Shown here: piece after piece, positions 1 through 64,000 of the stretch
Numbering within the stretch: position 1 is the stretch's first letter
How the letters are laid out: each line of letters begins with the position of its first letter
From: Guptibacillus hwajinpoensis
GTDB lineage: Bacteria; Bacillota; Bacilli; Bacillales; Guptibacillaceae
DNA length: 64,000 nt
Reading direction: 5' to 3'
Assembly: GCF_001039475.1 (NCBI RefSeq)
Contig: NZ_LELK01000001.1
Span: 469,466-533,465, forward strand
Made by a program: the position numbers and the translations under genes
Notes under the pieces: generated by a model
Database searches by the model: none
Seen by the model: only the letters and a program-made list of their open reading frames with translations
Told to the model about the DNA's origin: nothing

Positions 1-2
1 GC

Positions 3-3000
3 GTACTCGAAGGAACTGTAGAATCGGATGGCAGTCCAGTAAGTGGAGCTAAGATTGATGTTGTCTCTAACAACGTCGTCGTTGCAAAAACGGTTGCAAA
101 CGACGATGGGACGTATAAGATTAGGGGCCTCTCGCCAGGGAGATATACTTGTATTTTTACGGCGGATGGTTACTCAACCACTACCTTGGGAGCACTTATC
201 AGAAATAATCGAACGTTCGAATTGAATGCCGAGCTCAAACAGATCTTTGGTTCTGTAACCGGTACGGTTACAACTGATTCGGGTGATCCGCTAGTAGGAG
301 CAGTAATTCTCGTGGATAATTCGGACTCTGATGTTCTTGTATCTAGAAGAGTAACAGATTCGAATGGGGAGTATACGGTAAGTGAACTCAAGCCTGGTAG
401 CTACTCCATCACGGCGTCATTCCCTAATTACCAATCCTTATTAGGCGGAGCGATCGTCACTTCAGGAAATGTGTCAGAGCTTGATTTCTCACTTACTGCA
501 GATCCTTCAACAATCGTAGGTACGATTATTAATGAAGAGACGGGAGAGCAGATTACAGGAGAATCGATCCAGATGCAGCTGATCGATTCGAATGGGGTTT
601 TATTAGCCACTACCTTCTCGACCAATGAAGGTGAATTTACGTTCGAGAATGTTCTGGATAATACGTACACGATCAACGCCAATACGGATGCATACCGAAG
701 CTCGTACGCAAGTGTGAAAACAGAACCAGGTCAAGTGGTAACTACGAGGGTGGGCCTTGTCCCATTACCAGGATTTATTACAGGTACGTTAAGAGACGCA
801 GATACGAGAGTTCCGATCGCGGGAGCAACAATCAATATTAGTAATGCGCTTGGGTTCCAGGTAGATTCATTGATTACGAGTACAGATGGTGAGTTCTTAA
901 CTGTTGGGCTTCCTGCTGGAATTTACACAATGGCTGTCGTCGCGGAAGGATATGAAACGAGTCTAATCGGAGAAATCGTTCCTTGGGGCTTTACAAAAAG
1001 CATCGATATTGAGTTAAAAGCAAATCCTGGTTCGATTAGTGGAATCGTCACACCTCCAGCAGAAAATTTAATCGTTCAACTCTACTCGTTGGATAACCAA
1101 TTAGTGAATGCAACTGCCGCTGATCCATCTGGTGCTTATCAATTCGAAAACTTGGCACCTGGAAACTATATTTTAAAAGCAGCAGCTCCGAATTATTCGG
1201 TTGCTTGCACAGGAGCAACCGTAAAGTCGAATAGCGTTGCAACGATCCCGATGACGATCAAACCGAATCCTGGTTCAATCAGTGGGAACATTGTGAATGA
1301 CCTTGGAGTTACCTTATCGAACGTTACGATTTCTCTTCTTGATGTTAATGAGACACCGATCGCATACGGAAATACGGACGTTGATGGGAACTACTTTATC
1401 AGTAATGTGCCTCCTGGTAGCTATGCACTTGTTGCCAAACTGATGATGCATACGACAACAACGGGTACAGTGGCGGTTGAAGCGGGCCAAGAAGTTCAAG
1501 ATATTGATTTTGTTATGGCGAGATTGTTAGGAACCATTTCTGGTGGGGTATCAGACTTTCAAACAGGCGAGGTTATTACTGGAGCTTCCGTTCTTCTTAG
1601 AAATAGTCTCGGTATTCTTATCAAATACACGACGAGTGACCAGTTCGGTAAGTTTCTGTATCGAAATGTTGGACCTGACTCTTATACAGTTACATGCTCA
1701 GCTCCGAATTATTCTACTGAAATTACAGGGGTCATTGTCCCTGCTGGAGAAACGGCTGGAGCGAATGTAAGGCTGAAAACAACGGTTGGTGACATTGAAG
1801 GTCAGGTTGTAGATGAAAACGGGGATCCAATCAGTGGAGATAACATCCAACTGAAGTTACTAGGGGCAAATAAAGAATTACTTCAAGCCTTTTTAGCGAA
1901 TCCAGACGGTTCTTTCGTCGTTCCGAGCTTGTCGGAAGGAACGTATTTCGTTACGGCAACACTCGAAGGGTATACCGCTAACCTTGTTTCTTCGATTATT
2001 GTAGCAGGAGAAGTTAGCAATGCAGTTATTCAATTGTCTCCTATTCTTGCGACGGTGAGCGGAACGGTTCTTGATGCGAATACAGGTAGTCCAATAACGG
2101 GAACAGCCGTATTCTTATCGTTAACGAGAAGTACCGGTGTGTATGTATCTAGTCTCTATCCAAGTGAAAACGGTGTGTTTACGTTTGATTCTGTACTGCC
2201 GGGCTCGTATTTATTAAATGTGAATGCAGAAGGTTATGGGAACGAAGTGCTCACAGTTACGGTGCCGCTTGATGGGATTGAAGTTGATATATCCCTTGAG
2301 CAAAATCCGGGTGCGGTAACGGGGTACGTCACGAATCAACTCTCGAGTGAACCATTAAATAATGCAGTCGTTACAGTCAGTAATTTTGGAAAAACGTTAG
2401 AGAGTAAAGTTGTAACAGATAGCTTCGGCCAATTTACCTTTCCGAATCTATCACCTGGTTCTTACCGTGCGATCGTATCGGCAGAAGAGTTCTCAAGTCA
2501 AAGTGCTACGTTTGATGTGTTGTCAGATCAAACCACTTCACTAAGCTTCATCTTGACTCCTGAGCCGGGTGACCTGATTGGAACTGTTACAGAAGTTGAA
2601 ACGGGAGATCCTATCCCTGGTGTAAACATTCAGGTGCGTTATTTAACACCGACTGGACCTGTCTATGCGACTACTTTGACTGATGAAAATGGAATTTATC
2701 GTACGGAAGGCTTGTTCGCAGGAACATACACGATCATTGCTTTCGCAGAAAGTGGCTATGGATCATCAAGTGCTTCTGTCAAAGTTCTTGCGAATGGCTC
2801 ACGTACAGTTGATTTTGAACTTGAGCCGTTCCCCGCTATAGCGGAAGGGACGATACGAGATGAAACGACGGGTGAACCTGTTGCAAATGTATTTGTAAGG
2901 TTATTAGATATACACGGAAGTTCGATTCAAACGGTGAACTCAGATCGAAACGGGTTCTATCGTTTTACAAACTTCACTGCGAGTCAGTACCTTATTTCAG

Positions 3001-6000
3001 CAATCACCCCTAATTACCAGCGTGTGCAAGTATCGATCAACCCGCTTCCAGGCGAAACAGTTGTCAGTGATATCTTCTTCACGCCTAATCCTGGTGGAAT
3101 TTCGGGAATTATTCTTGATGCAGAAACAGAATCGCCGTTAGTAGGCGCACAGGTTGAAGTGTACTCACCTGGATCCACCGTGCCGGTAGCACGTCGAACG
3201 GCAGGAGCGAGCGGTGACTTTTTAATCACAGGGGTGTTCCCAGGTTCTTTTACAATCAGCGCATATACGCTCAATTATAGTCATCAAATCAAAGGAATCG
3301 TCGTTAATGCGAATGCTACGACGGAATTAGAATTTCGCCTGGTTCCTGATCCTGTAACGATTTCGGGAACTGTTGAAGACGATAACGGTAATCCTCTTGC
3401 GAACGTCAGCGTTCGAATCGTCGATGAATATGAAGTTGAGATTGGGAATGGAATTTCGGATATTGATGGCAACTTCTCAGTAGGAAGTTTGCCAAGTGGA
3501 TCGTTTACGATTATTGCCGGCATCGATGATTATGCTGAATTTACAACAGGTGTTTCAGTACTTCCGGGAGATGAATACAGTGACCTTAATGTTGTCATGA
3601 TTCCTCTTGGTGGAACGTTTACTGGGAGTGTTGTGAATGCTGCAACAGGTGAAGCCATTCCTGGTGTGTTTATTTCCGTTAGTACACCTGAGGGAATTCC
3701 GATCATTTCGACGAACTCTGAAACGAACGGTGAATTTGTATCTCCACTTCTATCACCTGGCATGTATACCGTCATAGCGAGCTCGCCATATTTTGTTCAA
3801 GATCAGACTGGGGTTATTGTTGTATCAAATCAATCGTCAGAAGTGCTTTTCTCACTAGAAGAAGTCGGCGGTACGATATTTGGAACAGTGTTAGGTATGG
3901 ACGGTGATCCAATCCTAAATACCTCCATTGCGATCAGAGTATTAAATGATAACGGTGCATTGCTGCAAACCCTTCAGGCACTATCTGATGGCACATTTGA
4001 GGTTCTTAACCTTCCTTCTGGTTCTTACAGAATTAATGTTATCGCTGATCAGTATCAAGCTTCTACTGTTGGTGCAATCGTCGAGAATGGAGAACTATCT
4101 GAATTAACAATTCCTCTTATATTAGCAGGTGGTTCGATTCAAGGAACGATCACAGACACAAGTGGCGCACCGCTACCGGGTAGTTTCGTTGAGCTAACAG
4201 ATGTAAATGGTGTGCTAGTTGCGACGATCACGAGTGATCAGAATGGTGAGTTCATCTTCACAGATATTACTGTGGGGCAGCTTAATGTAAAAGCAACAGC
4301 TCCTGACTATGGCGTTTCTACTATCGGTGTGATCGTTGAACCAGGTGAAATGTCTACAGTAGAGCTTTCATTGTCACAGATCACAGGCGCGTTTACTGGT
4401 GTTGTAACAGATACAGATGGTAATCCGATTAGTAATGCCACGGTTACGGTGGCGGATACGACGAACACATCAGTAGCAACTGTTATCACGAATAGTGATG
4501 GGACTTATACGATTCCGCAGCTTGATCCTAGTGAGTATACGATTACAGCTAGTGAAAGTAGTTCTGGAGCAAATGTGGTGTCAGGCACCGTTACTCCTGG
4601 GGATGAAAGCATTGTAGACATCACAGTGGTTCCATTAGGTGGGGTAGTTCAAGGAACGATATTGGATATCGGTGGGGAAGTTGTTGTAGGTGCATCAGTT
4701 GAACTGAGGTCCGTCAGTCCTTTCGGTCCTATTGTCAGCACGGTCTTAACGGACAGTGATGGAAACTATGACTTTGGAACAATTTCGAACGGAACGTACA
4801 CTATTATTGTGACTGCAACTAATTATGGAAGTGAAAGTGGCTCGGTTCTCATTGAAGCTGGTGTCCCAACGATCCAGCAATTTGCACTCACACCTGACCC
4901 TTCTACTGTGGAGGGTGTTGTCACGACGGATGGTGTGGCAGCTCCAAATACAGTCGTTAAACTTTTAGACATTACGGCCACGAGTATTTTTGAAGTGCAA
5001 ACGGACGCGGATGGGCGATACCTCATTCAGAATATTAACCCAGGCATCTACACACTTTTAGTGAACAATCCAGATTACCAAGCTGAAAAGCAAGGGTTTA
5101 CGGTCGGTGCGGGTGAGTCGACTACAGTTAATTTTGACCTCGTACCACAGCCTAGTGAGATTTCTGGAACGGTGCTCAATAACCAAACGAAGTTCCCAGT
5201 TGTCGGAGCGATTGTCCAAATCTTCTTCGGAGATAGCGTGCAACCATCTGAACGTGCGGTTACGAATGCAGCAGGAGAATATACGGTGACGGGTCTTGCA
5301 CCTGGTGCGTATACAATTCTCATTACGTCACCAAACTTTGATACGTTCACAGCAGGTGCGACGGTCTCAGCGAACGAAGCAACAACGATCAATGGTTTTC
5401 TTACACCGAATCCTGGCGTCGTCAAGGGGACTGTTACGGGACCAGATGGGGCTGTTGCAGGGGCTGCTTTAAAAGTTGTCGCGCCGAATGGAAGCGTGAT
5501 TGGATCTGGTGTGACTGATGCGGATGGCATTTGTTCGATTGGAAATCTTCCGGTCGGTATTTACGTAGTTTCGTGTTCTGCACCACAACACGAAAATGCG
5601 AAACAAGGGGTTAATATTGCACCAGGTGAAGTCGTGTCCGTTACCTTTGAACTTGGTTCAGAGCCAGGATCTGTCGATGGCATCGTTACTGATAATAATA
5701 GTGATCCTCAACCAGGAACTGTCGTAAATGTAATATCACCGGATGGTACGATCGTGGATTCCGTAATTACAGATGAAGAAGGGTTCTATACGATTCAGAA
5801 CCTTGAACCGAAAACGTATCAAATTATTGCAGATAAGCCGGGTCAGCCGACTACTTCAGTTGGAGCTGTTATTGTACCGAATGATACAGTAACAACGGAT
5901 GTTGTAACTCCGTCAACCTTTGGAAGTATTGCCGGAACGATAACAAATGCAGATGGTGATCCGCTTACAAATCGTACTATCTTGATCAACCTGTTCGATC

Positions 6001-8201
6001 AGAATGATGCGTTCAATACGTCTGTTCAAGCTCAAACAGATGGCACGTACACGATTCCAGATGTAAAAGAAGGCACCTATTTTCTTACTGCCATTACGAA
6101 AGGATTTAGCCCAGGACAATTTGCAGTTACGGTAGAAGCTAATAAAGTGAGCACGCTCGACGTTCCTGTAAGTCCACGGAGTGGTGGTCTAACGGTACTC
6201 GTTGTCGACGAACTAACAAGCACTCCGGTGACGGGTGTAGTAACCAATATTAAAAATGAAACAGGAATTCCACTCACAACTGCTGTTACAGATCAAGAGG
6301 GGAAGGCGGTTGTTGAAGATTTAGACCCTGGCACAGTTATTGTTTCAGCTGCAGCACCGAATTACACCAATTCGTCCCAAGGTGCGATTGTTGAATCTGG
6401 CGTTACGAAGGAAGCTGTCCTATTAATTTCACCAGAAACAGGTGACTTAGCTGGGGTCATCATTGATCCGAATGGCGATCCGATCGCAGGAGCGACGATT
6501 CAGATCCTTGATTCCAAACGCTCAGTTGTCACGACTGTGTTAACGCAAAGTGATGGGGCTTATAAGGTATTTGACCTTGCGCTTGGAATCTATACGATGT
6601 TGATCAATAGCCCAGGGTTTGAACAACAATCCCTTAGTGCGAACATCATATCAGGCGAAACGACAGCGACGAGCATACCGTTACCGTTTGTACCAGGAAG
6701 TATTAAAGGGATTGTGACAGATTCAGAAACGGGTGCCTTCCTTTCCAGGACCAATGTGGAGTTACGTTTGATTAGTTCCTCTGGCCCAGTCATTGCATCG
6801 ACATTGACCGATTCACAAGGAAAATATACTTTCGCGGATATCGAGAGCGGTAGCTACACCGTTATAGCAAGTAGCCGTTTTTATGGAGATGATGCAGATT
6901 CAGTAACGGTAGAGCCAGGAAATACGACATTTGCTGATCTACAGCTTACAGTAACGAAAGCAAGCGTAGAAGGCAGTATTACTGGGGAGGAAACGGAGCC
7001 ATTAGCGAATACACTTGTAAGAATATCAGATCAAAATAAAACGGTTGTGGCAGAAGTTCAAACAGATGCTGATGGAAAATACCAGTATGAAGGACTTAAC
7101 GCAGGAGAATACAACCTTGCTGTAATCAACCCAGATTTTCGTGCCAACGTGGTAACGTTCCAAGCAAAACCTGACTCACCGTCTACGGTGAACAACTCAC
7201 TAGTTGCGATTCCTAGTCGAATTACAGGTGTTGTCACGGATGCAGCGACGGGACTTCCAATTGTGGGAGCCATCGTAGAAGTGTTCGATTTAATTAATCG
7301 TCCTGTTGATGTTGCGCTAACGAATATTAACGGGAATTATACGATCAGCGGTCTAAGTGACGACACGTATACACTAAGAGCTTCTGCTTTGAAATACGGA
7401 TCAGAAGGCAGACAGTCAACTTTATTTGTGAACGATACGAAAATAGAGAACTTTGCTCTTGGTGCGAACCCTGCTTCGGTTTCTGGAGTTGTTAATGCGT
7501 TTGAAGATGGTGAACCAATCACTAAAGCAAATGTCAGCGTTTATGATAAAGAAGGAGTTCTACTTGGCAATACGTCTACAGATTCGAATGGAAGCTATAC
7601 AATCAGAAATCTTAGCTCCGGATCATATACAGTATCAGCGGATGCTAATAACTATTTAGAAGAGACAAAGAATGTAACCCTAACGAGTGGAGAAGAGCTA
7701 GAGAATATCGATTTCGCCTTAAAGAGAGGTTTGGATGGCGGAATTGCAGGTCGTGTATCAGATAGCAATACAGATGCGTCTTTAGCTGGAGTATTTGTAC
7801 AGTTGTATAATGAGGATCGATCATTATATAAAGAAGTCAAAACAAATGATGAAGGAGTTTATAAACTATCGGGTATCCTCGTGGGTACGTATGAAATTAG
7901 AGCAACTAAAGAAGGTTATGAACCGTATATTGATAAAGTAACGGTTATAGCAAACGAGGAAATACAGCTTCCAATTGAGCTTGTATCTACTTCACCGCCA
8001 CCAGTCAGAAACGGTTATTTCATTTCTAGTGAATGCAAAATGTTAATGTTAGAAGGTTCGAGTAGTCCAACGTTATTTACGCCAGTTACTATTGACGAAA
8101 CCCATGACTGTGGGACTTTCACTTATGAGAATGATGACGGGGATAAGAGATATATCATTTTCGATTTGTCATGTATTACGCTAATTCCTGTAAGTGAATA
8201 A
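3..8201 (+). CDS. Giant tandem carboxypeptidase-regulatory-like repeat protein, 5' end outside window
   Basis: The frame is open from the first complete codon at position 3, so the gene starts upstream; an internal ATG at 186 is not a credible start because it falls inside a repeat. The 2,732 visible residues hold about 31 repeats of roughly 86 residues, each with the pattern G-T-V-x-D ... G-x-P-I-x-G-A-x-V ... T-D-x-x-G-x-Y-x-I-x-x-L-x-P-G-x-Y-x-I-x-A ... V-x-x-G, typical of carboxypeptidase regulatory-like (CarboxypepD_reg / Cna-B-like) beta-sandwiches. The last 70 or so residues form a different, cysteine-containing tail (Cys in SSECKML, HDCGTF, LSCITL). There is no LPxTG sorting signal, SLH domain or C-terminal membrane span. 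A stalk-like surface or spore-surface protein is plausible, but localisation is inferred. A terminator follows at once. Confidence 0.9.
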   Translation, partial: VLEGTVESDGSPVSGAKIDVVSNNVVVAKTVANDDGTYKIRGLSPGRYTCIFTADGYSTTTLGALIRNNRTFELNAELKQIFGSVTGTVTTDSGDPLVGAVILVDNSDSDVLVSRRVTDSNGEYTVSELKPGSYSITASFPNYQSLLGGAIVTSGNVSELDFSLTADPSTIVGTIINEETGEQITGESIQMQLIDSNGVLLATTFSTNEGEFTFENVLDNTYTINANTDAYRSSYASVKTEPGQVVTTRVGLVPLPGFITGTLRDADTRVPIAGATINISNALGFQVDSLITSTDGEFLTVGLPAGIYTMAVVAEGYETSLIGEIVPWGFTKSIDIELKANPGSISGIVTPPAENLIVQLYSLDNQLVNATAADPSGAYQFENLAPGNYILKAAAPNYSVACTGATVKSNSVATIPMTIKPNPGSISGNIVNDLGVTLSNVTISLLDVNETPIAYGNTDVDGNYFISNVPPGSYALVAKLMMHTTTTGTVAVEAGQEVQDIDFVMARLLGTISGGVSDFQTGEVITGASVLLRNSLGILIKYTTSDQFGKFLYRNVGPDSYTVTCSAPNYSTEITGVIVPAGETAGANVRLKTTVGDIEGQVVDENGDPISGDNIQLKLLGANKELLQAFLANPDGSFVVPSLSEGTYFVTATLEGYTANLVSSIIVAGEVSNAVIQLSPILATVSGTVLDANTGSPITGTAVFLSLTRSTGVYVSSLYPSENGVFTFDSVLPGSYLLNVNAEGYGNEVLTVTVPLDGIEVDISLEQNPGAVTGYVTNQLSSEPLNNAVVTVSNFGKTLESKVVTDSFGQFTFPNLSPGSYRAIVSAEEFSSQSATFDVLSDQTTSLSFILTPEPGDLIGTVTEVETGDPIPGVNIQVRYLTPTGPVYATTLTDENGIYRTEGLFAGTYTIIAFAESGYGSSSASVKVLANGSRTVDFELEPFPAIAEGTIRDETTGEPVANVFVRLLDIHGSSIQTVNSDRNGFYRFTNFTASQYLISAITPNYQRVQVSINPLPGETVVSDIFFTPNPGGISGIILDAETESPLVGAQVEVYSPGSTVPVARRTAGASGDFLITGVFPGSFTISAYTLNYSHQIKGIVVNANATTELEFRLVPDPVTISGTVEDDNGNPLANVSVRIVDEYEVEIGNGISDIDGNFSVGSLPSGSFTIIAGIDDYAEFTTGVSVLPGDEYSDLNVVMIPLGGTFTGSVVNAATGEAIPGVFISVSTPEGIPIISTNSETNGEFVSPLLSPGMYTVIASSPYFVQDQTGVIVVSNQSSEVLFSLEEVGGTIFGTVLGMDGDPILNTSIAIRVLNDNGALLQTLQALSDGTFEVLNLPSGSYRINVIADQYQASTVGAIVENGELSELTIPLILAGGSIQGTITDTSGAPLPGSFVELTDVNGVLVATITSDQNGEFIFTDITVGQLNVKATAPDYGVSTIGVIVEPGEMSTVELSLSQITGAFTGVVTDTDGNPISNATVTVADTTNTSVATVITNSDGTYTIPQLDPSEYTITASESSSGANVVSGTVTPGDESIVDITVVPLGGVVQGTILDIGGEVVVGASVELRSVSPFGPIVSTVLTDSDGNYDFGTISNGTYTIIVTATNYGSESGSVLIEAGVPTIQQFALTPDPSTVEGVVTTDGVAAPNTVVKLLDITATSIFEVQTDADGRYLIQNINPGIYTLLVNNPDYQAEKQGFTVGAGESTTVNFDLVPQPSEISGTVLNNQTKFPVVGAIVQIFFGDSVQPSERAVTNAAGEYTVTGLAPGAYTILITSPNFDTFTAGATVSANEATTINGFLTPNPGVVKGTVTGPDGAVAGAALKVVAPNGSVIGSGVTDADGICSIGNLPVGIYVVSCSAPQHENAKQGVNIAPGEVVSVTFELGSEPGSVDGIVTDNNSDPQPGTVVNVISPDGTIVDSVITDEEGFYTIQNLEPKTYQIIADKPGQPTTSVGAVIVPNDTVTTDVVTPSTFGSIAGTITNADGDPLTNRTILINLFDQNDAFNTSVQAQTDGTYTIPDVKEGTYFLTAITKGFSPGQFAVTVEANKVSTLDVPVSPRSGGLTVLVVDELTSTPVTGVVTNIKNETGIPLTTAVTDQEGKAVVEDLDPGTVIVSAAAPNYTNSSQGAIVESGVTKEAVLLISPETGDLAGVIIDPNGDPIAGATIQILDSKRSVVTTVLTQSDGAYKVFDLALGIYTMLINSPGFEQQSLSANIISGETTATSIPLPFVPGSIKGIVTDSETGAFLSRTNVELRLISSSGPVIASTLTDSQGKYTFADIESGSYTVIASSRFYGDDADSVTVEPGNTTFADLQLTVTKASVEGSITGEETEPLANTLVRISDQNKTVVAEVQTDADGKYQYEGLNAGEYNLAVINPDFRANVVTFQAKPDSPSTVNNSLVAIPSRITGVVTDAATGLPIVGAIVEVFDLINRPVDVALTNINGNYTISGLSDDTYTLRASALKYGSEGRQSTLFVNDTKIENFALGANPASVSGVVNAFEDGEPITKANVSVYDKEGVLLGNTSTDSNGSYTIRNLSSGSYTVSADANNYLEETKNVTLTSGEELENIDFALKRGLDGGIAGRVSDSNTDASLAGVFVQLYNEDRSLYKEVKTNDEGVYKLSGILVGTYEIRATKEGYEPYIDKVTVIANEEIQLPIELVSTSPPPVRNGYFISSECKMLMLEGSSSPTLFTPVTIDETHDCGTFTYENDDGDKRYIIFDLSCITLIPVSE
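504..7960 (+). repeat. Second-order tandem repeat, period about 2.06 kb (8 domains)
   Basis: Within the giant gene, every eighth domain is more alike than its neighbours. Domains beginning near 504, 2565, 4638 and 6693 are spaced 2061, 2073 and 2055 bases; the last three share a G-P-[VI]-x-[AS]-T-x-L-T-D segment. The next domain in each block shares V-[RK]-[LI]-x-D, and the one after that shares G-A-x-V-[EQ]-[VI]. This register points to amplification of an eight-domain block followed by divergence. Boundaries are approximate because they were read by eye. Confidence 0.7.
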
Positions 8202-8209
8202 CGTTTAAA

Positions 8210-8238
8210 GCCTGAGAACGCTATGTTCTCAGGCTTTT
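8210..8238 (+). terminator. Intrinsic terminator of the giant repeat gene
   Basis: A 10-bp stem (GCCTGAGAAC / GTTCTCAGGC) with a 5-nt loop is followed by TTTT, starting 9 nt after the stop codon. Confidence 0.85.
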
Positions 8239-8263
8239 GGTTTGTTCATATAGATTTTTATGG

Positions 8264-8284
8264 ATTATGTAAAAGTTACATAAT
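8264..8284. promoter_or_regulatory. Perfect 9-3-9 palindrome upstream of the VOC gene
   Basis: The arms ATTATGTAA and TTACATAAT are separated by AAG. It lies about 90 nt before the VOC start and after the previous gene's terminator, so it fits an operator rather than a terminator (no T-run follows). The cognate regulator is unknown. Confidence 0.45.
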
Positions 8285-8374
8285 TGGATTTCTTTCTTAT
8301 TATTAGAAGGGAATACATGTAAAGTATAGAAAAAAGTACAATTGAAGGTCAATTTTAATGAACTGGAGGCGAAC

Positions 8375-8725
8375 ATGATGAATTCCATTCTCAATGAAAT
8401 AGGAACCGTTTTTATTCCGGTCCAAAACATTCATAAAGCAAAAGCGTGGTATTGTGATTTATTAGGTGTTCCTGCTAAGGGAGAAGTTATTGCTGGTCAT
8501 CTCTATGTCTTGCCTATGAATGGAACAGGTATTGTGCTCGATAGTAAGATTTATTCAGAAGAGAATATTTATAAGTGGCCCGCATTTCATCTGAACACAA
8601 AAGATATAAATGCGGCGTATTCATTTATGAAAGAAAAAGGGATAGAGCTTACAACAGAGATTGAAAATGGTCACTGGTTTAATTTTAAAGATCCTGACGG
8701 TAACCTACTAATGATTTGTCAGTAA
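8375..8725 (+). CDS. VOC (glyoxalase/bleomycin-resistance fold) family protein
   Basis: A 116-residue single-module vicinal-oxygen-chelate protein. It opens with the usual strand-helix V-F-I-P-V-x-N-I-x-K-A-x-x-W-Y-x-D-L-L-G (residues about 12-31) and ends with the family-typical F-x-D-P-D-G-N-L-L. The ATG at 8375 is chosen because TGGAGG ends 5 nt before it; a TTG at 8342 is in frame but has no ribosome site. The substrate is unknown: members include glyoxalases, dioxygenases and thiol transferases for antibiotics. The gene appears monocistronic between a terminator and a palindromic repeat element. Confidence 0.85.
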   Translation: MMNSILNEIGTVFIPVQNIHKAKAWYCDLLGVPAKGEVIAGHLYVLPMNGTGIVLDSKIYSEENIYKWPAFHLNTKDINAAYSFMKEKGIELTTEIENGHWFNFKDPDGNLLMICQ

Positions 8726-8759
8726 TAGTGTAGATGGTGTTTATATAGTTTTATTTTAA

Positions 8760-8942
8760 GGCTCTTTTCCAAAAGATTGTTGCTTTTGAAACAATTATTG
8801 AATAAAAACCACACTTCGCTAATTGGAGCGGAAGGATGCTCGACTCCTGCGGGACTAGCGGGAAAGTGTCCCGCCCCGCGGAAAGCGAGTATCCTGGAGC
8901 GGAAATTCACCTACTATAGCAACAATCTCTACGAAAAGAGCC
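8760..8942. mobile_element. MITE-like palindromic repeat, copy 1 (183 bp)
   Basis: The ends are a 10-bp inverted repeat (GGCTCTTTTC at 8760, GAAAAGAGCC ending 8942) with an inner pair ATTGTTGCT / AGCAACAAT. The element is flanked by an exact 8-bp direct repeat TATTTTAA (8752-8759 and 8943-8950), which looks like a target-site duplication. The core is GC-rich (ATTGGAGCGGAAGG ... CTGGAGCGGAAATT). It has no coding capacity. Two more copies, differing by internal deletions, are at 12888 and 17938 (reverse orientation). Confidence 0.75.
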
Positions 8943-8973
8943 TATTTTAAAGAATGAAGTTAAAAAGGGAGGG

Positions 8974-10032
8974 TTGGATATTCTAAAACAGTCAGGAGTT
9001 ATACTGTCGTTATTATTAATAACAGGGTGCAGCGTTAACGATATTAGCGATGATAAAGTTAGTCCTACAGTAGAAGAGACGACTACAGAAGTAGTCATTG
9101 AAAACCTTAATGTACCATGGGAAATAACCAAGAGCGAGGGAACATTTTATCTTACAGAACGAAGCGGAACGATCGTACAATTTGAAAACGAAGAAGTAGA
9201 GAGGCAGCCCGTTTATCTCGATGTTCCTATTAACGATGAGGGAGAGGGAGGCTTACTTGGATTACAGCTTTCCTCTAATTTTACAACTTCTAAAAAGGCC
9301 ATTATCTATCACACTTATCAGGAAGATGGTCGTACATTAAATCGAGTTGTAAACGTGGAGCTTGAGGATGGAAAATGGAAAGAGACTGAAGAACTCCTTT
9401 CTAACATACCAGGCTCTTTGTATCACAACGGTGGCCGAGTCAAAATGGGTCCAGATGGAATGCTCTACATTACAACGGGAGATGCAGGAGATCCTGGATT
9501 GGCTCAAAATCTAAACAGTCTCGCAGGCAAAATTCTTCGTATGACAGAATCTGGCGCAATTCCAAACGACAATCCTATGGAAGGTTCACTCGTGTATTCT
9601 TACGGACATCGAAATCCGCAGGGCTTAGCGTGGGATGAAAAAGGTCAGTTATTTAGTTCAGAGCACGGTCAATCTGCACATGATGAGATCAACAAAATTG
9701 AAGCTGGTAAAAACTATGGCTGGCCAGTTATTGAAGGAGATCAGAATGAGGAAGGAATGGAAACGCCACTCTACCATTCTGGCAATGAAACATGGGCACC
9801 TTCAGGCATTCTTGTTGATGGGAACACACTCTATATGGCAGGTCTTAGAGGAGAAGAGATAAGGGCATTTGATCTTAATGGGGATCAAACAGATGTGATA
9901 GCTGATGGAATCGGTCGAATACGTTCTCTTTATTTTGAAAATGACACCATTCTTGCGATTACTAACAATCGAGATGGGAGAGGGAATCCAACTAAGGAAG
10001 ACGATCGAATGGTTCGGATTAAACTTGATTAA
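8974..10032 (+). CDS. PQQ-dependent glucose/sorbosone dehydrogenase-like lipoprotein
   Basis: A beta-propeller of the GSDH family (soluble aldose sugar dehydrogenase / YliI type), which oxidises sugars outside the membrane with PQQ. Family blocks seen: N-V-P-W-E-I, E-G-G-L-L-G-L, H-N-G-G-R-V-K-M-G-P-D-G-x-L-Y-I-T-T-G-D-A, S-Y-G-H-R-N-P-Q-G-L-A-W and Y-G-W-P-V-I-E-G. The N-terminus is a lipoprotein signal ending L-I-T-G-C (Cys19), so it is probably anchored on the outer face of the membrane. The start is awkward: TTG 8974 directly abuts the GGGAGGG ribosome site, while an ATT at 8980 has better spacing. The repeat element inserted 31 nt upstream may have changed the promoter and leader. Confidence 0.82.
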   Translation: MDILKQSGVILSLLLITGCSVNDISDDKVSPTVEETTTEVVIENLNVPWEITKSEGTFYLTERSGTIVQFENEEVERQPVYLDVPINDEGEGGLLGLQLSSNFTTSKKAIIYHTYQEDGRTLNRVVNVELEDGKWKETEELLSNIPGSLYHNGGRVKMGPDGMLYITTGDAGDPGLAQNLNSLAGKILRMTESGAIPNDNPMEGSLVYSYGHRNPQGLAWDEKGQLFSSEHGQSAHDEINKIEAGKNYGWPVIEGDQNEEGMETPLYHSGNETWAPSGILVDGNTLYMAGLRGEEIRAFDLNGDQTDVIADGIGRIRSLYFENDTILAITNNRDGRGNPTKEDDRMVRIKLD

Positions 10033-10101
10033 CCTTAGAAAGTTAGGACGTTTGAAATGACCTGATTAGAAATATGCGAAAATAGAGTGGAAGTGATGAT
10101 C

Positions 10102-10641
10102 ATGATTAGTACAAATATGCGTACAAATAACTTTCAATATATTGTAAGGGAAGCATTAGAAGTAGATGCTAAAGATTTATCAGCAATCCGAGTACAAATT
10201 GATGGCGAAACGGAGTACTTAGATCGTGAGAAAGGTGAGTCTTACATAGATGAATCGGAATTTAAACAATTAATTAGAGATGATCATAACAGTGATCGCA
10301 ACTTGTTTTTAGTTGTTCAAGTGAATACTAGGATAGTAGGTTTTTCAAGGTGTGAAGGAACCACGTTAAAAAGGCTTTCGCACAAGGTTCAGTTCGGTGT
10401 AGGTGTTTTAAGAGATTACTGGGGATATGGTATTGGAACAGCTTTACTTAAAGAATCTCTCCTTTGGGCAGATACTCATGGAATCAAAAAAGTAACGTTG
10501 AGTGTACTTGAGACCAATGAAAAAGCGATTCACCTGTATAAAAATCATGGATTTGAAGTGGAAGGGATCTTGAAACAAGACAAATTGCTATCTGATGGGA
10601 ATTATTACAACACTGTAGTGATGGGAAGATTTATGATGTAA
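10102..10641 (+). CDS. GNAT family N-acetyltransferase
   Basis: A 179-residue acetyl-CoA-dependent acetyltransferase. The pantetheine-binding motif region is G-V-G-V-L-R-D-Y-W-G-Y-G-I-G-T-A-L-L (roughly residues 108-125), followed by L-S-V-L-E-T-N-E-K-A-I-H-L-Y-K-N-H-G-F, the classical RimI/RimL-type C-terminal half. ATG 10102 is preferred since GGAAG lies 8 nt before it; GTG 10087 and ATG 10096 are possible in-frame alternatives. Substrate unknown. Confidence 0.85.
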   Translation: MISTNMRTNNFQYIVREALEVDAKDLSAIRVQIDGETEYLDREKGESYIDESEFKQLIRDDHNSDRNLFLVVQVNTRIVGFSRCEGTTLKRLSHKVQFGVGVLRDYWGYGIGTALLKESLLWADTHGIKKVTLSVLETNEKAIHLYKNHGFEVEGILKQDKLLSDGNYYNTVVMGRFMM

Positions 10642-10695
10642 CGTGAAGACTCATTTATTTAAATACACCTAAAAGAAGTTGAGGAGAACCAAACT

Positions 10696-11331
10696 ATGAT
10701 AAATAAACGCTTCGAGAAACACATCATTGAGGAAGAAGAAGTGAGAGAATTAATAGGTAAGCCGAGCGAAAGAGCGGTTAATAAAGTCATTACGAAGCTT
10801 GATGATCACTGTAAACAATTTATTTCGCTTTCACCGTTTTTAATGATGGCTACCTCTAACGCTAACGGGAAGTGTGATAACTCACCAAGGGGAGATGCTC
10901 CAGGATTTGTCCACGTAATCGACGAAGAATGGCTAGTAATCCCTGAACGTCCAGGTAACAAAAGATTAGATTCAATTATGAACATCCTCTCGAATCCCCA
11001 AATTGGATTAGTGTTTTTAATCCCTGGTTTAGAAGAAACGTTAAGAATTAATGGACAGGCAATGATTATTAAAGATGAAAAGATTCTAGAGAAAATGAGT
11101 GTAAATGGGAAAAAACCCTTATTAGGAATAGCTGTGGAAGTAGAAGAGTGTTTTATTCATTGTGCAAAAGCATTTAAACGTTCTAACCTTTGGGATGTTG
11201 AAACATGGCCAAGCAAAGAATCATTGCCAAGAGCAGCTTCAATTTTGAAAGCCCATGCTAATTTACGAGGAATTAGCGAAGAAAAAATAGAAGAAGATTT
11301 CAAAGAAAGTTATCGTAAGAGATTGTATTGA
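10696..11331 (+). CDS. Pyridoxamine 5'-phosphate oxidase-fold FMN-binding protein (MSMEG_1061-like)
   Basis: A 211-residue split-barrel flavin-binding protein. It shows F-L-M-M-A-T-S-N-A-N-G, D-N-S-P-R-G-D-A-P-G-F-V and I-P-E-R-P-G-N-K-R-L-D-S, the FMN-phosphate-contacting segments of the PPOX / MSMEG_1061 group, rather than true PdxH. The reaction is probably a flavin-dependent reduction, with unknown substrate. GAGGAG lies upstream of ATG 10696. It sits in a run of single genes with resistance-like annotations. Confidence 0.8.
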   Translation: MINKRFEKHIIEEEEVRELIGKPSERAVNKVITKLDDHCKQFISLSPFLMMATSNANGKCDNSPRGDAPGFVHVIDEEWLVIPERPGNKRLDSIMNILSNPQIGLVFLIPGLEETLRINGQAMIIKDEKILEKMSVNGKKPLLGIAVEVEECFIHCAKAFKRSNLWDVETWPSKESLPRAASILKAHANLRGISEEKIEEDFKESYRKRLY

Positions 11332-11361
11332 AAAGTGGAACTTTAGGGTCAGGAGGATATT

Positions 11362-12270
11362 ATGAAGCTGCAAAGTGAATTTGTCAGGTTAGTTCAATTA
11401 TATTATGGCGAGAGAGGTGCTTCATGGTTACTAAAGCTACCCGAATTGATTCATTACAGTGAACAAAAATGGGATATGAAGATCCATGAACCTTATGCTC
11501 TATCCATTAATTATGTTGCACCTGCTCTTTTCCAAGATGGTGGAGAAGTAGTCGTGAAAATTTGTTTACCAGGTGAAGAATTTCTTAATGAGCTTGAGGC
11601 GTTACAACTGCTTGGTGGGTGCATCGTAAAAATAATAGATTATGACCGTGACAATGGTATCCTTCTTTTACACAAAGTTTCACCTGGGACAACTCTTGTA
11701 GAATTGAAAGATGATGAGGAAGCTTGTCGAATTGCTGCTAATGTCTTAAAGGAACTAACTATAGAAGCACCTGTTACTTCCCGTTTTCCTTCAATCCATG
11801 CGAAGAGAGATAGCCTTAGAACACTTGTCCTTACCAATGATCATGGTGTCGGCCCAATTTCGAAAGAGATGCTGGAGAAGGCACTTCGAATATGCACGTC
11901 TTTACTTCGAACTCCGAAACAACAGTTCCTTCTTCATGGTGACTTTCATCACTATAATGTGCTAAGTTCTAGGGGGAATCATTGGACAGCAATTGACCCA
12001 AAAGGTTTAATTGGTGAACTTGAGTTTGATATTATTCAATTTCTCTTAAACAAACTTCCACGTCATAATGTTTATGAATTAACCGAGAAGCGAATCAACA
12101 TCTTTACTGAAGAACTTCATTTAGATAAAGAACGTTTACTACTTTGGGGATACTGTCATGCCGTTCTAGCTACATCTTGGACAATAGAAGGTAACGACTG
12201 CGATCAGGACTTTTTTCAAATGATCGATATTTTTGAAAAGCTATATCATGCCCATTTCAATGTTAACTAG
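11362..12270 (+). CDS. APH(6)/hydroxyurea-type small-molecule phosphotransferase
   Basis: A 302-residue kinase of the streptomycin 6-phosphotransferase family (APH_6_hur). The catalytic loop L-H-G-D-F-H-H-Y-N-V-L is at about residues 192-202, followed by A-I-D-P-K-G-L-I-G-E, the metal-binding segment characteristic of APH(6) rather than APH(3'). Family members inactivate streptomycin or phosphorylate hydroxyurea; chromosomal Bacillus homologues often have no proven antibiotic substrate, so resistance is not claimed. Ribosome site AGGAGG. Confidence 0.82.
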   Translation: MKLQSEFVRLVQLYYGERGASWLLKLPELIHYSEQKWDMKIHEPYALSINYVAPALFQDGGEVVVKICLPGEEFLNELEALQLLGGCIVKIIDYDRDNGILLLHKVSPGTTLVELKDDEEACRIAANVLKELTIEAPVTSRFPSIHAKRDSLRTLVLTNDHGVGPISKEMLEKALRICTSLLRTPKQQFLLHGDFHHYNVLSSRGNHWTAIDPKGLIGELEFDIIQFLLNKLPRHNVYELTEKRINIFTEELHLDKERLLLWGYCHAVLATSWTIEGNDCDQDFFQMIDIFEKLYHAHFNVN

Positions 12271-12304
12271 AGATTAAAATGAATAGAACAAAGAGGAGAT
12301 TACA

Positions 12305-12835
12305 ATGATAGAACTTCGTTACTTTGAACCAAACGATTTTCAGCAGCTGATGGATTGGATTCCATCGCAAGATTTTTTACTACAGTGGGGAGGACCTGGA
12401 TTTACATATCCATTAACCGTGAGTCAGTTAGAAACCTATGTTAACGGTGCCAACAAAGATGACTCGAGCGTATTTGTGTATAAAGTCATACATAAAGAAT
12501 CCAGAAATGTGATCGGTCATATTTCTTTAGGGAAATTAGATAAAACGAACAAATCAGCACGAATTGGCAAAGTGTTAGTTGGCGATAACGATGTAAGAGG
12601 TCAGGGTATTGGTCAACGAATGATCGAAGAACTTTTGAAAATTGCATTTAATGAATTTGCTTTACATCGAGTTAGTCTGGGCGTTTTTGAGTTTAATAAG
12701 TCGGCCATTCGTTGTTATGAAAAAGCAGGGTTTACGAAGGAAGGATTGCTCAGAGACTATAGAAAGAACGGCATTGAGTATTGGAGTTTGTGGGAAATGA
12801 GTATTTTAGAAAACGAATGGTTGGCAAAACAATAG
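12305..12835 (+). CDS. GNAT family N-acetyltransferase (RimJ/RimL-like)
   Basis: A 176-residue acetyltransferase with the acetyl-CoA loop V-L-V-G-D-N-D-V-R-G-Q-G-I-G-Q-R-M and the downstream L-G-V-F-E-F-N-K-S-A-I-R-C-Y-E-K-A-G-F motif. It is separated by 34 nt from the APH-like gene and may be cotranscribed; a terminator follows. Substrate unknown. It is distinct in sequence from the GNAT at 10102. Confidence 0.85.
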   Translation: MIELRYFEPNDFQQLMDWIPSQDFLLQWGGPGFTYPLTVSQLETYVNGANKDDSSVFVYKVIHKESRNVIGHISLGKLDKTNKSARIGKVLVGDNDVRGQGIGQRMIEELLKIAFNEFALHRVSLGVFEFNKSAIRCYEKAGFTKEGLLRDYRKNGIEYWSLWEMSILENEWLAKQ

Positions 12836-12849
12836 AATGGAAGAGCAAA

Positions 12850-12885
12850 AAAAGCATTGAAAATTATTACGTTCAATGCTTTTAA
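12850..12885 (+). terminator. Intrinsic terminator after the GNAT gene
   Basis: A 12-bp stem AAAAGCATTGAA / TTCAATGCTTTT with a 10-nt loop. The T-run forms the left flank of the second palindromic repeat element, so the element inserted at a terminator tail. Confidence 0.75.
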
Positions 12886-12887
12886 TA

Positions 12888-13023
12888 GGCTCAATTCTAA
12901 AAGGTTGTTGCTTTTGAAAGAATTTAATATAATAAACCCACACTTAGCTAATTGGAGCGGAAAGCGAGCACCTGGAGCGGAAATTAACCCCCTCTTATAG
13001 CAACAATGTATACGAAAATAGCC
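12888..13023. mobile_element. MITE-like palindromic repeat, copy 2 (136 bp, internally deleted)
   Basis: It starts GGCTC and ends TAGCC with the inner GTTGTTGCTTTTG / TAGCAACAAT pair of copy 1. The GC-rich centre is reduced to ATTGGAGCGGAAAGCGAG plus CACCTGGAGCGGAAATT, so most of the centre has been lost. The flanks TTTTAATA (12880-12887) and TATTAATA (13024-13031) match at 7 of 8 positions, consistent with an aged target-site duplication. Confidence 0.7.
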
Positions 13024-13069
13024 TATTAATAAAATATTGACTATATTTGAACAGGGAATAGGAGTGGCT

Positions 13070-13429
13070 ATGGAAGATCAACTCGAATTAAAAAAACGGA
13101 TTTTAGATTTAGAACTACAGTTGTTAAAACCTCATATTCGTCAATCACCTGTTGAAATTGACAAGCTTCTATGCGAAGGATTCTTTGAGTTTGGAAGTTC
13201 AGGTACAGTTTGGTGCAAAGAAGACTCAGTTGGCGGGCAAGGATTAAGTGTAAGAGACATGACTCTTACTAATTTTGAAATTAATCTTTTAGCTGAAGGT
13301 GTTGTATTAGCAACCTATCATGTGAAAGATTTAACGAGGGATCAAAATACCCTTCGTAGTTCAATATGGAAATTGGATAACGGTCACTGGAAGATGTTTT
13401 TTCATCAAGGAACGTTAACTGAATCATAA
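13070..13429 (+). CDS. NTF2-like (DUF4440-type) small protein
   Basis: A 119-residue protein with the cone-shaped SnoaL/NTF2 pattern: an N-terminal helix-rich part (D-Q-L-E-L-K-K-R-I-L-D-L-E), F-F-E-F-G-S-S-G-x-V-W, and a last strand pair W-K-L-D-N-G-H-W-K-M-F-F-H-Q-G-T. Members are often annotated DUF4440. ATG 13070 has GGAG 5 nt upstream; the in-frame TTG at 13037 lacks a ribosome site. No catalytic role can be assigned. Confidence 0.75.
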   Translation: MEDQLELKKRILDLELQLLKPHIRQSPVEIDKLLCEGFFEFGSSGTVWCKEDSVGGQGLSVRDMTLTNFEINLLAEGVVLATYHVKDLTRDQNTLRSSIWKLDNGHWKMFFHQGTLTES

Positions 13430-13452
13430 TATAGTCTTTTGGAGGTTAACCC

Positions 13453-14043
13453 TTGAAACATAACTGGATTATCAATTATCTATTGCAAAGTAGAAAGTCA
13501 GATCATCCACTTATCATTGGAATAGATGGGCTTAGTCGTTCCGGTAAAACAACATTTGTTCATCAGATTGAAAATGAGTTGATTCAAAAGAATGTACGTT
13601 ATCATACGTTTCATATTGATGATCATATTGTAGAGCGTCGCAAGCGTTATAACACAGGAAAGGATGCATGGATTGAGTATTATTTTTTTCAATGGGATAT
13701 TGAATGGTTAACGAATTACTTTTTTTTACTGATGAAGGAACGAATGATGTTGACACTTCCCTATTACGATAACTTAAAAGATGTACAGAAACTGCAATCG
13801 GTAGATCTAGCAGAAGTAGAGTTAATTATAGTGGAAGGTGTTTTTTTGCAGCGTGAAGAGTGGAGAGAATTTTTTGATCGTGTATTGTTTCTAGACTGTC
13901 CTAGGGAAAAACGATTTGCCAGAGAAAATGAAAGAGTAAAAACAGAGCTTGAGAAATTTCAAACTCGCTACTGGAAAGCAGAGGAGTTTTACATGACAAA
14001 GGTAAATCCCATCGAAAAGGCAAATTTCACTATTCGAACTTAG
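13453..14043 (+). CDS. Uridine-kinase-like P-loop kinase
   Basis: A 196-residue nucleoside/nucleotide-kinase-like ATPase. The Walker A G-L-S-R-S-G-K-T-T is at about residues 27-35, preceded by I-I-G-I-D, and a Walker-B-like L-I-I-V-E-G-V-F follows in the second half. D-D-H (near residues 55-57) is where the catalytic Asp of uridine kinases lies. Start TTG 13453 with TTTGGAGGT upstream. It is 23 nt from the NTF2-like gene, so the two are probably cotranscribed. The substrate is unknown; it is too divergent to call udk. Confidence 0.75.
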   Translation: MKHNWIINYLLQSRKSDHPLIIGIDGLSRSGKTTFVHQIENELIQKNVRYHTFHIDDHIVERRKRYNTGKDAWIEYYFFQWDIEWLTNYFFLLMKERMMLTLPYYDNLKDVQKLQSVDLAEVELIIVEGVFLQREEWREFFDRVLFLDCPREKRFARENERVKTELEKFQTRYWKAEEFYMTKVNPIEKANFTIRT

Positions 14044-14142
14044 TTTACATAATTTAATTATCGTTATCTTATAGTCAGAAAACCTTGAAAACTGTCGTAT
14101 AATCTGTATTACTCACAAACTATTGATGTAGTACACAATCAT

Positions 14143-14163
14143 GGTTACAATTAAATTGTAACC
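14143..14163. promoter_or_regulatory. Perfect 9-3-9 palindrome in the leader of an acyl-CoA synthetase gene
   Basis: The arms GGTTACAAT and ATTGTAACC flank TAA, ending 26 nt before the start codon and about 40 nt after a TATAAT hexamer (14098-14103). There is no T-run, so a repressor operator is more likely than a terminator. It does not match the Bacillus FadR (YsiA) consensus. Confidence 0.55.
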
Positions 14164-14189
14164 GATTTCAAGTATAGGGAGCTGATGTG

Positions 14190-15770
14190 ATGCATGTACC
14201 ATTGCTGTTAACGGACTTTCTTGATCGAGCGGTAGATTTGTATGGAGAAAAACTAGCGATCATTGGAGACGATCGTAGTTTCACTTATAACCAATTGAAT
14301 GGAAGGGTGAATCAGCTTTCAAGGGGATTGCAATCAATTGGTGTTGAAAAAGGAGATAAGGTCGCTTATTTAGCGCCCAACACGATTGAAATGCTCGAAG
14401 GATTTTATGGTGTATTCCAAGTTGGTGGCATTATGACACCGTTAAACACTCGCCTAAAAGCAGCTGATTACCAATTTATTTTGGAACATAGTGAGAGCAA
14501 GGTGTTATTTGTTGACCAGGAGCTCTATCCTTTGGTAGCAGACGTTATACCACAATTAGAACAATTAGAGCATGTCATTATTCATGGAAGTGAAGGCGAT
14601 ACATGTATTGCTTATGAATCTTGGATTTCGACATTTTCAGATGACACTTTTGAGCGAACTGAGTTAGAAGAGAGTGATATCGCATCATTGTTGTATACAA
14701 GTGGAACGACAGGGAATCCAAAAGGTGTTCTACTGAGTCACAGATCGAATTATTTGCATGCGCTATCAGCGATGCACCATTTACAAGTCAATGATCAAGA
14801 TACTCTACTTCATGTCCTTCCTATGTTTCACGTTAATGGATGGGGATCACCTTTCTACTATACAGCGAATGGTGCTACTCAGGTGATGCTTCGTAGAACA
14901 GATCCACACCTTATTCTTAAGAAAATAAGAATGCATAATGTATCTGTTCTACATATGGCACCAACTGTTTTAAATATGGTTCTAGAAGCGTTCGAGAAAG
15001 AGAAACTAGATATCCAACAGGACGTACGAGTTGTAATTGCTGGTTCTGCACCGCCACCAGCTTTTGTGAAAAAGGTGGAAGAAAACGTAGGTTGGAAATT
15101 TATACAGGTATATGGGATGACGGAAATTTCTCCATTAATTACAATTTCTGAATTACGATCGATGGATCTAGATGCATCACCAGAAGAATCCTACCGCCTC
15201 AAGGCAAAAGCTGGTTACGCCATGATTGGTAGCAAAGTAAAGGTCGTTGATGAACTGGGAAATGACGTACCACATGACGCGAAAACGGTAGGAGAGATCA
15301 TCACACGAACAAACGGCGTAATGGAAGGGTATTACAAAAACCCAGAAGCCACGAACGCTGCAATTCGTAACGGCTGGCTTCATACTGGTGATATGGCTGT
15401 CGTAGATCAAAATGGAAACATTGAAATTGTCGACCGCAAGAAAGATGTGATTATTAGTGGGGGAGAAAATATCTCGTCAATAGAAGTTGAAGGCATTCTT
15501 TATGAACACCCTTCTGTTCTCGAAGCAGCCGTCGTTTCTATTCCTCATGAAAAATGGGGGGAAGTACCACATGCTGTCGTGGTCTTAAGGGGAGAAGAGG
15601 TAGCAACTGAAGCTGAGTTAATAGCCTTCTGTCGAGAGAAACTTGCCCATTTCAAGGCTCCGAAAAGCATTACGTTTAGTGAAGAACTTCCAAAAACAGC
15701 TTCAGGTAAAATTCAAAAAGTGGTTATTCGTAAGTCGTTCTGGAAAGGCCATAATCGACTAGTTAACTAG
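14190..15770 (+). CDS. Fatty-acid/carboxylate-CoA ligase (AMP-forming)
   Basis: A 526-residue ANL-superfamily enzyme converting a carboxylate to its acyl-CoA through an acyl-adenylate. Motifs: L-L-Y-T-S-G-T-T-G-N-P-K-G-V (phosphate loop), V-Y-G-M-T-E-I-S-P, G-W-L-H-T-G-D-M, V-D-R-K-K-D-V-I-I-S-G-G-E-N and C-terminal P-K-T-A-S-G-K-I-Q-K with the catalytic Lys. ATG 14190 sits 8 nt after AGGGAG; GTG 14187 is also possible. It is monocistronic and separate from the catabolic island at 39-61 kb. Chain length preference cannot be read. Confidence 0.9.
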   Translation: MHVPLLLTDFLDRAVDLYGEKLAIIGDDRSFTYNQLNGRVNQLSRGLQSIGVEKGDKVAYLAPNTIEMLEGFYGVFQVGGIMTPLNTRLKAADYQFILEHSESKVLFVDQELYPLVADVIPQLEQLEHVIIHGSEGDTCIAYESWISTFSDDTFERTELEESDIASLLYTSGTTGNPKGVLLSHRSNYLHALSAMHHLQVNDQDTLLHVLPMFHVNGWGSPFYYTANGATQVMLRRTDPHLILKKIRMHNVSVLHMAPTVLNMVLEAFEKEKLDIQQDVRVVIAGSAPPPAFVKKVEENVGWKFIQVYGMTEISPLITISELRSMDLDASPEESYRLKAKAGYAMIGSKVKVVDELGNDVPHDAKTVGEIITRTNGVMEGYYKNPEATNAAIRNGWLHTGDMAVVDQNGNIEIVDRKKDVIISGGENISSIEVEGILYEHPSVLEAAVVSIPHEKWGEVPHAVVVLRGEEVATEAELIAFCREKLAHFKAPKSITFSEELPKTASGKIQKVVIRKSFWKGHNRLVN

Positions 15771-15788
15771 CATAAGTGTAAAGATAAA

Positions 15789-15826
15789 AATAAGGATCGA
15801 TCACAATCGTGATCGATCCTTATTGC
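15789..15826. terminator. Bidirectional terminator between convergent genes
   Basis: A 16-bp stem AATAAGGATCGATCAC / GTGATCGATCCTTATT with a 4-nt loop and A/T tails on both sides serves the ligase (plus) and the acetate transporter (minus). Confidence 0.85.
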
Positions 15827-15840
15827 AGTTAATAGAAAAC

Positions 15841-16458
15841 CTATTTAAAAACACCGAAAGGCTTTCCAACTGGTAACGTTACTTTACCAAAATGAGTATT
15901 CAATACGCTTGCAGCTGAGCCATAAAAGCTCAACATTGCAATACAGAACTCAGCAATGGCAGCTACAAGGTGCATCCCTACAGGAAGTATGCCAAGGGTT
16001 GAGAATGTTAAACCGATAAATAAGAAATCAATAAAAACGAAGATAAAGAATAGTACTTTATGTGTCTCCATTGCACCAATGGTCATAAAGAGACTGAAAA
16101 TCAAATATCCAATGTAAGCTATTCCTAGCTGCTTAGGGTCAACAGTACTTGCTGCCGCTTCTCCAAAAACACCGAATTGAATTAACCATGACGTTCCTAC
16201 TCCTAACCAGAATAGGCCAAATGCAGCAAAGGCTGTTGTTCCAAACGTATTGTTGTGTTTCGAATCTAGAAAACTAGCAATCAACTGTGCAATTCCGCCG
16301 AGAAAAATTGCCCAGGGAAGAACGAAAGATACGCCTTCTGTCCAGCCTAGTTTGGCGGAAGAGGCTACGAGTGTCACCATCGCAAGTCCGAATAATCCAA
16401 GAGCGGATGGATCAGCTGTTGCCATTTGTACTCGTTGAGTGGTTTGTGTTTGATTCAT
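15841..16458 (-). CDS. satP: Acetate/succinate uptake transporter, GPR1/FUN34/YaaH (SatP) family
   Basis: A 205-residue membrane protein with six predicted transmembrane segments. The family N-terminal motif appears as A-D-P-S-A-L-G-L-F-G-L-A (usual N-P-x-x-L-G-L), and aromatic residues F-W-L-G-V-G-T-S-W follow at mid-protein. The family carries acetate and other short monocarboxylates as a hexameric channel-like transporter. ATG is preceded by AGGAGG on the minus strand. It converges on an acyl-CoA ligase gene, which suggests acetate or short-chain acid use. Confidence 0.88.
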   Translation of the reverse strand: MNQTQTTQRVQMATADPSALGLFGLAMVTLVASSAKLGWTEGVSFVLPWAIFLGGIAQLIASFLDSKHNNTFGTTAFAAFGLFWLGVGTSWLIQFGVFGEAAASTVDPKQLGIAYIGYLIFSLFMTIGAMETHKVLFFIFVFIDFLFIGLTFSTLGILPVGMHLVAAIAEFCIAMLSFYGSAASVLNTHFGKVTLPVGKPFGVFK

Positions 16459-16552
16459 GATGATACCTCCTAATAAACATACTTGACTAATTTACATAAA
16501 AAATTGGATCAATGCAATAGCAAATAAATCAAGAAAACCTTTTTCATGAGAT

Positions 16553-16765
16553 ATGGTTAAATCGTTATCCTTATTTAGCCTAGATCGTAATCGCTTACAG
16601 TATTTAGTTAAAAAAACGAAAAAATTTGGTGGAACTTTAGAAAATGTTAGATTCTGTCTGATCGGACTTACAAATAATAAAAAAGGGATAGAAGTTCAAA
16701 TAGAAGAAAAGAAAGAAATCACTGAATTTTTTATCTTTCTTCACAATAAAGCTTTAACTCGTTAG
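16553..16765 (+). CDS. Short hypothetical protein
   Basis: A 70-residue reading frame, lysine-rich and charged, that I do not recognise. The upstream bases contain no clear ribosome site, and the frame lies in the gap between divergent satP and ilvE-like genes. It may be real or a chance ORF. Confidence 0.35.
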   Translation: MVKSLSLFSLDRNRLQYLVKKTKKFGGTLENVRFCLIGLTNNKKGIEVQIEEKKEITEFFIFLHNKALTR

Positions 16766-16857
16766 AGATAGCAAGTACAATAGACTGTAATCTAGCTACC
16801 TTCATATGGGAGGGGCAATTTAAATAACCAATTTCACTTAAGTTAGGAGTCCTTGCT

Positions 16858-17925
16858 ATGAGTACTGATTTAGAAATCGTAAAAAACACAAACCTTAAAG
16901 CGAAGCCTGAGAAAGATCAGCTTCCTTTTGGTAGAACATTTACGGACCATATGTTTGTGATGGATTATGAAACTGGTAAAGGGTGGTACGAACCACGTAT
17001 TATTCCGTATGAACCAATCACATTAGATCCTGCTGCAATGATTTTTCATTATGGGCAGACGGTGTTTGAAGGTCTTAAAGCATATCGTGCGAACGATGGT
17101 ATTCTATTGTTTCGACCAGATAAAAATCTAGAGAGGTTAAATCTTTCTAGCGAACGTCTAAGCATTCCACCAATTGATGAAGAACGTGTAATGGGTTACT
17201 TAAAAGAGTTGATTCATCTTGAGCAGGACTGGGTTCCATCTACTCCAGGAACTTCTCTTTATGTTCGTCCATATATCATCGCAACGGAACCTAACTTATC
17301 TGTAGCACCTTCTAATACGTATAAGTTAATGATCATTCTTTCTCCTGTTGGTTCTTATTTCTCTGGTGGTCTAACGCCAGTCAAAATAAGCGTAGAAGAT
17401 AAGTTCACGAGAGCTGTTAAAGGCGGTACTGGCATGGCTAAGACGGCAGGTAATTATTCGTCTGCTTATCAAGCACAAGCAAAAGCCTATAAAGATGGAA
17501 ATGCAGATGTCCTATGGCTTGATGGTGTCGAGAAGCGATACATTGAGGAAGTAGGAAGTATGAATATCTTTTTCAAAATTAACGGAGAAGTGGTTACACC
17601 AGAATTGAACGGAAGTATCCTTCATGGAATCACACGAATGTCAGTTATTGAATTGTTGAAGAAATGGGGGATTCCAGTTACGGAAAGAAAAGTATCCATT
17701 GACGAACTGCACCAACTTTCCGAAAAGGGTCAACTTGAAGAAGCATTCGGTACGGGAACAGCAGCTGTTATTTCACCTGTTGGAGAACTAAACTGGGCTG
17801 GTGAGAAAATGATCATTAATAATCATGAAATCGGAGAACTATCTCAGAAACTTTATGATACAATCACAGGCATTCAAACAGGTAAATTAGAAGATAGTCA
17901 AAATTGGACCGTCACTATAAAATAA
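16858..17925 (+). CDS. ilvE: Branched-chain amino acid aminotransferase (IlvE/IlvK, class IV PLP)
   Basis: A 355-residue enzyme interconverting Val/Leu/Ile and their 2-oxo acids with 2-oxoglutarate. Fold-type IV signatures: F-H-Y-G-Q-T-V-F-E-G-L-K-A-Y near residues 62-75, the PLP Schiff-base Lys in G-M-A-K-T-A-G-N-Y (about 195), E-E-V-G-S-M-N-I-F-F, and G-T-G-T-A-A-V-I-S-P for the cofactor phosphate. The length matches Bacillus IlvK/YbgE. TAGGAG precedes the ATG. It appears monocistronic, unlinked to ilv-leu genes here. Confidence 0.92.
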   Translation: MSTDLEIVKNTNLKAKPEKDQLPFGRTFTDHMFVMDYETGKGWYEPRIIPYEPITLDPAAMIFHYGQTVFEGLKAYRANDGILLFRPDKNLERLNLSSERLSIPPIDEERVMGYLKELIHLEQDWVPSTPGTSLYVRPYIIATEPNLSVAPSNTYKLMIILSPVGSYFSGGLTPVKISVEDKFTRAVKGGTGMAKTAGNYSSAYQAQAKAYKDGNADVLWLDGVEKRYIEEVGSMNIFFKINGEVVTPELNGSILHGITRMSVIELLKKWGIPVTERKVSIDELHQLSEKGQLEEAFGTGTAAVISPVGELNWAGEKMIINNHEIGELSQKLYDTITGIQTGKLEDSQNWTVTIK

Positions 17926-17937
17926 TGGCATTACTCG

Positions 17938-18135
17938 CTATGAGAGTTAATTTCCGCTCCAGGATGCTCGCTTTCCGCGGGGCGGGACACTTGAGCCTCC
18001 TCGTCGCTAACGCTCCTGTGGGGTCTCACCTGTCCCACTAGTCCCGCAGGAGTCGAGCATCCTTCCGCTCCAATTAGCGAAGTTTAGTTTTCTATACAAA
18101 AATCTTCAAAAGCAATAATCTTTTAGAAAAGAGTC
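17938..18135. mobile_element. MITE-like palindromic repeat, copy 3 (about 198 bp, reverse orientation, longest core)
   Basis: Relative to copy 1 it is inverted: AATTTCCGCTCC at 17949 and CCTTCCGCTCCAATT near 18061-18075. It carries an additional central segment of about 40 nt (GTGAGACC... in its own sense) missing from copy 1. The right end GAAAAGAGTC (ends 18135) matches the terminal repeat at 9 of 10 positions; the left end is eroded and no clear target duplication remains. Confidence 0.7.
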
Positions 18136-18142
18136 AAAGAAT

Positions 18143-18174
18143 AAAGCCATCTCACTTAGTGAGATGGCTTTTTG
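18143..18174. terminator. Bidirectional terminator downstream of ilvE and the penicillin acylase gene
   Basis: A 13-bp stem AAAGCCATCTCAC / GTGAGATGGCTTT with a TTA loop, then T-run; it abuts the minus-strand stop codon at 18175. Confidence 0.85.
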
Positions 18175-20553
18175 TTAAGGTTTTAAGATAAGGTGATCTG
18201 AGTTCGTTTCATACCCCTTAAGCTGAGTTATATGGTACTCTCCGTTAACCCAGTCCTCAATTTGGTTATCATACCATTTGCTAAATACATATCCTGACTG
18301 ACCAGGTGAAACGACATTATAGCTTGTTTCGATTGTAGATAGGTCAGTGATCCCGCGCCATGGTGCTCCGTGATTCACTAAACCGGTAGATGTACTCCAT
18401 CCTGCGGCCCCAACTGTTACGCGACTTCCACTCATAGCATGTTCATCAGGATTAAAGAGAAGATTCAGAGGTTTAATCGCTCCTAAAGGATGTTCAAATG
18501 GAACGGAGTGGAATGTCCCCCATTCCCATTCTTCTGGCGAGTCGCCCTGTAGCTTAATAGCTCGGTCTACAGCTGCTTTGTATGACTGAGTTAAAAGAGA
18601 TTCGAAACCACCAGCATTCATCACCCACGGACCAGGGTTGCCTTCAGAAGCACGTCTAATGAGCTGGTCGACTATTTGACTTTTTCCTTCAAATAGACTC
18701 ATCATTTCTTTATCGATTGTTCCTTTGAATAACTTTTTCTCGATTTCTACTAACCATACATGAAATAGAAGTGGCGCAGCTTGATCTTTTTCATCGATGA
18801 AATTCCAATTTTTAAGGAGTTTAAGAGCATCTTTTTCAAATGACGTTAATTCTTTTTGAATAAGTCCACTTATTAGTATTGGGGTGAATTCCTTTCCCTG
18901 TAAGTTAACAAAATCGTTCTGAAGCTTCATCATATCTTTTACATCTAGTTCATTGTCTTGAAGAAGAACTTCTCGAATTCGCTCCTGCCGATAAGGCTGT
19001 GCCCACGTGTGTGTAATGTGATAGGGGTAATCCTCTGTTGTGATTTTATTGTTGGCAGTTGAGATGAATCCTTCTTCAGGGTTCACAATTGTAGGAAGAT
19101 CATTCCATGGAATATACCCTTCCCATTCGTATTCATCATTCCAACCAGGAACAGGAAGCATACTGTCTCCTTTTTTTCGAATTGGAATGAGCCCATTGGC
19201 ACGATATGCAATGGTCCCATCCGTTGAAGCAAACACGAAATTTTGTGCAGGAGTATGGAAAAATGTGAGCGCCTTTTTGAATTCATCCCAATTGTTCGCT
19301 TTGTTCATCATTAGCACAGCTTCCAGTTCGTTTGACGGATCGAGAGCTGTCCACCTCAGGGAGAGGGCTGTATCAGATTGATCGTCATATGCGAATTCAG
19401 AGAGAATTGGTCCATGTCGAGTAATAGCTACCTGATATGGAATTGGCTCGGCATCCTTAACAAAAATGGTTTCATCCTCCACCTGTGCTTTCTCCCACTT
19501 ATCGTTGTAGAGAAACTCATTTGACTGATTAGGATTACGCTTCTCGATATACAGGTCTTGAACATCTGGACCCACATTTGTTACTCCCCAAGCAATCGAT
19601 TCATTTCGACCAACTATTATCCCTGGAACGCCAGCAAATATTACTCCATTCACGTTGTACTCGGGAGAATTCAAGTGGGTTTCATACCAAATTGGTGGTG
19701 TGCCAAGACCTAGGTGAGGATCATTTGCTAGGAGTGGTTTGCCAGAAGCAGTTTTCTCGCCTGAGATGACCCAGTTGTTGCTACCATTAAAAGGATCGGG
19801 TACAACCGCGTTAGCAAAACTTTTCGTAACATCAATTGAGTTTTTCTGTGCTTCTTGAATAACCGTCTCCCCGTCTTCGGGATAGCTCGGAAAAAGATCC
19901 ATTGCTTCTTCCTCAGTGAAATTCTGAAGGAGGTAATATCGAAATGCTTGTCCTTCCCAATGTCCGCCAAGATCAAAGGACATATACTTCCCAATTGTGA
20001 GAGAGTCAATTGGATGCCATTCATTAGGTTCATAGTTAGCAAAAGTGAACTCTAGGGGAAGAGAACGTTCTGATTTAGCTTGAGTTAGATAAGCATTTAC
20101 TCCATCCGCATACCATTGGAGAATTTGCTTCGCTTCATCAGAATATTCGTCGTAAGAAGCCTCTGCTGCCCTTCGTAAGCCTAATGTACGAAAGAATTTA
20201 TCTTTATCGATGGTAGCTTCTCCAATTACTTCACTTAGAGTCCCAGAAGCTTGTCTGCGACTGAGATCCATTTGAAACATACGATCTTGAGCTGTTACGT
20301 ATCCTTGAGCTATGAAGAGATCTTTAGATGACGAAGCTTCAATATGCGGGACACCTGCATTGTCTCGATAAATGGATACAGGTGCATTCAATGGAGGTAG
20401 CACGATTTCTCCCGTTGTTTCAGGAGCACTTTTTTGAATGAACCAGAAGGCAATACTTCCTGCTAATAGCAAAAGAACTAGAACGCTAACTAGAATGTAA
20501 AGCGGCCATCTGCTTCGCTGAACCTGTTCTACAGGGGTGATTGGAGTTCCCAT
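18175..20553 (-). CDS. Penicillin acylase family Ntn-hydrolase, membrane-anchored
   Basis: A 792-residue homologue of penicillin G / acyl-homoserine-lactone acylases, which cut an amide after autocatalytic processing into alpha and beta chains. Residues about 16-40 are one hydrophobic span (Y-I-L-V-S-V-L-V-L-L-L-L-A-G), so the enzyme is anchored facing outward. The new N-terminal nucleophile Ser follows Gly in N-G-S-N-N-W-V (about residue 257). H-x-E-A-x-S and A-Q-G-Y-V-T-A-Q-D-R-M-F-Q-M-D-L are typical alpha-chain blocks. ATG 20553 has AGGG 5 nt upstream; ATG 20565 is in frame but lacks a ribosome site. The natural substrate is unknown. Confidence 0.88.
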   Translation of the reverse strand: MGTPITPVEQVQRSRWPLYILVSVLVLLLLAGSIAFWFIQKSAPETTGEIVLPPLNAPVSIYRDNAGVPHIEASSSKDLFIAQGYVTAQDRMFQMDLSRRQASGTLSEVIGEATIDKDKFFRTLGLRRAAEASYDEYSDEAKQILQWYADGVNAYLTQAKSERSLPLEFTFANYEPNEWHPIDSLTIGKYMSFDLGGHWEGQAFRYYLLQNFTEEEAMDLFPSYPEDGETVIQEAQKNSIDVTKSFANAVVPDPFNGSNNWVISGEKTASGKPLLANDPHLGLGTPPIWYETHLNSPEYNVNGVIFAGVPGIIVGRNESIAWGVTNVGPDVQDLYIEKRNPNQSNEFLYNDKWEKAQVEDETIFVKDAEPIPYQVAITRHGPILSEFAYDDQSDTALSLRWTALDPSNELEAVLMMNKANNWDEFKKALTFFHTPAQNFVFASTDGTIAYRANGLIPIRKKGDSMLPVPGWNDEYEWEGYIPWNDLPTIVNPEEGFISTANNKITTEDYPYHITHTWAQPYRQERIREVLLQDNELDVKDMMKLQNDFVNLQGKEFTPILISGLIQKELTSFEKDALKLLKNWNFIDEKDQAAPLLFHVWLVEIEKKLFKGTIDKEMMSLFEGKSQIVDQLIRRASEGNPGPWVMNAGGFESLLTQSYKAAVDRAIKLQGDSPEEWEWGTFHSVPFEHPLGAIKPLNLLFNPDEHAMSGSRVTVGAAGWSTSTGLVNHGAPWRGITDLSTIETSYNVVSPGQSGYVFSKWYDNQIEDWVNGEYHITQLKGYETNSDHLILKP

Positions 20554-20859
20554 TGCATCCCTCATTTCATTTTAAATCTATATTACCATAATTTTCTGAA
20601 TTCAAAGCGCTATTTTGGGTGGTTCTATCAGATAATTTTGTCGATTTTAAAGTATAAATGAAGTAATTCAGATGGAGAGTTATGAAAAACAACATAATCA
20701 AATACAAGTCCTTCATAAACCTACACTATACGGGTTTTTGTAGAAGAACATAGCTATATTTGCAAGTCTCTGACTGTTTTTAAGAACCTTTGTCATGCGG
20801 AAGGGATATTGATATGTCAGTATGGAATACATCTATAAAATCAACGGGGAGGAATGAAA

Positions 20860-21561
20860 ATGACTAGCAACACAATGATGATTTCCAGGGTAGCTTCCAT
20901 GTTGAATGTATCGCGTCATACTCTAAAAATATGGGAGGAACAATTTGCCCCCTTTCTAACAATACCTCGAGATGAGAATAATGCCCGTACGTATACAATA
21001 GGTGATATTGAAGTACTGCAGTTAATAAATAACATGAAAGAAAGTCGTGCTGGGGACGATGTTATAACAAATACTTTAGAGCTTCGAATAAAAGAGCCTT
21101 TGAAAGTTGAAGTAAAGGAATCCCCTGGGGTTATTACAGATCATGAAAATATTAATTTATCATTATCCAAGATTGTTTCTTTCGTTGAATCGGAAGAAGT
21201 GAAAAAACTTCTAAAGATGGATGAAACCGTTAAGCGTATGGAAAAAGATATTGTTCATCAAGTTCACGAAATTGTGCATGAAGAAATCGCCACAGCATCT
21301 GATGCTCATGCCACAATTAATCAAATGGAATTGAGTGCGATTGGGAAAAAACTTGATAATCTTGCTGATGTTTCGGTTGATGAGAGAGAATTCTATCAAG
21401 ATGAAGTTAAACTAGAAAGAAAGTTATCAGAAGAGAGAATCTCTGCTAGAGAAGAAAGGTTAATGGCGGTTGTGCAAGACCGTTTTCGCGACGAAAGCAG
21501 ATCACATGATACAAAGTGGGGTGTAACGAAAATCAAGAATATTTTTGGTTTTGCCAAATAA
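20860..21561 (+). CDS. MerR-like helix-turn-helix protein with C-terminal coiled coil
   Basis: A 233-residue protein. The N-terminus carries a MerR/RacA-type winged helix (M-I-S-R-V-A-S-M-L-N-V-S-R-H-T-L-K-I-W-E and R-T-Y-T-I-G-D-I-E-V-L). The middle and C-terminus are charged helices (R-K-L-S-E-E-R-I-S-A-R-E-E-R-L) with coiled-coil character. RacA-like chromosome-anchoring proteins and phage/plasmid MerR-like proteins share this layout, but identity to racA is not claimed. ATG 20860 is 7 nt after GGGGAGG. Confidence 0.7.
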   Translation: MTSNTMMISRVASMLNVSRHTLKIWEEQFAPFLTIPRDENNARTYTIGDIEVLQLINNMKESRAGDDVITNTLELRIKEPLKVEVKESPGVITDHENINLSLSKIVSFVESEEVKKLLKMDETVKRMEKDIVHQVHEIVHEEIATASDAHATINQMELSAIGKKLDNLADVSVDEREFYQDEVKLERKLSEERISAREERLMAVVQDRFRDESRSHDTKWGVTKIKNIFGFAK

Positions 21562-21609
21562 CGGATTTAATAGATAGATAGGGCGAAATCCGAATGGGGG
21601 AAGATGAAA

Positions 21610-22098
21610 ATGGATCAAGTCAAAACGATGTTTTCCATCCTCAGTCTCCTCGTTGCTGCTACATTCGCTGCTCTCTATATTTATATTTTCTCACTTCATA
21701 CAGAAATGAGTGGTATGAAGGTAGAAGGTACAGATGAGGTAGTATCTGCCGCTTCGTTTCCTGTAGAATATGAACGTGTTGAAGACTTTATCGCTGATTT
21801 TCATGAGTATTATAATCGAACAACCGGTTATGGAATGATTGATCGGGAGCTAGATTTAGAGGATCAACAAATTCATGTTAATGCTGCGATCTCATACATC
21901 GATGATTTTCTTAAGAACGGGGTAGCTCATGAAGATCTCAAAAGGGATTTGGAAGCGATAAAGGATATCTCAAGTCGTGATCTAACAAGAGTTGAGATAC
22001 GTTCACTTCACAGGTATTATCATGATTTAGATAAAGCTTTCAATCATTATGACCATGAGGATACATTCGGTGTAACAGAAACGTTTGGGGATCAATAG
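21610..22098 (+). CDS. Small membrane-anchored protein of unknown function
   Basis: About 162 residues. One N-terminal transmembrane or uncleaved signal segment (M-F-S-I-L-S-L-L-V-A-A-T-F-A-A-L-Y-I-Y, residues 5-26) precedes an acidic, helical extracytoplasmic part rich in Asp, Glu and His. No family recognised. It lies 48 nt downstream of the MerR-like gene and may be cotranscribed. GGGGGA precedes two candidate ATGs (21604, 21610); spacing favours 21610. Confidence 0.7.
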   Translation: MDQVKTMFSILSLLVAATFAALYIYIFSLHTEMSGMKVEGTDEVVSAASFPVEYERVEDFIADFHEYYNRTTGYGMIDRELDLEDQQIHVNAAISYIDDFLKNGVAHEDLKRDLEAIKDISSRDLTRVEIRSLHRYYHDLDKAFNHYDHEDTFGVTETFGDQ

Positions 22099-22131
22099 AG
22101 TGTATATGAGAGACTATAGCTCTTCAGCATA

Positions 22132-22167
22132 AAAAGCGATATCTTACATGCCAAAGATATCGCTTTT
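22132..22167. terminator. Intrinsic terminator between convergent genes
   Basis: Stem AAAAGCGATATCTT / AAGATATCGCTTTT with an 8-nt loop, 33 nt after the preceding stop. Confidence 0.8.
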
Positions 22168-22211
22168 GTATGTGTATAAAAAAAGCCACCAATAAGGTGA
22201 CTTACAACTAA

Positions 22212-22430
22212 CTATTCTTCGTAAAACTCGTTATCTGTTTCAAATATAACATCTTCCTTACAAGATAAGCAGTCATTGAAACACCTGTTAAAGTTGAATG
22301 GAAACAATCTTCCACACACGTTTGAACAGAAGCGAGAACAGCTTGGTGAAGTTTCGCCACTGGATTCTACTTCATTTTTGGTGTTTTTAATATATGTTCT
22401 TGGTGTAGCTGCACTACGACGGTTTCCCAT
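22212..22430 (-). CDS. Cysteine-rich small protein of unknown function
   Basis: 72 residues with six Cys packed into about 30 residues (C-S-R-F-C-S-N-V-C, then N-R-C-F-N-D-C-L-S-C). The start ATG 22430 lies 6 nt after a perfect AAGGAGGTG ribosome site, which strongly supports translation. The Cys spacing suggests metal binding or disulfide cross-linking; spore-coat or zinc-binding roles are both possible. It has no signal peptide or membrane span. I do not recognise a family. Confidence 0.7.
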   Translation of the reverse strand: MGNRRSAATPRTYIKNTKNEVESSGETSPSCSRFCSNVCGRLFPFNFNRCFNDCLSCKEDVIFETDNEFYEE

Positions 22431-22647
22431 AAAGAACACCTCCTTCTATAAGTAAGCTATGCTAAGGAGAAGGGACATGCTTATGTCTTTATCAAAATTG
22501 TGCTAATCTTTTTCGAAATATCTGTATATTCATTGACTTCTTTCGGATTATCTAGCAAACTATGTAAATATAGGTATATATACCCTGTTTAATAATCATT
22601 CTATATATCTTTTTGCAGAGATAAACGATAAGGAGCTGAAAACGAGA

Positions 22648-23175
22648 ATGCCCTCAACAAGAACGTTAATCATTTCATTATCATCTCTAGTAGTAATCGT
22701 TCTTGGTCTTACATATTGGTTTATTTCTGATTTGGATACGAGTAGCGAAAAAGAGACAGTGTCCAGTAAATCGGCTAGTGACAAGTCAGAACCCATTGAC
22801 CAGGATCGTTACCTTGATGATGGGAAACCATTGATTTCTGAAGATGGGATACCTTCAGAAGGTGAATTTCAAGAATACATGCATGGCATGACACATCAAA
22901 AGGTCGTCGCTAAACAAAAGTGGGGAATCTATCAAATTACTGATGAGCGAATTGATCGCATGCTTGAGGTACTAGACGAGATAAAAGGAACGTCAGATGA
23001 ATACGAGCACTTTGATTTTTATCTTGAAACATTGAACGAATGGGACGAAGGTAATTTTCAAAATGCGGTTGACGTACATAATTACATTTGGGGTTTAAAC
23101 GGAGGTACAATCGGTAAGGCAAAGCGATTGATGACTAATGAAGAAGAACAGAAATATATTGAAAAACATTATTAA
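22648..23175 (+). CDS. DUF6241-type membrane-anchored protein
   Basis: 175 residues. N-terminal transmembrane anchor (residues 8-27), a Ser/Glu/Lys-rich linker, then a conserved domain with E-Y-M-H-G-M-T-H-Q-K-V, W-G-x-Y-Q-I-T-D-E-R-I and H-N-Y-I-W-G-L-N-G-G-T-I-G-K-A, which I associate with the Bacillus DUF6241 family. Function unknown. AAGGAG precedes the ATG; a strong terminator overlaps the stop. Confidence 0.72.
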   Translation: MPSTRTLIISLSSLVVIVLGLTYWFISDLDTSSEKETVSSKSASDKSEPIDQDRYLDDGKPLISEDGIPSEGEFQEYMHGMTHQKVVAKQKWGIYQITDERIDRMLEVLDEIKGTSDEYEHFDFYLETLNEWDEGNFQNAVDVHNYIWGLNGGTIGKAKRLMTNEEEQKYIEKHY

Positions 23176-23202
23176 GAAGCGGTGATGCCACCGCTTCTTT
23201 TT
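23174..23202 (+). terminator. Intrinsic terminator
   Basis: Stem AAGAAGCGGT / ACCGCTTCTT with a 6-nt loop, then TTT; it overlaps the stop codon of the DUF6241 gene. Confidence 0.8.
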
Positions 23203-23298
23203 GTGGTGATTTAAGTGCTAATTGATTTTATGATTATGTGAATTCTTTTGTTAAACTGTAGATAGATCATACTTAAATATACGTTGGAGGGTGAAGCA

Positions 23299-25359
23299 AT
23301 GGACGATCATAATAAGAAGAACCACTATGAGAATAAGCTAATTCATGAGAAGTCTCCATATCTCCTGCAGCATGCTCATAACCCAGTTGACTGGTATCCA
23401 TGGGGAGATGAAGCGTTTGAAAAAGCTAAGAATGAAAATAAGCCTGTTTTGGTATCCATCGGCTACTCGACCTGCCATTGGTGTCATGTAATGGAGAGAG
23501 AAAGTTTCGAGGATGAAGAAACTGCACAATTACTCAATGATCGTTTTGTTTCGATCAAAGTAGATCGAGAAGAGCGTCCTGATATTGATTCGATTTATAT
23601 GAAAGTGTGTCAGGGCTTAACTGGACAGGGCGGCTGGCCCTTGAACGTTTTTTTAACTCCTAATCAGAAACCATTTTATGCTGGAACTTATTTTCCAAAG
23701 GAAGGTAAGTACAATCTACCTGGATTTAAAGATGCAATTATGCAGCTGTATCAACAGTATAAGGAGAACCCTGAACGTATTACAGGAATCGGTGATAAAA
23801 TCACAGCTTCTCTTCAAGAACGGATGAATGCAGAAGGTGGAGAATTGAAGGAAGAAGCTGTTCATCAGGCTTTCCAACAAATGCAAAACTCTTTTGATAC
23901 GATTTACGGAGGGTTTGGTCAGTCACCTAAATTTCCCTCACCCCACATGCTCATGTTTTTGCTCCGATATTATCGAACATATGAAAACGAACTCGCCTTA
24001 ACAATGGTAACAAGAACACTGGATGCTATGGCGAATGGCGGTATTTATGATCACATTGGGTATGGATTTGCTAGGTATGCTGTTGATCAAGAATGGCTTG
24101 TTCCGCATTTCGAGAAAATGTTGTATGACAATGCGATGCTTGTTTTAACCTATACAGAAGCTTATCAAGTAACCAAAAATGAGCGTTATAAAAAAATCGC
24201 TTGTGATGTGCTGACATACGTAGAACGAGATATGACGGAACGTAAAGGTGGATTTTTCTCTGCTGAAGATGCTGACTCTGAAGGTGTAGAGGGTAAGTTC
24301 TATGTATGGTCAGAACAGGAAGTGCTCGCTATTCTTGGAGATGAGTTAGGTTCGCTATATAATCGAGCGTTTGACATTACATCCAAAGGTAATTTTGAAG
24401 GTAGCAATATACCTAACTTGATCCATACAAACTTTACGAAAATAAAAGAGTCGTTTGATGGAACCGAAGATGAATTTAAGACTAAGCTTGAAGAAGCGCG
24501 TAGAAAGTTATTTGCTGTGAGAGAGGAACGAATTCATCCACATAAAGATGATAAAATTCTAACAAGCTGGAATATGTTAATGGTTGCAGCTTTTGCTAAA
24601 GCAAGCAAAGTTTTTGATATCCCTTCCTACCTGACAACAGCTCAACAATCGTATGAATTCATAGAGGATCATTTAGTTGTTGATGGCAGGTTAATGGCAC
24701 GTTATAGAGAAGGGGAAGTTAAATTCAAAGCGTATCATGATGACTACGCATATGGTTTATGGGCTTTGAATGAACTGTATGAAGCAACATATGATTCCAA
24801 TTTTCTTCAGAAAGCCAAAAATCTTTCAAACGAGATGCATCACCTTTTCTGGGATGAGACGAGTGGTGGATTCTATTTGTACGGCCATGATGCAGATGAA
24901 TTGATCGCACGTCCTAAAGATGTTCATGATGGTGCCCTTCCTTCGGGTAATAGTGTTGCGGCTCTTCAGCTCCTTCGCTTATCGAAGATGACCGGTGAAA
25001 TGAAGTATGATGAATGGGCAAATCAGATGTTCACGGCTTTTTCTGGTGATGTTAGCTCCTATTCAAGTGGACATGCTTATTTTCTCATGAGTAAACTATT
25101 TACTGTTTCTTCACCGAAAGAGGTAGTCATCGTTGGAGAGCCTAACGATGAAAACAGAGTGAAAATGGAGAGGTATTTGCAAGAATCGTTTTTACCAGAG
25201 CTTACAAGTATTAGTACAGAAGATCCTGAATCACTAAAAGAGACTGCCCCATTTGCTTCTGCATTTACGAAATCGAGTCAAACGACGTTCTATCTTTGTG
25301 AGAATTTCACCTGTTCATTACCTACAACAGATGTGGAGAAACTAATCAAGCAATTATAA
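23299..25359 (+). CDS. yyaL: DUF255 thioredoxin-fold / six-hairpin protein YyaL
   Basis: 686 residues. The N-terminal thioredoxin-like DUF255 domain holds S-T-C-H-W-C-H-V-M at about residues 57-65, so a C-x-x-C-like redox pair is present, followed by N-D[14 protein letters not shown]. The remaining 500 residues are an alpha/alpha-barrel like N-acylglucosamine epimerases, with [14 protein letters not shown]. The family is called SSP411/spermatogenesis-associated 20 in animals; its biochemical role is unsettled. ATG 23299 is preferred over TTG 23284 because TGGAGGG lies between them. Confidence 0.88.
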
Positions 25360-25368
25360 AGAAGGGAT

Positions 25369-25401
25369 AAGCTATCAGAGGGGAACCTTTGATAGCTTTT
25401 T
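25369..25401 (+). terminator. Intrinsic terminator after yyaL
   Basis: Stem AAGCTATCA / TGATAGCTT with a 12-nt loop partly paired further, then TTT. Confidence 0.75.
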
Positions 25402-25539
25402 CATCCTTTAGGCTGGTGTCTTTCCGTTTTGGAAGTAACGTATGAAACTAATGGAAGAGTATGTATTTCAAATCAAAACGGTATCCATTCGAACGCGTAT
25501 TCGCTACAATAGAAGTAGACAATTTTTTGAGGTGATCGG

Positions 25540-27837
25540 ATGGAAAGAAAGAAGAAGCTTCCTCAACTACTGGACATGTTTCAGCAAGAGGAAAAGTATA
25601 GATCAAATATCGTGACGTGGAAAACGATTGAACCGAAAGATGCGAAGACTGCACCGTTTCCTGAAGATGTTTCACCTGTTTTACGTGAGGCTCTTCTTAA
25701 TAGAGGCATTAATGAGTTGTACACACATCAAGCAAGTGCTTATAAAGAAGCAACTGATGGTCATAGCTTTGTTGCCGTAACGCCAACTGCATCTGGGAAA
25801 ACGCTATGTTACAACCTTCCTGTACTTGATACGATATTGAAAGATCCTTCAAGCAGGGCTCTGTACTTGTTTCCAACGAAAGCGCTCGCTCAGGATCAGA
25901 AAAGTGAAATAAATGAACTGATTGATGAGATGGAAGTGGATTTAAAAGGGTACACGTATGATGGAGATACTTCGCCAACAATTAGACAGATTGTACGAAA
26001 AGCAGGGCATATTGTAATGACAAACCCCGATATGCTTCATTCTGCCATTTTACCTCATCATACAAAGTGGGTTTCTCTTTTTGAGAATTTAAAAGTGATT
26101 GTGATCGATGAGCTTCATACGTACCGAGGAGTATTCGGTAGCCATGTAGCCAATGTGATAAGAAGATTAAAACGAATTTGTAGCTTTTATGGAAGCAATC
26201 CAATCTTCATTTGTACGTCAGCTACAATTGCAAATCCTAAGGAACTTGCAGAGGAACTTACTGGCGAAGCGGTTACGCTCATTAATAACAATGGTGCACC
26301 AACAGGTCGGAAGCATTTTGTTCTATACAATCCACCTGTTGTGAATCAAGCGCTTAATATCAGGCGATCAGCAACGCTAGAAGCAAGGAATATTGCTGTT
26401 GAACTGTTAAGGAACAATATTCAGACCATTGTTTTTGCTAGAAGCAGGGTCCGAGTTGAAATTCTGCTAACGTATTTACAACAGCTAGAACAGCGTGAGT
26501 TAGGTCCGAGGTCTATTATGGGATATCGCGGTGGCTATCTTCCTAAACAGAGAAGAGAGATTGAGCAGGGACTTCGTAGTGGGAAGATAAAAGGTGTTGT
26601 GAGTACAAATGCATTGGAACTAGGCGTGGATATTGGCCAGCTTCAAGCGTGTGTACTAACTGGCTATCCGGGGACAATTGCTAGTACATGGCAACAAGCT
26701 GGCCGGGCTGGCCGTAGGCAGGATGAATCCGTTGTTTTCGTTGTTGCGAGTTCAAGTCCATTGGATCAATATATGATTACCCATCCAGACTACTTTTTCG
26801 AACGGAATCCAGAAGAAGCTCGTGTGAATCCGAATAACCTAATTATTCTAGTCGATCACGTAAAGTGTGCAGCTTATGAATTACCATTTAAACAAGGTGA
26901 TACATTTGGTGGAGAAGATGTAGAAGATGTGCTTGAGTTTTTAACTGAAGAACAATTGCTTCATCATCGAGCAGATAGGTGGTTCTGGATGAATGATGCC
27001 TTTCCAGCACATAATGTTAGCCTTCGTTCCGCTTCACAAGAAAATGTGGTTATCATTGATCAAACGACAGCTGCAAACGTGAAAGTAATCGGTGAAATGG
27101 ACAGGTTTAGTGCTATGACACTTCTACATGAAGAAGCAATCTATCTCCATCAAGGAGTCCAATACCAGGTTGAACTTCTGGATTATGAAGAGAAAAAAGC
27201 GTGGGTACGTGAAGTTGATGTGGACTACTATACCGACGCTAATCTTGCAGTCCAGCTGAAAGTGCTTGAGGAAGATCAGCATGATCAACTTTCACACACC
27301 ACTGCCACCTATGGAGAAGTTATGGTGAATGCTATGGCCACGATCTTTAAGAAAATCAAGTTCGAAACGCACGAGAATATCGGCTCCGGACCGATCCACT
27401 TACCGGAAGAAGAATTGCATACAAATGCCTGTTGGTTCGAATTTCCTGAAAGTTTTGTCCAAACAATGGGGGAAAATCGATTAGAAGAAGGGTTGTTAGG
27501 TCTTGGTAATGTGCTTCGAAACGTTGCACCGCTTTTTGTTATGTGTGATGTATCTGATCTTCACGTCACACCCCAAATCAAAGCCATTCACTCTAATAAG
27601 CCGACTATATTCTTCTATGACAGATACCCTGGTGGGATTGGTCTTTCTGAGCGTGTTTATCAGGAACTAGGACTCATTTTGAAAGAAGCTGAATCAATCG
27701 TGGTTGGTTGTGAATGTGAAAGTGGTTGTCCATCGTGCGTAGGAGTATCAGGTGAAACAGGAGAGAATAGCAAACACACGGCCCGCTATTTACTTGAATA
27801 TTTAAGAGGAGAGCATTCTGATGTCACGGAAGGGTAA
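25540..27837 (+). CDS. mrfA: Superfamily 2 DNA helicase MrfA (YprA)
   Basis: 765 residues. Helicase motifs: T-P-T-A-S-G-K-T (residues 81-88), D-E-L-H (about 191-194), T-S-A-T, Q-Q-A-G-R-A-G-R-R. The C-terminal DUF1998 region carries the cysteine cluster C-E-C-E-S-G-C-P-S-C (about residues 725-735). In B. subtilis MrfA works with MrfB in excision of mitomycin C adducts independently of UvrABC. The stop overlaps the start of the next gene by 17 nt, as expected for the conserved mrfAB pair. Confidence 0.92.
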   Translation: MERKKKLPQLLDMFQQEEKYRSNIVTWKTIEPKDAKTAPFPEDVSPVLREALLNRGINELYTHQASAYKEATDGHSFVAVTPTASGKTLCYNLPVLDTILKDPSSRALYLFPTKALAQDQKSEINELIDEMEVDLKGYTYDGDTSPTIRQIVRKAGHIVMTNPDMLHSAILPHHTKWVSLFENLKVIVIDELHTYRGVFGSHVANVIRRLKRICSFYGSNPIFICTSATIANPKELAEELTGEAVTLINNNGAPTGRKHFVLYNPPVVNQALNIRRSATLEARNIAVELLRNNIQTIVFARSRVRVEILLTYLQQLEQRELGPRSIMGYRGGYLPKQRREIEQGLRSGKIKGVVSTNALELGVDIGQLQACVLTGYPGTIASTWQQAGRAGRRQDESVVFVVASSSPLDQYMITHPDYFFERNPEEARVNPNNLIILVDHVKCAAYELPFKQGDTFGGEDVEDVLEFLTEEQLLHHRADRWFWMNDAFPAHNVSLRSASQENVVIIDQTTAANVKVIGEMDRFSAMTLLHEEAIYLHQGVQYQVELLDYEEKKAWVREVDVDYYTDANLAVQLKVLEEDQHDQLSHTTATYGEVMVNAMATIFKKIKFETHENIGSGPIHLPEEELHTNACWFEFPESFVQTMGENRLEEGLLGLGNVLRNVAPLFVMCDVSDLHVTPQIKAIHSNKPTIFFYDRYPGGIGLSERVYQELGLILKEAESIVVGCECESGCPSCVGVSGETGENSKHTARYLLEYLRGEHSDVTEG

Positions 27838-29062
27838 ATTAAATCGAATGAAAAAGCATATGAACCTTGGTGAAGGAGAAGAGACCCCGCCAAAAGTGGA
27901 GCAGGAGATTCATTCTGTTCCACATCTTCAAAAATGGCGTGATCTTGATGCAAGTCCTTTTTTCTTCGATTCCGAATATGCATTCGTTCGAACGAAACAA
28001 TATCCTAAAACGCATCAACATGGTAAATATGTCTTTCAAGAGCTTGAAGAAGTTGTCGAGCGCTGGAATGGCTTTCACGGAAGTCATCCTCTTTCCTCTA
28101 AACATCTAAGCCCTTCGGACTTATTGTTCTTCGACACCGAAACAACTGGTCTAGGTGGAGGGGTTGGAAATACAATTTTCTTACTAGGTTATAGCCAGTA
28201 CACTGATAAAGGTATTTCAGTAAATCAATATTTTCTCCCGGGTCCAGGGGCAGAAGTTCCAATGTATCAGGCGTTCCTTGAAGACGTTAAAGAATTAAAG
28301 AATTTAGTAACGTATAACGGCAAAGCTTTTGATTGGCCACAGGTGAAAACGAGGCATACGCTTATTCGAGAACAAGTTCCGAAATTACCACAGTTTGGTC
28401 ATTTTGATCTTCTTCATGGCGCGCGTCGTTTCTGGAAAAGTGAGATGGAATCTGTTAGACTCGCGAACGTAGAAGAACAGCAGTTAGGGTTTACCCGCCA
28501 TGAAGATATACCAGGGTATCTTGCTCCTATGCTTTATTTTGAATTTGTAAAAGACCCTGATCCAGAATTGATTGCTGGAGTACTGAAACACAACGAAGAG
28601 GATATTTTGTCTCTCATCACGCTATATATTCGAATGTCTAACCTTCTTCTTGATCATGAAGGAAAGTTCTTATCAGCGGCTGAACAATTCCAATCAGCTC
28701 GTTGGTGGGAAGCCGTTGGGGAAGAAGACCATGCAGCTCAGTTATATAAGCAAACAACGGGTAGACATGAACGTGAAGCGATGAAAGCTCTTGCACTTAT
28801 TTACAAAAAACAGGGAAACATAGATAAAGCCATTCACATTTGGCAGGATCTTTCTGAATCAACCAATGATGAAGAAAGTGATATCGAGCTTGCCAAATAC
28901 TATGAGCATAAAGCAAGAGACTATGAAAAGGCACTCTATTATGCATTGTCAGCTTATCGAAAATGGAAAAACAAAAAACGTATTCTTAAAGATAAAGAAG
29001 AATCGGAACGACTGCAATATATGAAGCGCATTGAAAGAATTGAACAAAAAGAATCTCGTTAA
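27821..29062 (+). CDS. mrfB: DEDD-type exonuclease MrfB (YprB)
   Basis: 413 residues. An RNase-H-like exonuclease core starts with F-F-D-T-E-T-T-G-L (about residues 103-111), includes V-T-Y-N-G-K-A-F-D-W-P-Q and ends with H-N-E-E-D-I-L-S-L. The C-terminal third is helical with TPR character. In B. subtilis MrfB is the metal-dependent nuclease partner of MrfA in mitomycin lesion repair. Translationally coupled to mrfA. Confidence 0.9.
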   Translation: MSRKGKLNRMKKHMNLGEGEETPPKVEQEIHSVPHLQKWRDLDASPFFFDSEYAFVRTKQYPKTHQHGKYVFQELEEVVERWNGFHGSHPLSSKHLSPSDLLFFDTETTGLGGGVGNTIFLLGYSQYTDKGISVNQYFLPGPGAEVPMYQAFLEDVKELKNLVTYNGKAFDWPQVKTRHTLIREQVPKLPQFGHFDLLHGARRFWKSEMESVRLANVEEQQLGFTRHEDIPGYLAPMLYFEFVKDPDPELIAGVLKHNEEDILSLITLYIRMSNLLLDHEGKFLSAAEQFQSARWWEAVGEEDHAAQLYKQTTGRHEREAMKALALIYKKQGNIDKAIHIWQDLSESTNDEESDIELAKYYEHKARDYEKALYYALSAYRKWKNKKRILKDKEESERLQYMKRIERIEQKESR

Positions 29063-29077
29063 TGGTAGGAGGTTGTC

Positions 29078-30982
29078 ATGCAAGATTTCTATGATGTACT
29101 AAAGAAAAAAGAACCATTTCATTCGCTAAGTGATGCTGAAATTGAACAGTTAATGGTATCTGCTCATTTCTCCACCTACCAAAAGGGAGAGTTTCTGTAC
29201 CACGAAGATGAAGATACAAATACGCTATTCTTGCTTGTTTCAGGTATAGCAAAAAATATTGTTCATAAAGCAAACGGTCAGCAAACAACGATGCGGTTTT
29301 ATTACCCTGGAGACTTAGTAGGCTTGATGATCATGTTAACTGATGAATCAATGACATTTTCAGTTCAAGCAAATGAAGACTGTCAGGTAATACGCATCAA
29401 GAAAGAAGTTATGCTTAAAATTATGACCGAAAATCCTGCGTTTTCACATAATGTATTAGATACAATCGGTGAACGTATGAGAAGTCTTTATGATGAAATT
29501 AAGCAGGAGCGTGACAGAGAGTCAGATGGAGAGAATATTGCGCTTTATCGTACGCGTGTAAGCTCCATTATGGATTCTATGGTAACGATTCCGCCTTCAT
29601 ATACTGTACTTGAAGCTGCCGAACTTTTTCGCTCTAACAATTACGATGGCGTAATTGTAAGTGAAGACCGTGAAAGTGTACTAGGGACGGTTACGCCACT
29701 TGAAATTATTAGTGCACTAACAAGAGGAGAGTTTCAGGATCCTATCCACAAATGGATGTATCAAAAACCAAATCTTGTTGAAGAAGATGCGTTTAGCTAT
29801 GAAGCACTTGCATATTTGAAATATCATAAGGTCTCATTATTGCCAGTCGTAAAGCGTGATCGACTTGTTGGGATGGTTTCAGCAAAATCATTTCTCGGTA
29901 TACAGGAATCAGCGTACTTGGATCTTTCTTATAGATTATCTAGGGCAAAAGAATTAGATGAAATCATGAATCTATCTCCTCCCATCCATGAGGAGTTTCG
30001 ATCATTTATACAGGAATTGCTTGATGCGAATACGCTTGGATATGAAATTTGCGAAATGATGTCTAACTATAACGATGAAATGCATCGTCGAGTGATATTA
30101 CTTGCAGAAAAGCAAATGATGCAGGAAGGCTATGGACGTGCTCCAGTAAACTTTTGCTTTATCGTAATGGGTAGTGAAGGTAGAAAGGAACAAGCCTTCA
30201 GTACAGATCAGGATAATGGGCTAATTATCGATGATTATGAACATCTTGATCATAAATCAGAGATCGAAACCTTTTTTAGCGTGTTTTCTGAAAAAATCAA
30301 TGCAATGTTAACGACATGTGGATTGCCAGAGTGCGATGGCGGCATTATGGCTAAGAATGCTAAATGGAGACGGTCACTTTCTAATTGGCAAAAAGAAGTG
30401 AACCGATGGATCACGGAAACGGATGCTGAAGAAATACGCAATTTCACTATTTTTATGGACTTCAGGCCAGTTTATGGTGATTTTGATTTGTCACGAACAC
30501 TAAGAAGCCGAATTACGGAGCGGATAAGGAAAGCTCAAACACTTCAAATGTTGTTGATGAAAGATACCGTTCGATTTCGCGTACCACTGAATCCTATAGG
30601 GAAGATTCAATTGCGAGGAAAAGAAAAAACGCTCGATTTAAAAAAAGCTGCTATCATGCAAATCGTAAATGGCATACGTATCTTTGCCATGAAATATGGC
30701 GTAGAGGAAGTAAACACAATTAAAAGGCTGCATGAGTTAAAGAAAAAAGAAGTATTTCACCATCGCGATGTTATTAATATTGAAACGGCTCTTCATTACC
30801 TTTACACGTTTCGTGTAAGGCAAAATCTTCACCAGTTGAATAATGGAATTGAGATATCGAATTTAGTGCGCCCAATCGAGTGGGAAAAGGAAGAAAGAAG
30901 AAAAATGAGAGAAGCTTTACTTGTTGCGAAGCGAATGCAACAGGTAAGTGAACTGAGCTTCCGTAGGAATCGGAGTATTTAA
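29078..30982 (+). CDS. cNMP-binding / CBS / DUF294 nucleotidyltransferase-like protein
   Basis: 634 residues. Order: cyclic-nucleotide-binding-like domain (15-130; F-Y-Y-P-G-D-L-V-G), two CBS motifs (about 160-275), a DUF294 nucleotidyltransferase with G-S-E-G-R-K-E-Q-A-F-S-T-D-Q-D (about 364-378), then the DUF294_C helical domain. The G-S...D-x-D arrangement resembles GlnD/PII uridylyltransferase catalysis, so it may modify a protein in response to a nucleotide ligand. The partner is unknown. It follows mrfB by 15 nt and precedes an exonuclease by 2 nt. Confidence 0.85.
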   Translation: MQDFYDVLKKKEPFHSLSDAEIEQLMVSAHFSTYQKGEFLYHEDEDTNTLFLLVSGIAKNIVHKANGQQTTMRFYYPGDLVGLMIMLTDESMTFSVQANEDCQVIRIKKEVMLKIMTENPAFSHNVLDTIGERMRSLYDEIKQERDRESDGENIALYRTRVSSIMDSMVTIPPSYTVLEAAELFRSNNYDGVIVSEDRESVLGTVTPLEIISALTRGEFQDPIHKWMYQKPNLVEEDAFSYEALAYLKYHKVSLLPVVKRDRLVGMVSAKSFLGIQESAYLDLSYRLSRAKELDEIMNLSPPIHEEFRSFIQELLDANTLGYEICEMMSNYNDEMHRRVILLAEKQMMQEGYGRAPVNFCFIVMGSEGRKEQAFSTDQDNGLIIDDYEHLDHKSEIETFFSVFSEKINAMLTTCGLPECDGGIMAKNAKWRRSLSNWQKEVNRWITETDAEEIRNFTIFMDFRPVYGDFDLSRTLRSRITERIRKAQTLQMLLMKDTVRFRVPLNPIGKIQLRGKEKTLDLKKAAIMQIVNGIRIFAMKYGVEEVNTIKRLHELKKKEVFHHRDVINIETALHYLYTFRVRQNLHQLNNGIEISNLVRPIEWEKEERRKMREALLVAKRMQQVSELSFRRNRSI

Positions 30983-30984
30983 CA

Positions 30985-31707
30985 ATGTCTTCGATTGGAT
31001 TTAAGCTATTACGATATTATATATATGATAGAAATAGATGGAAAAAACGAATAAAACGTGATCAATCCACACCCGCTTTCACGAGGTTAATCGATTCATT
31101 GCGATCTTATCAAGAATCAAGTAGTCGCTACTTCACAGTGTTTGATCTTGAGACAACAGGTTTTTATCCTGCTCTTGGAGATGAAGTAATCTCAATTGGA
31201 GCTGTTAAAATCGATTTGATGGAGGGTTGTATTCTAGAAGAATCCTTTTATCGAATTGTTAGGCCGATTCATAAAGTACCTCGGTTCGTACGACAACTAA
31301 CCGGTCTCTCTATAGGGGAAATTAAGGCAGGATGGACTTTTATAGAAGCATTAGATGATTTTATAACGTTTAGTAGTGGAACAACATTAATCGCCCATCC
31401 TGTTAAGTTTGATGTTTATTTCCTTCAAACGCTCGCTCAAAAGTGGGAGTTGCCTGACTACTTGCCACCTTATCTTGATTCAGAGGCACTAGCAAAAGAA
31501 ACATTTCCAGAAATAAATCCACAACTGGATACATTAATTCGTAAATTAAACATTGAACGACATGAACGACACCATGCCTTAAATGATGCTCGAATGACTG
31601 CAGAGCTATGTTTAAAGCTCTTTAACGAGCTAGACTTAGAAGCTGACTACGAAAAGGAAATAAGGGAACGAATAGCGAGAGATAACCTCGTTTTTGGTAG
31701 GAAATAG
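30985..31707 (+). CDS. DnaQ-type 3'-5' exonuclease
   Basis: 240 residues. The exonuclease core runs from F-D-L-E-T-T-G at about residue 53, through R-Q-L-T-G-L-S and L-I-A-H-P-V-K-F-D, to the final H-H-A-L-N-D-A-R-M-T-A, giving a DEDDh active site like the epsilon proofreading subunit. Only 2 nt separate it from the DUF294 gene. DUF294 and exonuclease genes are adjacent in many other bacteria, so they probably share a role. The N-terminal 50 residues are basic. Confidence 0.87.
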   Translation: MSSIGFKLLRYYIYDRNRWKKRIKRDQSTPAFTRLIDSLRSYQESSSRYFTVFDLETTGFYPALGDEVISIGAVKIDLMEGCILEESFYRIVRPIHKVPRFVRQLTGLSIGEIKAGWTFIEALDDFITFSSGTTLIAHPVKFDVYFLQTLAQKWELPDYLPPYLDSEALAKETFPEINPQLDTLIRKLNIERHERHHALNDARMTAELCLKLFNELDLEADYEKEIRERIARDNLVFGRK

Positions 31708-31893
31708 AGTATTTTCCTTAATTATTCCCCGGGTAAGCGCATAAAGAGCAATCATTCGACGATTTATGTGAAATAACTTGTTGAAACACCGTTTACAATT
31801 GTCGTCTCTTGTTGTAACTTTGAATAGTATATTGAAGTTTCTGTTAGTTTTAATCAAAAATGATTAAGTTTTAATGTAATGGAGAGATGGAAA

Positions 31894-32013
31894 TTGAAAC
31901 AGATTATTATGGTCATGTTTTTTATGGTTATTGCATTAACGCTCGTAGTTATGAGTCAAATAAGTGAATCTGCCCAGATCTATCATGATTCTGAAGTGGT
32001 TTTACAAAAATAG
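31894..32013 (+). CDS. Small membrane/secreted peptide (39 aa), TTG start
   Basis: Too short for routine gene calling. TTG 31894 lies 7 nt after GGAGAG. It encodes a peptide with one hydrophobic span (I-I-M-V-M-F-F-M-V-I-A-L-T-L-V-V-M) and a short polar tail ending Q-I-Y-H-D-S-E-V-V-L-Q-K. It is located between the exonuclease gene and cotD. Support is ribosome site plus a membrane-like composition; no family is recognised. Confidence 0.45.
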   Translation: MKQIIMVMFFMVIALTLVVMSQISESAQIYHDSEVVLQK

Positions 32014-32060
32014 GCTTTGTTTTATGTTAGGCATTATTAAAATAAGGACGAATACACAGT

Positions 32061-32088
32061 ACATGTACTATGCGCGCTACATAGGCTA
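32061..32088 (+). promoter_or_regulatory. Sigma-K-type promoter of cotD
   Basis: AC at 32061-32062, 17 nt, then CATAGGCTA at 32080-32088, an exact match to the sigma-K pattern AC-N17-CATANNNTA. The predicted start of transcription is near 32095, about 33 nt before the cotD start codon. Confidence 0.75.
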
Positions 32089-32127
32089 GTAGGGAATTCA
32101 CCAATTTAAGAAGGGGGAACCTACACT

Positions 32128-32613
32128 ATGTTTCAACGTCGTCACCGCATGGAAAATAATGCGAATATGCCAAATCAGGTAAGTCCTGCAATGCAGGGAC
32201 CTAATGCGAATATGCCAAATCAAGTTAGTCCAGCAATGAAAGGCGGCATGCCTGGGCAAGTTAGTCCAGCAATGCAAGGGCCAGGAGGTCCATGCCCTAC
32301 AAGTCCAGTTGTTTATCCAACAAAATGTTGTGTGAAGAATCATTATTACAAACACAATGTTGACCATATTCATCCTACTCATATTAAAAATGTCCACCAT
32401 CACATGTATGAGCATAATCACAGTTATCCATTAACGCAATCGAATGAAGTGTTAGCATCACACATGGATAATTACCCGCCACCGCGTCCAACAGGAGCTA
32501 TGCCGGCTGGGTATGCACCTACAAACCCTTCTCAAGTAGCAGGAGCTATGCAAGGACCGAATGGAAATGGTATGCCAGGTCAAGTTAGTCCAGCTCAAAA
32601 AAGAAGGTACTAA
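32128..32613 (+). CDS. cotD: Spore coat protein, CotD family
   Basis: 161 residues. The core is the His/Tyr-rich CotD signature: P-T-K-C-C-V-K-N-H-Y-Y-K-H, H-I-H-P-T-H, H-H-H-M-Y-E-H-N-H and S-Y-P-L-T-Q-S-N. It is flanked by low-complexity repeats of the type N-M-P-N-Q-V-S-P-A-M-Q-G-P (three copies at the N-terminus and one at the end), which makes it longer than B. subtilis CotD. It is deposited in the inner coat late in sporulation. Ribosome site GGGGGAA; sigma-K promoter upstream; synteny with ypsA and gpsB supports the name. Confidence 0.88.
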   Translation: MFQRRHRMENNANMPNQVSPAMQGPNANMPNQVSPAMKGGMPGQVSPAMQGPGGPCPTSPVVYPTKCCVKNHYYKHNVDHIHPTHIKNVHHHMYEHNHSYPLTQSNEVLASHMDNYPPPRPTGAMPAGYAPTNPSQVAGAMQGPNGNGMPGQVSPAQKRRY

Positions 32614-32623
32614 AGGTATAAGG

Positions 32624-32651
32624 AAACGAACTGGGTTCCCAGTTCGTTTTT
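32624..32651 (+). terminator. Intrinsic terminator of cotD
   Basis: Stem AAACGAACTGGG / CCCAGTTCGTTT with a very short loop and following TT; it separates cotD from ypsA. Confidence 0.8.
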
Positions 32652-32668
32652 ACATAGGAGGTGTTAGA

Positions 32669-33244
32669 ATGGCGAACGTTTTGCTTGTTACTGGCTATAA
32701 AGCTCACGAACTCGGCATTTTTAACGATAACCATCCTGGATTACCCATTATTAAAGCAGCACTCCGAATGAGGATGTTACAGCTCATTGAGGAGAGAGAC
32801 TTTGAATGGATATTAATTAGTGGTCAAACCGGGGTGGAACTTTGGGCTGGCGAAACAGCTCTTGATCTTCGCGAAGAATATCCTGATCTTAAGCTTGCGG
32901 TATTAACCCCATTTCTGGATCAGGAAAGTAAATGGAAAGAACCTACTCAAGAATATTATAATATGATTATTGCGGAGGCAGATTTTGTAGAGTCAATTAC
33001 AAGTAGACCGTATGAAAATCCTGGGCAGTTAAAAGCTAAGAACGAATTTTTAGTCAAAAAAAGCGACGCTATGCTCGTTTTATTCGATGAAGATACACCA
33101 GGTTCACCAGATTTTTACTTGAAAGAGAGTAAAAACAGACAAAGAAATGATCCGGGCTACGAAATTTTTACCATTACACCTATTGATCTGGATTTGTTGG
33201 AACAGGATTTGCGTGAAAGTAACCCTGATTTTTACAGTCAATAG
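32669..33244 (+). CDS. ypsA: YpsA, SLOG-superfamily protein (DUF1273)
   Basis: 191 residues with the Rossmann-like SLOG fold: V-T-G-Y-K-A-H-E-L-G-I-F at the N-terminus, I-S-G-Q-T-G-V-E-L-W-A-G-E-T-A in the middle and a nucleotide-contacting Y-Y-N-M-I. YpsA of Firmicutes affects cell division together with gpsB. ATG 32669 has a perfect AGGAGGTG; an upstream in-frame ATG at 32561 lies inside cotD and before a terminator, so it is rejected. Confidence 0.9.
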   Translation: MANVLLVTGYKAHELGIFNDNHPGLPIIKAALRMRMLQLIEERDFEWILISGQTGVELWAGETALDLREEYPDLKLAVLTPFLDQESKWKEPTQEYYNMIIAEADFVESITSRPYENPGQLKAKNEFLVKKSDAMLVLFDEDTPGSPDFYLKESKNRQRNDPGYEIFTITPIDLDLLEQDLRESNPDFYSQ

Positions 33245-33265
33245 CATAATTAGAGTAGATTCCAA

Positions 33266-33294
33266 TTGACAAGATGAAGGTCTTTTGGAAGAAT
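33266..33294 (+). promoter_or_regulatory. Candidate sigma-A promoter of gpsB
   Basis: TTGACA (33266-33271), 17-nt spacer, AAGAAT (33289-33294), about 40 nt before the gpsB start codon. The -10 matches 4 of 6 positions. Confidence 0.5.
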
Positions 33295-33335
33295 AAAATA
33301 AAAGAAGATAACTGCATACATATAGAGGTGATAAA

Positions 33336-33656
33336 ATGGCAGAGCAACAACCGACTCAATTAACAGCAAAAGACATTCTTGAAAAAGATTTTAAAAGTGG
33401 ATTTCGTGGATATGATCAAGATGATGTAGATAAGTTTCTAGACGTTGTGATTAAGGATTATGAACGTTTTGAGAACGATATTGAACAACTTCGCCAAGAG
33501 AATACGCGTCTTAGAAGAGAAATGGATCGCATGTCAGAACAACAAAAACGTCAGCAGACACGTTCTCAAACGCAACCAGGCAATACGAACTATGATATTC
33601 TCAAACGTCTTTCCAATTTAGAAAAGCATGTTTTCGGAAGTAAGCTATACGAATAA
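33336..33656 (+). CDS. gpsB: Cell division protein GpsB
   Basis: 106 residues, the usual GpsB length. The N-terminal DivIVA-like membrane-binding part reads [14 protein letters not shown] followed by a coiled coil (about residues 25-72). A Gln/Arg/Thr linker leads to a C-terminal trimerisation helix ([17 protein letters not shown]). It shuttles penicillin-binding protein 1 between septum and side wall. Position between ypsA and rnpB matches B. subtilis. Confidence 0.95.
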
Positions 33657-33682
33657 ACCGCCCTTGAATGGGTGGTTTTTTT
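33655..33682 (+). terminator. Intrinsic terminator of gpsB
   Basis: Stem AAACCGCCC / GGGTGGTTT (one G-T pair), 6-nt loop, then T-run; overlaps the stop codon. Confidence 0.8.
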
Positions 33683-33688
33683 ATCCAC

Positions 33689-33717
33689 TTGATAAATTTC
33701 ACTTACCGTACTATAAT
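33689..33717 (+). promoter_or_regulatory. Distal sigma-A promoter of rnpB
   Basis: TTGATA (33689-33694), 17 nt, TATAAT (33712-33717). A transcript from here would begin about 80 nt before the mature RNase P RNA. Confidence 0.65.
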
Positions 33718-33753
33718 CATAAATGTACCACTTAACAGATTTAACAAGAACCC

Positions 33754-33782
33754 TTGCACGAAACCGATATATAAGGTATAAT
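33754..33782 (+). promoter_or_regulatory. Proximal sigma-A promoter of rnpB
   Basis: TTGCAC (33754-33759), 17 nt, TATAAT (33777-33782). The predicted start near 33789 is close to the expected RNA 5' end, so this is the better candidate for the main promoter. Confidence 0.75.
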
Positions 33783-33802
33783 TGCTTTTGCTGTCCTAAT
33801 AA

Positions 33803-34212
33803 CGATAACGTTCGGGTGATCGCTGTATATTGCATTTAAGCAGTATATAGAGGAAAGTCCATGCTCGCACGATCTGAGATGATCGTAGTGTTCGTGCCTG
33901 ATGAAACAATAAGTCAGGGTAGTCCATTTTTGGGCTAACGGCGGGGAAACGGCCTAAGTCCTTAACGGATATGGCCCGAATACTCTGAAAGTGCCACAGT
34001 GACGAAGTCTTAATGGAAACATTAAGAGTGGAACGAGGTAAACCCCACGAGCGAGAAACCCAAATTATGGTAGGGGAGCTTTCTCGAAGGAATTGAACGG
34101 AGAGAGAGCCAGGTGGCGAGGACGCACCTGGAGATAGATGATTACCACCTGAGTACGAGGGGAGACCCGTTCGCAGTACGATGGAACAGAACATGGCTTA
34201 CAGAACGTTATC
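33803..34212 (+). ncRNA. rnpB: RNase P RNA, Bacillus type B
   Basis: The catalytic RNA that matures tRNA 5' ends. Terminal helix P1 pairs GATAACGTT (33804-33812) with AACGTTATC (34204-34212). Universally conserved blocks are present: GAGGAAAGTCCATGCTCGCAC near the 5' side, GTGCCACAGTGACGAAGTC in the centre, GAGCGAGAAACCCAAATT, GATAGATGATTACC and ACAGAACATGGCTTACAGAACG at the 3' end. The order and the type-B architecture match B. subtilis. Ends are set by P1 and are accurate to a few bases. Confidence 0.95.
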
Positions 34213-34222
34213 ATCTTTGATG

Positions 34223-34245
34223 AAAAGCCCTTATGGGGCTTTTTT
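34223..34245 (+). terminator. Intrinsic terminator of rnpB
   Basis: AAAAGCCC / GGGCTTTT stem with a 5-nt loop and following T-run, 10 nt past P1. Confidence 0.85.
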
Positions 34246-34385
34246 GTACGTTATGAATAGATTATGATAGGAAACGGTTAAAGTATAAGAAAACAAATTC
34301 AAACAAGTCGAAATGAATTGCTGTAATATGAAAGTAAATGTAATAGTACATAAAACGAGATCAAACAACGATCGGAGTTGAAAAG

Positions 34386-35528
34386 ATGGCGAAATATGAA
34401 TTAATTGCAACGGCCACCATGGGGCTCGAATCATTGGTTGCTCGTGAAGTTAAAGATCTAGGATTTGAAAATGTTCGCGTTGACAATGGTAAGGTAACAT
34501 ATGAAAGTGATGAGCTTGGTATTTGTCGTTCAAATTATTGGTTAAGAACAGCGGATCGTGTAAAGCTAAAAGTGGGAGAATTCAAGGTAACATCGTTCGA
34601 TGAGCTATTTGAAGCAACAAAAGCACTACCTTGGGGAGATTTACTACCTGTAGACGCGGAGTTCCCGGTAAGTGGACGGTCCGTTAAATCAACTTTGTAT
34701 AGTGTACCTGACTGCCAGGCTATCGTGAAAAAAGCGATCGTGGAAAGTTTGAAGGAAAAATACAATGTATCATGGTTTGATGAAGATGGCCCACTGTTTA
34801 AAATAGAGGTTGCTATCCATAAAGATACAGCGGTACTAACAATTGATACGAGTGGTACAGGATTGCATAGAAGAGGATATCGTTATTTGCATAGTGCAGC
34901 TCCTCTTAAAGAAACAATGGCTGCAGCGATGATCATGCTAACAAATTGGAACGCTGATAAACCGTTTATTGATCCATTCTGTGGTTCTGGTACACTTCCG
35001 ATTGAAGCTGCTATGATTGGTCAGAACATTGCTCCAGGATTCAATCGTGAGTTTGCTTCTGAAGATTGGGAATGGATTGGTCAGAAACGCTGGGAAGAAG
35101 CAATGGTTGAAACAGAAGATCTAGCGAAATATGATCAACCTCTTCATATTTTTGGAAGTGATCTCGACCCCAAAATGGTCGACTTATCAAAAAACAATGC
35201 ACTAGAGGCTGGATTTGCAGATTTGATTCAGTTTAAACAGATGCAAGTGACCGACGTCAGTTCAAGGTTTGAGTATGGGACACTAATAGGAAACCCTCCA
35301 TACGGGGAGCGTCTTGGTGAACGTGAAGAAGTAGAAGATATGTATCGTAAAATGGGGAAAGCGTTCCGTGAGCGCCTGGACACATGGTCTGTATACATTC
35401 TTACTTCTCATCCACGTTTCCAAGAGGTATATGGCAAAAGAGCAACGAAAAACCGAAAGCTATACAATGGTGATATTAAGACTCATTATTACCAGTTCTT
35501 TGGTCCAAGACCGCCTAAGAACGACTAG
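34386..35528 (+). CDS. ypsC: THUMP-domain 23S rRNA guanine-N2 methyltransferase (YpsC/RlmL-like)
   Basis: 380 residues. An N-terminal ferredoxin-like/THUMP RNA-binding region (to about 155) precedes a Rossmann methyltransferase with F-I-D-P-F-C-G-S-G-T (about residues 191-200) for S-adenosylmethionine and N-P-P-Y-G-E-R (about 302-308), the N-P-P-Y motif that flips the target base. It corresponds to the N-terminal half of E. coli RlmL. Location just after rnpB matches B. subtilis ypsC. A terminator follows. Confidence 0.9.
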   Translation: MAKYELIATATMGLESLVAREVKDLGFENVRVDNGKVTYESDELGICRSNYWLRTADRVKLKVGEFKVTSFDELFEATKALPWGDLLPVDAEFPVSGRSVKSTLYSVPDCQAIVKKAIVESLKEKYNVSWFDEDGPLFKIEVAIHKDTAVLTIDTSGTGLHRRGYRYLHSAAPLKETMAAAMIMLTNWNADKPFIDPFCGSGTLPIEAAMIGQNIAPGFNREFASEDWEWIGQKRWEEAMVETEDLAKYDQPLHIFGSDLDPKMVDLSKNNALEAGFADLIQFKQMQVTDVSSRFEYGTLIGNPPYGERLGEREEVEDMYRKMGKAFRERLDTWSVYILTSHPRFQEVYGKRATKNRKLYNGDIKTHYYQFFGPRPPKND

Positions 35529-35537
35529 ACCATAAAT

Positions 35538-35575
35538 AAAAAATCAGCATCCTAATCCAGGATGCTGATTTTTTT
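35538..35575. terminator. Bidirectional terminator between convergent genes
   Basis: 13-bp stem AAATCAGCATCCT / AGGATGCTGATTT with a 5-nt loop, A-run before and T-run after. Confidence 0.88.
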
Positions 35576-35813
35576 ATACCTTTTCAACTACATATGCACG
35601 TTTGTCTCGAAAATATTTCTCTCCATCATTTGAAGAATGTTCAAAAAAACCTTCTACTTCATGGACTACTTTGTATTCACGTTCAGGATCCGAAAATAGC
35701 TGAGAAGCATTACTAGAAAGTAATACAACGTCTGTAGTTGATACAAAACTATCTAATTCCTTTGCAGTATAGTGTTCACCCTGTTTCAAAGTATTAATGC
35801 GATGCTGTCTCAT
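35574..35813 (-). CDS. Hypothetical protein (79 aa)
   Basis: A small soluble protein with no signal or membrane segment. The N-terminal part (K-Q-G-E-H-Y-T-A-K-E-L-D-S-F-V) looks helical; the C-terminal part (Y-K-V-V-H-E-V-E-G-F-F-E-H-S) looks like beta strands. A strong AAGGAGG ribosome site lies before ATG 35813, so translation is credible. The 3' end runs into the terminator shared with ypsC. Not recognised. Confidence 0.65.
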   Translation of the reverse strand: MRQHRINTLKQGEHYTAKELDSFVSTTDVVLLSSNASQLFSDPEREYKVVHEVEGFFEHSSNDGEKYFRDKRAYVVEKV

Positions 35814-35927
35814 TTGAATTCCTCCTTGTAAATAATGGCATCTATCTGACTGTACCCACGTTTTAAGAACATTTAAACTACGAAACTTGTATATAGTAAC
35901 AATAGGCTTGTTTAAAAGGAGGGTTTT

Positions 35928-36233
35928 ATGAGAAATAAGTTTCTAATTATTATTGGATTACTTTCGATTGTGCTTTTCATTACAAATCCCAATCAAGAAG
36001 ACTACAGTAATTGGGTAGGAGAACAAATGAAGAAGGATCAAAATGCTCTTATTGAAATCGGAGTAGATCTAGCAGTTGTTCCTTACGTGAAAGAGAATAC
36101 AACAAGAGATAATTGGTACTTATTCTCCATCTACAAAACAGAAATTTGGGATGGTAAGGAAGTAGTCGCGATTGGAGCTTTTAACCAATTCATCTTAGAT
36201 CAAAAAGAGGTTAGTGGAAAGGTAGACGAGTAA
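35928..36233 (+). CDS. DUF4359-like small exported protein
   Basis: 101 residues. A hydrophobic N-terminal segment (F-L-I-I-I-G-L-L-S-I-V-L-F-I) is followed by T-N-P-N-Q-E-D-Y and a C-terminal I-G-A-F-N-Q-F-I-L, the pattern I associate with DUF4359 proteins. Function unknown. Ribosome site AAGGAGGG. Divergent from the 35574 gene and followed by its own terminator. Confidence 0.65.
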   Translation: MRNKFLIIIGLLSIVLFITNPNQEDYSNWVGEQMKKDQNALIEIGVDLAVVPYVKENTTRDNWYLFSIYKTEIWDGKEVVAIGAFNQFILDQKEVSGKVDE

Positions 36234-36273
36234 TTTAAGATTTCCTTCTTAGAATAGTGCATATATAAATAGA

Positions 36274-36304
36274 AGAAGACATGGAATAGTCCATGTCTTC
36301 TTTG
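36274..36304. terminator. Intrinsic terminator
   Basis: Stem AGAAGACATGGA / TCCATGTCTTCT with an ATAG loop, then TTT. Confidence 0.82.
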
Positions 36305-36348
36305 TGTGCGTTATTCTGTAAACTTATGGTAGGATAGAATAGGAGAGA

Positions 36349-36555
36349 TTAAAAGGCTTTCAATTCCTCATGAGGAAAGTACTCAGGTTTTTTTGCACCT
36401 TGTGCATGAAGTTCTTTAAAGTAGTTTTGGTACTCATATAAAGAAAGTGAACCTCGTAAATAGTTAACTTGCACAAAGTCGAGTAATTCGTCTGCGGTAG
36501 CTGGTTTTCTTCCTTTTACCTCATTGAATGCGTTAATCAGATTCTGGACTGACAT
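36349..36555 (-). CDS. YppF-like small protein
   Basis: 68 residues: L-I-N-A-F-N-E-V-K followed by D-E-L-L-D-F-V and a conserved tail E-L-H-A-Q-G-A-K-K-P-E. The pattern resembles Bacillus YppF (about 60 residues, unknown function), also from this chromosomal neighbourhood. AAGGAGGG precedes the ATG. The family call rests on remembered sequence similarity only. Confidence 0.6.
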   Translation of the reverse strand: MSVQNLINAFNEVKGRKPATADELLDFVQVNYLRGSLSLYEYQNYFKELHAQGAKKPEYFPHEELKAF

Positions 36556-36714
36556 CTGAATCCCTCCTTAAACTATTTTGCTTATCAAAAGGATAACATG
36601 ACATTTTGAAATTCATCTATTTTTGAATTTTTTAACTTCCGACAAATCTTTACATAATGAAACGAGAAGTGTCGAATTTACTTTACAAATTTACAACCAA
36701 ATTGAAAGGGTGAA

Positions 36715-38244
36715 ATGAGTATGACGACTGATCTTATGCAAACAGAAAAACACTTTCTAGACTATGTAAAAAAAATGACGAGTTTTAATGAAGCCATAGG
36801 CTTAATGTACTGGGATCTTAGGACTGGTGCACCCAAAAAAGGCGCTGAGCAGCGCTCTGAAGTGATTGGTATGATGTCCTCTGAAGTATTTGATATGTCA
36901 GTCTCAAATGAAATGAAGAGGTTTCTTGATGAACTAACTAAAGAAGATGTACAAAATAACTTAAGCGACCGAACTCGTAAAACAGTAGAAGAATGTCGAA
37001 AAGAATATGATCGAAATATCAAAATTCCTGCAGAAGAATATTCAGAGTACGTAATTCTTAGTTCGAAGGCAGAAACAGTTTGGGAAGAAGCGAAAGAACA
37101 GTCCAACTTCGAAATGTTCCGTCCCTATCTTGAAAAACTGGTAGCATTTAACCAAAAATTTGTAGAGTATTGGGGATACGAAGAGAACAAGTACGATACG
37201 CTTCTTGATTTATTCGAGCCAGGAGTTACAGTTAAGGTCATCGACCGTGTATTCAACCAATTGCGAGAGCATATTGTGCCACTCGTTCAACAAGTTGTAA
37301 ATGCAAGTGATAAGCCTAAAACGGATTTCTTGTATAGTCATTTCCCTCAGGAAAAACAGAAAGCATTTAGTTTAGATATTCTAAAGGGAATGGGATACGA
37401 TTTCAACGCTGGTCGTCTCGACACAACGGTGCATCCTTTTGCAACCGGACTTAATCCTGGTGATGTGCGTGTTACGACCAAGTATGATGAAAGTGATTTT
37501 CGAACAGCAGTATTTGGCACCATACACGAAGGTGGCCATGCTTTATATGAACAAAACATTTCACCACAGTTAATTGGTACGCCGCTTTGTTCCGGTACAT
37601 CCATGGGAATACATGAATCACAATCTCTCTTCTGGGAGAACTTTGTTGGCCGTAATAAGTCCTTCTGGAAGAAAAATTTCGATACACTAAAGACTTATTC
37701 AACAGGACAGTTTGATGACGTATCGCTTGAAGATTACTATCGTGCAATAAATGTTGCTGGTCCTTCTTTAATCCGTATTGAAGCTGATGAAATGACATAC
37801 GCCCTTCATATTATGGTTCGATACGAAATAGAAAAAGGACTAATAAATGGTGATATAGAAGTGAAAGACCTTCCACAGATTTGGAATGAGAAGATGGAAG
37901 AATACCTCGGGATTACCCCTGATAATGATGCTGTTGGTGTCCTTCAGGATGTGCATTGGTCAGGTGGCGCATTTGGGTACTTCCCTTCCTATGCTCTTGG
38001 TTATATTTACGCAGCGCAGATTAAAAATGCTATGCTTGAAGATCTTCCTAATTTTGATGAGCTTCTTGAAGAAGGAAATATGCTTCCAATTAAAGAATGG
38101 CTGACAGAAAATATCCATCAGTACGGCAAATTGAAGCAGCCAATCGAAATTATTAAAGATATTACTGGAGAAGGTCTTAATGCAAAATACCTTATTCAGT
38201 ATCTAGAAGAAAAATATCAACAAGTTTATCGTATACAATCATAA
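36715..38244 (+). CDS. ypwA: M32-family metallocarboxypeptidase YpwA
   Basis: 509 residues, the usual length for thermostable carboxypeptidase 1. The zinc motif is H-E-G-G-H (about residues 272-276) in G-T-I-H-E-G-G-H-A-L-Y-E, with the downstream Glu ligand region G-I-H-E-S-Q-S-L-F-W-E-N. Removes C-terminal amino acids from peptides in the cytoplasm. ATG 36721 is an in-frame alternative start. Position after ypsC agrees with B. subtilis. Confidence 0.92.
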   Translation: MSMTTDLMQTEKHFLDYVKKMTSFNEAIGLMYWDLRTGAPKKGAEQRSEVIGMMSSEVFDMSVSNEMKRFLDELTKEDVQNNLSDRTRKTVEECRKEYDRNIKIPAEEYSEYVILSSKAETVWEEAKEQSNFEMFRPYLEKLVAFNQKFVEYWGYEENKYDTLLDLFEPGVTVKVIDRVFNQLREHIVPLVQQVVNASDKPKTDFLYSHFPQEKQKAFSLDILKGMGYDFNAGRLDTTVHPFATGLNPGDVRVTTKYDESDFRTAVFGTIHEGGHALYEQNISPQLIGTPLCSGTSMGIHESQSLFWENFVGRNKSFWKKNFDTLKTYSTGQFDDVSLEDYYRAINVAGPSLIRIEADEMTYALHIMVRYEIEKGLINGDIEVKDLPQIWNEKMEEYLGITPDNDAVGVLQDVHWSGGAFGYFPSYALGYIYAAQIKNAMLEDLPNFDELLEEGNMLPIKEWLTENIHQYGKLKQPIEIIKDITGEGLNAKYLIQYLEEKYQQVYRIQS

Positions 38245-38249
38245 AAGTT

Positions 38250-38282
38250 AAAGATCTTGCCGAAGTCGGCAAGATCTTTTTT
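38250..38282. terminator. Bidirectional terminator between ypwA and the 38281 gene
   Basis: 14-bp stem AAAGATCTTGCCGA / TCGGCAAGATCTTT with a 2-nt apex, T-run after. Confidence 0.85.
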
Positions 38283-38727
38283 AATCTGTTGATAATGTAC
38301 TATATTCATGTTCGTTTATGCCTATAAATCCATTCAAAATAATGGCTGCAAAAAGAGGAGTGCGTTCTTTTAAATCGTCTACAGAATAGAGTCCCGAAAA
38401 GTATTGTACGACTAATCCATCGATCATGGCAACGAAAGCACTTACACCTTCACGATAATGCAGTGGCCAGTATTTCTTATCCGGATCCAGAGATACAAAA
38501 CGGTCTCTAAGATAAAGAAGCATTTCATCAAAAGCTCTTTTAAATTCCTCTGGTTCTTTGTTCTGAGCTTGCTTACTCATTTCTTCTGTTAATTTAGGAA
38601 GGTTAACATCGTTATATTCCATTGAACCATATATGAAATTCTCTACAAATTCTGGAACATTCTCTCCTTCACATTCATCCGTGAATTTTTCATACTCCTG
38701 AGTTAAGTAATATAAGTTTTGATTCAT
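38281..38727 (-). CDS. TetR effector-domain-like protein without DNA-binding domain
   Basis: 148 residues, helical and acidic. The C-terminal part (F-V-A-M-I-D-G-L-V-V-Q-Y-F-S-G, then A-A-I-I-L-N-G-F) resembles the ligand/dimer domain of TetR regulators, but no helix-turn-helix precedes it, and the upstream bases hold a promoter and operator instead. ATG 38727 is chosen for AAGGATGG 6 nt upstream; an ATG at 38751 is in frame. It is divergent from the catabolic island, so it could modulate its regulation. The similarity is weak and the role is inferred. Confidence 0.55.
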   Translation of the reverse strand: MNQNLYYLTQEYEKFTDECEGENVPEFVENFIYGSMEYNDVNLPKLTEEMSKQAQNKEPEEFKRAFDEMLLYLRDRFVSLDPDKKYWPLHYREGVSAFVAMIDGLVVQYFSGLYSVDDLKERTPLFAAIILNGFIGINEHEYSTLSTD

Positions 38728-38797
38728 TTTGATCCATCCTTTCAAATTCATAAAAAGAGAATTCCCATTTATATGAATGTAAAACTTGAAATTTGCA

Positions 38798-38827
38798 TTG
38801 AATTGTCTAAATAAATACCTGTATCAT
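38798..38827 (+). promoter_or_regulatory. Candidate sigma-A promoter of the carboxyltransferase gene
   Basis: TTGAAT (38798-38803), 18 nt, TATCAT (38822-38827). The palindrome at 38835 would cover the transcription start. Confidence 0.5.
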
Positions 38828-38834
38828 GTAAATC

Positions 38835-38860
38835 AAACATACTATATGGTTAGTATGTTT
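38835..38860. promoter_or_regulatory. Operator palindrome 1 of the catabolic island
   Basis: A perfect 10-bp inverted repeat AAACATACTA / TAGTATGTTT with spacer TATGGT, just downstream of a -10 box. Its inner half GGTTAGT is shared with two other sites at 40502 and 46821 that centre on AACCGGTTAG. Confidence 0.6.
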
Positions 38861-38911
38861 CCGCTGAAGTAAGCAAGATGATTTTCAATTAAACTATATT
38901 GGAGGCTTGTT

Positions 38912-40450
38912 ATGAAAGAGTATGTAGAGGAGTTACATCAACGGAGAAATAGAGCTGAACTGATGGGAGGTCAAGCTAAGATTGATGCCCTTCACGCTCA
39001 AGGGAAAAGGACGGCAAGAGAAAGGATAGAGCTACTAGTTGATGAGCATTCATTTCTTGAATTCGGAAAGCTTACTGCATCTGATATTCCAGGGTTAGAA
39101 AAGAGAAGTGCCGGTGATGGGTTGATTTGTGGAACGGCAAGAGTAGATGGACGACCAATCGTGGTTCAAGCTGCAGATAAAACAGTATTTGCAGGTACTG
39201 AAGGATCTGTTCATATTCGAAAAACAAAAGCTGCCCATTCTTACGCATTAAAACGTGGGTTACCACTAGTGAATTTAAGCGAAGGTGGAGGTCTTCGAAT
39301 GCCTGATGGAATGGGTTCTGACGGCATAAGTGATAAGCTCTTTCCACAAGAGATGCTAACGCATCATAGAGAAGTTCCAATGGTCACCGCGATTCTAGGA
39401 GATAGCTTTGGAGGACCTACCTGGCTTGCTGTGTCATCAGATTTTGTAACGCAATTGGAAGGAACGTGTATGGCAGTAGCAGGTCCTCGCATGCTTGAAG
39501 TTGCAACTGGTGAGAAAGCAACTGAAGAAGAATTGGGCGGTGTGAAAATCCACGAGAAGTATACGGGGCAAATTGATCAATCCGCAACTACAGAAGTTGA
39601 ATGTATTCTACAATTAAAAGAATTTCTTAGTTATCTTCCATCTCATGGAGAAGAAGAACCACCATTAAGAGTTACGAAAGACTCTATGGAAAGGAGGGTA
39701 GATGATGTTGGATCAATTGTTCCTGTGAAACGAAACCGTGCTTATAACATGAAAAAAGTGATTAAAGAGTTAGTAGACGATGGTCAATTTTTTGAAGTAA
39801 AGCCGTCATTTGGTCCAGCTATTCTTACAATACTTTCGCGCATAAATGGAAGATCTGTAGGAATCATAGCGAACCAGCCGATGAACTATGCTGGGGCTGC
39901 AGGAATCCAAGAGTGCGAGAAAGCGACAGATTTTATTTGTCTCTGTGATTCTTTTCATATCCCTTTAATTTTCCTACATGATATCCCAGGGTTTCGAGTC
40001 AGCTCTGAAGCTGAGAAAGGGAAAATACCTACCAAAATTATGATGTGGAATCAGGCTCTCGCTCAGTCAACAGTTCCGAAACTATCTGTCATCATAAGGA
40101 AAAGTATAGGAGCTGCTTATGGAAATATGTGTGGACCAACAATGGGAGCGGATTTCGTTGTCGCCTGGCCTTCTGCAGAAATAAATTTTACTGGACCTGA
40201 AGTTGGAATTAATGTTGTTTATGGTAGAGAGTTAATGGAGGCTGAAAACGTTAAACTTGAACGTGAAAAGCTGTTGGAGAAGTGGAGCTTTGATAGTTCC
40301 CCATATAAAGCGGCAGCCAAGCATTTAATTGATGATGTTATTGATCCAGGTGAGACTCGGTTATTTCTTGCACGAACATTAGAGCTTGCTTGTTATAAAA
40401 ACGGATCTAAAAGCGAAAGGAAATTAGTTAATTGGCCAACTGGATTTTAA
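38912..40450 (+). CDS. Acyl-CoA carboxylase carboxyltransferase (beta) subunit, MmdA/PccB family
   Basis: 512 residues of the crotonase-fold carboxyltransferase family, moving CO2 between biotin and propionyl-, methylmalonyl- or methylcrotonyl-type CoA. Blocks: A-R-E-R-I-E-L-L-V-D, an oxyanion segment L-S-E-G-G-G-L-R-M, D-I-P-G-F-R-V-S and a C-terminal G-A-A-Y-G-N-M-C-G-P-T. No biotin carboxylase or biotin carrier gene lies in the island, so it must use one made elsewhere or act as a decarboxylase. The divergence of L-S-E-G-G-G-L-R-M from the usual D-S-G-G-A-R-I-Q segment leaves the substrate open. It has its own promoter/operator. Confidence 0.85.
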   Translation: MKEYVEELHQRRNRAELMGGQAKIDALHAQGKRTARERIELLVDEHSFLEFGKLTASDIPGLEKRSAGDGLICGTARVDGRPIVVQAADKTVFAGTEGSVHIRKTKAAHSYALKRGLPLVNLSEGGGLRMPDGMGSDGISDKLFPQEMLTHHREVPMVTAILGDSFGGPTWLAVSSDFVTQLEGTCMAVAGPRMLEVATGEKATEEELGGVKIHEKYTGQIDQSATTEVECILQLKEFLSYLPSHGEEEPPLRVTKDSMERRVDDVGSIVPVKRNRAYNMKKVIKELVDDGQFFEVKPSFGPAILTILSRINGRSVGIIANQPMNYAGAAGIQECEKATDFICLCDSFHIPLIFLHDIPGFRVSSEAEKGKIPTKIMMWNQALAQSTVPKLSVIIRKSIGAAYGNMCGPTMGADFVVAWPSAEINFTGPEVGINVVYGRELMEAENVKLEREKLLEKWSFDSSPYKAAAKHLIDDVIDPGETRLFLARTLELACYKNGSKSERKLVNWPTGF

Positions 40451-40458
40451 TAAATGTA

Positions 40459-40487
40459 TTGAATATTCGGAAATATATATTTATACT
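40459..40487 (+). promoter_or_regulatory. Sigma-A promoter of the ACAD10/11-type operon
   Basis: TTGAAT (40459-40464), 17-nt spacer, TATACT (40482-40487). The expected start is near 40494, directly before operator 2. Confidence 0.68.
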
Positions 40488-40501
40488 AATTACAAGAACA
40501 T

Positions 40502-40515
40502 ACCAACCGGTTAGT
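40502..40515. promoter_or_regulatory. Operator 2 of the catabolic island
   Basis: ACCAACCGGTTAGT, centred on the palindrome AACCGGTT, located about +8 to +22 from the predicted transcription start and just before the ribosome site. Confidence 0.6.
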
Positions 40516-40539
40516 TAGATGCCGGGTTCAAGGAGACGA

Positions 40540-41754
40540 ATGAAAATGAATTTTGATTATTCCGAGCGTTGCCATACTTACCTTGAAAAAGTAAAGACAT
40601 TTATGGATGCTAATGTATACCCTAACGAAAAGGTCTATGAAGAGCAGCTCTCGAATCAGGAAAGCCGCTGGTCAGAAGTTCCACCTATTATGGAAGAGTT
40701 GAAGCAAAAAGCGAAAGATGCTGGTTTATGGAATCTGTTTCTACCTGAAAGTGAATATGGTGCAGGCCTTACGAATACCGAATACGCTCCATTATGTGAA
40801 GTGATGGGTCGTTCTATGATTGGTCCGGAAGTTTTTAATTGTGCTGCTCCTGACACAGGTAATATGGAAGTGCTTGTTCGTTATGGTACAGATGAACAGA
40901 AAAAACAATGGCTCGATCCTTTACTTGCGGGTGAAATTCGCTCCTGTTTCTCGATGACTGAACCTGATGTTGCTTCTTCAGATGCAACGAATATACAGGC
41001 TCGAATCGAACGAGATGGTGATGAATACGTCATTAATGGGACAAAATGGTGGTCATCTGGTGCTGGCGATCCTAGGTGCAAAATCGCCATTGTGATGGGG
41101 AAAAATGATCCAACTGCTGCAAAACATGAACAACAATCAATGATCCTAGTTCCACTTGATACAGAAGGCGTTACGATTAAACGAGTTCTTCCGGTATTTG
41201 GGTATGATCATGCACCGCATGGTCATGCAGAAATTGAATACAAAGACGTACGAGTACCTGCTTCTAGTATGCTTTGGGAAGAAGGAAAAGGATTTGCGAT
41301 TGCGCAAGGGAGGCTTGGACCTGGACGAATTCATCACTGCATGCGTTTGATAGGAACAGCTGAGCGGGCACTTGAGGATTTATGTAAGCGCGTACAAAGT
41401 CGTGAAGCATTTGGTAAGAAAATTTCTGATCAAGGTGTTGTCCGTGAATGGATTGCTGACTCTCGAATTGAAATCGAGCAGGCGAGGCTTTTAACTCTTA
41501 AAGCGGCACACATGATGGATACGGTTGGTAATAAAGAAGCAAGAGCAGAAATTGCAATGATTAAAGTAGTGGCACCTAATATGGCACTACAGGTAATTGA
41601 TCGTGCTATTCAAGCGTTCGGAGGAGCGGGAGTAAGTGATGATTATACGCTTGCTGCTCACTGGGCAAATGCTAGAACACTGAGGCTCGCAGATGGACCA
41701 GACGAAGTTCATCGTAATGCAATAGCAAGACAAGAACTGAAAAAGTATAGTTAG
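40540..41754 (+). CDS. ACAD10/ACAD11-type (LvaC-like) acyl-CoA dehydrogenase
   Basis: 404 residues. [13 protein letters not shown] and [11 protein letters not shown] are the flavin and ACAD11-specific segments; [13 protein letters not shown] and [11 protein letters not shown] are also diagnostic of this subgroup. At the position of the usual catalytic Glu the motif is A-D-G-P-D-E-V-H, so Asp replaces Glu. Human ACAD10/11 and Pseudomonas LvaC convert 4-phospho-hydroxyacyl-CoA to 2-enoyl-CoA. The kinase that would supply the substrate is at 48999. ATG 40540 follows AAGGAGA; ATG 40546 is possible, and ATG 40519 would overlap the operator region. Confidence 0.88.
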
Positions 41755-41771
41755 CCTGGGGGGAATCATAT

Positions 41772-42545
41772 ATGAACGTTATGGAATTATTTAATTTATC
41801 AGGTAAGACAGCTATTGTGACAGGTGGGGGAAGAGGTCTCGGCAAGCAAATTGCAGAAGGATTCGCTGAAGCTGGAGCGAACGTTGTTATTTGTTCAAGA
41901 AAATTGGCAGCGTGTGAAGCTGTTCGTGACGAGTTAGAAAGTAAAGGGGTTAGATCACTTGCTTTTGAGTGTGATGTAACAAATCAAGAAGATGTTCAGC
42001 ATGTAGTTGATGAAACTATGAAAGAATTTGGTCAGATTGATATTCTTGTGAATAACAGTGGCGCGTCTTGGGGAGCACCTGTCGTTGAAATGCCTCTACA
42101 GGCATGGCATAAAGTAATGGAAGTAAACGTAACGGGTACATTCCTTTTCGCACAAGCAGCTGGGAAAGAAATGATTAAGCAGAACAGCGGTAAAATCATT
42201 AATATAGCTTCAGTCGCAGGACTTGGTGGAGCTGATCCACGTTACATGGATGCAATCGGCTATAACACGAGTAAAGGAGCTGTCATTACATTTACGAAAG
42301 ATCTTGCTGTGAAGTGGGGAGGATATAACATTAACGTAAATGCGATTGCACCTGGTTTCTTCCCAACGAAAATGTCAAAAGGATTAATTGATGCGGGTGG
42401 AGAGAAAATGCTAGAAACGACTCCTCTGAATCGTTTTGGTTCGGATGATGATTTAAAAGGAGCTGCATTATTCCTAGCTTCAAATGCGTCCAATTATGTA
42501 ACAGGAGATATTCTAATTGTTGATGGTGGTCAACATGCAATGTAA
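41772..42545 (+). CDS. Short-chain dehydrogenase/reductase (SDR), FabG-like
   Basis: 257 residues. NAD(P) motif T-G-G-G-R-G-L-G (about 18-25), N-N-S-G in place of the usual N-N-A-G, catalytic Ser in I-A-S-V-A and Y-N-T-S-K (Tyr/Lys) near residue 158. Oxidises or reduces a hydroxy/oxo group of an acyl-CoA or free acid; substrate not readable. 17 nt behind the ACAD11-type gene, in the same operon. Confidence 0.85.
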   Translation: MNVMELFNLSGKTAIVTGGGRGLGKQIAEGFAEAGANVVICSRKLAACEAVRDELESKGVRSLAFECDVTNQEDVQHVVDETMKEFGQIDILVNNSGASWGAPVVEMPLQAWHKVMEVNVTGTFLFAQAAGKEMIKQNSGKIINIASVAGLGGADPRYMDAIGYNTSKGAVITFTKDLAVKWGGYNINVNAIAPGFFPTKMSKGLIDAGGEKMLETTPLNRFGSDDDLKGAALFLASNASNYVTGDILIVDGGQHAM

Positions 42546-42566
42546 AAGTAAAGGAGGACATGAAGA

Positions 42567-43736
42567 ATGAATCGTGATCCAGTCATTGTTTCGGCAGTAC
42601 GTACGCCTATTGGAAGACAAGGTGGAGCTTTTGCAAGCATACCAGCACATGTACTCGGCGCAATAGCTCTTAAGGAAGCAGTAAGCAGAATTAACTTAGA
42701 AATGGATACCATTGACGATGTAATCTTTGGTAATGTCATTAGCGGCGGCGGAAATATAGCAAGGTTAACAGCCCTTGAGGCAGGTCTTCCGCTAACAATT
42801 CCAGGATTAACTATTGATCGACAGTGCGGTTCAGGATTAAATGCTATTAATCTAGCTGCACAGGCTATCAAAGCGGGTGATGGTGATGTTTATGTGGTAG
42901 GTGGCGCTGAGAGTATGAGTCAGGCACCATACTTAATGGAGAAGCCAACTAAGCCTTATAGTACAATGCCACCACGCTTTATGAAATCTAGACTCTCACC
43001 AGATGAAATAGGTGATCCTCCAATGGGCATTACTGCTGAAAATCTGGCTGAGAAGTATCAGATCACACGTGAAGAACAAGATGAGTTTGCACATCGCAGT
43101 CAAGTACGCATGGGACAAGCGATGGCGGAAGGCTATTTTGACTCTCAGATTGCATCCGTTAGTGTACCTGTTCGTAAAGGGGATCCTATCGTCGTTTCGA
43201 AGGATGAACATCCTAGACCAGAAACTACGCTCGATAAATTAGCAAAGCTACCTTCAGTATTCAAGAGAGATGGAACCGTTACGGCAGGCTCTAGCTCTGG
43301 TTTGAATGATGCTGCTTCAGCAGTCATTGTTATGTCTCGTGAGAGAGCAGAAGACCTTGGCCTAAAGCCACTTGCAGTAATAAAAGCGTATGCTGTTAGT
43401 GGTGTTGACCCTAATATTATGGGAATCGGACCAGTACCTGCAACCCAGAAAGTGATGGAACAAGCAGGATTATCATTAGAAGATATGGATTTGATTGAAG
43501 TTAACGAAGCTTTTGCTGCACAGGTGCTCGCATGCGACCGTGAATTGAATATGAACTCTGAGAAATTAAATGTGAATGGTGGAGCTATCGCTCACGGCCA
43601 TCCATTAGGAGCAACAGGAGCGATTCTTGCAACAAAAGCAATTTATGAACTTGATCGAAGAGAAGGGAGATATGCGCTCGTTACTGCTTGTATTGGTGGG
43701 GGACAAGGAATTGCTACAATTCTAGAGCGAGTTTAA
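42567..43736 (+). CDS. Acetyl-CoA C-acyltransferase (thiolase)
   Basis: 389 residues. Active-site Cys in D-R-Q-C-G-S-G (about residue 90), His in G-G-A-I-A-H-G-H-P-L-G-A-T-G (about 346) and the second Cys in C-I-G-G-G-Q-G (near 376) are all present. It cleaves 3-oxoacyl-CoA with CoA to acetyl-CoA (or propionyl-CoA) and a shortened acyl-CoA. Coupled closely to the SDR upstream (21 nt) and the next SDR (10 nt). Confidence 0.92.
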   Translation: MNRDPVIVSAVRTPIGRQGGAFASIPAHVLGAIALKEAVSRINLEMDTIDDVIFGNVISGGGNIARLTALEAGLPLTIPGLTIDRQCGSGLNAINLAAQAIKAGDGDVYVVGGAESMSQAPYLMEKPTKPYSTMPPRFMKSRLSPDEIGDPPMGITAENLAEKYQITREEQDEFAHRSQVRMGQAMAEGYFDSQIASVSVPVRKGDPIVVSKDEHPRPETTLDKLAKLPSVFKRDGTVTAGSSSGLNDAASAVIVMSRERAEDLGLKPLAVIKAYAVSGVDPNIMGIGPVPATQKVMEQAGLSLEDMDLIEVNEAFAAQVLACDRELNMNSEKLNVNGGAIAHGHPLGATGAILATKAIYELDRREGRYALVTACIGGGQGIATILERV

Positions 43737-43746
43737 GGAGGTACTG

Positions 43747-44499
43747 ATGAGACTTCAAGATAAAGTAGCTATTGTTACTGGAGGTGGAGGAGGTATCGGT
43801 CGAGCAACTGCTCTTCGTTTTGCAAGCGAAGGGGCTAAGGTGGTCGTCTCCGATATCCATTCCGAGTCGGGTGAGGAATCTGTCGATCAAATTACAAAAA
43901 TGGGAGGAGAAGCCATTTTTGTAAGAACTGACACGTCAATTGAAGGAGATATGAAAGCGCTTGTAGAAGAATGTGAAAAGCGGTACGGTGGTCTCGACAT
44001 CTTTTTCAATAACGCCGGAGTGAGTAATGAAGAAGTAAAGTTAGTGGATATATCGGTAGACGAGTGGGATCGTGTGGTTTCAATAAACTTAAAAGGCGTA
44101 TTTATGGGAATGAAGTATGCTATCCCGGCTATGGAAAAGAGAAGTGGCGGAGCTATCGTAAATACATCAAGTCTGCTTGGATTTAAAGGAAAGAAGTATA
44201 TGGCTCCTTATAACGCATCAAAAGGTGGGGTTATAACGCTTACCAAAAACGCTGCACTTGAGTATGGAGGGAAAAACATTCGTGTGAACGCTGTTTGCCC
44301 TGGTGTAATTGACACGAATATTGTTACACCATGGAAAGAGGACGATCGCAAATGGCCCATCATCTCAAAAGCGAATGCACTTAGAAGAGTTGGACAACCA
44401 GAGGAAATCGCAAATGCTGTCCTGTTCCTAGTCTCTGATGAAGCATCCTATGTCACAGGAACAAGCCTTCTCGTTGATGGCGGAGGTTTAACGTTTTAA
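43747..44499 (+). CDS. Short-chain dehydrogenase/reductase
   Basis: 250 residues: T-G-G-G-G-G-I-G-R-A-T-A, N-N-A-G-V, Ser in N-T-S-S-L-L, catalytic Y-N-A-S-K, and C-P-G-V-I-D-T. Canonical classical SDR. D-I-H at the end of strand 2 places an acidic residue there, which favours NAD over NADP. Third enzyme of the operon after ACAD11-type and thiolase. Confidence 0.85.
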   Translation: MRLQDKVAIVTGGGGGIGRATALRFASEGAKVVVSDIHSESGEESVDQITKMGGEAIFVRTDTSIEGDMKALVEECEKRYGGLDIFFNNAGVSNEEVKLVDISVDEWDRVVSINLKGVFMGMKYAIPAMEKRSGGAIVNTSSLLGFKGKKYMAPYNASKGGVITLTKNAALEYGGKNIRVNAVCPGVIDTNIVTPWKEDDRKWPIISKANALRRVGQPEEIANAVLFLVSDEASYVTGTSLLVDGGGLTF

Positions 44500-44517
44500 T
44501 TATCCGGAGGTGGAAGC

Positions 44518-46134
44518 ATGAACGCAAAAAATAGTTGGTTCAAGCATTATCCTGATTCGATAGCCACTACTATTGATATCCCTAACGTTTCACTCCCTGA
44601 CATGTTAAATCAAACAGTTAAAAATTATCCTGACAATGTTGCTCTTTCTTTCTATCATAAGAAGATAACCTATCGTGAGTTGGGCTATCTTTCTACAGCA
44701 TTCGGCTCTGCGCTACAAAACACCTTTCAAATGAAGCCAAAAGATCGTGTTGCCCTAATGCTCCCAAACTGCCCTCAATTTTCAATGAGTTATTATGGTG
44801 TATTAAAAGCAGGCGGAATTATTACTCAAATAAATCCAATGCTAGTTGAACGTGAATTACAATACATATTGGCTGACTCTGGAGCAGAAACCATTGTCAT
44901 TTATGATGCCCTCTATCCAAGATTGAAAGCTATACAAGATGAAACGAATGTCAAAAATGTAATTGTAGTATCTTTACAACCTGACGCTGGTCCTGTTGAT
45001 CCTGATTATACTTTCGACCAATTTATTCAGAGTACTACTGAATCGCTACAATCCGTGTCAATCGATCCTAAAGAAGATATAGCAGTACTTCAATATACTG
45101 GAGGTACAACTGGAAGAAGCAAAGGTGCTATGCTAACTCATCGTAATTTAGTAGCTAATATAGAGCAGTGTCTAGAATTTTTTAAAGATGAGTTTACTTT
45201 TGGCAAGGAAAAATGTTTGACTGTTATTCCCTTATTTCATGTATTTGGAATGACGTCTTGTATGAATTTGTCAATTCGAATCGGTGCTGAAAGTGTCTTG
45301 CTACCAAAATTTGATGTAAATGAAGTACTAGAAACAATTGAAAAAGAACAGCCAACGTTATTCCCGGGAGTGCCCACAATGTATGTTGCACTAACCAATT
45401 ATCCTAATGCTGAAAACTTCGACCTCTCTAGTATTCGAACATGTAATAGTGGAAGTGCACCAATGCCTGTAGGATTAATGAAAGAATTCGAGAGAAAAAC
45501 AGGCGCTAAGATTTTAGAAGGATATGGTTTAAGCGAGGCTGCGCCAACTACGCACGTTAATCCGCCATTTGGAGAACGGAAGCCCGGAAGTGTTGGCATA
45601 GGTTTTCCATCTACCGAATACAAGATTGTCGATCTTGGAGAGGGGAAGACGGAACTTAAAGCTGGTGAATCAGGAGAGATTATCATCAAAGGTCCTCAGG
45701 TAATGAAAGGATATTGGAACATGCCGGAGGAGACTGCAAATACGCTTCGCGACGGGTGGTTATTTACTGGAGACATAGCAAAGATGGATGAAGATGGCTA
45801 TATTTCTATCATTGATCGTAAAAAGGATCTAATTATAGCTAGTGGTTATAACATCTATCCTCGTGATATAGAAGAAGTTCTATATGAACACACGAGTATT
45901 ATGGAAGCTGTTGTTGTTGGTGTGCCAGATCCATACCGGGGTGAGACGGTGAAGGCGGTTATCGTGACAAAACCTGGTGTTACACTATCAGAAGAAGAAG
46001 TAATTTCTTACTGCAAAGATCAGATGGCCCCATATAAAGTTCCAAAAATGGTTGAGTTTCGTCATGAACTTCCAAAGACAAGCGTTGGAAAAATTTTAAG
46101 AAGATCAATAAGAGAAGAAGCACGCCAAGTATAG
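44518..46134 (+). CDS. Long-chain-type acyl-CoA ligase (AMP-forming)
   Basis: 538 residues. Y-T-G-G-T-T-G-R-S-K-G-A (phosphate loop), G-Y-G-L-S-E-A-A-P, G-W-L-F-T-G-D-I-A, D-R-K-K-D-L-I-I-A-S-G-Y-N and P-K-T-S-V-G-K-I-L-R-R with the catalytic Lys. Activates the carboxylate entering the pathway. The N-terminus W-F-K-H-Y-P resembles the opening of FadD-type LcfA/YhfL proteins. Last gene of the 40540 operon; it may also feed other substrates. Confidence 0.9.
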   Translation: MNAKNSWFKHYPDSIATTIDIPNVSLPDMLNQTVKNYPDNVALSFYHKKITYRELGYLSTAFGSALQNTFQMKPKDRVALMLPNCPQFSMSYYGVLKAGGIITQINPMLVERELQYILADSGAETIVIYDALYPRLKAIQDETNVKNVIVVSLQPDAGPVDPDYTFDQFIQSTTESLQSVSIDPKEDIAVLQYTGGTTGRSKGAMLTHRNLVANIEQCLEFFKDEFTFGKEKCLTVIPLFHVFGMTSCMNLSIRIGAESVLLPKFDVNEVLETIEKEQPTLFPGVPTMYVALTNYPNAENFDLSSIRTCNSGSAPMPVGLMKEFERKTGAKILEGYGLSEAAPTTHVNPPFGERKPGSVGIGFPSTEYKIVDLGEGKTELKAGESGEIIIKGPQVMKGYWNMPEETANTLRDGWLFTGDIAKMDEDGYISIIDRKKDLIIASGYNIYPRDIEEVLYEHTSIMEAVVVGVPDPYRGETVKAVIVTKPGVTLSEEEVISYCKDQMAPYKVPKMVEFRHELPKTSVGKILRRSIREEARQV

Positions 46135-46158
46135 GTGTGCAAAGGAGTAACCTCCATA

Positions 46159-46187
46159 TGATATAATCTAAATCAATGAACATTGAT
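46159..46187 (+). promoter_or_regulatory. Extended -10 promoter with overlapping dyad before the tetR gene
   Basis: TGATATAAT (46159-46167) has the TGN extension; no good -35 is visible. A dyad ATCAATG-AA-CATTGAT (46172-46187) covers the predicted start, with further partial symmetry outside. It fits autoregulation but does not resemble the AACCGGTT operators. Confidence 0.5.
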
Positions 46188-46206
46188 AGATTGAGAGGGT
46201 ACTGCC

Positions 46207-46776
46207 ATGAAACACAAGCTAACTGTAAAGAGCATTGAACTATTTGAGAAAAAAGGATTTAGTGAAACATCGATACAAGATATCGTGGACGCTATTGGTG
46301 TTACGAAGGGTACGTTCTATTACTATTTTAAGAGTAAAGAAGAATTATTAATGGATATCCATTCTTCTTATATCGACGGAATGATCAAACAGCAAAAAGA
46401 AATTCTGGAGGATACGTCGAAAGATTGCAGAACAAAGCTATATGATATGGTATACATGCTTATTCATAATGTAGAGCTTGAGGGCAATAGCGCACGCGTT
46501 TTTTTCCGTGAAATGAAGAATTTGAAAGAAGAGAACTTATCTGAAATACTACCGAAACGGGATCAAATTCGATATTATTTTCAAGATCTGTTGAAACAGG
46601 GTGTTGAAAATGGAGAATTCCGGAGCAATCTTAATATTGGAATTGTTACTTTTGCCATTCTCGGAATTACGAATTGGACGTATCAATGGTATCAACCAGA
46701 CGGACCTGTTTCTGATAAAGAGGTAGCGAGTATTTTTGTAGATATGGTTCTAAGTGGGATTGAGGAAAGCAGCTAA
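46207..46776 (+). CDS. TetR/AcrR-family transcriptional regulator
   Basis: 189 residues. The helix-turn-helix S-I-Q-D-I-V-D-A-I-G-V-T-K-G-T-F-Y-Y-Y-F-K-S-K-E-E-L-L (about 24-50) is canonical, and the C-terminal helices likely bind an acyl-CoA or similar ligand. Its placement between the two catabolic operons makes it the obvious local repressor. Whether it binds the AACCGGTT boxes is not proven, because its own promoter carries a different dyad. Not the same arrangement as B. subtilis fadR (ysiA). Confidence 0.9.
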   Translation: MKHKLTVKSIELFEKKGFSETSIQDIVDAIGVTKGTFYYYFKSKEELLMDIHSSYIDGMIKQQKEILEDTSKDCRTKLYDMVYMLIHNVELEGNSARVFFREMKNLKEENLSEILPKRDQIRYYFQDLLKQGVENGEFRSNLNIGIVTFAILGITNWTYQWYQPDGPVSDKEVASIFVDMVLSGIEESS

Positions 46777-46795
46777 GCTTTCCTTCTCACTTAAT

Positions 46796-46809
46796 TGTAA
46801 ACGCTTACG
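46796..46809 (+). promoter_or_regulatory. cre-like catabolite-repression site
   Basis: TGTAAACGCTTACG fits the CcpA box (TGWAANCGNTNWCA) at all but one position. It lies 45 nt before the 3-hydroxyacyl-CoA dehydrogenase start codon, upstream of operator 3 and of a TATAAC box at 46812. Confidence 0.65.
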
Positions 46810-46820
46810 TGTATAACATC

Positions 46821-46832
46821 CTAACCGGTTAG
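46821..46832. promoter_or_regulatory. Operator 3 of the catabolic island
   Basis: CTAACCGGTTAG, a perfect 12-bp palindrome between the cre-like site and the ribosome site of the next gene; same core as operator 2. Confidence 0.65.
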
Positions 46833-46853
46833 TAACTTTAAGGAGGAGATAAG

Positions 46854-47738
46854 ATGAAAAGCAAAGATATTAAGAACATTTCAGTACTAGGGGCAGGCTC
46901 AATGGGGCATCAAATTGGCATGCTTTGTGCGCTCGGAGGGTATGAAACGACTATTCAAGATATTAATGAAGCAGCTTTGACAGATGCTGGTGAGAAACTT
47001 GAAGGCATTATGACAAAGTGGGTTAAGAAAGGGAAAATCACTGAAGAAATGAAAAATGGTGCATTCAGTCGATTACGTTATACAACTAACCTTGAAGAAG
47101 CGGCTGTTCAAGCGGATTTTATTATAGAAGCGATTGTGGAGAAGCTCGATGCTAAACGTGAAGTGTTTCAGAAACTAGATGAATTAGCAGCTCCTGATGT
47201 GATCTTTGCTTCAAATAGTTCAACCATTGTTAATTCATTAATTGCTTCTGTTACAAGTCGTAAAGATAAAGTGGTGAACATGCATTTCTTCTTCCCGCCT
47301 CTCGTAATGGATTGTGTAGAGGTTGTAATGAGTGACGAAACATCAGAAGAAACGGCCAAAATGACCATGGATGTTTGTGAACGAATTAATCGCACAGGAG
47401 TGCTGTTGAAAAAGGAAATTTCCGGATTTGTTGCAAATCGTATTCTAGGAGCACTTCAAAAAGAAGCTATGTACCTTTATGAAGAAGGGATAGCAGACTT
47501 TAAAGATATTGACTTAATTTGTAGAAAAGCTCTAAATCACCCAATAGGTCCATTTGAATTAATGGATTTATCAGGAATCGATGTTGGTTACTATGTGATG
47601 CAGCAACGTTACAATGAAACCGGTAATCCTGAAGATAAACCTTCTAAAGCGATTGAAGAGAAAGTGAAAGCAGGAACACTTGGACGGAAAACAGGTAAGG
47701 GCTGGTATGACTATACAAAAGAAGGAGTGAAGAACTAA
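46854..47738 (+). CDS. 3-hydroxyacyl-CoA dehydrogenase (HBDH type)
   Basis: 294 residues, single-function length. NAD motif V-L-G-A-G-S-M-G-H-Q-I (about 12-22), the acyl-CoA pocket N-S-S-T-I and P-P-L-V-M-D-C-V-E-V-V, and the dimer domain N-H-P-I-G-P-F-E-L-M-D. The canonical catalytic His lies in H-F-F-x-P. Oxidises 3-hydroxyacyl-CoA to 3-oxoacyl-CoA. First gene of the second operon; its stop TAA overlaps the next ATG by 1 nt. Confidence 0.9.
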   Translation: MKSKDIKNISVLGAGSMGHQIGMLCALGGYETTIQDINEAALTDAGEKLEGIMTKWVKKGKITEEMKNGAFSRLRYTTNLEEAAVQADFIIEAIVEKLDAKREVFQKLDELAAPDVIFASNSSTIVNSLIASVTSRKDKVVNMHFFFPPLVMDCVEVVMSDETSEETAKMTMDVCERINRTGVLLKKEISGFVANRILGALQKEAMYLYEEGIADFKDIDLICRKALNHPIGPFELMDLSGIDVGYYVMQQRYNETGNPEDKPSKAIEEKVKAGTLGRKTGKGWYDYTKEGVKN

Positions 47739-48514
47739 TGAAAAAAGTAACGTATGAAATTCATGAAAAAACAGCAATCGTTACAATTAATAATCCACCA
47801 TTGAACGTGTTAAGCAAACAGGTCACAACTGAATTATATGAAGTGTTCACTGAGTTAGAAACGAATGAAGAGACTGTTGCTGTGATTCTAACAGGAGCTG
47901 GTAATAAAGCTTTCATGGCAGGCGCCGATATTAAAGAATTCCCTGAATGGATTGGGAAGACTGGATTCAAAGACATTGTGCTGGAAACACATCGCGTCAT
48001 GAATTACCTTGATGATTTCCCAAAACCTACGATTGCGGTGTTAAATGGTTTAACGTTTGGGGGAGGATGTGAGCTTGCGATGACATGCGACATACGTATT
48101 GCAGAAGAGCATGCCCAACTCGGTCTTCCGGAAGTTAAACTTGGACTTTTCCCTGGTGGTGGAGGAACACAACGTCTTCCTAGACTTATTGGAGAAGCGA
48201 GAGCGAAAGAATTGATGTTTACTGGCGAACCGATTACAGCAGAAGAGGCGGATCGTTATGGTCTAGTCAATCATGTTGTACCCACAGGTCAAGGCATGAC
48301 TTATGCACAAGGAATGGCGGCTAAAGTAACTGGTCAATCTCTGCAGGCATTATCTCGCATTAAACAAGCTGTTAACAAAGGTGCACACCTATCAATTGAA
48401 GAGGCTGTTGAACTGGAAGCAGAATTGTTTAATGAGGTTTTTCAAACGGAGGATATTAAAGAAGGCGTTCAAGCATTCATCGAGAAAAGGAAGCCAGCCT
48501 TTACCCATAGGTAA
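47738..48514 (+). CDS. Enoyl-CoA hydratase/isomerase family protein
   Basis: 258 residues of the crotonase fold. Oxyanion segments F-M-A-G-A-D-I-K-E-F and G-G-G-C-E-L-A-M-T-C-D-I-R-I, and the Glu-containing loop L-P-E-V-K-L-G-L-F-P-G-G-G-G-T. Both catalytic Glu positions appear filled, supporting true hydratase activity. Overlaps the preceding gene by 1 nt, so it is translated with it. Confidence 0.88.
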   Translation: MKKVTYEIHEKTAIVTINNPPLNVLSKQVTTELYEVFTELETNEETVAVILTGAGNKAFMAGADIKEFPEWIGKTGFKDIVLETHRVMNYLDDFPKPTIAVLNGLTFGGGCELAMTCDIRIAEEHAQLGLPEVKLGLFPGGGGTQRLPRLIGEARAKELMFTGEPITAEEADRYGLVNHVVPTGQGMTYAQGMAAKVTGQSLQALSRIKQAVNKGAHLSIEEAVELEAELFNEVFQTEDIKEGVQAFIEKRKPAFTHR

Positions 48515-48532
48515 TAGAAAAGAGGGAGCCGT

Positions 48533-48940
48533 ATGAGTGAAAATATAGATGTGCGAGTAAGGTTTTGCGAAACCGATGCACTTGGACATGTTAATAATAC
48601 AAGCTACTTCATTTATTTAGAAGAAGCACGGGTGCAGTTTTTCGAGTATCTAGGTAAACGATCAGGTACAGACGATTGGCCTTTTATCCTTGTTTCGACG
48701 AAGTGTGATTTTATTAAGCAAGTATATTTTAAACAAGAACTTCGCATTGAAACATCAGTTAAGAAGATTGGTTCAAAGAGCTTCACATTACTTCACTTGA
48801 TTAAAGACTCTAAATCGAATGATATTGTAGCGGAAGGTGAAGCAACCGTTGTTTACTTTGACTTCACGAAACAGACGAGTGAAATCATTCCAGATGAATT
48901 ACGAATAAGGCTCGAGGAATCTCATCAGTTACTTACCTAG
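48533..48940 (+). CDS. Hotdog-fold acyl-CoA thioesterase (YbgC/4-hydroxybenzoyl-CoA type)
   Basis: 135 residues. R-V-R-F-C-E-T-D-A-L-G-H-V-N-N (catalytic Asp in E-T-D) and E-E-A-R-V-Q-F-F are hallmarks of the family. It hydrolyses acyl-CoA thioesters, perhaps to release CoA from stalled intermediates. Placed between hydratase and kinase genes in the second operon. Confidence 0.85.
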   Translation: MSENIDVRVRFCETDALGHVNNTSYFIYLEEARVQFFEYLGKRSGTDDWPFILVSTKCDFIKQVYFKQELRIETSVKKIGSKSFTLLHLIKDSKSNDIVAEGEATVVYFDFTKQTSEIIPDELRIRLEESHQLLT

Positions 48941-48998
48941 TTAATGTGGGAAGTTTACAATTAAAAGTCCGAATATTTTGTAATCAGGAGAGTGGCGT

Positions 48999-50063
48999 AT
49001 GTCTTATTCACACGATACGATTCCTGTCCGCGATGGGGAAGAGCTAGATCAACAAAAGCTTGAAAGCTTTATTAGAGATAATATTGATCAATTAAGTGAT
49101 GATCCACTTTTGATTCAACAATTTAACACCGGTCGTTCGAATTTAACATACCAGCTTTCAATTGGTGATTGGGAAGCGGTACTGAGAAGGCCACCTCTTG
49201 GCCCACTGGCCCCAAAAGCGCATGATATGGAGCGGGAGTATACCATTTTGAAGGAACTACATCCAATTTTCCCACTTGCTCCTAAGCCATATTTTTATAA
49301 TGAGACCTTATTAGGTGCGCCATTCTTCCTTATGGAAAGAAGAAGAGGAATTGTACTTGATACATCTTTCCCTGATGGGTTTCAGCCAACGGAATCGATT
49401 TGTAGGAACATCTCTGAAACAATGGTAGACACTCTTGTAGAGCTACATAGCCTTAACTATGAAGCTACTAAATTGGGTGAAATAAGTCATCCGGATGGGT
49501 TTATGGAACGCCAGGTACATGGGTGGATTAAACGTTATCATCGATCAAAAACAGATGATATCTCAGGTGTTGATGAGCTAACAAATTGGATGGTTTCGAA
49601 TATCCCTGAATCACAGAGTCCTACTGTTATTCACTACGATTTTAAGTTAAACAATGCTATGTTTGCTCACGATGATTACAGCAAAATAGTGGGATTGTTT
49701 GATTGGGAAATGACAACGGTAGGAGATCCTCTCGCAGACCTGGGTGCTGCAATGGGCTATTGGATTCAACAAGATGATCCAGCACTACTTAAAAGTGGAA
49801 TTGGATCACCTCCGGTTACCGTCATGAAAGGTTTTATGACTAGAGATGAGTTTATTGAATCTTATGCTCGCAAATCCGGTCGAGATGTTTCGCAGATGAA
49901 TTACTATTTAACGTTTGCATACTTCAAACTCGCTGTTATTTGTCAGCAAATCTATTATCGATGGAAAATGGGACAAACAACAGACGAACGTTTTCGTGAT
50001 CTGAACAAATTTGTTGCTAGTTTAATTGCTCATGCTAGGAACAACGCCAGAGTAAAACGTTAG
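48999..50063 (+). CDS. APH-family acyl-CoA-linked phosphotransferase (ACAD10/11 N-domain / LvaA-like)
   Basis: 354 residues. Catalytic loop H-Y-D-F-K-L-N-N-A-M-F (about 211-221; Asp and Asn present) and metal motif D-W-E-M-T-T-V-G-D-P-L-A-D-L-G (about 233-247) are those of the aminoglycoside-phosphotransferase group fused to ACAD in ACAD10/11, here a separate gene. LvaA of Pseudomonas putida phosphorylates the 4-OH of 4-hydroxyvaleryl-CoA. Combined with the ACAD11-type gene at 40540, this supports 4-hydroxyacyl-CoA metabolism. No lvaB-like gene is obvious. Confidence 0.87.
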   Translation: MSYSHDTIPVRDGEELDQQKLESFIRDNIDQLSDDPLLIQQFNTGRSNLTYQLSIGDWEAVLRRPPLGPLAPKAHDMEREYTILKELHPIFPLAPKPYFYNETLLGAPFFLMERRRGIVLDTSFPDGFQPTESICRNISETMVDTLVELHSLNYEATKLGEISHPDGFMERQVHGWIKRYHRSKTDDISGVDELTNWMVSNIPESQSPTVIHYDFKLNNAMFAHDDYSKIVGLFDWEMTTVGDPLADLGAAMGYWIQQDDPALLKSGIGSPPVTVMKGFMTRDEFIESYARKSGRDVSQMNYYLTFAYFKLAVICQQIYYRWKMGQTTDERFRDLNKFVASLIAHARNNARVKR

Positions 50064-50071
50064 GAGTTCAT

Positions 50072-50827
50072 ATGGGAAAAGTACACGTGCTTATGAAAAA
50101 GGAAGATATTGATCAGGATAAGATAGGAAATGACAAAATTGTAGTCGTGTTGGACGTGCTTTTGGCAACATCTACAATCACCTCAGCTCTTGAATTTGGT
50201 GCAAAACAAGTTATTCCAGTACTCGATCAACACGATGCTTTAGCGGAAGCGAAAGCATTACCTGATGGCAGTTACTTGCTTTCTGGTGAATATGAAGGGA
50301 AGACAATTGAAGGATTTCTTGACCCAAACCCACTGCAATTAAAGAAAGCAGTGAAAGGTAAAACGTTAATTCTATCAACTACGAACGGTACCGTAGCCAT
50401 CAAACGGTCAAGTGATGCGAAGCGAGTATACGTTGCTTCTCTATTAAACGGACGAGCTATTGCAAAAAAACTCAATCATTTCCATCAGGATGAAACAATA
50501 GTCGTAGTTTGTTCCGGATCATCTGGTGAATTTGCTCTCGAAGATTTTTATGGAGCTGGTTATTTAATAAATCAACTCCTTTCAACATGCCCTGATTGGG
50601 AGCTTACTGATGCTGCCCGTGCTGCTTCTTCATTTTATAGAGGCAGCGAAAAGAGTGGAGAAGAGGTTTTGATTTCTTCTCGTGTAGGAGAAATGATTAA
50701 GCGCTATGGGTATGAAGATGAAGTGAGGTTTGTAGCTTCTGAAGGTATATTTACAATCGTACCTTTCGTACAAGGGAAAAAAACGATTATACGGGAGGAG
50801 GTCCATCATGACGCAAATCAAGTCTAG
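50072..50827 (+). CDS. ComB-family (2-phosphosulfolactate phosphatase-like) protein
   Basis: 251 residues of the ComB fold: V-V-L-D-V-L-L-A-T-S-T-I (usual D-V-L-R-A-T), L-S-G-E-Y-E-G-K-T-I-E-G-F, L-S-T-T-N-G-T-V-A-I and C-S-G-S-S-G-E-F-A-L-E-D. The family hydrolyses 2-phospho-3-sulfolactate in coenzyme M synthesis, which Bacillaceae do not make. Arg-to-Leu in the first motif and the altered G-F-L-D-P-N-P segment argue for another phosphate ester. It lies 8 nt after the kinase and its end overlaps the next start by 20 nt, so the three are co-expressed. Confidence 0.8.
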   Translation: MGKVHVLMKKEDIDQDKIGNDKIVVVLDVLLATSTITSALEFGAKQVIPVLDQHDALAEAKALPDGSYLLSGEYEGKTIEGFLDPNPLQLKKAVKGKTLILSTTNGTVAIKRSSDAKRVYVASLLNGRAIAKKLNHFHQDETIVVVCSGSSGEFALEDFYGAGYLINQLLSTCPDWELTDAARAASSFYRGSEKSGEEVLISSRVGEMIKRYGYEDEVRFVASEGIFTIVPFVQGKKTIIREEVHHDANQV

Positions 50828-52547
50828 TCGAACTGGTTCAGAATTTCTTTATCGACAATCAACTCCAGATGACATTTTCACTCCAGAGGAGTTTACAGAT
50901 GAACATCGGATGATCGCAAAAACGGCACACCAATTTGTTGAGAAAGACGTTGATCCTTATAGGGAAGCGATCGAAAATCAAGACTTCAATCGTGTCGTTG
51001 CATTACTTAAGAAAGCAGGTCAACTCGGACTGCTTGGGCATAGCATCCCAGAAGAATATGGTGGAATTGCACTAGATAAAATTTCTAAGTGTGTTGTAGG
51101 AGAGGTTGTCGGAAAAACAAGCGGGTATGGAGTTGCACAATCTAATCATACGTGTATCGCTACGTTACCAATAACCCATTTTGGTACGCACGAGCAGAAG
51201 AGTAAGTATTTGCCGAAACTCGCTTCAGGAGAATATCTTGGCGCTTATTGCTTAACAGAACCTAGTGCAGGATCTGATGCGTTAGCGTCGCAAACAACAG
51301 CAGTACTCAATGAAGAAGGTACTCACTATCTTCTGAATGGAACGAAACTATATATAACCAATGCAGTGTTCTCAGATACGTTTATTGTATATGCCAAAAT
51401 TAATGGAAATCAGTTTTCGGCATTCATCGTAGAGCGAAATTTTCCAGGGCTTACACTTGGACCTGAAGAAAAAAAGATGGGAATAAAAGGTTCATCCACT
51501 AGATCGGTCATTTTGGAAGATTGTCAGGTTCCAATTGAAAATCTGTTAGGTGATGCTGGAAAGGGACACGTTATTGCACTGAATGTGTTGAATTTAGGAC
51601 GATTTAATCTTGGCTCAGCATGTACGGGTGGAGCAAAGCATGGTATGAAATTAGCACTTCAGCATACGAATGGACGCAAGCAATTTGGGCGCACTATTGC
51701 TGAATTTACAGCTACCCAAGAAAAAGTAGCACGAATGATGGCAAGAGTTTATGCATCTGAATCCCTTCAATACAGGACGGCTTTCTTGTTAGAAGGAGCC
51801 ATGGATGGGTTGTACAAAGAAACTGATCATAAAATTGTTGGCAATCAAATGATGGAATATGCTGTAGAATGTGCAATTTGCAAAGTGTTTGGTTCTGAAA
51901 CACTCGATCAAGTTGTAGATGAATCTCTTCAGTTACATGGCGGGGCTGGATTTATACAAGAATATCCGATTGAGCAAATGTATCGTGATTCAAGAATCAA
52001 CCGTATTTTTGAAGGTACAAATGAAGTGAATCGTTTGTTAATTGTGGGAACGCTCTTTAAGAAAGTAAGTAAGGGAGACATTTCGCTTGAAGAGTTAGTT
52101 GAAAAAGCAAGACGAAAGCTAACAGAAACAGTAAGTGTTTCAACAAATGAAGAAGATGCGATTCAGAGCATTCGAAACGTTTTCCTCTTTTGTGTAGGAA
52201 CGGCATTTCAGCAACATGGTGAGCGTTTGATGGATAATCAGGAATCACTTATGAAGCTTTCAAACATTGCCATTGCATTATATGCAGCTGAATCCGCTGT
52301 TCTACGTGCACTGAAACATCAGGGTGAACTAAAAATGAAGCTAGCAAGAACATTTTTAGAAGAAACTCTTCTAGATGTTGAATCATCAGCTCGTATGTTG
52401 CTAATGAGTATCCTACCGAGAGAGCAAAAGCAGCAAGCCGTACAACTGGTTTTCAATAACCTATCGTCTTTCGATTTCGGAAGCTCGCTCGAACGAAATC
52501 GAGAAATAGCACAATCCAGCTATAAAAAACTGAAGTATGACGTCTAG
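50808..52547 (+). CDS. Acyl-CoA dehydrogenase (FadE-like, long form)
   Basis: 579 residues. C-L-T-E-P-S-A-G-S-D-A (flavin loop), G-T-K-L-Y-I-T-N-A, R-K-Q-F-G-R-T-I, L-H-G-G-A-G-F and the catalytic Glu in I-F-E-G-T-N-E-V-N (about residue 401). The roughly 170-residue C-terminal extension is like VLCAD/FadE proteins. Unlike the enzyme at 40540 it retains the standard base, so it should do ordinary alpha,beta-dehydrogenation. Starts inside the ComB-like gene. Confidence 0.88.
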   Translation: MTQIKSSRTGSEFLYRQSTPDDIFTPEEFTDEHRMIAKTAHQFVEKDVDPYREAIENQDFNRVVALLKKAGQLGLLGHSIPEEYGGIALDKISKCVVGEVVGKTSGYGVAQSNHTCIATLPITHFGTHEQKSKYLPKLASGEYLGAYCLTEPSAGSDALASQTTAVLNEEGTHYLLNGTKLYITNAVFSDTFIVYAKINGNQFSAFIVERNFPGLTLGPEEKKMGIKGSSTRSVILEDCQVPIENLLGDAGKGHVIALNVLNLGRFNLGSACTGGAKHGMKLALQHTNGRKQFGRTIAEFTATQEKVARMMARVYASESLQYRTAFLLEGAMDGLYKETDHKIVGNQMMEYAVECAICKVFGSETLDQVVDESLQLHGGAGFIQEYPIEQMYRDSRINRIFEGTNEVNRLLIVGTLFKKVSKGDISLEELVEKARRKLTETVSVSTNEEDAIQSIRNVFLFCVGTAFQQHGERLMDNQESLMKLSNIAIALYAAESAVLRALKHQGELKMKLARTFLEETLLDVESSARMLLMSILPREQKQQAVQLVFNNLSSFDFGSSLERNREIAQSSYKKLKYDV

Positions 52548-52562
52548 AAAGTGGTGGATAAG

Positions 52563-53330
52563 ATGGCGAGATTTACAGGACGAACCGCTGTTGTGACAGG
52601 TGGTGGTAGCGGAATAGGTGCGAAGACTGCAAAACGAATCGTTTCTGAAGGTGGGACTGTCATACTTGTTGGACGCACAGAAGAGAAATTGAAACGTACA
52701 GCAAATGACCTTAAAGATTTAGAAGGCACAGTGTTAACTTTTGTAGCTGACGTAACCAAGCAAGAGGATATTGATTTGCTGACTTCCTTTATTAAAGAAA
52801 AAACAGGAACGCTTCATATTTTAATAAATAATGCTGGGGGTTCGCAAGGTTCACCAATTCTTGAAATGTCTGAAGAAAATTGGGATCATGCGCAGGATGT
52901 AAATTTAAAAAGCGTATTCCTCGTATCCAAAGCACTGGGGAAATTGATGTTGGATACATCTAAGGAAAACCATCTAGAAGATTATGCAATTGTTAATGTG
53001 GCTTCATTATCAGGACATAAAGCAGGTGCGCAAATTCCTCATTACAGTGCTGCGAAGGCAGCGGTTATTAATTTTACAAGAGCACTAGCAGTGGAATTAT
53101 CTCCACACATTCGTGTAAATTCCGTTTCCCCTGGGTTTGTGGAAACACCTTTAACAGAAGCTGGACTAAAAAATGAACGATTTGAAGCTTCGATCAAACG
53201 GAATACTGCTTTAAATCGAGTTGGACAGCCTAATGAAATTGCTAATGTAATAGCTTTTGCTGCTTCAGCAGAAGCAAGTTATATGACTGGATCAGATTTA
53301 TTAGTAGACGGTGGCTGGCTCATCGTATAA
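52563..53330 (+). CDS. Short-chain dehydrogenase/reductase
   Basis: 255 residues: T-G-G-G-S-G-I-G (about 11-18), N-N-A-G-G, Ser in V-A-S-L-S, Y-S-A-A-K, and S-P-G-F-V-E-T-P. Third SDR of the island. ATG 52563 is preferred (GTGGTGG 5 nt before); GTGs at 52551/52554 are in frame. Could reduce a 4-oxo to a 4-hydroxy group, as proposed for levulinate, but this is inference. Confidence 0.82.
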   Translation: MARFTGRTAVVTGGGSGIGAKTAKRIVSEGGTVILVGRTEEKLKRTANDLKDLEGTVLTFVADVTKQEDIDLLTSFIKEKTGTLHILINNAGGSQGSPILEMSEENWDHAQDVNLKSVFLVSKALGKLMLDTSKENHLEDYAIVNVASLSGHKAGAQIPHYSAAKAAVINFTRALAVELSPHIRVNSVSPGFVETPLTEAGLKNERFEASIKRNTALNRVGQPNEIANVIAFAASAEASYMTGSDLLVDGGWLIV

Positions 53331-53349
53331 AAAAGGAGAGTGTTTTGTA

Positions 53350-54141
53350 ATGGAAACAACAGTAAAAACAGATCATCTTAAAGTAAATGTTCAGGGTGCC
53401 GTGCTTCATCTTACTTTAAACCGTCCTGAGGCACTAAACGCGTTTAGTCCAGATATGATTTTAGGACTTACAAGAGCAATTCAGGATGCAAAAGAAAATG
53501 ATGATATCCGTGTAGTAATGCTTTCTGGAGCAGGTCGATCTTTCAGTGCTGGCGGGGATGTTAAGACGATGGGAGACACTTCTTCGACTGAAGTATATGA
53601 ACATATCGGGAAATTAAATGAGCTTGTTCTAGCCATGAAAGATCTTGATAAGCCGATTATTTCAGTCATTCATGGATTTGCTGCAGGGGCTGGTTTTAAC
53701 TTAGCACTCGCGAGCGATATTATTTTGGCAGCTGAAGATAGTAGTTTTGTCTTAAGTTTCTCTCAAGTAGGATTAATATCTGATGGTGGAGGACTTTCTT
53801 TCTTGCCAAGACTAATCGGTCCATACAAAGCAAAAGAATTATTTTTCTCAGCACAGCCAATCACTGCAAAAGAAGCAAAAGAATTAAGAATCGTTAATCA
53901 AACTTATCCACTATCAGAGTTACAAGATGAAGCAATTGCTTACGCTGACAAACTTGCAAGAGGGCCAGGTAAAGCATTTGGTTTTATAAAGAAAATTGCA
54001 GATGCATCTCTAACGTCATCATTACCTGAAGTTTTAGAGCAGGAACGAATTACACAGGCACTAATGGTAACGACAGAAGACCATAAAGAAGGTGCTACTG
54101 CCTTTAAAGAAAAACGCGCTCCTCAATTCAAAGGCAAATAA
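53350..54141 (+). CDS. Enoyl-CoA hydratase/isomerase family protein
   Basis: 263 residues. L-N-R-P-E-A-L-N-A-F, F-S-A-G-G-D-V-K-T-M and G-F-A-A-G-A-G-F-N-L-A-L-A-S-D-I-I give the oxyanion hole. The usual first Glu region A-G-A-G-F-N has no Glu, and the second site reads S-Q-V-G-L-I-S-D-G-G: a PaaG-like isomerase or other crotonase activity is more likely than hydration. AAAGGAG precedes ATG 53350 by 11 nt; an ATG at 53311 lies inside the upstream gene. Confidence 0.84.
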   Translation: METTVKTDHLKVNVQGAVLHLTLNRPEALNAFSPDMILGLTRAIQDAKENDDIRVVMLSGAGRSFSAGGDVKTMGDTSSTEVYEHIGKLNELVLAMKDLDKPIISVIHGFAAGAGFNLALASDIILAAEDSSFVLSFSQVGLISDGGGLSFLPRLIGPYKAKELFFSAQPITAKEAKELRIVNQTYPLSELQDEAIAYADKLARGPGKAFGFIKKIADASLTSSLPEVLEQERITQALMVTTEDHKEGATAFKEKRAPQFKGK

Positions 54142-54148
54142 TCTACAG

Positions 54149-54180
54149 ATCAGGGTTGGGGTTATTACTTCAATCCTGAT
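54149..54180 (+). terminator. Weak hairpin between the beta-oxidation and transporter operons
   Basis: Ten-bp stem ATCAGGGTTG / CAATCCTGAT (one G-T pair) with a 12-nt loop but no T-run. It may be a weak or processing hairpin; readthrough into the transporter genes is likely. Confidence 0.4.
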
Positions 54181-54262
54181 TAAACACCCTCACATCTTGA
54201 ATCCTCAACACAATTCGCCGTTCCCTTTGTCTGGATCCTAACTGAAAAGAAGGAGGAAGAAA

Positions 54263-55126
54263 ATGGAGCTTCTTTTCCAGCAGATTTTTAACGGACTTAC
54301 AATTGGAAGCGTTTACACTCTTGTGGCACTTGGCTTAACACTCGTTTTCGGTATTCTTCACGTCCCTAACTTTGCTCATGGTGCATTTTACATGGTTGGT
54401 GCTTATATTACGTTAATGATGATGGTAGGGTTTGGCTTCAATTATTGGGTAGCCATTATCGCTTCTGTAGCGGTCGTTGCATTACTTGGTGTTGTTACTC
54501 AACAGCTTATCTTTAAGAAATTAGAAGGTGCAGATGGAATGAGGATGATGGTTGCTGCCATCGGAATCCTCTTATTCTTGGAAGCATTTGGTCAGTTTAT
54601 GTGGGGAACGGAGTATTACAGAATGGATACACCGTACAGTTCTGTAGTGAATTTGTTCGGGTTAACCGTCACTTTGCAGAGACTTTTAATTATTATTGCA
54701 GCGATTATTTTAATGCTAGCTCTTCACTTTTTCTTAACGAAAACGATGATAGGAGCCGCAATTATTGCAATGGCTCAAAACCGTGAAGGAGCATTTCTTG
54801 TAGGAATTAATGCAAATCAGGTAGCGTGGTTAACATTTGCGATTGCTGGGGGACTTGCTGCAGCAGCAGCTTCTCTTGCATCTCCTATCAATCTAGTGTT
54901 TCCTACAATGGGAAATCTTGTTATTATGAAAGCCTTTGTCATTATTATTATTGGCGGTATGGGTAGTATTCCAGGCGCAATCATTGGAGGGTATTTGCTT
55001 GGTTTAACGGAAAGCATTGGTGCGACGTACATATCGTCTGATTATAAAGATGTCATCGCGTTTCTCCTCCTCGTCGTCATTTTGACAGCGAAACCGACCG
55101 GGCTATTCACGAAGGGGGTTCAATAA
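54263..55126 (+). CDS. livH: Branched-chain-type ABC permease, LivH family
   Basis: 287 residues with about eight transmembrane segments. N-G-L-T-I-G-S-V-Y-T-L-V-A-L-G-L-T-L-V-F-G at the start and G-G-M-G-S-I-P-G-A-I-I-G-G (EAA-like loop contacting the ATPases) are typical LivH signatures. AAGGAGG precedes the ATG. First of five importer genes with overlapping ends. Confidence 0.9.
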   Translation: MELLFQQIFNGLTIGSVYTLVALGLTLVFGILHVPNFAHGAFYMVGAYITLMMMVGFGFNYWVAIIASVAVVALLGVVTQQLIFKKLEGADGMRMMVAAIGILLFLEAFGQFMWGTEYYRMDTPYSSVVNLFGLTVTLQRLLIIIAAIILMLALHFFLTKTMIGAAIIAMAQNREGAFLVGINANQVAWLTFAIAGGLAAAAASLASPINLVFPTMGNLVIMKAFVIIIIGGMGSIPGAIIGGYLLGLTESIGATYISSDYKDVIAFLLLVVILTAKPTGLFTKGVQ

Positions 55127-56133
55127 TGCCGAACGTTCTTTCGAAGCGAACTATGATGATCATGTTAACAGCTGTCGCCATTCTTTTTCCGCTCGTTTTT
55201 AAAAATATGTATCTTCTCCAATTGTTAACTCTCGTGTTTATCTGGTCGATTGCGGTCTATGGTTTTAATATTATCTCTGGGTATGTAGGGTACCTCTCCC
55301 TTGCACATGCTGGATTCTTTGCAATTGGAGCCTATGGGGTCGGTCTATTAACAACGAAAGCAGAGCTGCCGTATTGGATTTCGTTATTCCTTGCAGTCAT
55401 TATTACTGCTCTAGCTGGTGCTCTGGTCGGAGTTATTGCATTAAGAACAAAATCTCACTTTTTTGCGATTTATACGATGTGTGTTGGAGTAATAATTTAC
55501 CTTCTCATCGACAAATGGGACAGCCTCACAGGTGGGGTTAGAGGTTTAATTGGGATCTCCCCACCTGGTAATATCGGACCGATTACCTTTGATTCGTTAA
55601 CATCTCAGTATTATCTCGCACTGTCATTCCTCATCCTTACTATTTTTATTTGTTATCGCATTGTTCATTCTTTACTTGGAAGAACATTTATTGCGATTCG
55701 AAATAGTGAGGAACTTGCTAAAACAATTGGTATATCTATTATGAAAAATCAGCTACTTGCATTTACGCTGTCAGCATTATTCGCTGGGTTATCTGGGGCA
55801 TTATACGCTTCATTCATTCGTTTCATAGGACCACAGATTTCAGCGATTACGGTTACATTTGAAATGCTCATGTATCTTCTTGTCGGTGGGATCGGAACAC
55901 TTGCTGGGCCTTTAGTTGGCACATTAATTGTTATTTCCTTAACTCAGTCACTTCAATTTCTAGAAGAATATCGGATGCTTATTTTCGGACCAGTCGTTGT
56001 CCTTCTGGTTCTATACTACCCACGTGGAATTACAGGAAGTATAGAGACGTTTATCCGAAAAAGAAAGCTACAGAAAGTCAACTTGCGTAAAGAAGAACAT
56101 GAAGTCAAACGGGATGTAGGGGAGGCTGGTTAA
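55126..56133 (+). CDS. livM: Branched-chain-type ABC permease, LivM family
   Basis: 335 residues. N-I-I-S-G-Y-V-G-Y-L-S-L-A-H-A-G-F-F-A-I-G-A-Y and G-G-I-G-T-L-A-G-P-L-V-G-T (EAA-like loop) identify LivM. Starts at the A of the livH stop codon (TAATG), and its own stop overlaps livG in the same way. A basic C-terminal tail of about 35 residues is cytoplasmic. Confidence 0.9.
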   Translation: MPNVLSKRTMMIMLTAVAILFPLVFKNMYLLQLLTLVFIWSIAVYGFNIISGYVGYLSLAHAGFFAIGAYGVGLLTTKAELPYWISLFLAVIITALAGALVGVIALRTKSHFFAIYTMCVGVIIYLLIDKWDSLTGGVRGLIGISPPGNIGPITFDSLTSQYYLALSFLILTIFICYRIVHSLLGRTFIAIRNSEELAKTIGISIMKNQLLAFTLSALFAGLSGALYASFIRFIGPQISAITVTFEMLMYLLVGGIGTLAGPLVGTLIVISLTQSLQFLEEYRMLIFGPVVVLLVLYYPRGITGSIETFIRKRKLQKVNLRKEEHEVKRDVGEAG

Positions 56134-56912
56134 TGTTCTTTAGAACAGAGGGAATTACAAAACGATTTGGTGGTCTCGCTGCTGTAGAAGATGTAAGCGC
56201 TTCTTTTGAAAAAGGATCAATAACAGCCATTATCGGTCCTAATGGAGCTGGAAAATCTACTTTTTTCAACCTAATCAGTGGAATTCATCCTATTACGTCT
56301 GGAAAAGTCTTTTTTAAAGATAACGATATTACGAAAATGCCACCTCAACAGATCGCTAGACTAGGCATTGGTCGAACATTTCAAACGACAAACCTATTTG
56401 AACAATCTACTGTCCTGGATAACGTATTAATAGGCCATAGACTTCGCACTAAATCGGGAATATGGGACGCGATTTTTAGAACGGCAAGAGAAAAGGAGGA
56501 AGAGAAACGATCTTATGAAAAAGCGATGCAGGCCCTAGCGTTCGTCGAGCTAGAAAACGTTGTAGAGCACCCCGTGTCTCTTATTTCTCAGGAAGAGAAG
56601 AAGAGATTAGCCTTTGCACTCGCATTAGCAACGGATCCTGAGATGGTTCTTCTTGATGAACCAGCAGCTGGTGTCAATCCTGATGAAACAGATGGTCTAG
56701 CGTACTTGATGAGAAAAATGGCAGATCACGGAATTACCGTTTGCCTCATCGAACATAAAATGCCAATGATTATGAGTCTAGCAGATAAAATAGTCGTATT
56801 AAATCATGGAAAGAAAATTGCGGAAGGTCGACCAGACGAAATAAGGCAAAATGAAGCTGTAATCCAAGCCTATCTAGGAGGCGAAGTTCATGCTCCAGTT
56901 AAACAATATTAA
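56133..56912 (+). CDS. livG: ABC transporter ATPase, LivG family, with degenerate signature loop
   Basis: 259 residues. Walker A G-P-N-G-A-G-K-S-T and Walker B V-L-L-D-E-P-A-A-G-V-N-P are intact, and the LivG-specific C-terminal E-H-K-M-P-M-I-M is present. The signature loop, which in LivG is normally a ...Y-G-Q-Q-R-R sequence, reads S-Q-E-E-K-K-R here, so the ATP-contacting Gly is absent. One of the two nucleotide sites in the LivG/LivF pair may therefore be weak. Confidence 0.88.
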   Translation: MFFRTEGITKRFGGLAAVEDVSASFEKGSITAIIGPNGAGKSTFFNLISGIHPITSGKVFFKDNDITKMPPQQIARLGIGRTFQTTNLFEQSTVLDNVLIGHRLRTKSGIWDAIFRTAREKEEEKRSYEKAMQALAFVELENVVEHPVSLISQEEKKRLAFALALATDPEMVLLDEPAAGVNPDETDGLAYLMRKMADHGITVCLIEHKMPMIMSLADKIVVLNHGKKIAEGRPDEIRQNEAVIQAYLGGEVHAPVKQY

Positions 56913-57597
56913 CGTAAAGTACGGGGCATCTCAGGTGCTTCACAATATTCGCCTTCATGTTAATCAAGGGGAAACAGTCGTCCTTCTTGGAGCTAATGGA
57001 GCAGGTAAAAGTACGATTTTCCGTACAATAAGTGGACTTATGAAGCCCGCTTCAGGAGAGATCATGTTTATGGATCGCAAGCTTACGGGGAAATCTCCAC
57101 ACTCACTAGTTAAAGAAGGAATAGTTCAATGCCCTGAAGGAAGAAAGCTATTTCCTCATATGTCCGTCTATGAAAATTTGAAAATGGGCAGCTTTGTTCA
57201 TCGAAAGCAACGTAAGGAAGTCGAGAAACGTTTAAAGGAAGTGTATTCACTCTTTCCTATTCTTTATGATAAACGACATGAAGCAGCTGGGTCGTTAAGT
57301 GGAGGCCAGCAACAAATGCTTGCGATTGGACGAGCACTTATGGCGAATCCGAAAGTCCTTCTTCTTGATGAACCTTCACTTGGTCTAGCTCCCCTAATTG
57401 TTGAGCAAATGTTCAACATTATTGAAGATATTAATCAGCAGGGAACTACGATTCTTCTAGCTGAGCAAAATGCAAATGCAGCTCTTCAAATTTCTAACCG
57501 TGGTTACGTAATTGAAAGTGGCAAAATAGTTCTAGAAGGAAGTAAAGAAGAACTTTTATCTAATGATGAGATCCGTAAAGCCTATATTGGAGCATAA
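56890..57597 (+). CDS. livF: ABC transporter ATPase, LivF family
   Basis: 235 residues. Walker A G-A-N-G-A-G-K-S-T, canonical signature L-S-G-G-Q-Q-Q-M and Walker B V-L-L-L-D-E-P-S-L-G-L-A-P are all normal. Starts 23 nt inside livG with AGGAGG just before. Partner of LivG. Confidence 0.9.
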   Translation: MLQLNNINVKYGASQVLHNIRLHVNQGETVVLLGANGAGKSTIFRTISGLMKPASGEIMFMDRKLTGKSPHSLVKEGIVQCPEGRKLFPHMSVYENLKMGSFVHRKQRKEVEKRLKEVYSLFPILYDKRHEAAGSLSGGQQQMLAIGRALMANPKVLLLDEPSLGLAPLIVEQMFNIIEDINQQGTTILLAEQNANAALQISNRGYVIESGKIVLEGSKEELLSNDEIRKAYIGA

Positions 57598-57624
57598 AAT
57601 GAGTCTATTTGAACAGGGGGATAA

Positions 57625-58863
57625 ATGATGAGATCTGGTAAAAAGCTCTTTGTACTTCTAATGGTTTTGGTTGGGATTTTGGTCATGGCAGGTTGTGCTG
57701 CAAGTTCTGTAAGCAATAGCAATTCAGAAAGCTCATCTGGATCCAAGGAAACGAAAGATACGAGTACAGATACGAAAGCTAGTTCATCTGCTGAACATAC
57801 TGTCAATATTGGATTTAGCGGTCCTTTGAGTGGCCCAGCTGCTTATTACGGTGAAAACACACTAAGTGGTTTAGAGATGGCTGTTGAAGAGATTAACCAA
57901 GAGGGGTTTGAAGTGGACGGCAAAACATATGACATTAATCTCATCACACTAGATGATCAATATCTTCCCAATGAGACGGGCACAAATGCAAGAAGACTTG
58001 TTCAAGAAAACAATACACCCGTTATTTTTGTACCGCATAGTGGAGGTGTGTTTGCTACACAGGTCTTTAATGAAAAAGAGAATTTTATGATCGCCGCTTA
58101 CACGAGTGAACCGAAAATTATGGAACAGAATAATTCATTAACACTCGGAATTCCACCAGCTTATAGTGCTTATCCAGAACCTTTTACAAAATACGAAATG
58201 GAAAGATTCGGCAAGAAGATTGCTCTTCTACCAACAGCTTCTCAATACGGAAAGGATTGGACTGAAGCATTAAAGCCTGTATGGGAAGAAAATGGTGGAG
58301 AAGTTGTGTTTGAAGGCTCAATAGATTTTAGCAAAGATACAGACTTTTTCTCTATCGTTACAAAAGCTTTAAGCAATGATCCTGACGTCCTCTTTGTTGG
58401 TGGACCATCTCAGCCAACAGCCCTCGTCATTAAACAAGCAAGAGAATTAGGGTTTGAAGGTGGGTTTATGGTCATGGACCAAGCAAAGATTGAAGAAATG
58501 GAGCCAGTCTTAGGAGGGCTAGAGCATTTAGAAGGGGCGATTGGTACTCTACCAATTATAGATAGCGATGCGCCTGGTGCGGAAGAGTTTATTGAGAAAT
58601 ATAAGGAGAAATTCGAGCGTATTCCTACTGCTGAAGGGGCATTTAACTATCAAGCAATGCACGTTTTAGTGAATGCAATGAAAGAATCAGGTAGTGTTGA
58701 TGATCCTACAAAAATTATGGCAAGTGTAGAAGATGGAATTAAAACTCTTCCTGAAGAGAACATGGTGTGGCATTTAACTGGACTTGTCGATGGCGGAGCA
58801 TTTGATTGGAAACCTGCAATCGGTGTAGTAGAAGATGGCAAAGTGCTTACCCAAGATAAATAA
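57625..58863 (+). CDS. Periplasmic-binding-type lipoprotein of the importer (LivJ/K family)
   Basis: 412 residues. Lipoprotein signal with lipobox M-A-G-C (Cys about 24) followed by a Ser/Lys-rich linker, then a type I solute-binding fold beginning V-N-I-G-F-S-G-P-L-S-G-P-A-A-Y-Y-G. Binds the importer's substrate on the outer membrane face; amide-urea, amino-acid and aromatic-acid binders share the fold. Location with CoA-ligase and hydrolase genes suggests a carboxylate or lactone rather than an amino acid. Confidence 0.88.
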   Translation: MMRSGKKLFVLLMVLVGILVMAGCAASSVSNSNSESSSGSKETKDTSTDTKASSSAEHTVNIGFSGPLSGPAAYYGENTLSGLEMAVEEINQEGFEVDGKTYDINLITLDDQYLPNETGTNARRLVQENNTPVIFVPHSGGVFATQVFNEKENFMIAAYTSEPKIMEQNNSLTLGIPPAYSAYPEPFTKYEMERFGKKIALLPTASQYGKDWTEALKPVWEENGGEVVFEGSIDFSKDTDFFSIVTKALSNDPDVLFVGGPSQPTALVIKQARELGFEGGFMVMDQAKIEEMEPVLGGLEHLEGAIGTLPIIDSDAPGAEEFIEKYKEKFERIPTAEGAFNYQAMHVLVNAMKESGSVDDPTKIMASVEDGIKTLPEENMVWHLTGLVDGGAFDWKPAIGVVEDGKVLTQDK

Positions 58864-58885
58864 GGATTTGAAAGGGGATTAAAAC

Positions 58886-60556
58886 ATGGAAACAAATCAT
58901 TTTCAGTTCTGGCCAAAACGAGTACCTTATTCACTTACAATTCCTGAAACAACGATCTATGATAATTTAACGGTATCAGCTAAACGCTATCCTTCTAAAG
59001 AAGCGATTATTTACTACGGAGGGACATTGTCTTATAGCCAATTGTTAAAAGAAGTGGATCAAACAGCAGCTTTCCTTGAGAAGGAACTAGATGTATCGAA
59101 AGGAGAGAATGTTCTTCTCTTTATGCAGAATTCACCTCAATTTGTGATTGCTTATTACGCTATTTTGCGAGCAAATGCAGTTGTTGTTCCCATTAATCCA
59201 ATGCTTACAGCTGAAGAGCTCTCGTTCTATATTAAAGATTGCGAGATTAAAACGGCTGTTGTCGGGCAGGAGCTTTATGACCGGACTGAATCGCTATTGT
59301 CTTCCACAACTCTCACGAACATTGTAACGGCAGCTTATTCCTATTATGCAGGGGACGAGAGTGAAATTCCTGCTGAAGTAGCCCTTGAGACGAAGCAATT
59401 AAATAAACCGTATCACTATACTTGGGAAGACGCAATCGATCATCAATTAAAAGCAAGTGAATACGATCGATCAATTAATGATGTAGCTGTTATGCCGTAT
59501 ACTTCCGGAACAACAGGTCTTCCGAAAGGTTGTATTCATCCTAATCGTACTGTGCAAGCAAATGCGGTTGGAGCATGTCAGTGGATGAATTTAACGGCAG
59601 ATGGAAATCACTTAGTTACATTACCGTTGTTTCACGTTACAGGGATGCTTCATAGTATGCATGCACCAATCTATAGTGGAGCTCCGATGGTTATCATGAC
59701 AAGATGGGATCGTAATTTAGCGGCAAAATATATTGAGAAATATAAGATCGCAAACTGGGTGAACATTAGCACGATGTTAATTGATTTTCTTTCGAATCCA
59801 AATTTATCGAACTACTCTCTATCCTCTTTAAAGATTTTAGCAGGAGGAGGAGCGCCACTTCCAGCTGCTGTTGGAGAGAAGCTCTATCATTTAACTGGAT
59901 TACGTTTTATAGAAGGATATGGACTTTCAGAGACCATTTCACACACTCACTTTAATCCACCAGATTTCCCCAAGCTACAGTGTCTTGGCGTTCCATCATT
60001 TGATGTTGATGCACGAATCATTGAACCAACTACAATGAAAGAACTAGGTGTTGGAGAGATTGGGGAAATCGTAGTAAACGGACCGCAGGTTTTTGACGGT
60101 TATTATAATCGTGAGGATGAGAATCGTAATTCGTTTCTTGAGATAGAAGGTAAAAGATTTTTCCGTACGGGAGACATTGCTCGATACGATGAAGAAGGAT
60201 ACTTTTTTATCATAGATCGGGTAAAGCGCATGGTGAATGCTTCAGGATATAAAGTTTGGCCAACTGAAGTAGAATCGATGTTATATAAGCATCCGGCAGT
60301 TCAACAAGCATGCGTTGTTGGCGTACCAGATCCTCGGAGGGGCGAGACAGTAAAAGCATTTGTTATTTTAAACGATAATGCGAAAGGAAAAGTAACGGAA
60401 AAGGAAATTGTTGAATGGTCAAAAGAGCAAATGGCTGCTTACAAATATCCGAGAATGGTTGAATTTATGGACGCATTTCCTACTACAAGTAGCGGAAAAA
60501 TACTTTGGCGTAAATTGCAAGAGAATGAAAAGCAAAAAGCTGAAGGAGTGAAATAA
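58886..60556 (+). CDS. AMP-forming acyl-CoA ligase
   Basis: 556 residues. P-Y-T-S-G-T-T-G-L-P-K-G-C, G-Y-G-L-S-E-T-I-S, F-F-R-T-G-D-I, D-R-V-K-R-M-V-N-A-S-G-Y-K-V-W-P and S-S-G-K-I-L-W-R-K. It differs from the ligase at 44518: D-R-V-K-R replaces D-R-K-K-D and W-P replaces Y-P at the hinge region. Second ligase of the island, directly after the importer's binding protein, so it probably acts on the imported compound. Only 1 nt separates it from the next gene. Confidence 0.88.
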   Translation: METNHFQFWPKRVPYSLTIPETTIYDNLTVSAKRYPSKEAIIYYGGTLSYSQLLKEVDQTAAFLEKELDVSKGENVLLFMQNSPQFVIAYYAILRANAVVVPINPMLTAEELSFYIKDCEIKTAVVGQELYDRTESLLSSTTLTNIVTAAYSYYAGDESEIPAEVALETKQLNKPYHYTWEDAIDHQLKASEYDRSINDVAVMPYTSGTTGLPKGCIHPNRTVQANAVGACQWMNLTADGNHLVTLPLFHVTGMLHSMHAPIYSGAPMVIMTRWDRNLAAKYIEKYKIANWVNISTMLIDFLSNPNLSNYSLSSLKILAGGGAPLPAAVGEKLYHLTGLRFIEGYGLSETISHTHFNPPDFPKLQCLGVPSFDVDARIIEPTTMKELGVGEIGEIVVNGPQVFDGYYNREDENRNSFLEIEGKRFFRTGDIARYDEEGYFFIIDRVKRMVNASGYKVWPTEVESMLYKHPAVQQACVVGVPDPRRGETVKAFVILNDNAKGKVTEKEIVEWSKEQMAAYKYPRMVEFMDAFPTTSSGKILWRKLQENEKQKAEGVK

Positions 60557-60557
60557 A

Positions 60558-61556
60558 ATGGGGAAAACGGTTGAAACGGTAACAGGTCCAATTCCTGTCG
60601 AACAACTCGGTAAAACGTTAGTTCATGAACATTTTGCATTTGGCTACCCAGGTTTTAGTGGGGATGTTTCCCTAGGGGCATTTGATTTTCAAGAAGCACT
60701 ACAAGTCGGCATTTCAGTTGCTGAAAGCGTAATGGCTCATGGTGTAAAAACAGTTGTCGATCCAACACCAAATGAATGTGGAAGAAACCCCGAGCTTTTG
60801 AGGAAAATAGCTACAGAAACAGGTTTGCAAATTATTTGTGCTACTGGTTATTATTACGAGGGTGAAGGAGCTACACCTTATTTCAAGTTCCGACAAGCGC
60901 TTGGAACGGCACCTGAAGATATTTATGAAATGTTTATGAAAGAAATTACGGACGGAATTGGGGATACAGGCGTTAAACCAGGGATTATTAAGCTTGCATC
61001 TAGTAAAGATGTTATTACAGACTATGAAATGATGTTTTTTAAAGCAGCAGCTCGAGTGCATAAAGAAACAGGTATAACAATATTGACTCATACTCAAGAA
61101 GGGACAATGGGCCCAGAGCAGGCTAAACTACTAGTTGAGGAAGGTGTGAATCCTCAATCCATTATTGTTGGTCATATGTGTGGGAATACGGATGTTTCTT
61201 ACCATTTGAGAACACTGGAAACGGGTGTGAACATTGGATTCGATCGCTTCGGGATCCAGGGTCTTGTCGGTGCTCCGTTTGATAAAGAACGATTAGTAAC
61301 ACTGATTGGCTTACTGAATAGTGGCTATGAGCGCCAAATCATGTTGTCACATGATACGGTTAATTACTGGATGGGAAGACCTCCAGTTTTACCAGAACAA
61401 GTTGAAAAAGTGATGGCGAATTGGCAGCCAGTGTATTTATTTGAAGAAATCATCCCAAAGCTTAAAGCGGCAGGAATAACAGAAGAAACGATTAATACTG
61501 TGCTCACTGAAAATCCATTGGCCCTGTTTTCAGCGGAAACAAAAGTTAAGATATAA
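60558..61556 (+). CDS. Phosphotriesterase-family metal hydrolase (lactonase-like)
   Basis: 332 residues of the PTE/PLL amidohydrolase superfamily. The metal-binding H-E-H is at about residues 23-25; the bridging Lys lies in P-G-I-I-K-L-A; later ligand segments are I-L-T-H-T-Q, I-V-G-H-M-C-G-N and M-L-S-H-D-T. All expected ligands seem present, so an active binuclear centre is likely. Family members hydrolyse lactones and esters as well as phosphotriesters. Clustered with importer and CoA ligase, it would plausibly open a lactone before activation (inference). Confidence 0.85.
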   Translation: MGKTVETVTGPIPVEQLGKTLVHEHFAFGYPGFSGDVSLGAFDFQEALQVGISVAESVMAHGVKTVVDPTPNECGRNPELLRKIATETGLQIICATGYYYEGEGATPYFKFRQALGTAPEDIYEMFMKEITDGIGDTGVKPGIIKLASSKDVITDYEMMFFKAAARVHKETGITILTHTQEGTMGPEQAKLLVEEGVNPQSIIVGHMCGNTDVSYHLRTLETGVNIGFDRFGIQGLVGAPFDKERLVTLIGLLNSGYERQIMLSHDTVNYWMGRPPVLPEQVEKVMANWQPVYLFEEIIPKLKAAGITEETINTVLTENPLALFSAETKVKI

Positions 61557-61558
61557 GA

Positions 61559-61587
61559 AAAAAGCGAGGGATTTCCCTCGCTTTTTC
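61559..61587. terminator. Bidirectional terminator at the end of the catabolic island
   Basis: 12-bp stem AAAAAGCGAGGG / CCCTCGCTTTTT with an ATTT loop; A- and T-runs on both sides also serve the convergent gene. Confidence 0.88.
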
Positions 61588-61602
61588 TATGAAGTTTAAA
61601 GT

Positions 61603-62523
61603 CTATGATTCTTGTGTTTCATAAGGCTTAATTAAACGATATAAGGTATCTGTATAAGGCAATGGTAGCTGAACACGCTCAGCAAGTCGAAGGGCACCGC
61701 CTTGTAAGTGCTCCACTTCAAGTTTATTCTTCTTTCTTTTATCTTGGTGCATAGACGAAGTGGCTTCATAAGGTAGTGTATTAAATTGATCCATGCGACG
61801 CTTAACGTCTTCCTGATTAATGTGCACATCGTACTTATACGCTAGCGTGCCAATTTCATTCATCACTTTCTGAACAAGTTCAAAGGTTTCTGGCACATCT
61901 CGAATTGTTCCTGTATGAAAGTCTCCTGCAGTAGTTACCCCAGACATTGCTGAAATGAACATATACTTCTTCCACATTTCTTCCTCAATAGCAGTACTTA
62001 AAAAACAATTGAAATTGGCTTTCTCACTTATTTGATTTAATTCTTGGCATATTTCTTGTTGAGAAGGGTGAAGTGGGCCGTAGATTAATTCATGTAAATC
62101 GCTCGTATGTTGAACGTGACCTTGATCATCTAGAGTAGCAATAATGTAAGACAATCCTCCAAGCACAGCTTCCTCACCAAGTTCATCCCTCAATATTGAA
62201 AGATGTTCGATCCCATTAAGAATAGGAAGAACCTTCGCGCCTTTAGCAACAAATGCTTTTAATGCTGGTAAAGTTCCTTCAAGATGGTAACCTTTCACAC
62301 CTAATAGGATCAAATCTGGATCTTTAACATCTTCAGGTTTAGTGAAGATAATGGGTTTTTCAATTTCAGTATTTCCCTTCACACTAGTTATTCCTAATCC
62401 TTCTTTCTCAATTTGAGATTTTCGACCTTCTCGAACGAAAAAAGTGACATTTTCTCCGGATTCAATCCATCTTGCACCAAAATATGTACCCAGTGCACCC
62501 GCACCAAAAATGACAATATTCAT
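61603..62523 (-). CDS. 2-dehydropantoate 2-reductase family protein (PanE/ApbA)
   Basis: 306 residues. NADP motif I-F-G-A-G-A-L-G-T-Y-F-G at the N-terminus, the lysine in the later A-I-E-E-E-M-W-K-K-Y segment and the family's C-terminal helices. Reduces ketopantoate to pantoate in pantothenate/CoA synthesis, although many paralogues in Bacillaceae act on other 2-oxo acids. ATG 62523 follows AAGGAG; an upstream ATG at 62556 lacks a ribosome site. The panE symbol is not assigned because paralogues are common. Confidence 0.85.
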   Translation of the reverse strand: MNIVIFGAGALGTYFGARWIESGENVTFFVREGRKSQIEKEGLGITSVKGNTEIEKPIIFTKPEDVKDPDLILLGVKGYHLEGTLPALKAFVAKGAKVLPILNGIEHLSILRDELGEEAVLGGLSYIIATLDDQGHVQHTSDLHELIYGPLHPSQQEICQELNQISEKANFNCFLSTAIEEEMWKKYMFISAMSGVTTAGDFHTGTIRDVPETFELVQKVMNEIGTLAYKYDVHINQEDVKRRMDQFNTLPYEATSSMHQDKRKKNKLEVEHLQGGALRLAERVQLPLPYTDTLYRLIKPYETQES

Positions 62524-62665
62524 AAACACGCTCCTTTTCGAAATCGCTTTCTTCACTATTACTCTACTTTTTTATACTGTATATTTCAAGAAATTAGCGA
62601 AGGGAAATAAGGAGACGATCGAGAATGAAGAATTGTAGAAGTACTAGAGGAAAGGGAGGATAAAT

Positions 62666-63559
62666 ATGAAAAAGTTATCTCAAGAACAATACAAAAAAGC
62701 AAGTTCTTATATTAAACGCTATGCGAGACCGATTGATCGTTCATTTTTTGCATTTTGGAAGGGAGAAGCAAGTTCTGAAGAAGTAATTCATGAGCTTGAA
62801 GCCTTTCGAAATTCTGACGGAGGGTTTGGGCATAGTCTTGAGCCAGATTTCAGATTGAAGGAATCTTCACCTATGGCAACTTCGGTAGCATTTCAATATA
62901 TGAAAAAAATCGGGGTATCAAAAAGCCATCCCTTCGTTAAGGAAGGGATAGCATACTTTATAAACACGTTTAATAAAAACAGAGAATGTTGGATTGCAGT
63001 TCCTGATAGCGTAAATGACGTTCCTCACGCTCCTTGGTGGCATGTTGGTGGTCAGAAGCCGTTTAGTGGAAATCCTGATGCAGAAATTGTTGGGTATCTT
63101 CTACATTATGGCGAGGATAATCATGATTTTGCTAATAGAATGATTCCTAAAGTAATGGGCCATCTTGAAAACCTAAATGAATATGAAATTCATGAAGTAC
63201 TTTGTTATTTAAGATTCGCTAATTTGGTTGGTGGTGAAGAAGAGGAAACGATCATGAATAAAATTAACAGCAAGCTACCAACAATAATTGATCCTCCTGA
63301 AAAATGGGATCACTATGGCGTACAGCCAGTAGTTCTTGCAGAATCAGAGGAATCACCATTTGCAAAGGAATTAAATCAGGAACTTCATGTTAATCTGGAT
63401 TATCTTATTGATAAACAGCTAGCTGATGGTAGTTTTGAACCAAGTTGGGAATGGGGACAATACGAGAATGTATGGGAGAAAGCGAAGCAGGAATGGAAAG
63501 GGTATTTAACAGTACAGCAACTTATTGTTCTTACTCAGTTTGGAAGAATTGAAAGTTAA
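62666..63559 (+). CDS. Alpha/alpha-toroid (prenyltransferase/terpenoid-cyclase-like) hypothetical protein
   Basis: 297 residues. F-R-N-S-D-G-G-F-G-H-S-L-E-P-D near residue 48 and K-Q-L-A-D-G-S-F-E-P-S-W near the end are QW-like toroid repeats, as in squalene cyclases and prenyltransferase beta subunits. The DxDD cyclase acid is not evident, so cyclase activity is not claimed. Strong AAAGGGAGG ribosome site. Function unknown. Confidence 0.75.
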   Translation: MKKLSQEQYKKASSYIKRYARPIDRSFFAFWKGEASSEEVIHELEAFRNSDGGFGHSLEPDFRLKESSPMATSVAFQYMKKIGVSKSHPFVKEGIAYFINTFNKNRECWIAVPDSVNDVPHAPWWHVGGQKPFSGNPDAEIVGYLLHYGEDNHDFANRMIPKVMGHLENLNEYEIHEVLCYLRFANLVGGEEEETIMNKINSKLPTIIDPPEKWDHYGVQPVVLAESEESPFAKELNQELHVNLDYLIDKQLADGSFEPSWEWGQYENVWEKAKQEWKGYLTVQQLIVLTQFGRIES

Positions 63560-63630
63560 TTTGTTTAGAATTGTCCACGTAGTGGGAACATAATAGGGAA
63601 TGAGAAAGAGAAAGAGAGGAGTTTGCTATT

Positions 63631-64000
63631 ATGAAAGCAGTAGTGATTGAACAGTATGGTGGTAAAGATCAGTTACATGAAAAAGAACTAGAGTCCCCAT
63701 CTCCTGAGAAAAATCAGGTAGTGGTAGAGAGCTACGCGACCTCAATTAATCCAATTGATTGGAAATTGAGAGAGGGATACTTAAAGGAAATGCTACCTTT
63801 CAATTTCCCAATCGTTTTAGGATGGGATATCTCAGGTGTTATTAAAGAAGTTGGAGAAGATGTTAAGGATTTTAAAGTCGGCGATCGGGTTTTTGCAAGA
63901 CCAGCCACTACAGCAAATGGTACATATGCAGAAGAAGTTGTAGTTGATGATCATTTGCTTGCACGGATACCAGATTCGATTTCGTTTGAGGAAGCAGCAT
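63631..64000 (+). CDS. Zinc-type NADP-dependent alcohol/quinone oxidoreductase, 3' end outside window
   Basis: The first 123 codons run to the window edge: M-K-A-V-V-I-E-Q-Y-G-G, N-P-I-D-W-K-L-R-E-G, V-L-G-W-D-I-S-G-V-I and V-G-D-R-V-F-A-R, the catalytic-domain start of medium-chain dehydrogenases of the quinone-oxidoreductase branch. No zinc-binding Cys is present in the visible part, consistent with that branch. Ribosome site GAGAGGAG. The nucleotide-binding half lies beyond the window. Confidence 0.8.
   Translation, partial: MKAVVIEQYGGKDQLHEKELESPSPEKNQVVVESYATSINPIDWKLREGYLKEMLPFNFPIVLGWDISGVIKEVGEDVKDFKVGDRVFARPATTANGTYAEEVVVDDHLLARIPDSISFEEAA

Follow-up and report, generated by a model that had tools for sequence, protein, structure and literature searches.

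The genes around an APH-fold kinase in a 64,000-nucleotide stretch of the Guptibacillus hwajinpoensis genome (the window) probably constitute an inducible system for the breakdown of 4-hydroxy fatty acids and their γ-lactones, which would operate via 4-phosphoacyl-CoA, with a ComB-like protein as phosphatase. This reading builds on family membership, active-site residues, co-occurrence, adjacency and a shared operator.

Gene content and proposed pathway

A preliminary description of the window had placed an unfused kinase and dehydrogenase in one island; they are indeed two separate ORFs 7.2 kb apart, and the ligases, SDRs, thiolase, hydratases and importer reported alongside are all present, all on the + strand (Table 1). 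Its interval for the kinase, 48999-50827, holds two genes, the second of which, encoding the ComB-like protein, had gone unmentioned, as had the operator and the lactonase. Four products were named from sequence and not by Pfam, namely the ATPase at 56890-57597, SDR1, SDR2 and enoyl-CoA hydratase 1. Homologues of SDR1 lie beside ACAD11 in many relatives' loci, and the hotdog protein has a 58%-identical relative in Cytobacillus spongiae that is annotated as "thioesterase family protein".

Table 1. Features of the island with their coordinates in the window.
Feature	Coordinates	Strand	Basis
Operator-like palindrome before carboxyltransferase	38837..38858		19.5 bits
Carboxyltransferase (propionyl/methylmalonyl-CoA type)	38912..40450	+	profile scans
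Operator-like palindrome before ACAD11	40498..40519		24.9 bits
ACAD11-type dehydrogenase, predicted 4-phosphoacyl-CoA to 2-enoyl-CoA enzyme	40519..41754	+	PDB matches, residues, tree
SDR1, candidate 4-oxoacyl-CoA reductase (inferred LvaD role)	41772..42545	+	sequence
Thiolase	42567..43736	+	profile scans
SDR2	43747..44499	+	sequence; homologues in relatives' loci
Acyl-CoA ligase 1	44518..46134	+	Pfam scan
TetR-family regulator, candidate operator reader (inferred)	46207..46776	+	PF00440 and PF17932
Operator-like palindrome before HCDH	46816..46837		24.3 bits
3-Hydroxyacyl-CoA dehydrogenase (HCDH)	46854..47738	+	Pfam scan
Enoyl-CoA hydratase 1	47738..48514	+	sequence; homologues in relatives' loci
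Hotdog thioesterase-like protein	48533..48940	+	look of sequence
APH-fold kinase, predicted 4-hydroxyacyl-CoA 4-kinase (ACAD10/11 kinase-domain relative)	48999..50063	+	PF01636, 354 aa
ComB-like protein, predicted phosphatase partner of kinase (DVLLAT subfamily)	50072..50827	+	PF04029, E 6.7e-65
Ordinary Bacillus FadE acyl-CoA dehydrogenase	50808..52547	+	NF058590 over cut-off
SDR3	52551..53330	+	profile scan
Enoyl-CoA hydratase 2	53311..54141	+	profile scan
liv-type ABC importer (two permeases, two ATPases, lipoprotein-like binding protein)	54263..58863	+	profile scan
Acyl-CoA ligase 2, one base from lactonase	58886..60556	+	profile scan
Phosphotriesterase-like lactonase, 65% identical to GkaP	60558..61556	+	PF02126
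Terminator-like inverted repeat 3' of lactonase	61559..61586	+	sequence

In the predicted reaction sequence, whose substrate may be levulinate, γ-valerolactone or a longer lactone, the lactonase would open the lactone and a ligase would make the 4-hydroxyacyl-CoA, which an SDR may also supply from a 4-oxoacyl-CoA. The kinase would then phosphorylate the 4-hydroxyl group, and the ACAD11-type enzyme would remove the phosphate, using FAD as an internal redox relay, to yield a 2-enoyl-CoA whose breakdown would be completed by hydratase, HCDH and thiolase. To the ComB-like protein we assign the putative role of a dedicated phosphatase for stalled 4-phospho-acids or 4-phosphoacyl-CoA, by which kinase activity would neither trap CoA nor accumulate a dead end. 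Control of the gene set would lie with a palindromic operator whose probable reader is the TetR protein of the island.

The kinase and the ACAD11-type dehydrogenase

The product of gene 48999 had been described as an APH-like kinase of the ACAD10/11 type. Its fold is borne out by a full-length match to the APH family (PF01636, E 1.5e-40), and its nearest solved relatives are 9o56 (62% identity) and the kinase domain of ACAD11 (33%). Clustering with antibiotic kinases, which the preliminary description had named as speaking against its reading, was not observed: ACAD11 is matched at 2.1e-48, viomycin kinase and macrolide kinase far behind at 0.0063 and 0.0097. No choline kinase occurs among the seven PDB matches. 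The scores for the thiamine kinase model (29.7 bits, cut-off 299.45) and the APH(3') model (20.7 bits, cut-off 205) are far under threshold. In the tree, all 11 other APH-like proteins fall outside the branch of the kinase. Model cut-offs, PDB matches and tree thus rule out an antibiotic-type kinase. The subtype assignment holds in part: the protein groups with the ACAD11 kinase apart from other APH-like proteins, yet it lies outside the animal/Proteobacteria clade (support 99/99) in a separate Bacillota-Deinococcus-Planctomycete branch that includes three Actinobacteria rows (93/89), and is a sister rather than a close orthologue. Deep forks of this tree are partly weak, with one haloarchaeal row placed weakly among the outgroups; kinase and dehydrogenase trees were computed without P. 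putida LvaA and LvaC and without ACAD10, the kinase tree also without choline kinase.

By alignment, D214, N219 and R171 of the kinase correspond to ACAD11 D220, N225 and R176, which are kept in 135, 136 and 136 of 136 aligned rows, respectively. Since the Asp and Asn are common to 11/11 other APH-like proteins and Arg176 occurs in 4/11, these residues discriminate poorly one by one. At the position of the CoA-contacting R86, residue 86 is a Phe by the numbering used here for the mouse ACAD11 chain.

The dehydrogenase is of the ACAD11 subtype, as had been proposed, judging by its PDB matches and four kept residues. Its best matches (4hr3, 8v3u, 2wbi and 8v3v) range from 9.9e-145 to 1.3e-142, the next ACAD following at 4.6e-48, and its R265, R270, H273, R276 and D392 align with R626, R631, H634, R637 and D753 of mouse ACAD11. 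Of these, R626, H634 and R637 bind phosphate and D753 is catalytic (PMC12440821). Among 161 closer relatives, R626, R637 and D753 are invariant and H634 is present in 160; all four occur in 9/9 distant relatives. The full set is found in 0/57 other ACADs; singly, R637 and D753 appear in 21 and 19 of these 57 and therefore discriminate poorly. The tree places the protein in an ACAD11 clade of 44 rows, set against 17 ordinary ACAD rows with support 100/100. As the operator at 40498-40519 extends to the first ATG, translation may actually begin at 40540 or 40546. With a kinase set apart from antibiotic kinases and a dehydrogenase that carries the ACAD11 residue set, a 4-phosphoacyl-CoA step is the likeliest chemistry of the pair. 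FadE, which has V/L/A/E at the R626/H634/R637/D753 sites and thus lacks the ACAD11 residues, was ruled out as the kinase's partner.

Across 249 genomes of the order, the kinase is present in 114, kinase and ACAD11 together in 111 and neither in 135 (raw genome counts that ignore kinship); all 111 dehydrogenase genomes fall within the 114, and in the three kinase-only genomes a 42%-identical dehydrogenase under the search cut-off adjoins the kinase. Outside the order the kinase is rare: a phylum sample of 348 genomes gave six with a match at 1e-60, of which two belong to the order and one of the other four carries an adjacent ComB-like gene. Two genomes of the same genus keep kinase and ACAD11 with no ComB-like or lactonase match.

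Bacterial unfused homologues have been published, as excerpts of two studies attest (PMC12440821, PMC11342911), and the pair described here is a further member of this kind. Animal ACAD10/ACAD11 share its kinase and ACAD domain families and, as compared with ACAD11, its active-site residues. Whereas the animal proteins are single polypeptides, to which ACAD10 adds a HAD domain according to the accessible part of PMC11342911, the Bacillales encode a separate ComB-like protein. The lva operon of Pseudomonas likewise encodes kinase and ACAD as two proteins, with ligase and SDR next to them, as outlined in parts of PMC6692424 and PMC12440821. Relative to that operon, with LvaA and LvaC likened by description, the island adds the ComB-like protein and the lactonase, and has a TetR regulator where the operon has the sigma54-type LvaR. 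According to a section of PMC6692424, P. putida requires LvaB, whereas no small ORF of at least 80 aa, an LvaB-like size (searched by size, not by LvaB sequence), adjoins the kinase in the island. The kinase profile found no match in 11 Pseudomonas-titled loci (10 kb on each side for ten, shorter for L206), which therefore did not serve as substitutes for the lva operon.

A ComB-like neighbor of the kinase

At 90 of 101 places, spanning 42 genera and 28 families, the ComB-like gene is no more than 300 bp away from the kinase (83) or the dehydrogenase (7), with a median gap of 29 bp. Our search of the open-licence PMC literature, part of which was too broad for a strong test, returned nothing on a ComB-kinase link. 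No match at 1e-20 was found in 19/114 kinase genomes, so the protein is not required with the kinase. Plasmid records contain three ComB-like matches.

A putative phosphatase beside the kinase has a counterpart in the levulinate cluster of P. citronellolis LA18T, where, as reported in a portion of PMC6692424, a histidine phosphatase of a family unrelated to ComB adjoins an LvaA homologue, accompanied by LvaC and LvaD homologues; free 4-phosphohexanoate, moreover, is present in mammalian cells according to an excerpt of PMC11342911. The same systems lend themselves to another explanation, which we consider unlikely: the ComB-like protein might be a partner or brake of the kinase, with the role that LvaB or the ACAD10 HAD domain has elsewhere, instead of a pathway phosphatase. 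The available section of PMC6692424 reports that no LvaB gene was found in P. citronellolis, the phosphatase-family gene occurring in the cluster instead, and the ACAD10 HAD domain, whose own phosphatase activity is negligible, holds the kinase in check, as stated in part of PMC11342911; the short intergenic gaps fit as well. Against a mere binding role, the core positions of classic ComB are kept beyond what binding would need: D28, G72-E73, T104-N105-G106 and N126 in 62/62 copies and D158 in 98%.

Lactonase and ligase 2

For the lactonase, we checked the positions that we take to be the metal ligands of phosphotriesterase-like lactonases; these and Tyr99 are kept in 22/22 rows, and all seven active-site residues checked are the same as in GkaP. 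Tyr99 is the lactonase residue of the phosphotriesterase-like enzymes (PMC4338136). The gene occurs in only 35/249 genomes of the order, 35/35 of which also encode the kinase, and in 19/35 it lies at most 20 kb from the kinase on the same strand. The 11 unlinked lactonase loci include the ligase 2-lactonase pair in four and an operator directly before the lactonase in three, with none of at least 10 bits in six. Unlike the Geobacillus enzyme GkaP, the present lactonase is part of a ligase-lactonase pair that ends a 4-hydroxy-acid island. The open-licence PMC literature yielded nothing on the genomic context of such lactonases. The qsd operon of Rhodococcus erythropolis, which serves γ-caprolactone assimilation, likewise combines lactonase, acyl-CoA ligase and TetR regulator, but its description, in the excerpt at hand, makes no mention of a kinase or ACAD11 (PMC6476934).

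GkaP hydrolyses γ-lactones, although among C10 lactones it prefers the δ-form (9.9e5 versus 7.3e4 per M per s; PMC4338136). This preference, together with the many ordinary β-oxidation genes, the carboxyltransferase and the liv-type importer, would suit an island for general branched-chain or terpenoid acyl-CoA degradation, in which a different hydroxyacyl-CoA would be the substrate of the pair and δ- or acyl-homoserine lactones those of the lactonase. We regard this as quite unlikely, given that the ACAD11 residues binding the 4-phospho group are kept and that, according to a part of PMC11342911, ACAD10-dependent phospho-acyl-CoA arises in mammalian cells from 4- and not from 5- or 6-hydroxyhexanoate.

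Divergence from 2-phosphosulfolactate phosphatase

The island protein shares family and core motifs with the 2-phosphosulfolactate phosphatase ComB (PF04029; 1vr0, 2yyv), but departs from it at the Arg of the DxxRA motif, which 1vr0, 2yyv and ComA-linked copies carry. This Arg is present in 8/8 classic ComBs and absent in 62/62 linked or nearby copies, being replaced by Leu, Phe or Met in the subfamily and by Leu31 in the protein itself. A later set agrees, with one kinase-adjacent copy from another order lacking the Arg and 6/6 unlinked copies retaining it; one further Arg-less copy, broken into two ORFs, stems from a genome without a strong kinase. The G. hwajinpoensis genome encodes a single PF04029 protein and gave no match to ComA (PF02679), which occurs in only 14/89 genomes with an adjacent ComB-like copy; of ten ComA regions fetched, four had no ComB profile match. 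On account of the single copy, the missing ComA and the lost diagnostic Arg we reject an ordinary ComB function, and a chance placement of an ordinary phosphosulfolactate phosphatase, for which PF04029 membership speaks, is most improbable considering also the adjacency in 28 families.

A broader reading can be offered tentatively: 4-hydroxyacyl-CoA kinases may repeatedly have gained unrelated phosphatase-family partners that clear or limit 4-phospho-acyl dead ends, possibly the Arg-less ComB subfamily in Bacillales (new), histidine phosphatases in Proteobacteria, Deinococcus and a planctomycete, and the fused HAD of animal ACAD10, while the Bacillales regulon would own GkaP-type lactonases whose natural job might be γ-lactone catabolism and not quorum quenching. 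Discussions of phosphotriesterase-like lactonases often treat them as quorum quenchers or pesticide hydrolases. With evidence on the scale of a regulon, the analysis places the ACAD10/11 pathway in Bacillota, and it proposes testable functions for two families with possibly misleading annotation, "2-phosphosulfolactate phosphatase" and phosphotriesterase-like lactonases. It also suggests that build-up of phosphorylated acyl-CoA is a hazard answered independently in several lineages; if true, the regulatory HAD domain of ACAD10 would be easier to understand.

A shared operator

The 22-bp palindrome, for which the open-licence PMC literature offered no description, has 104 matches of at least 14 bits in 1.85 Mb of sequence, compared with two matches in the reversed sequence. 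Of the matches, 102 are distinct, and 86 lie immediately upstream of island-type genes.

Organization of the island and proposed pathway

The island encodes an ACAD11-type dehydrogenase, an ordinary FadE and a 3-hydroxyacyl-CoA dehydrogenase (HCDH), as well as a carboxyltransferase, three SDRs, a thiolase, two acyl-CoA ligases, two hydratases, a TetR regulator, a hotdog thioesterase-like protein and a liv-type importer. Its remaining members are a kinase, a ComB-like PF04029 protein and a phosphotriesterase-like lactonase. No biotin carboxylase for the carboxyltransferase was seen among the island ORFs. The range 48999-50827 of the preliminary description holds two genes, the kinase and the ComB-like gene. 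Because the protein families and residues fit, the island may lead from lactones to β-oxidation: the lactone would be opened, the resulting acid ligated to CoA and phosphorylated at position 4, the phosphate would then be eliminated with flavin assistance, and β-oxidation would complete the breakdown.

Positions of the island and of selected features in the window
Feature	Position	Strand	Remark
Island	38912-61556	+	
Carboxyltransferase	38912-40450		own operator-like site upstream
ACAD11-type dehydrogenase	40519-41754	+	
SDR1	41772-42545		
TetR regulator	46207-46776		
HCDH	46854-47738		
Hydratase 1	47738-48514		
Kinase	48999-50063	+	APH fold
ComB-like protein	50072-50827	+	PF04029
FadE	50808-52547	+	
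Ligase 2	58886-60556		
Lactonase	60558-61556	+	
Terminator-like repeat	61559-61586		directly past the island end

Kinase and dehydrogenase

The kinase–dehydrogenase pair is of an already known kind. In a PDB search the dehydrogenase matched ACAD11 chains at about 1e-143 and the next ACAD at 4.6e-48. According to the accessible text of PMC12440821, R626, H634 and R637 of ACAD11 bind phosphate and D753 is catalytic; the window enzyme keeps the equivalents of all four, as do 9/9 relatives at 38-55% identity, and above 55% identity R626, R637 and D753 occur in 161/161 relatives and H634 in 160. None of 57 further ACADs taken from the loci has the complete set (R626 in 1, H634 in 0, R637 in 21, D753 in 19), and the neighboring FadE reads V, L, A and E at these positions. 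A tree of 61 selected rows, from which LvaC and ACAD10 are absent, separates the 44 ACAD11-like rows from the rest with 100/100; this split and the four residues confirm the ACAD11 subtype assigned previously.

The best PDB match of the kinase is 9o56 (2e-151, 62% identity), followed by ACAD11 (2.1e-48, 33%) and 3dxp (2.7e-44, 31%), with antibiotic kinases far weaker (viomycin 0.0063, macrolide 0.0097). The ACAD11 kinase positions D220, N225 and R176 are kept in 135, 136 and 136 of 136 rows, respectively; D220 and N225 equivalents are also present in 11/11 other APH-like proteins, R176 in 4/11. Our kinase tree (79 rows: the window kinase, 64 of the 136 kinase rows, three PDB chains and the 11 other APH-like proteins; LvaA and ACAD10 are absent) groups the window kinase with Bacillota, Deinococcus, one planctomycete and three Actinobacteria rows (93/89), one of the latter on a very long branch, and unites the mouse kinase with most Proteobacteria kinases in a separate branch (99/99). 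The 11 other APH-like proteins fall outside both branches, a haloarchaeal kinase (L116) weakly among them; some of the deep branchings are poorly supported, with long branches meeting. The suggested relation to ACAD11 thus holds in that the kinase lies near ACAD11 and apart from the 11 other proteins, but not in the sense of a common branch with the mouse kinase.

Among the matches listed, and as raw counts that ignore kinship, the kinase occurs at a strong cut in 114 of the 249 genomes of the order (one fragment omitted). All 111 genomes with the dehydrogenase (1e-90) and all 35 with the lactonase (1e-60) belong to these 114, as do 95 of the 97 with the ComB-like protein (1e-20). In G002, G009 and G096, which have the kinase and no 1e-90 match, a 42%-identical dehydrogenase adjoins it. 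A same-strand dehydrogenase lies within 12 kb of the kinase in 116 of 137 kinase rows, a few fragments included, among the matches listed. Two genomes (L106, L107) each carry two different kinase–ACAD11 pairs within 14 kb, the dehydrogenase being at 43% in one pair and 70% in the other.

A predicted ComB-like partner of the kinase

At 83 of 101 places, fragments counted, the ComB-like gene lies within 300 bp of the kinase on the same strand; 7 further copies are next to the dehydrogenase and 11 elsewhere. The kinase- or dehydrogenase-adjacent genes span 42 genera and 28 families, and compact dehydrogenase–kinase–ComB trios recur in distant relatives (L102, L103, L104, L110). The Guptibacillus genome has one PF04029 protein, and a search of it for ComA found none; ComA is present in 14 of 89 genomes having an adjacent copy.

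A profile search of the loci gave 77 ComB-like ORFs, of which 1 was removed as identical and 4 for length, two of the latter being pieces of a broken copy in G125. Across the 75 aligned rows, 8/8 classic ComB copies (six from ComA regions, two PDB chains) have the DxxRA arginine; it is missing in 62/62 linked (57) or nearby (5) copies, the window's copy included, which retain the core ComB positions. Five orphan copies likewise lack it, and linked and orphan copies form one side of a branch (98/80, with the bootstrap not settled). Among other Bacillota, the kinase-adjacent copy of G416, a genome of another order, has the motif DVLLAT. Six selected unlinked copies carry the arginine, and the genome of one of these six has its kinase at a different place. 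Our guess is that this arginine contacts the sulfonate. Three Betaproteobacteria loci (L160, L169, L182) also contain Arg-less genes, with 4-7 kb between these and the kinase or dehydrogenase. Two remnants were seen: L223:4843-5655, a copy spread over two ORFs in G125, which lacks a strong kinase, and L075:7977-8165, a fragment of 63 aa close to a kinase or dehydrogenase.

Most simply, the ComB-like protein is predicted to act as a phosphatase on stalled 4-phospho compounds, restoring their 4-hydroxy form; the main rival reading is a regulatory role akin to that of the ACAD10 HAD domain. In open-licence papers we found no description of a ComB-like kinase partner with the Arg-less fingerprint.

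Histidine phosphatases next to the kinase

Of 98 loci (L111-L208), 66 have a kinase by profile, 59 of them outside Bacillota; sampling is uneven, one set being limited to the top 80 matches of a Cupriavidus-led query. A same-strand histidine phosphatase adjoins the kinase in 15/59 (two Deinococcus, twelve Betaproteobacteria, one planctomycete), and in 5/59 the kinase lies less than 1 kb from an end, so that a neighbor could escape notice. This link is not wholly new, because the accessible text of PMC6692424 reports a histidine phosphatase adjoining the LvaA homologue of a levulinate cluster, which its authors suggest may act on 4-phosphovaleryl-CoA. In two Oxalobacteraceae loci (L158, L173) a histidine phosphatase lies upstream of ACAD11 and the profile finds no kinase. 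In several Comamonadaceae-type loci (L132, L137, L138, L155, L198 and others) the genes upstream of the kinase have a similar start, like LTIEEREAINSGRWFSSLSPSLRHDILRCAYV, and are by look Crp-like regulators rather than phosphatases.

Shared operator and lactonase

A 22-bp palindrome, ACATACTAACCGGTTAGTATGT, precedes the ACAD11 and HCDH genes in the window, and a weaker copy the carboxyltransferase gene. With a matrix trained on 14 distinct ACAD11 promoter sites, 104 sites of at least 14 bits were found in 94 Bacillales loci vs 2 in reversed sequence (1.85 Mb, partly overlapping loci picked around island-type genes). Removal of repeats left 102, of which 16 lie elsewhere and 86 immediately precede island-type genes: ACAD11 (41, training sites included), HCDH (17), SDR1 (10), HBT (8), kinase (3), lactonase (3), LIV1 (2) and two others. 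In the Guptibacillus genome, patterns with 2-3 mismatches occur at five places: three within the island, one 43 bp upstream of an ACAD gene followed by two genes that are MaoC-like by look (L254:2471-4544), and a weak site on another contig.

The lactonase has 65% identity to the Geobacillus enzyme GkaP, whose metal ligands and Tyr99 it retains. The available text of PMC4338136 gives 7.3e4 per M per s for GkaP on γ-decalactone, with δ-decalactone preferred (9.9e5), and that of PMC6476934 describes a Rhodococcus lactonase–ligase–TetR operon that assimilates γ-caprolactone. In 19/35 genomes lactonase and kinase share a strand and are no more than 20 kb apart; 11 loci of the remaining 16 genomes were examined. 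The operator stands 13-76 bp directly upstream of the unlinked lactonase in three of them (L043, 24.9 bits; L047, 27.5; L046, 19.5) and before a different gene of the lactonase cluster in L039 (17.4 bits); in L042, where lactonase and GkaP share 98% identity, the ligase 2–lactonase promoter holds a weak site of 11.7 bits, and six of the 11 have no operator of at least 10 bits. Open-licence papers yielded no description of an operator shared with the lactonase.

On an acidobacterial contig (L192:265-6232), a lactonase-like gene (33%), a ligase, an SDR and ACAD11 follow one another. On a Streptomyces plasmid (L125:4853-13206), a kinase–ACAD11 pair lies within 7 kb of genes resembling those for γ-butyrolactone-type signals (ketoacyl synthases and an AfsA-related protein).
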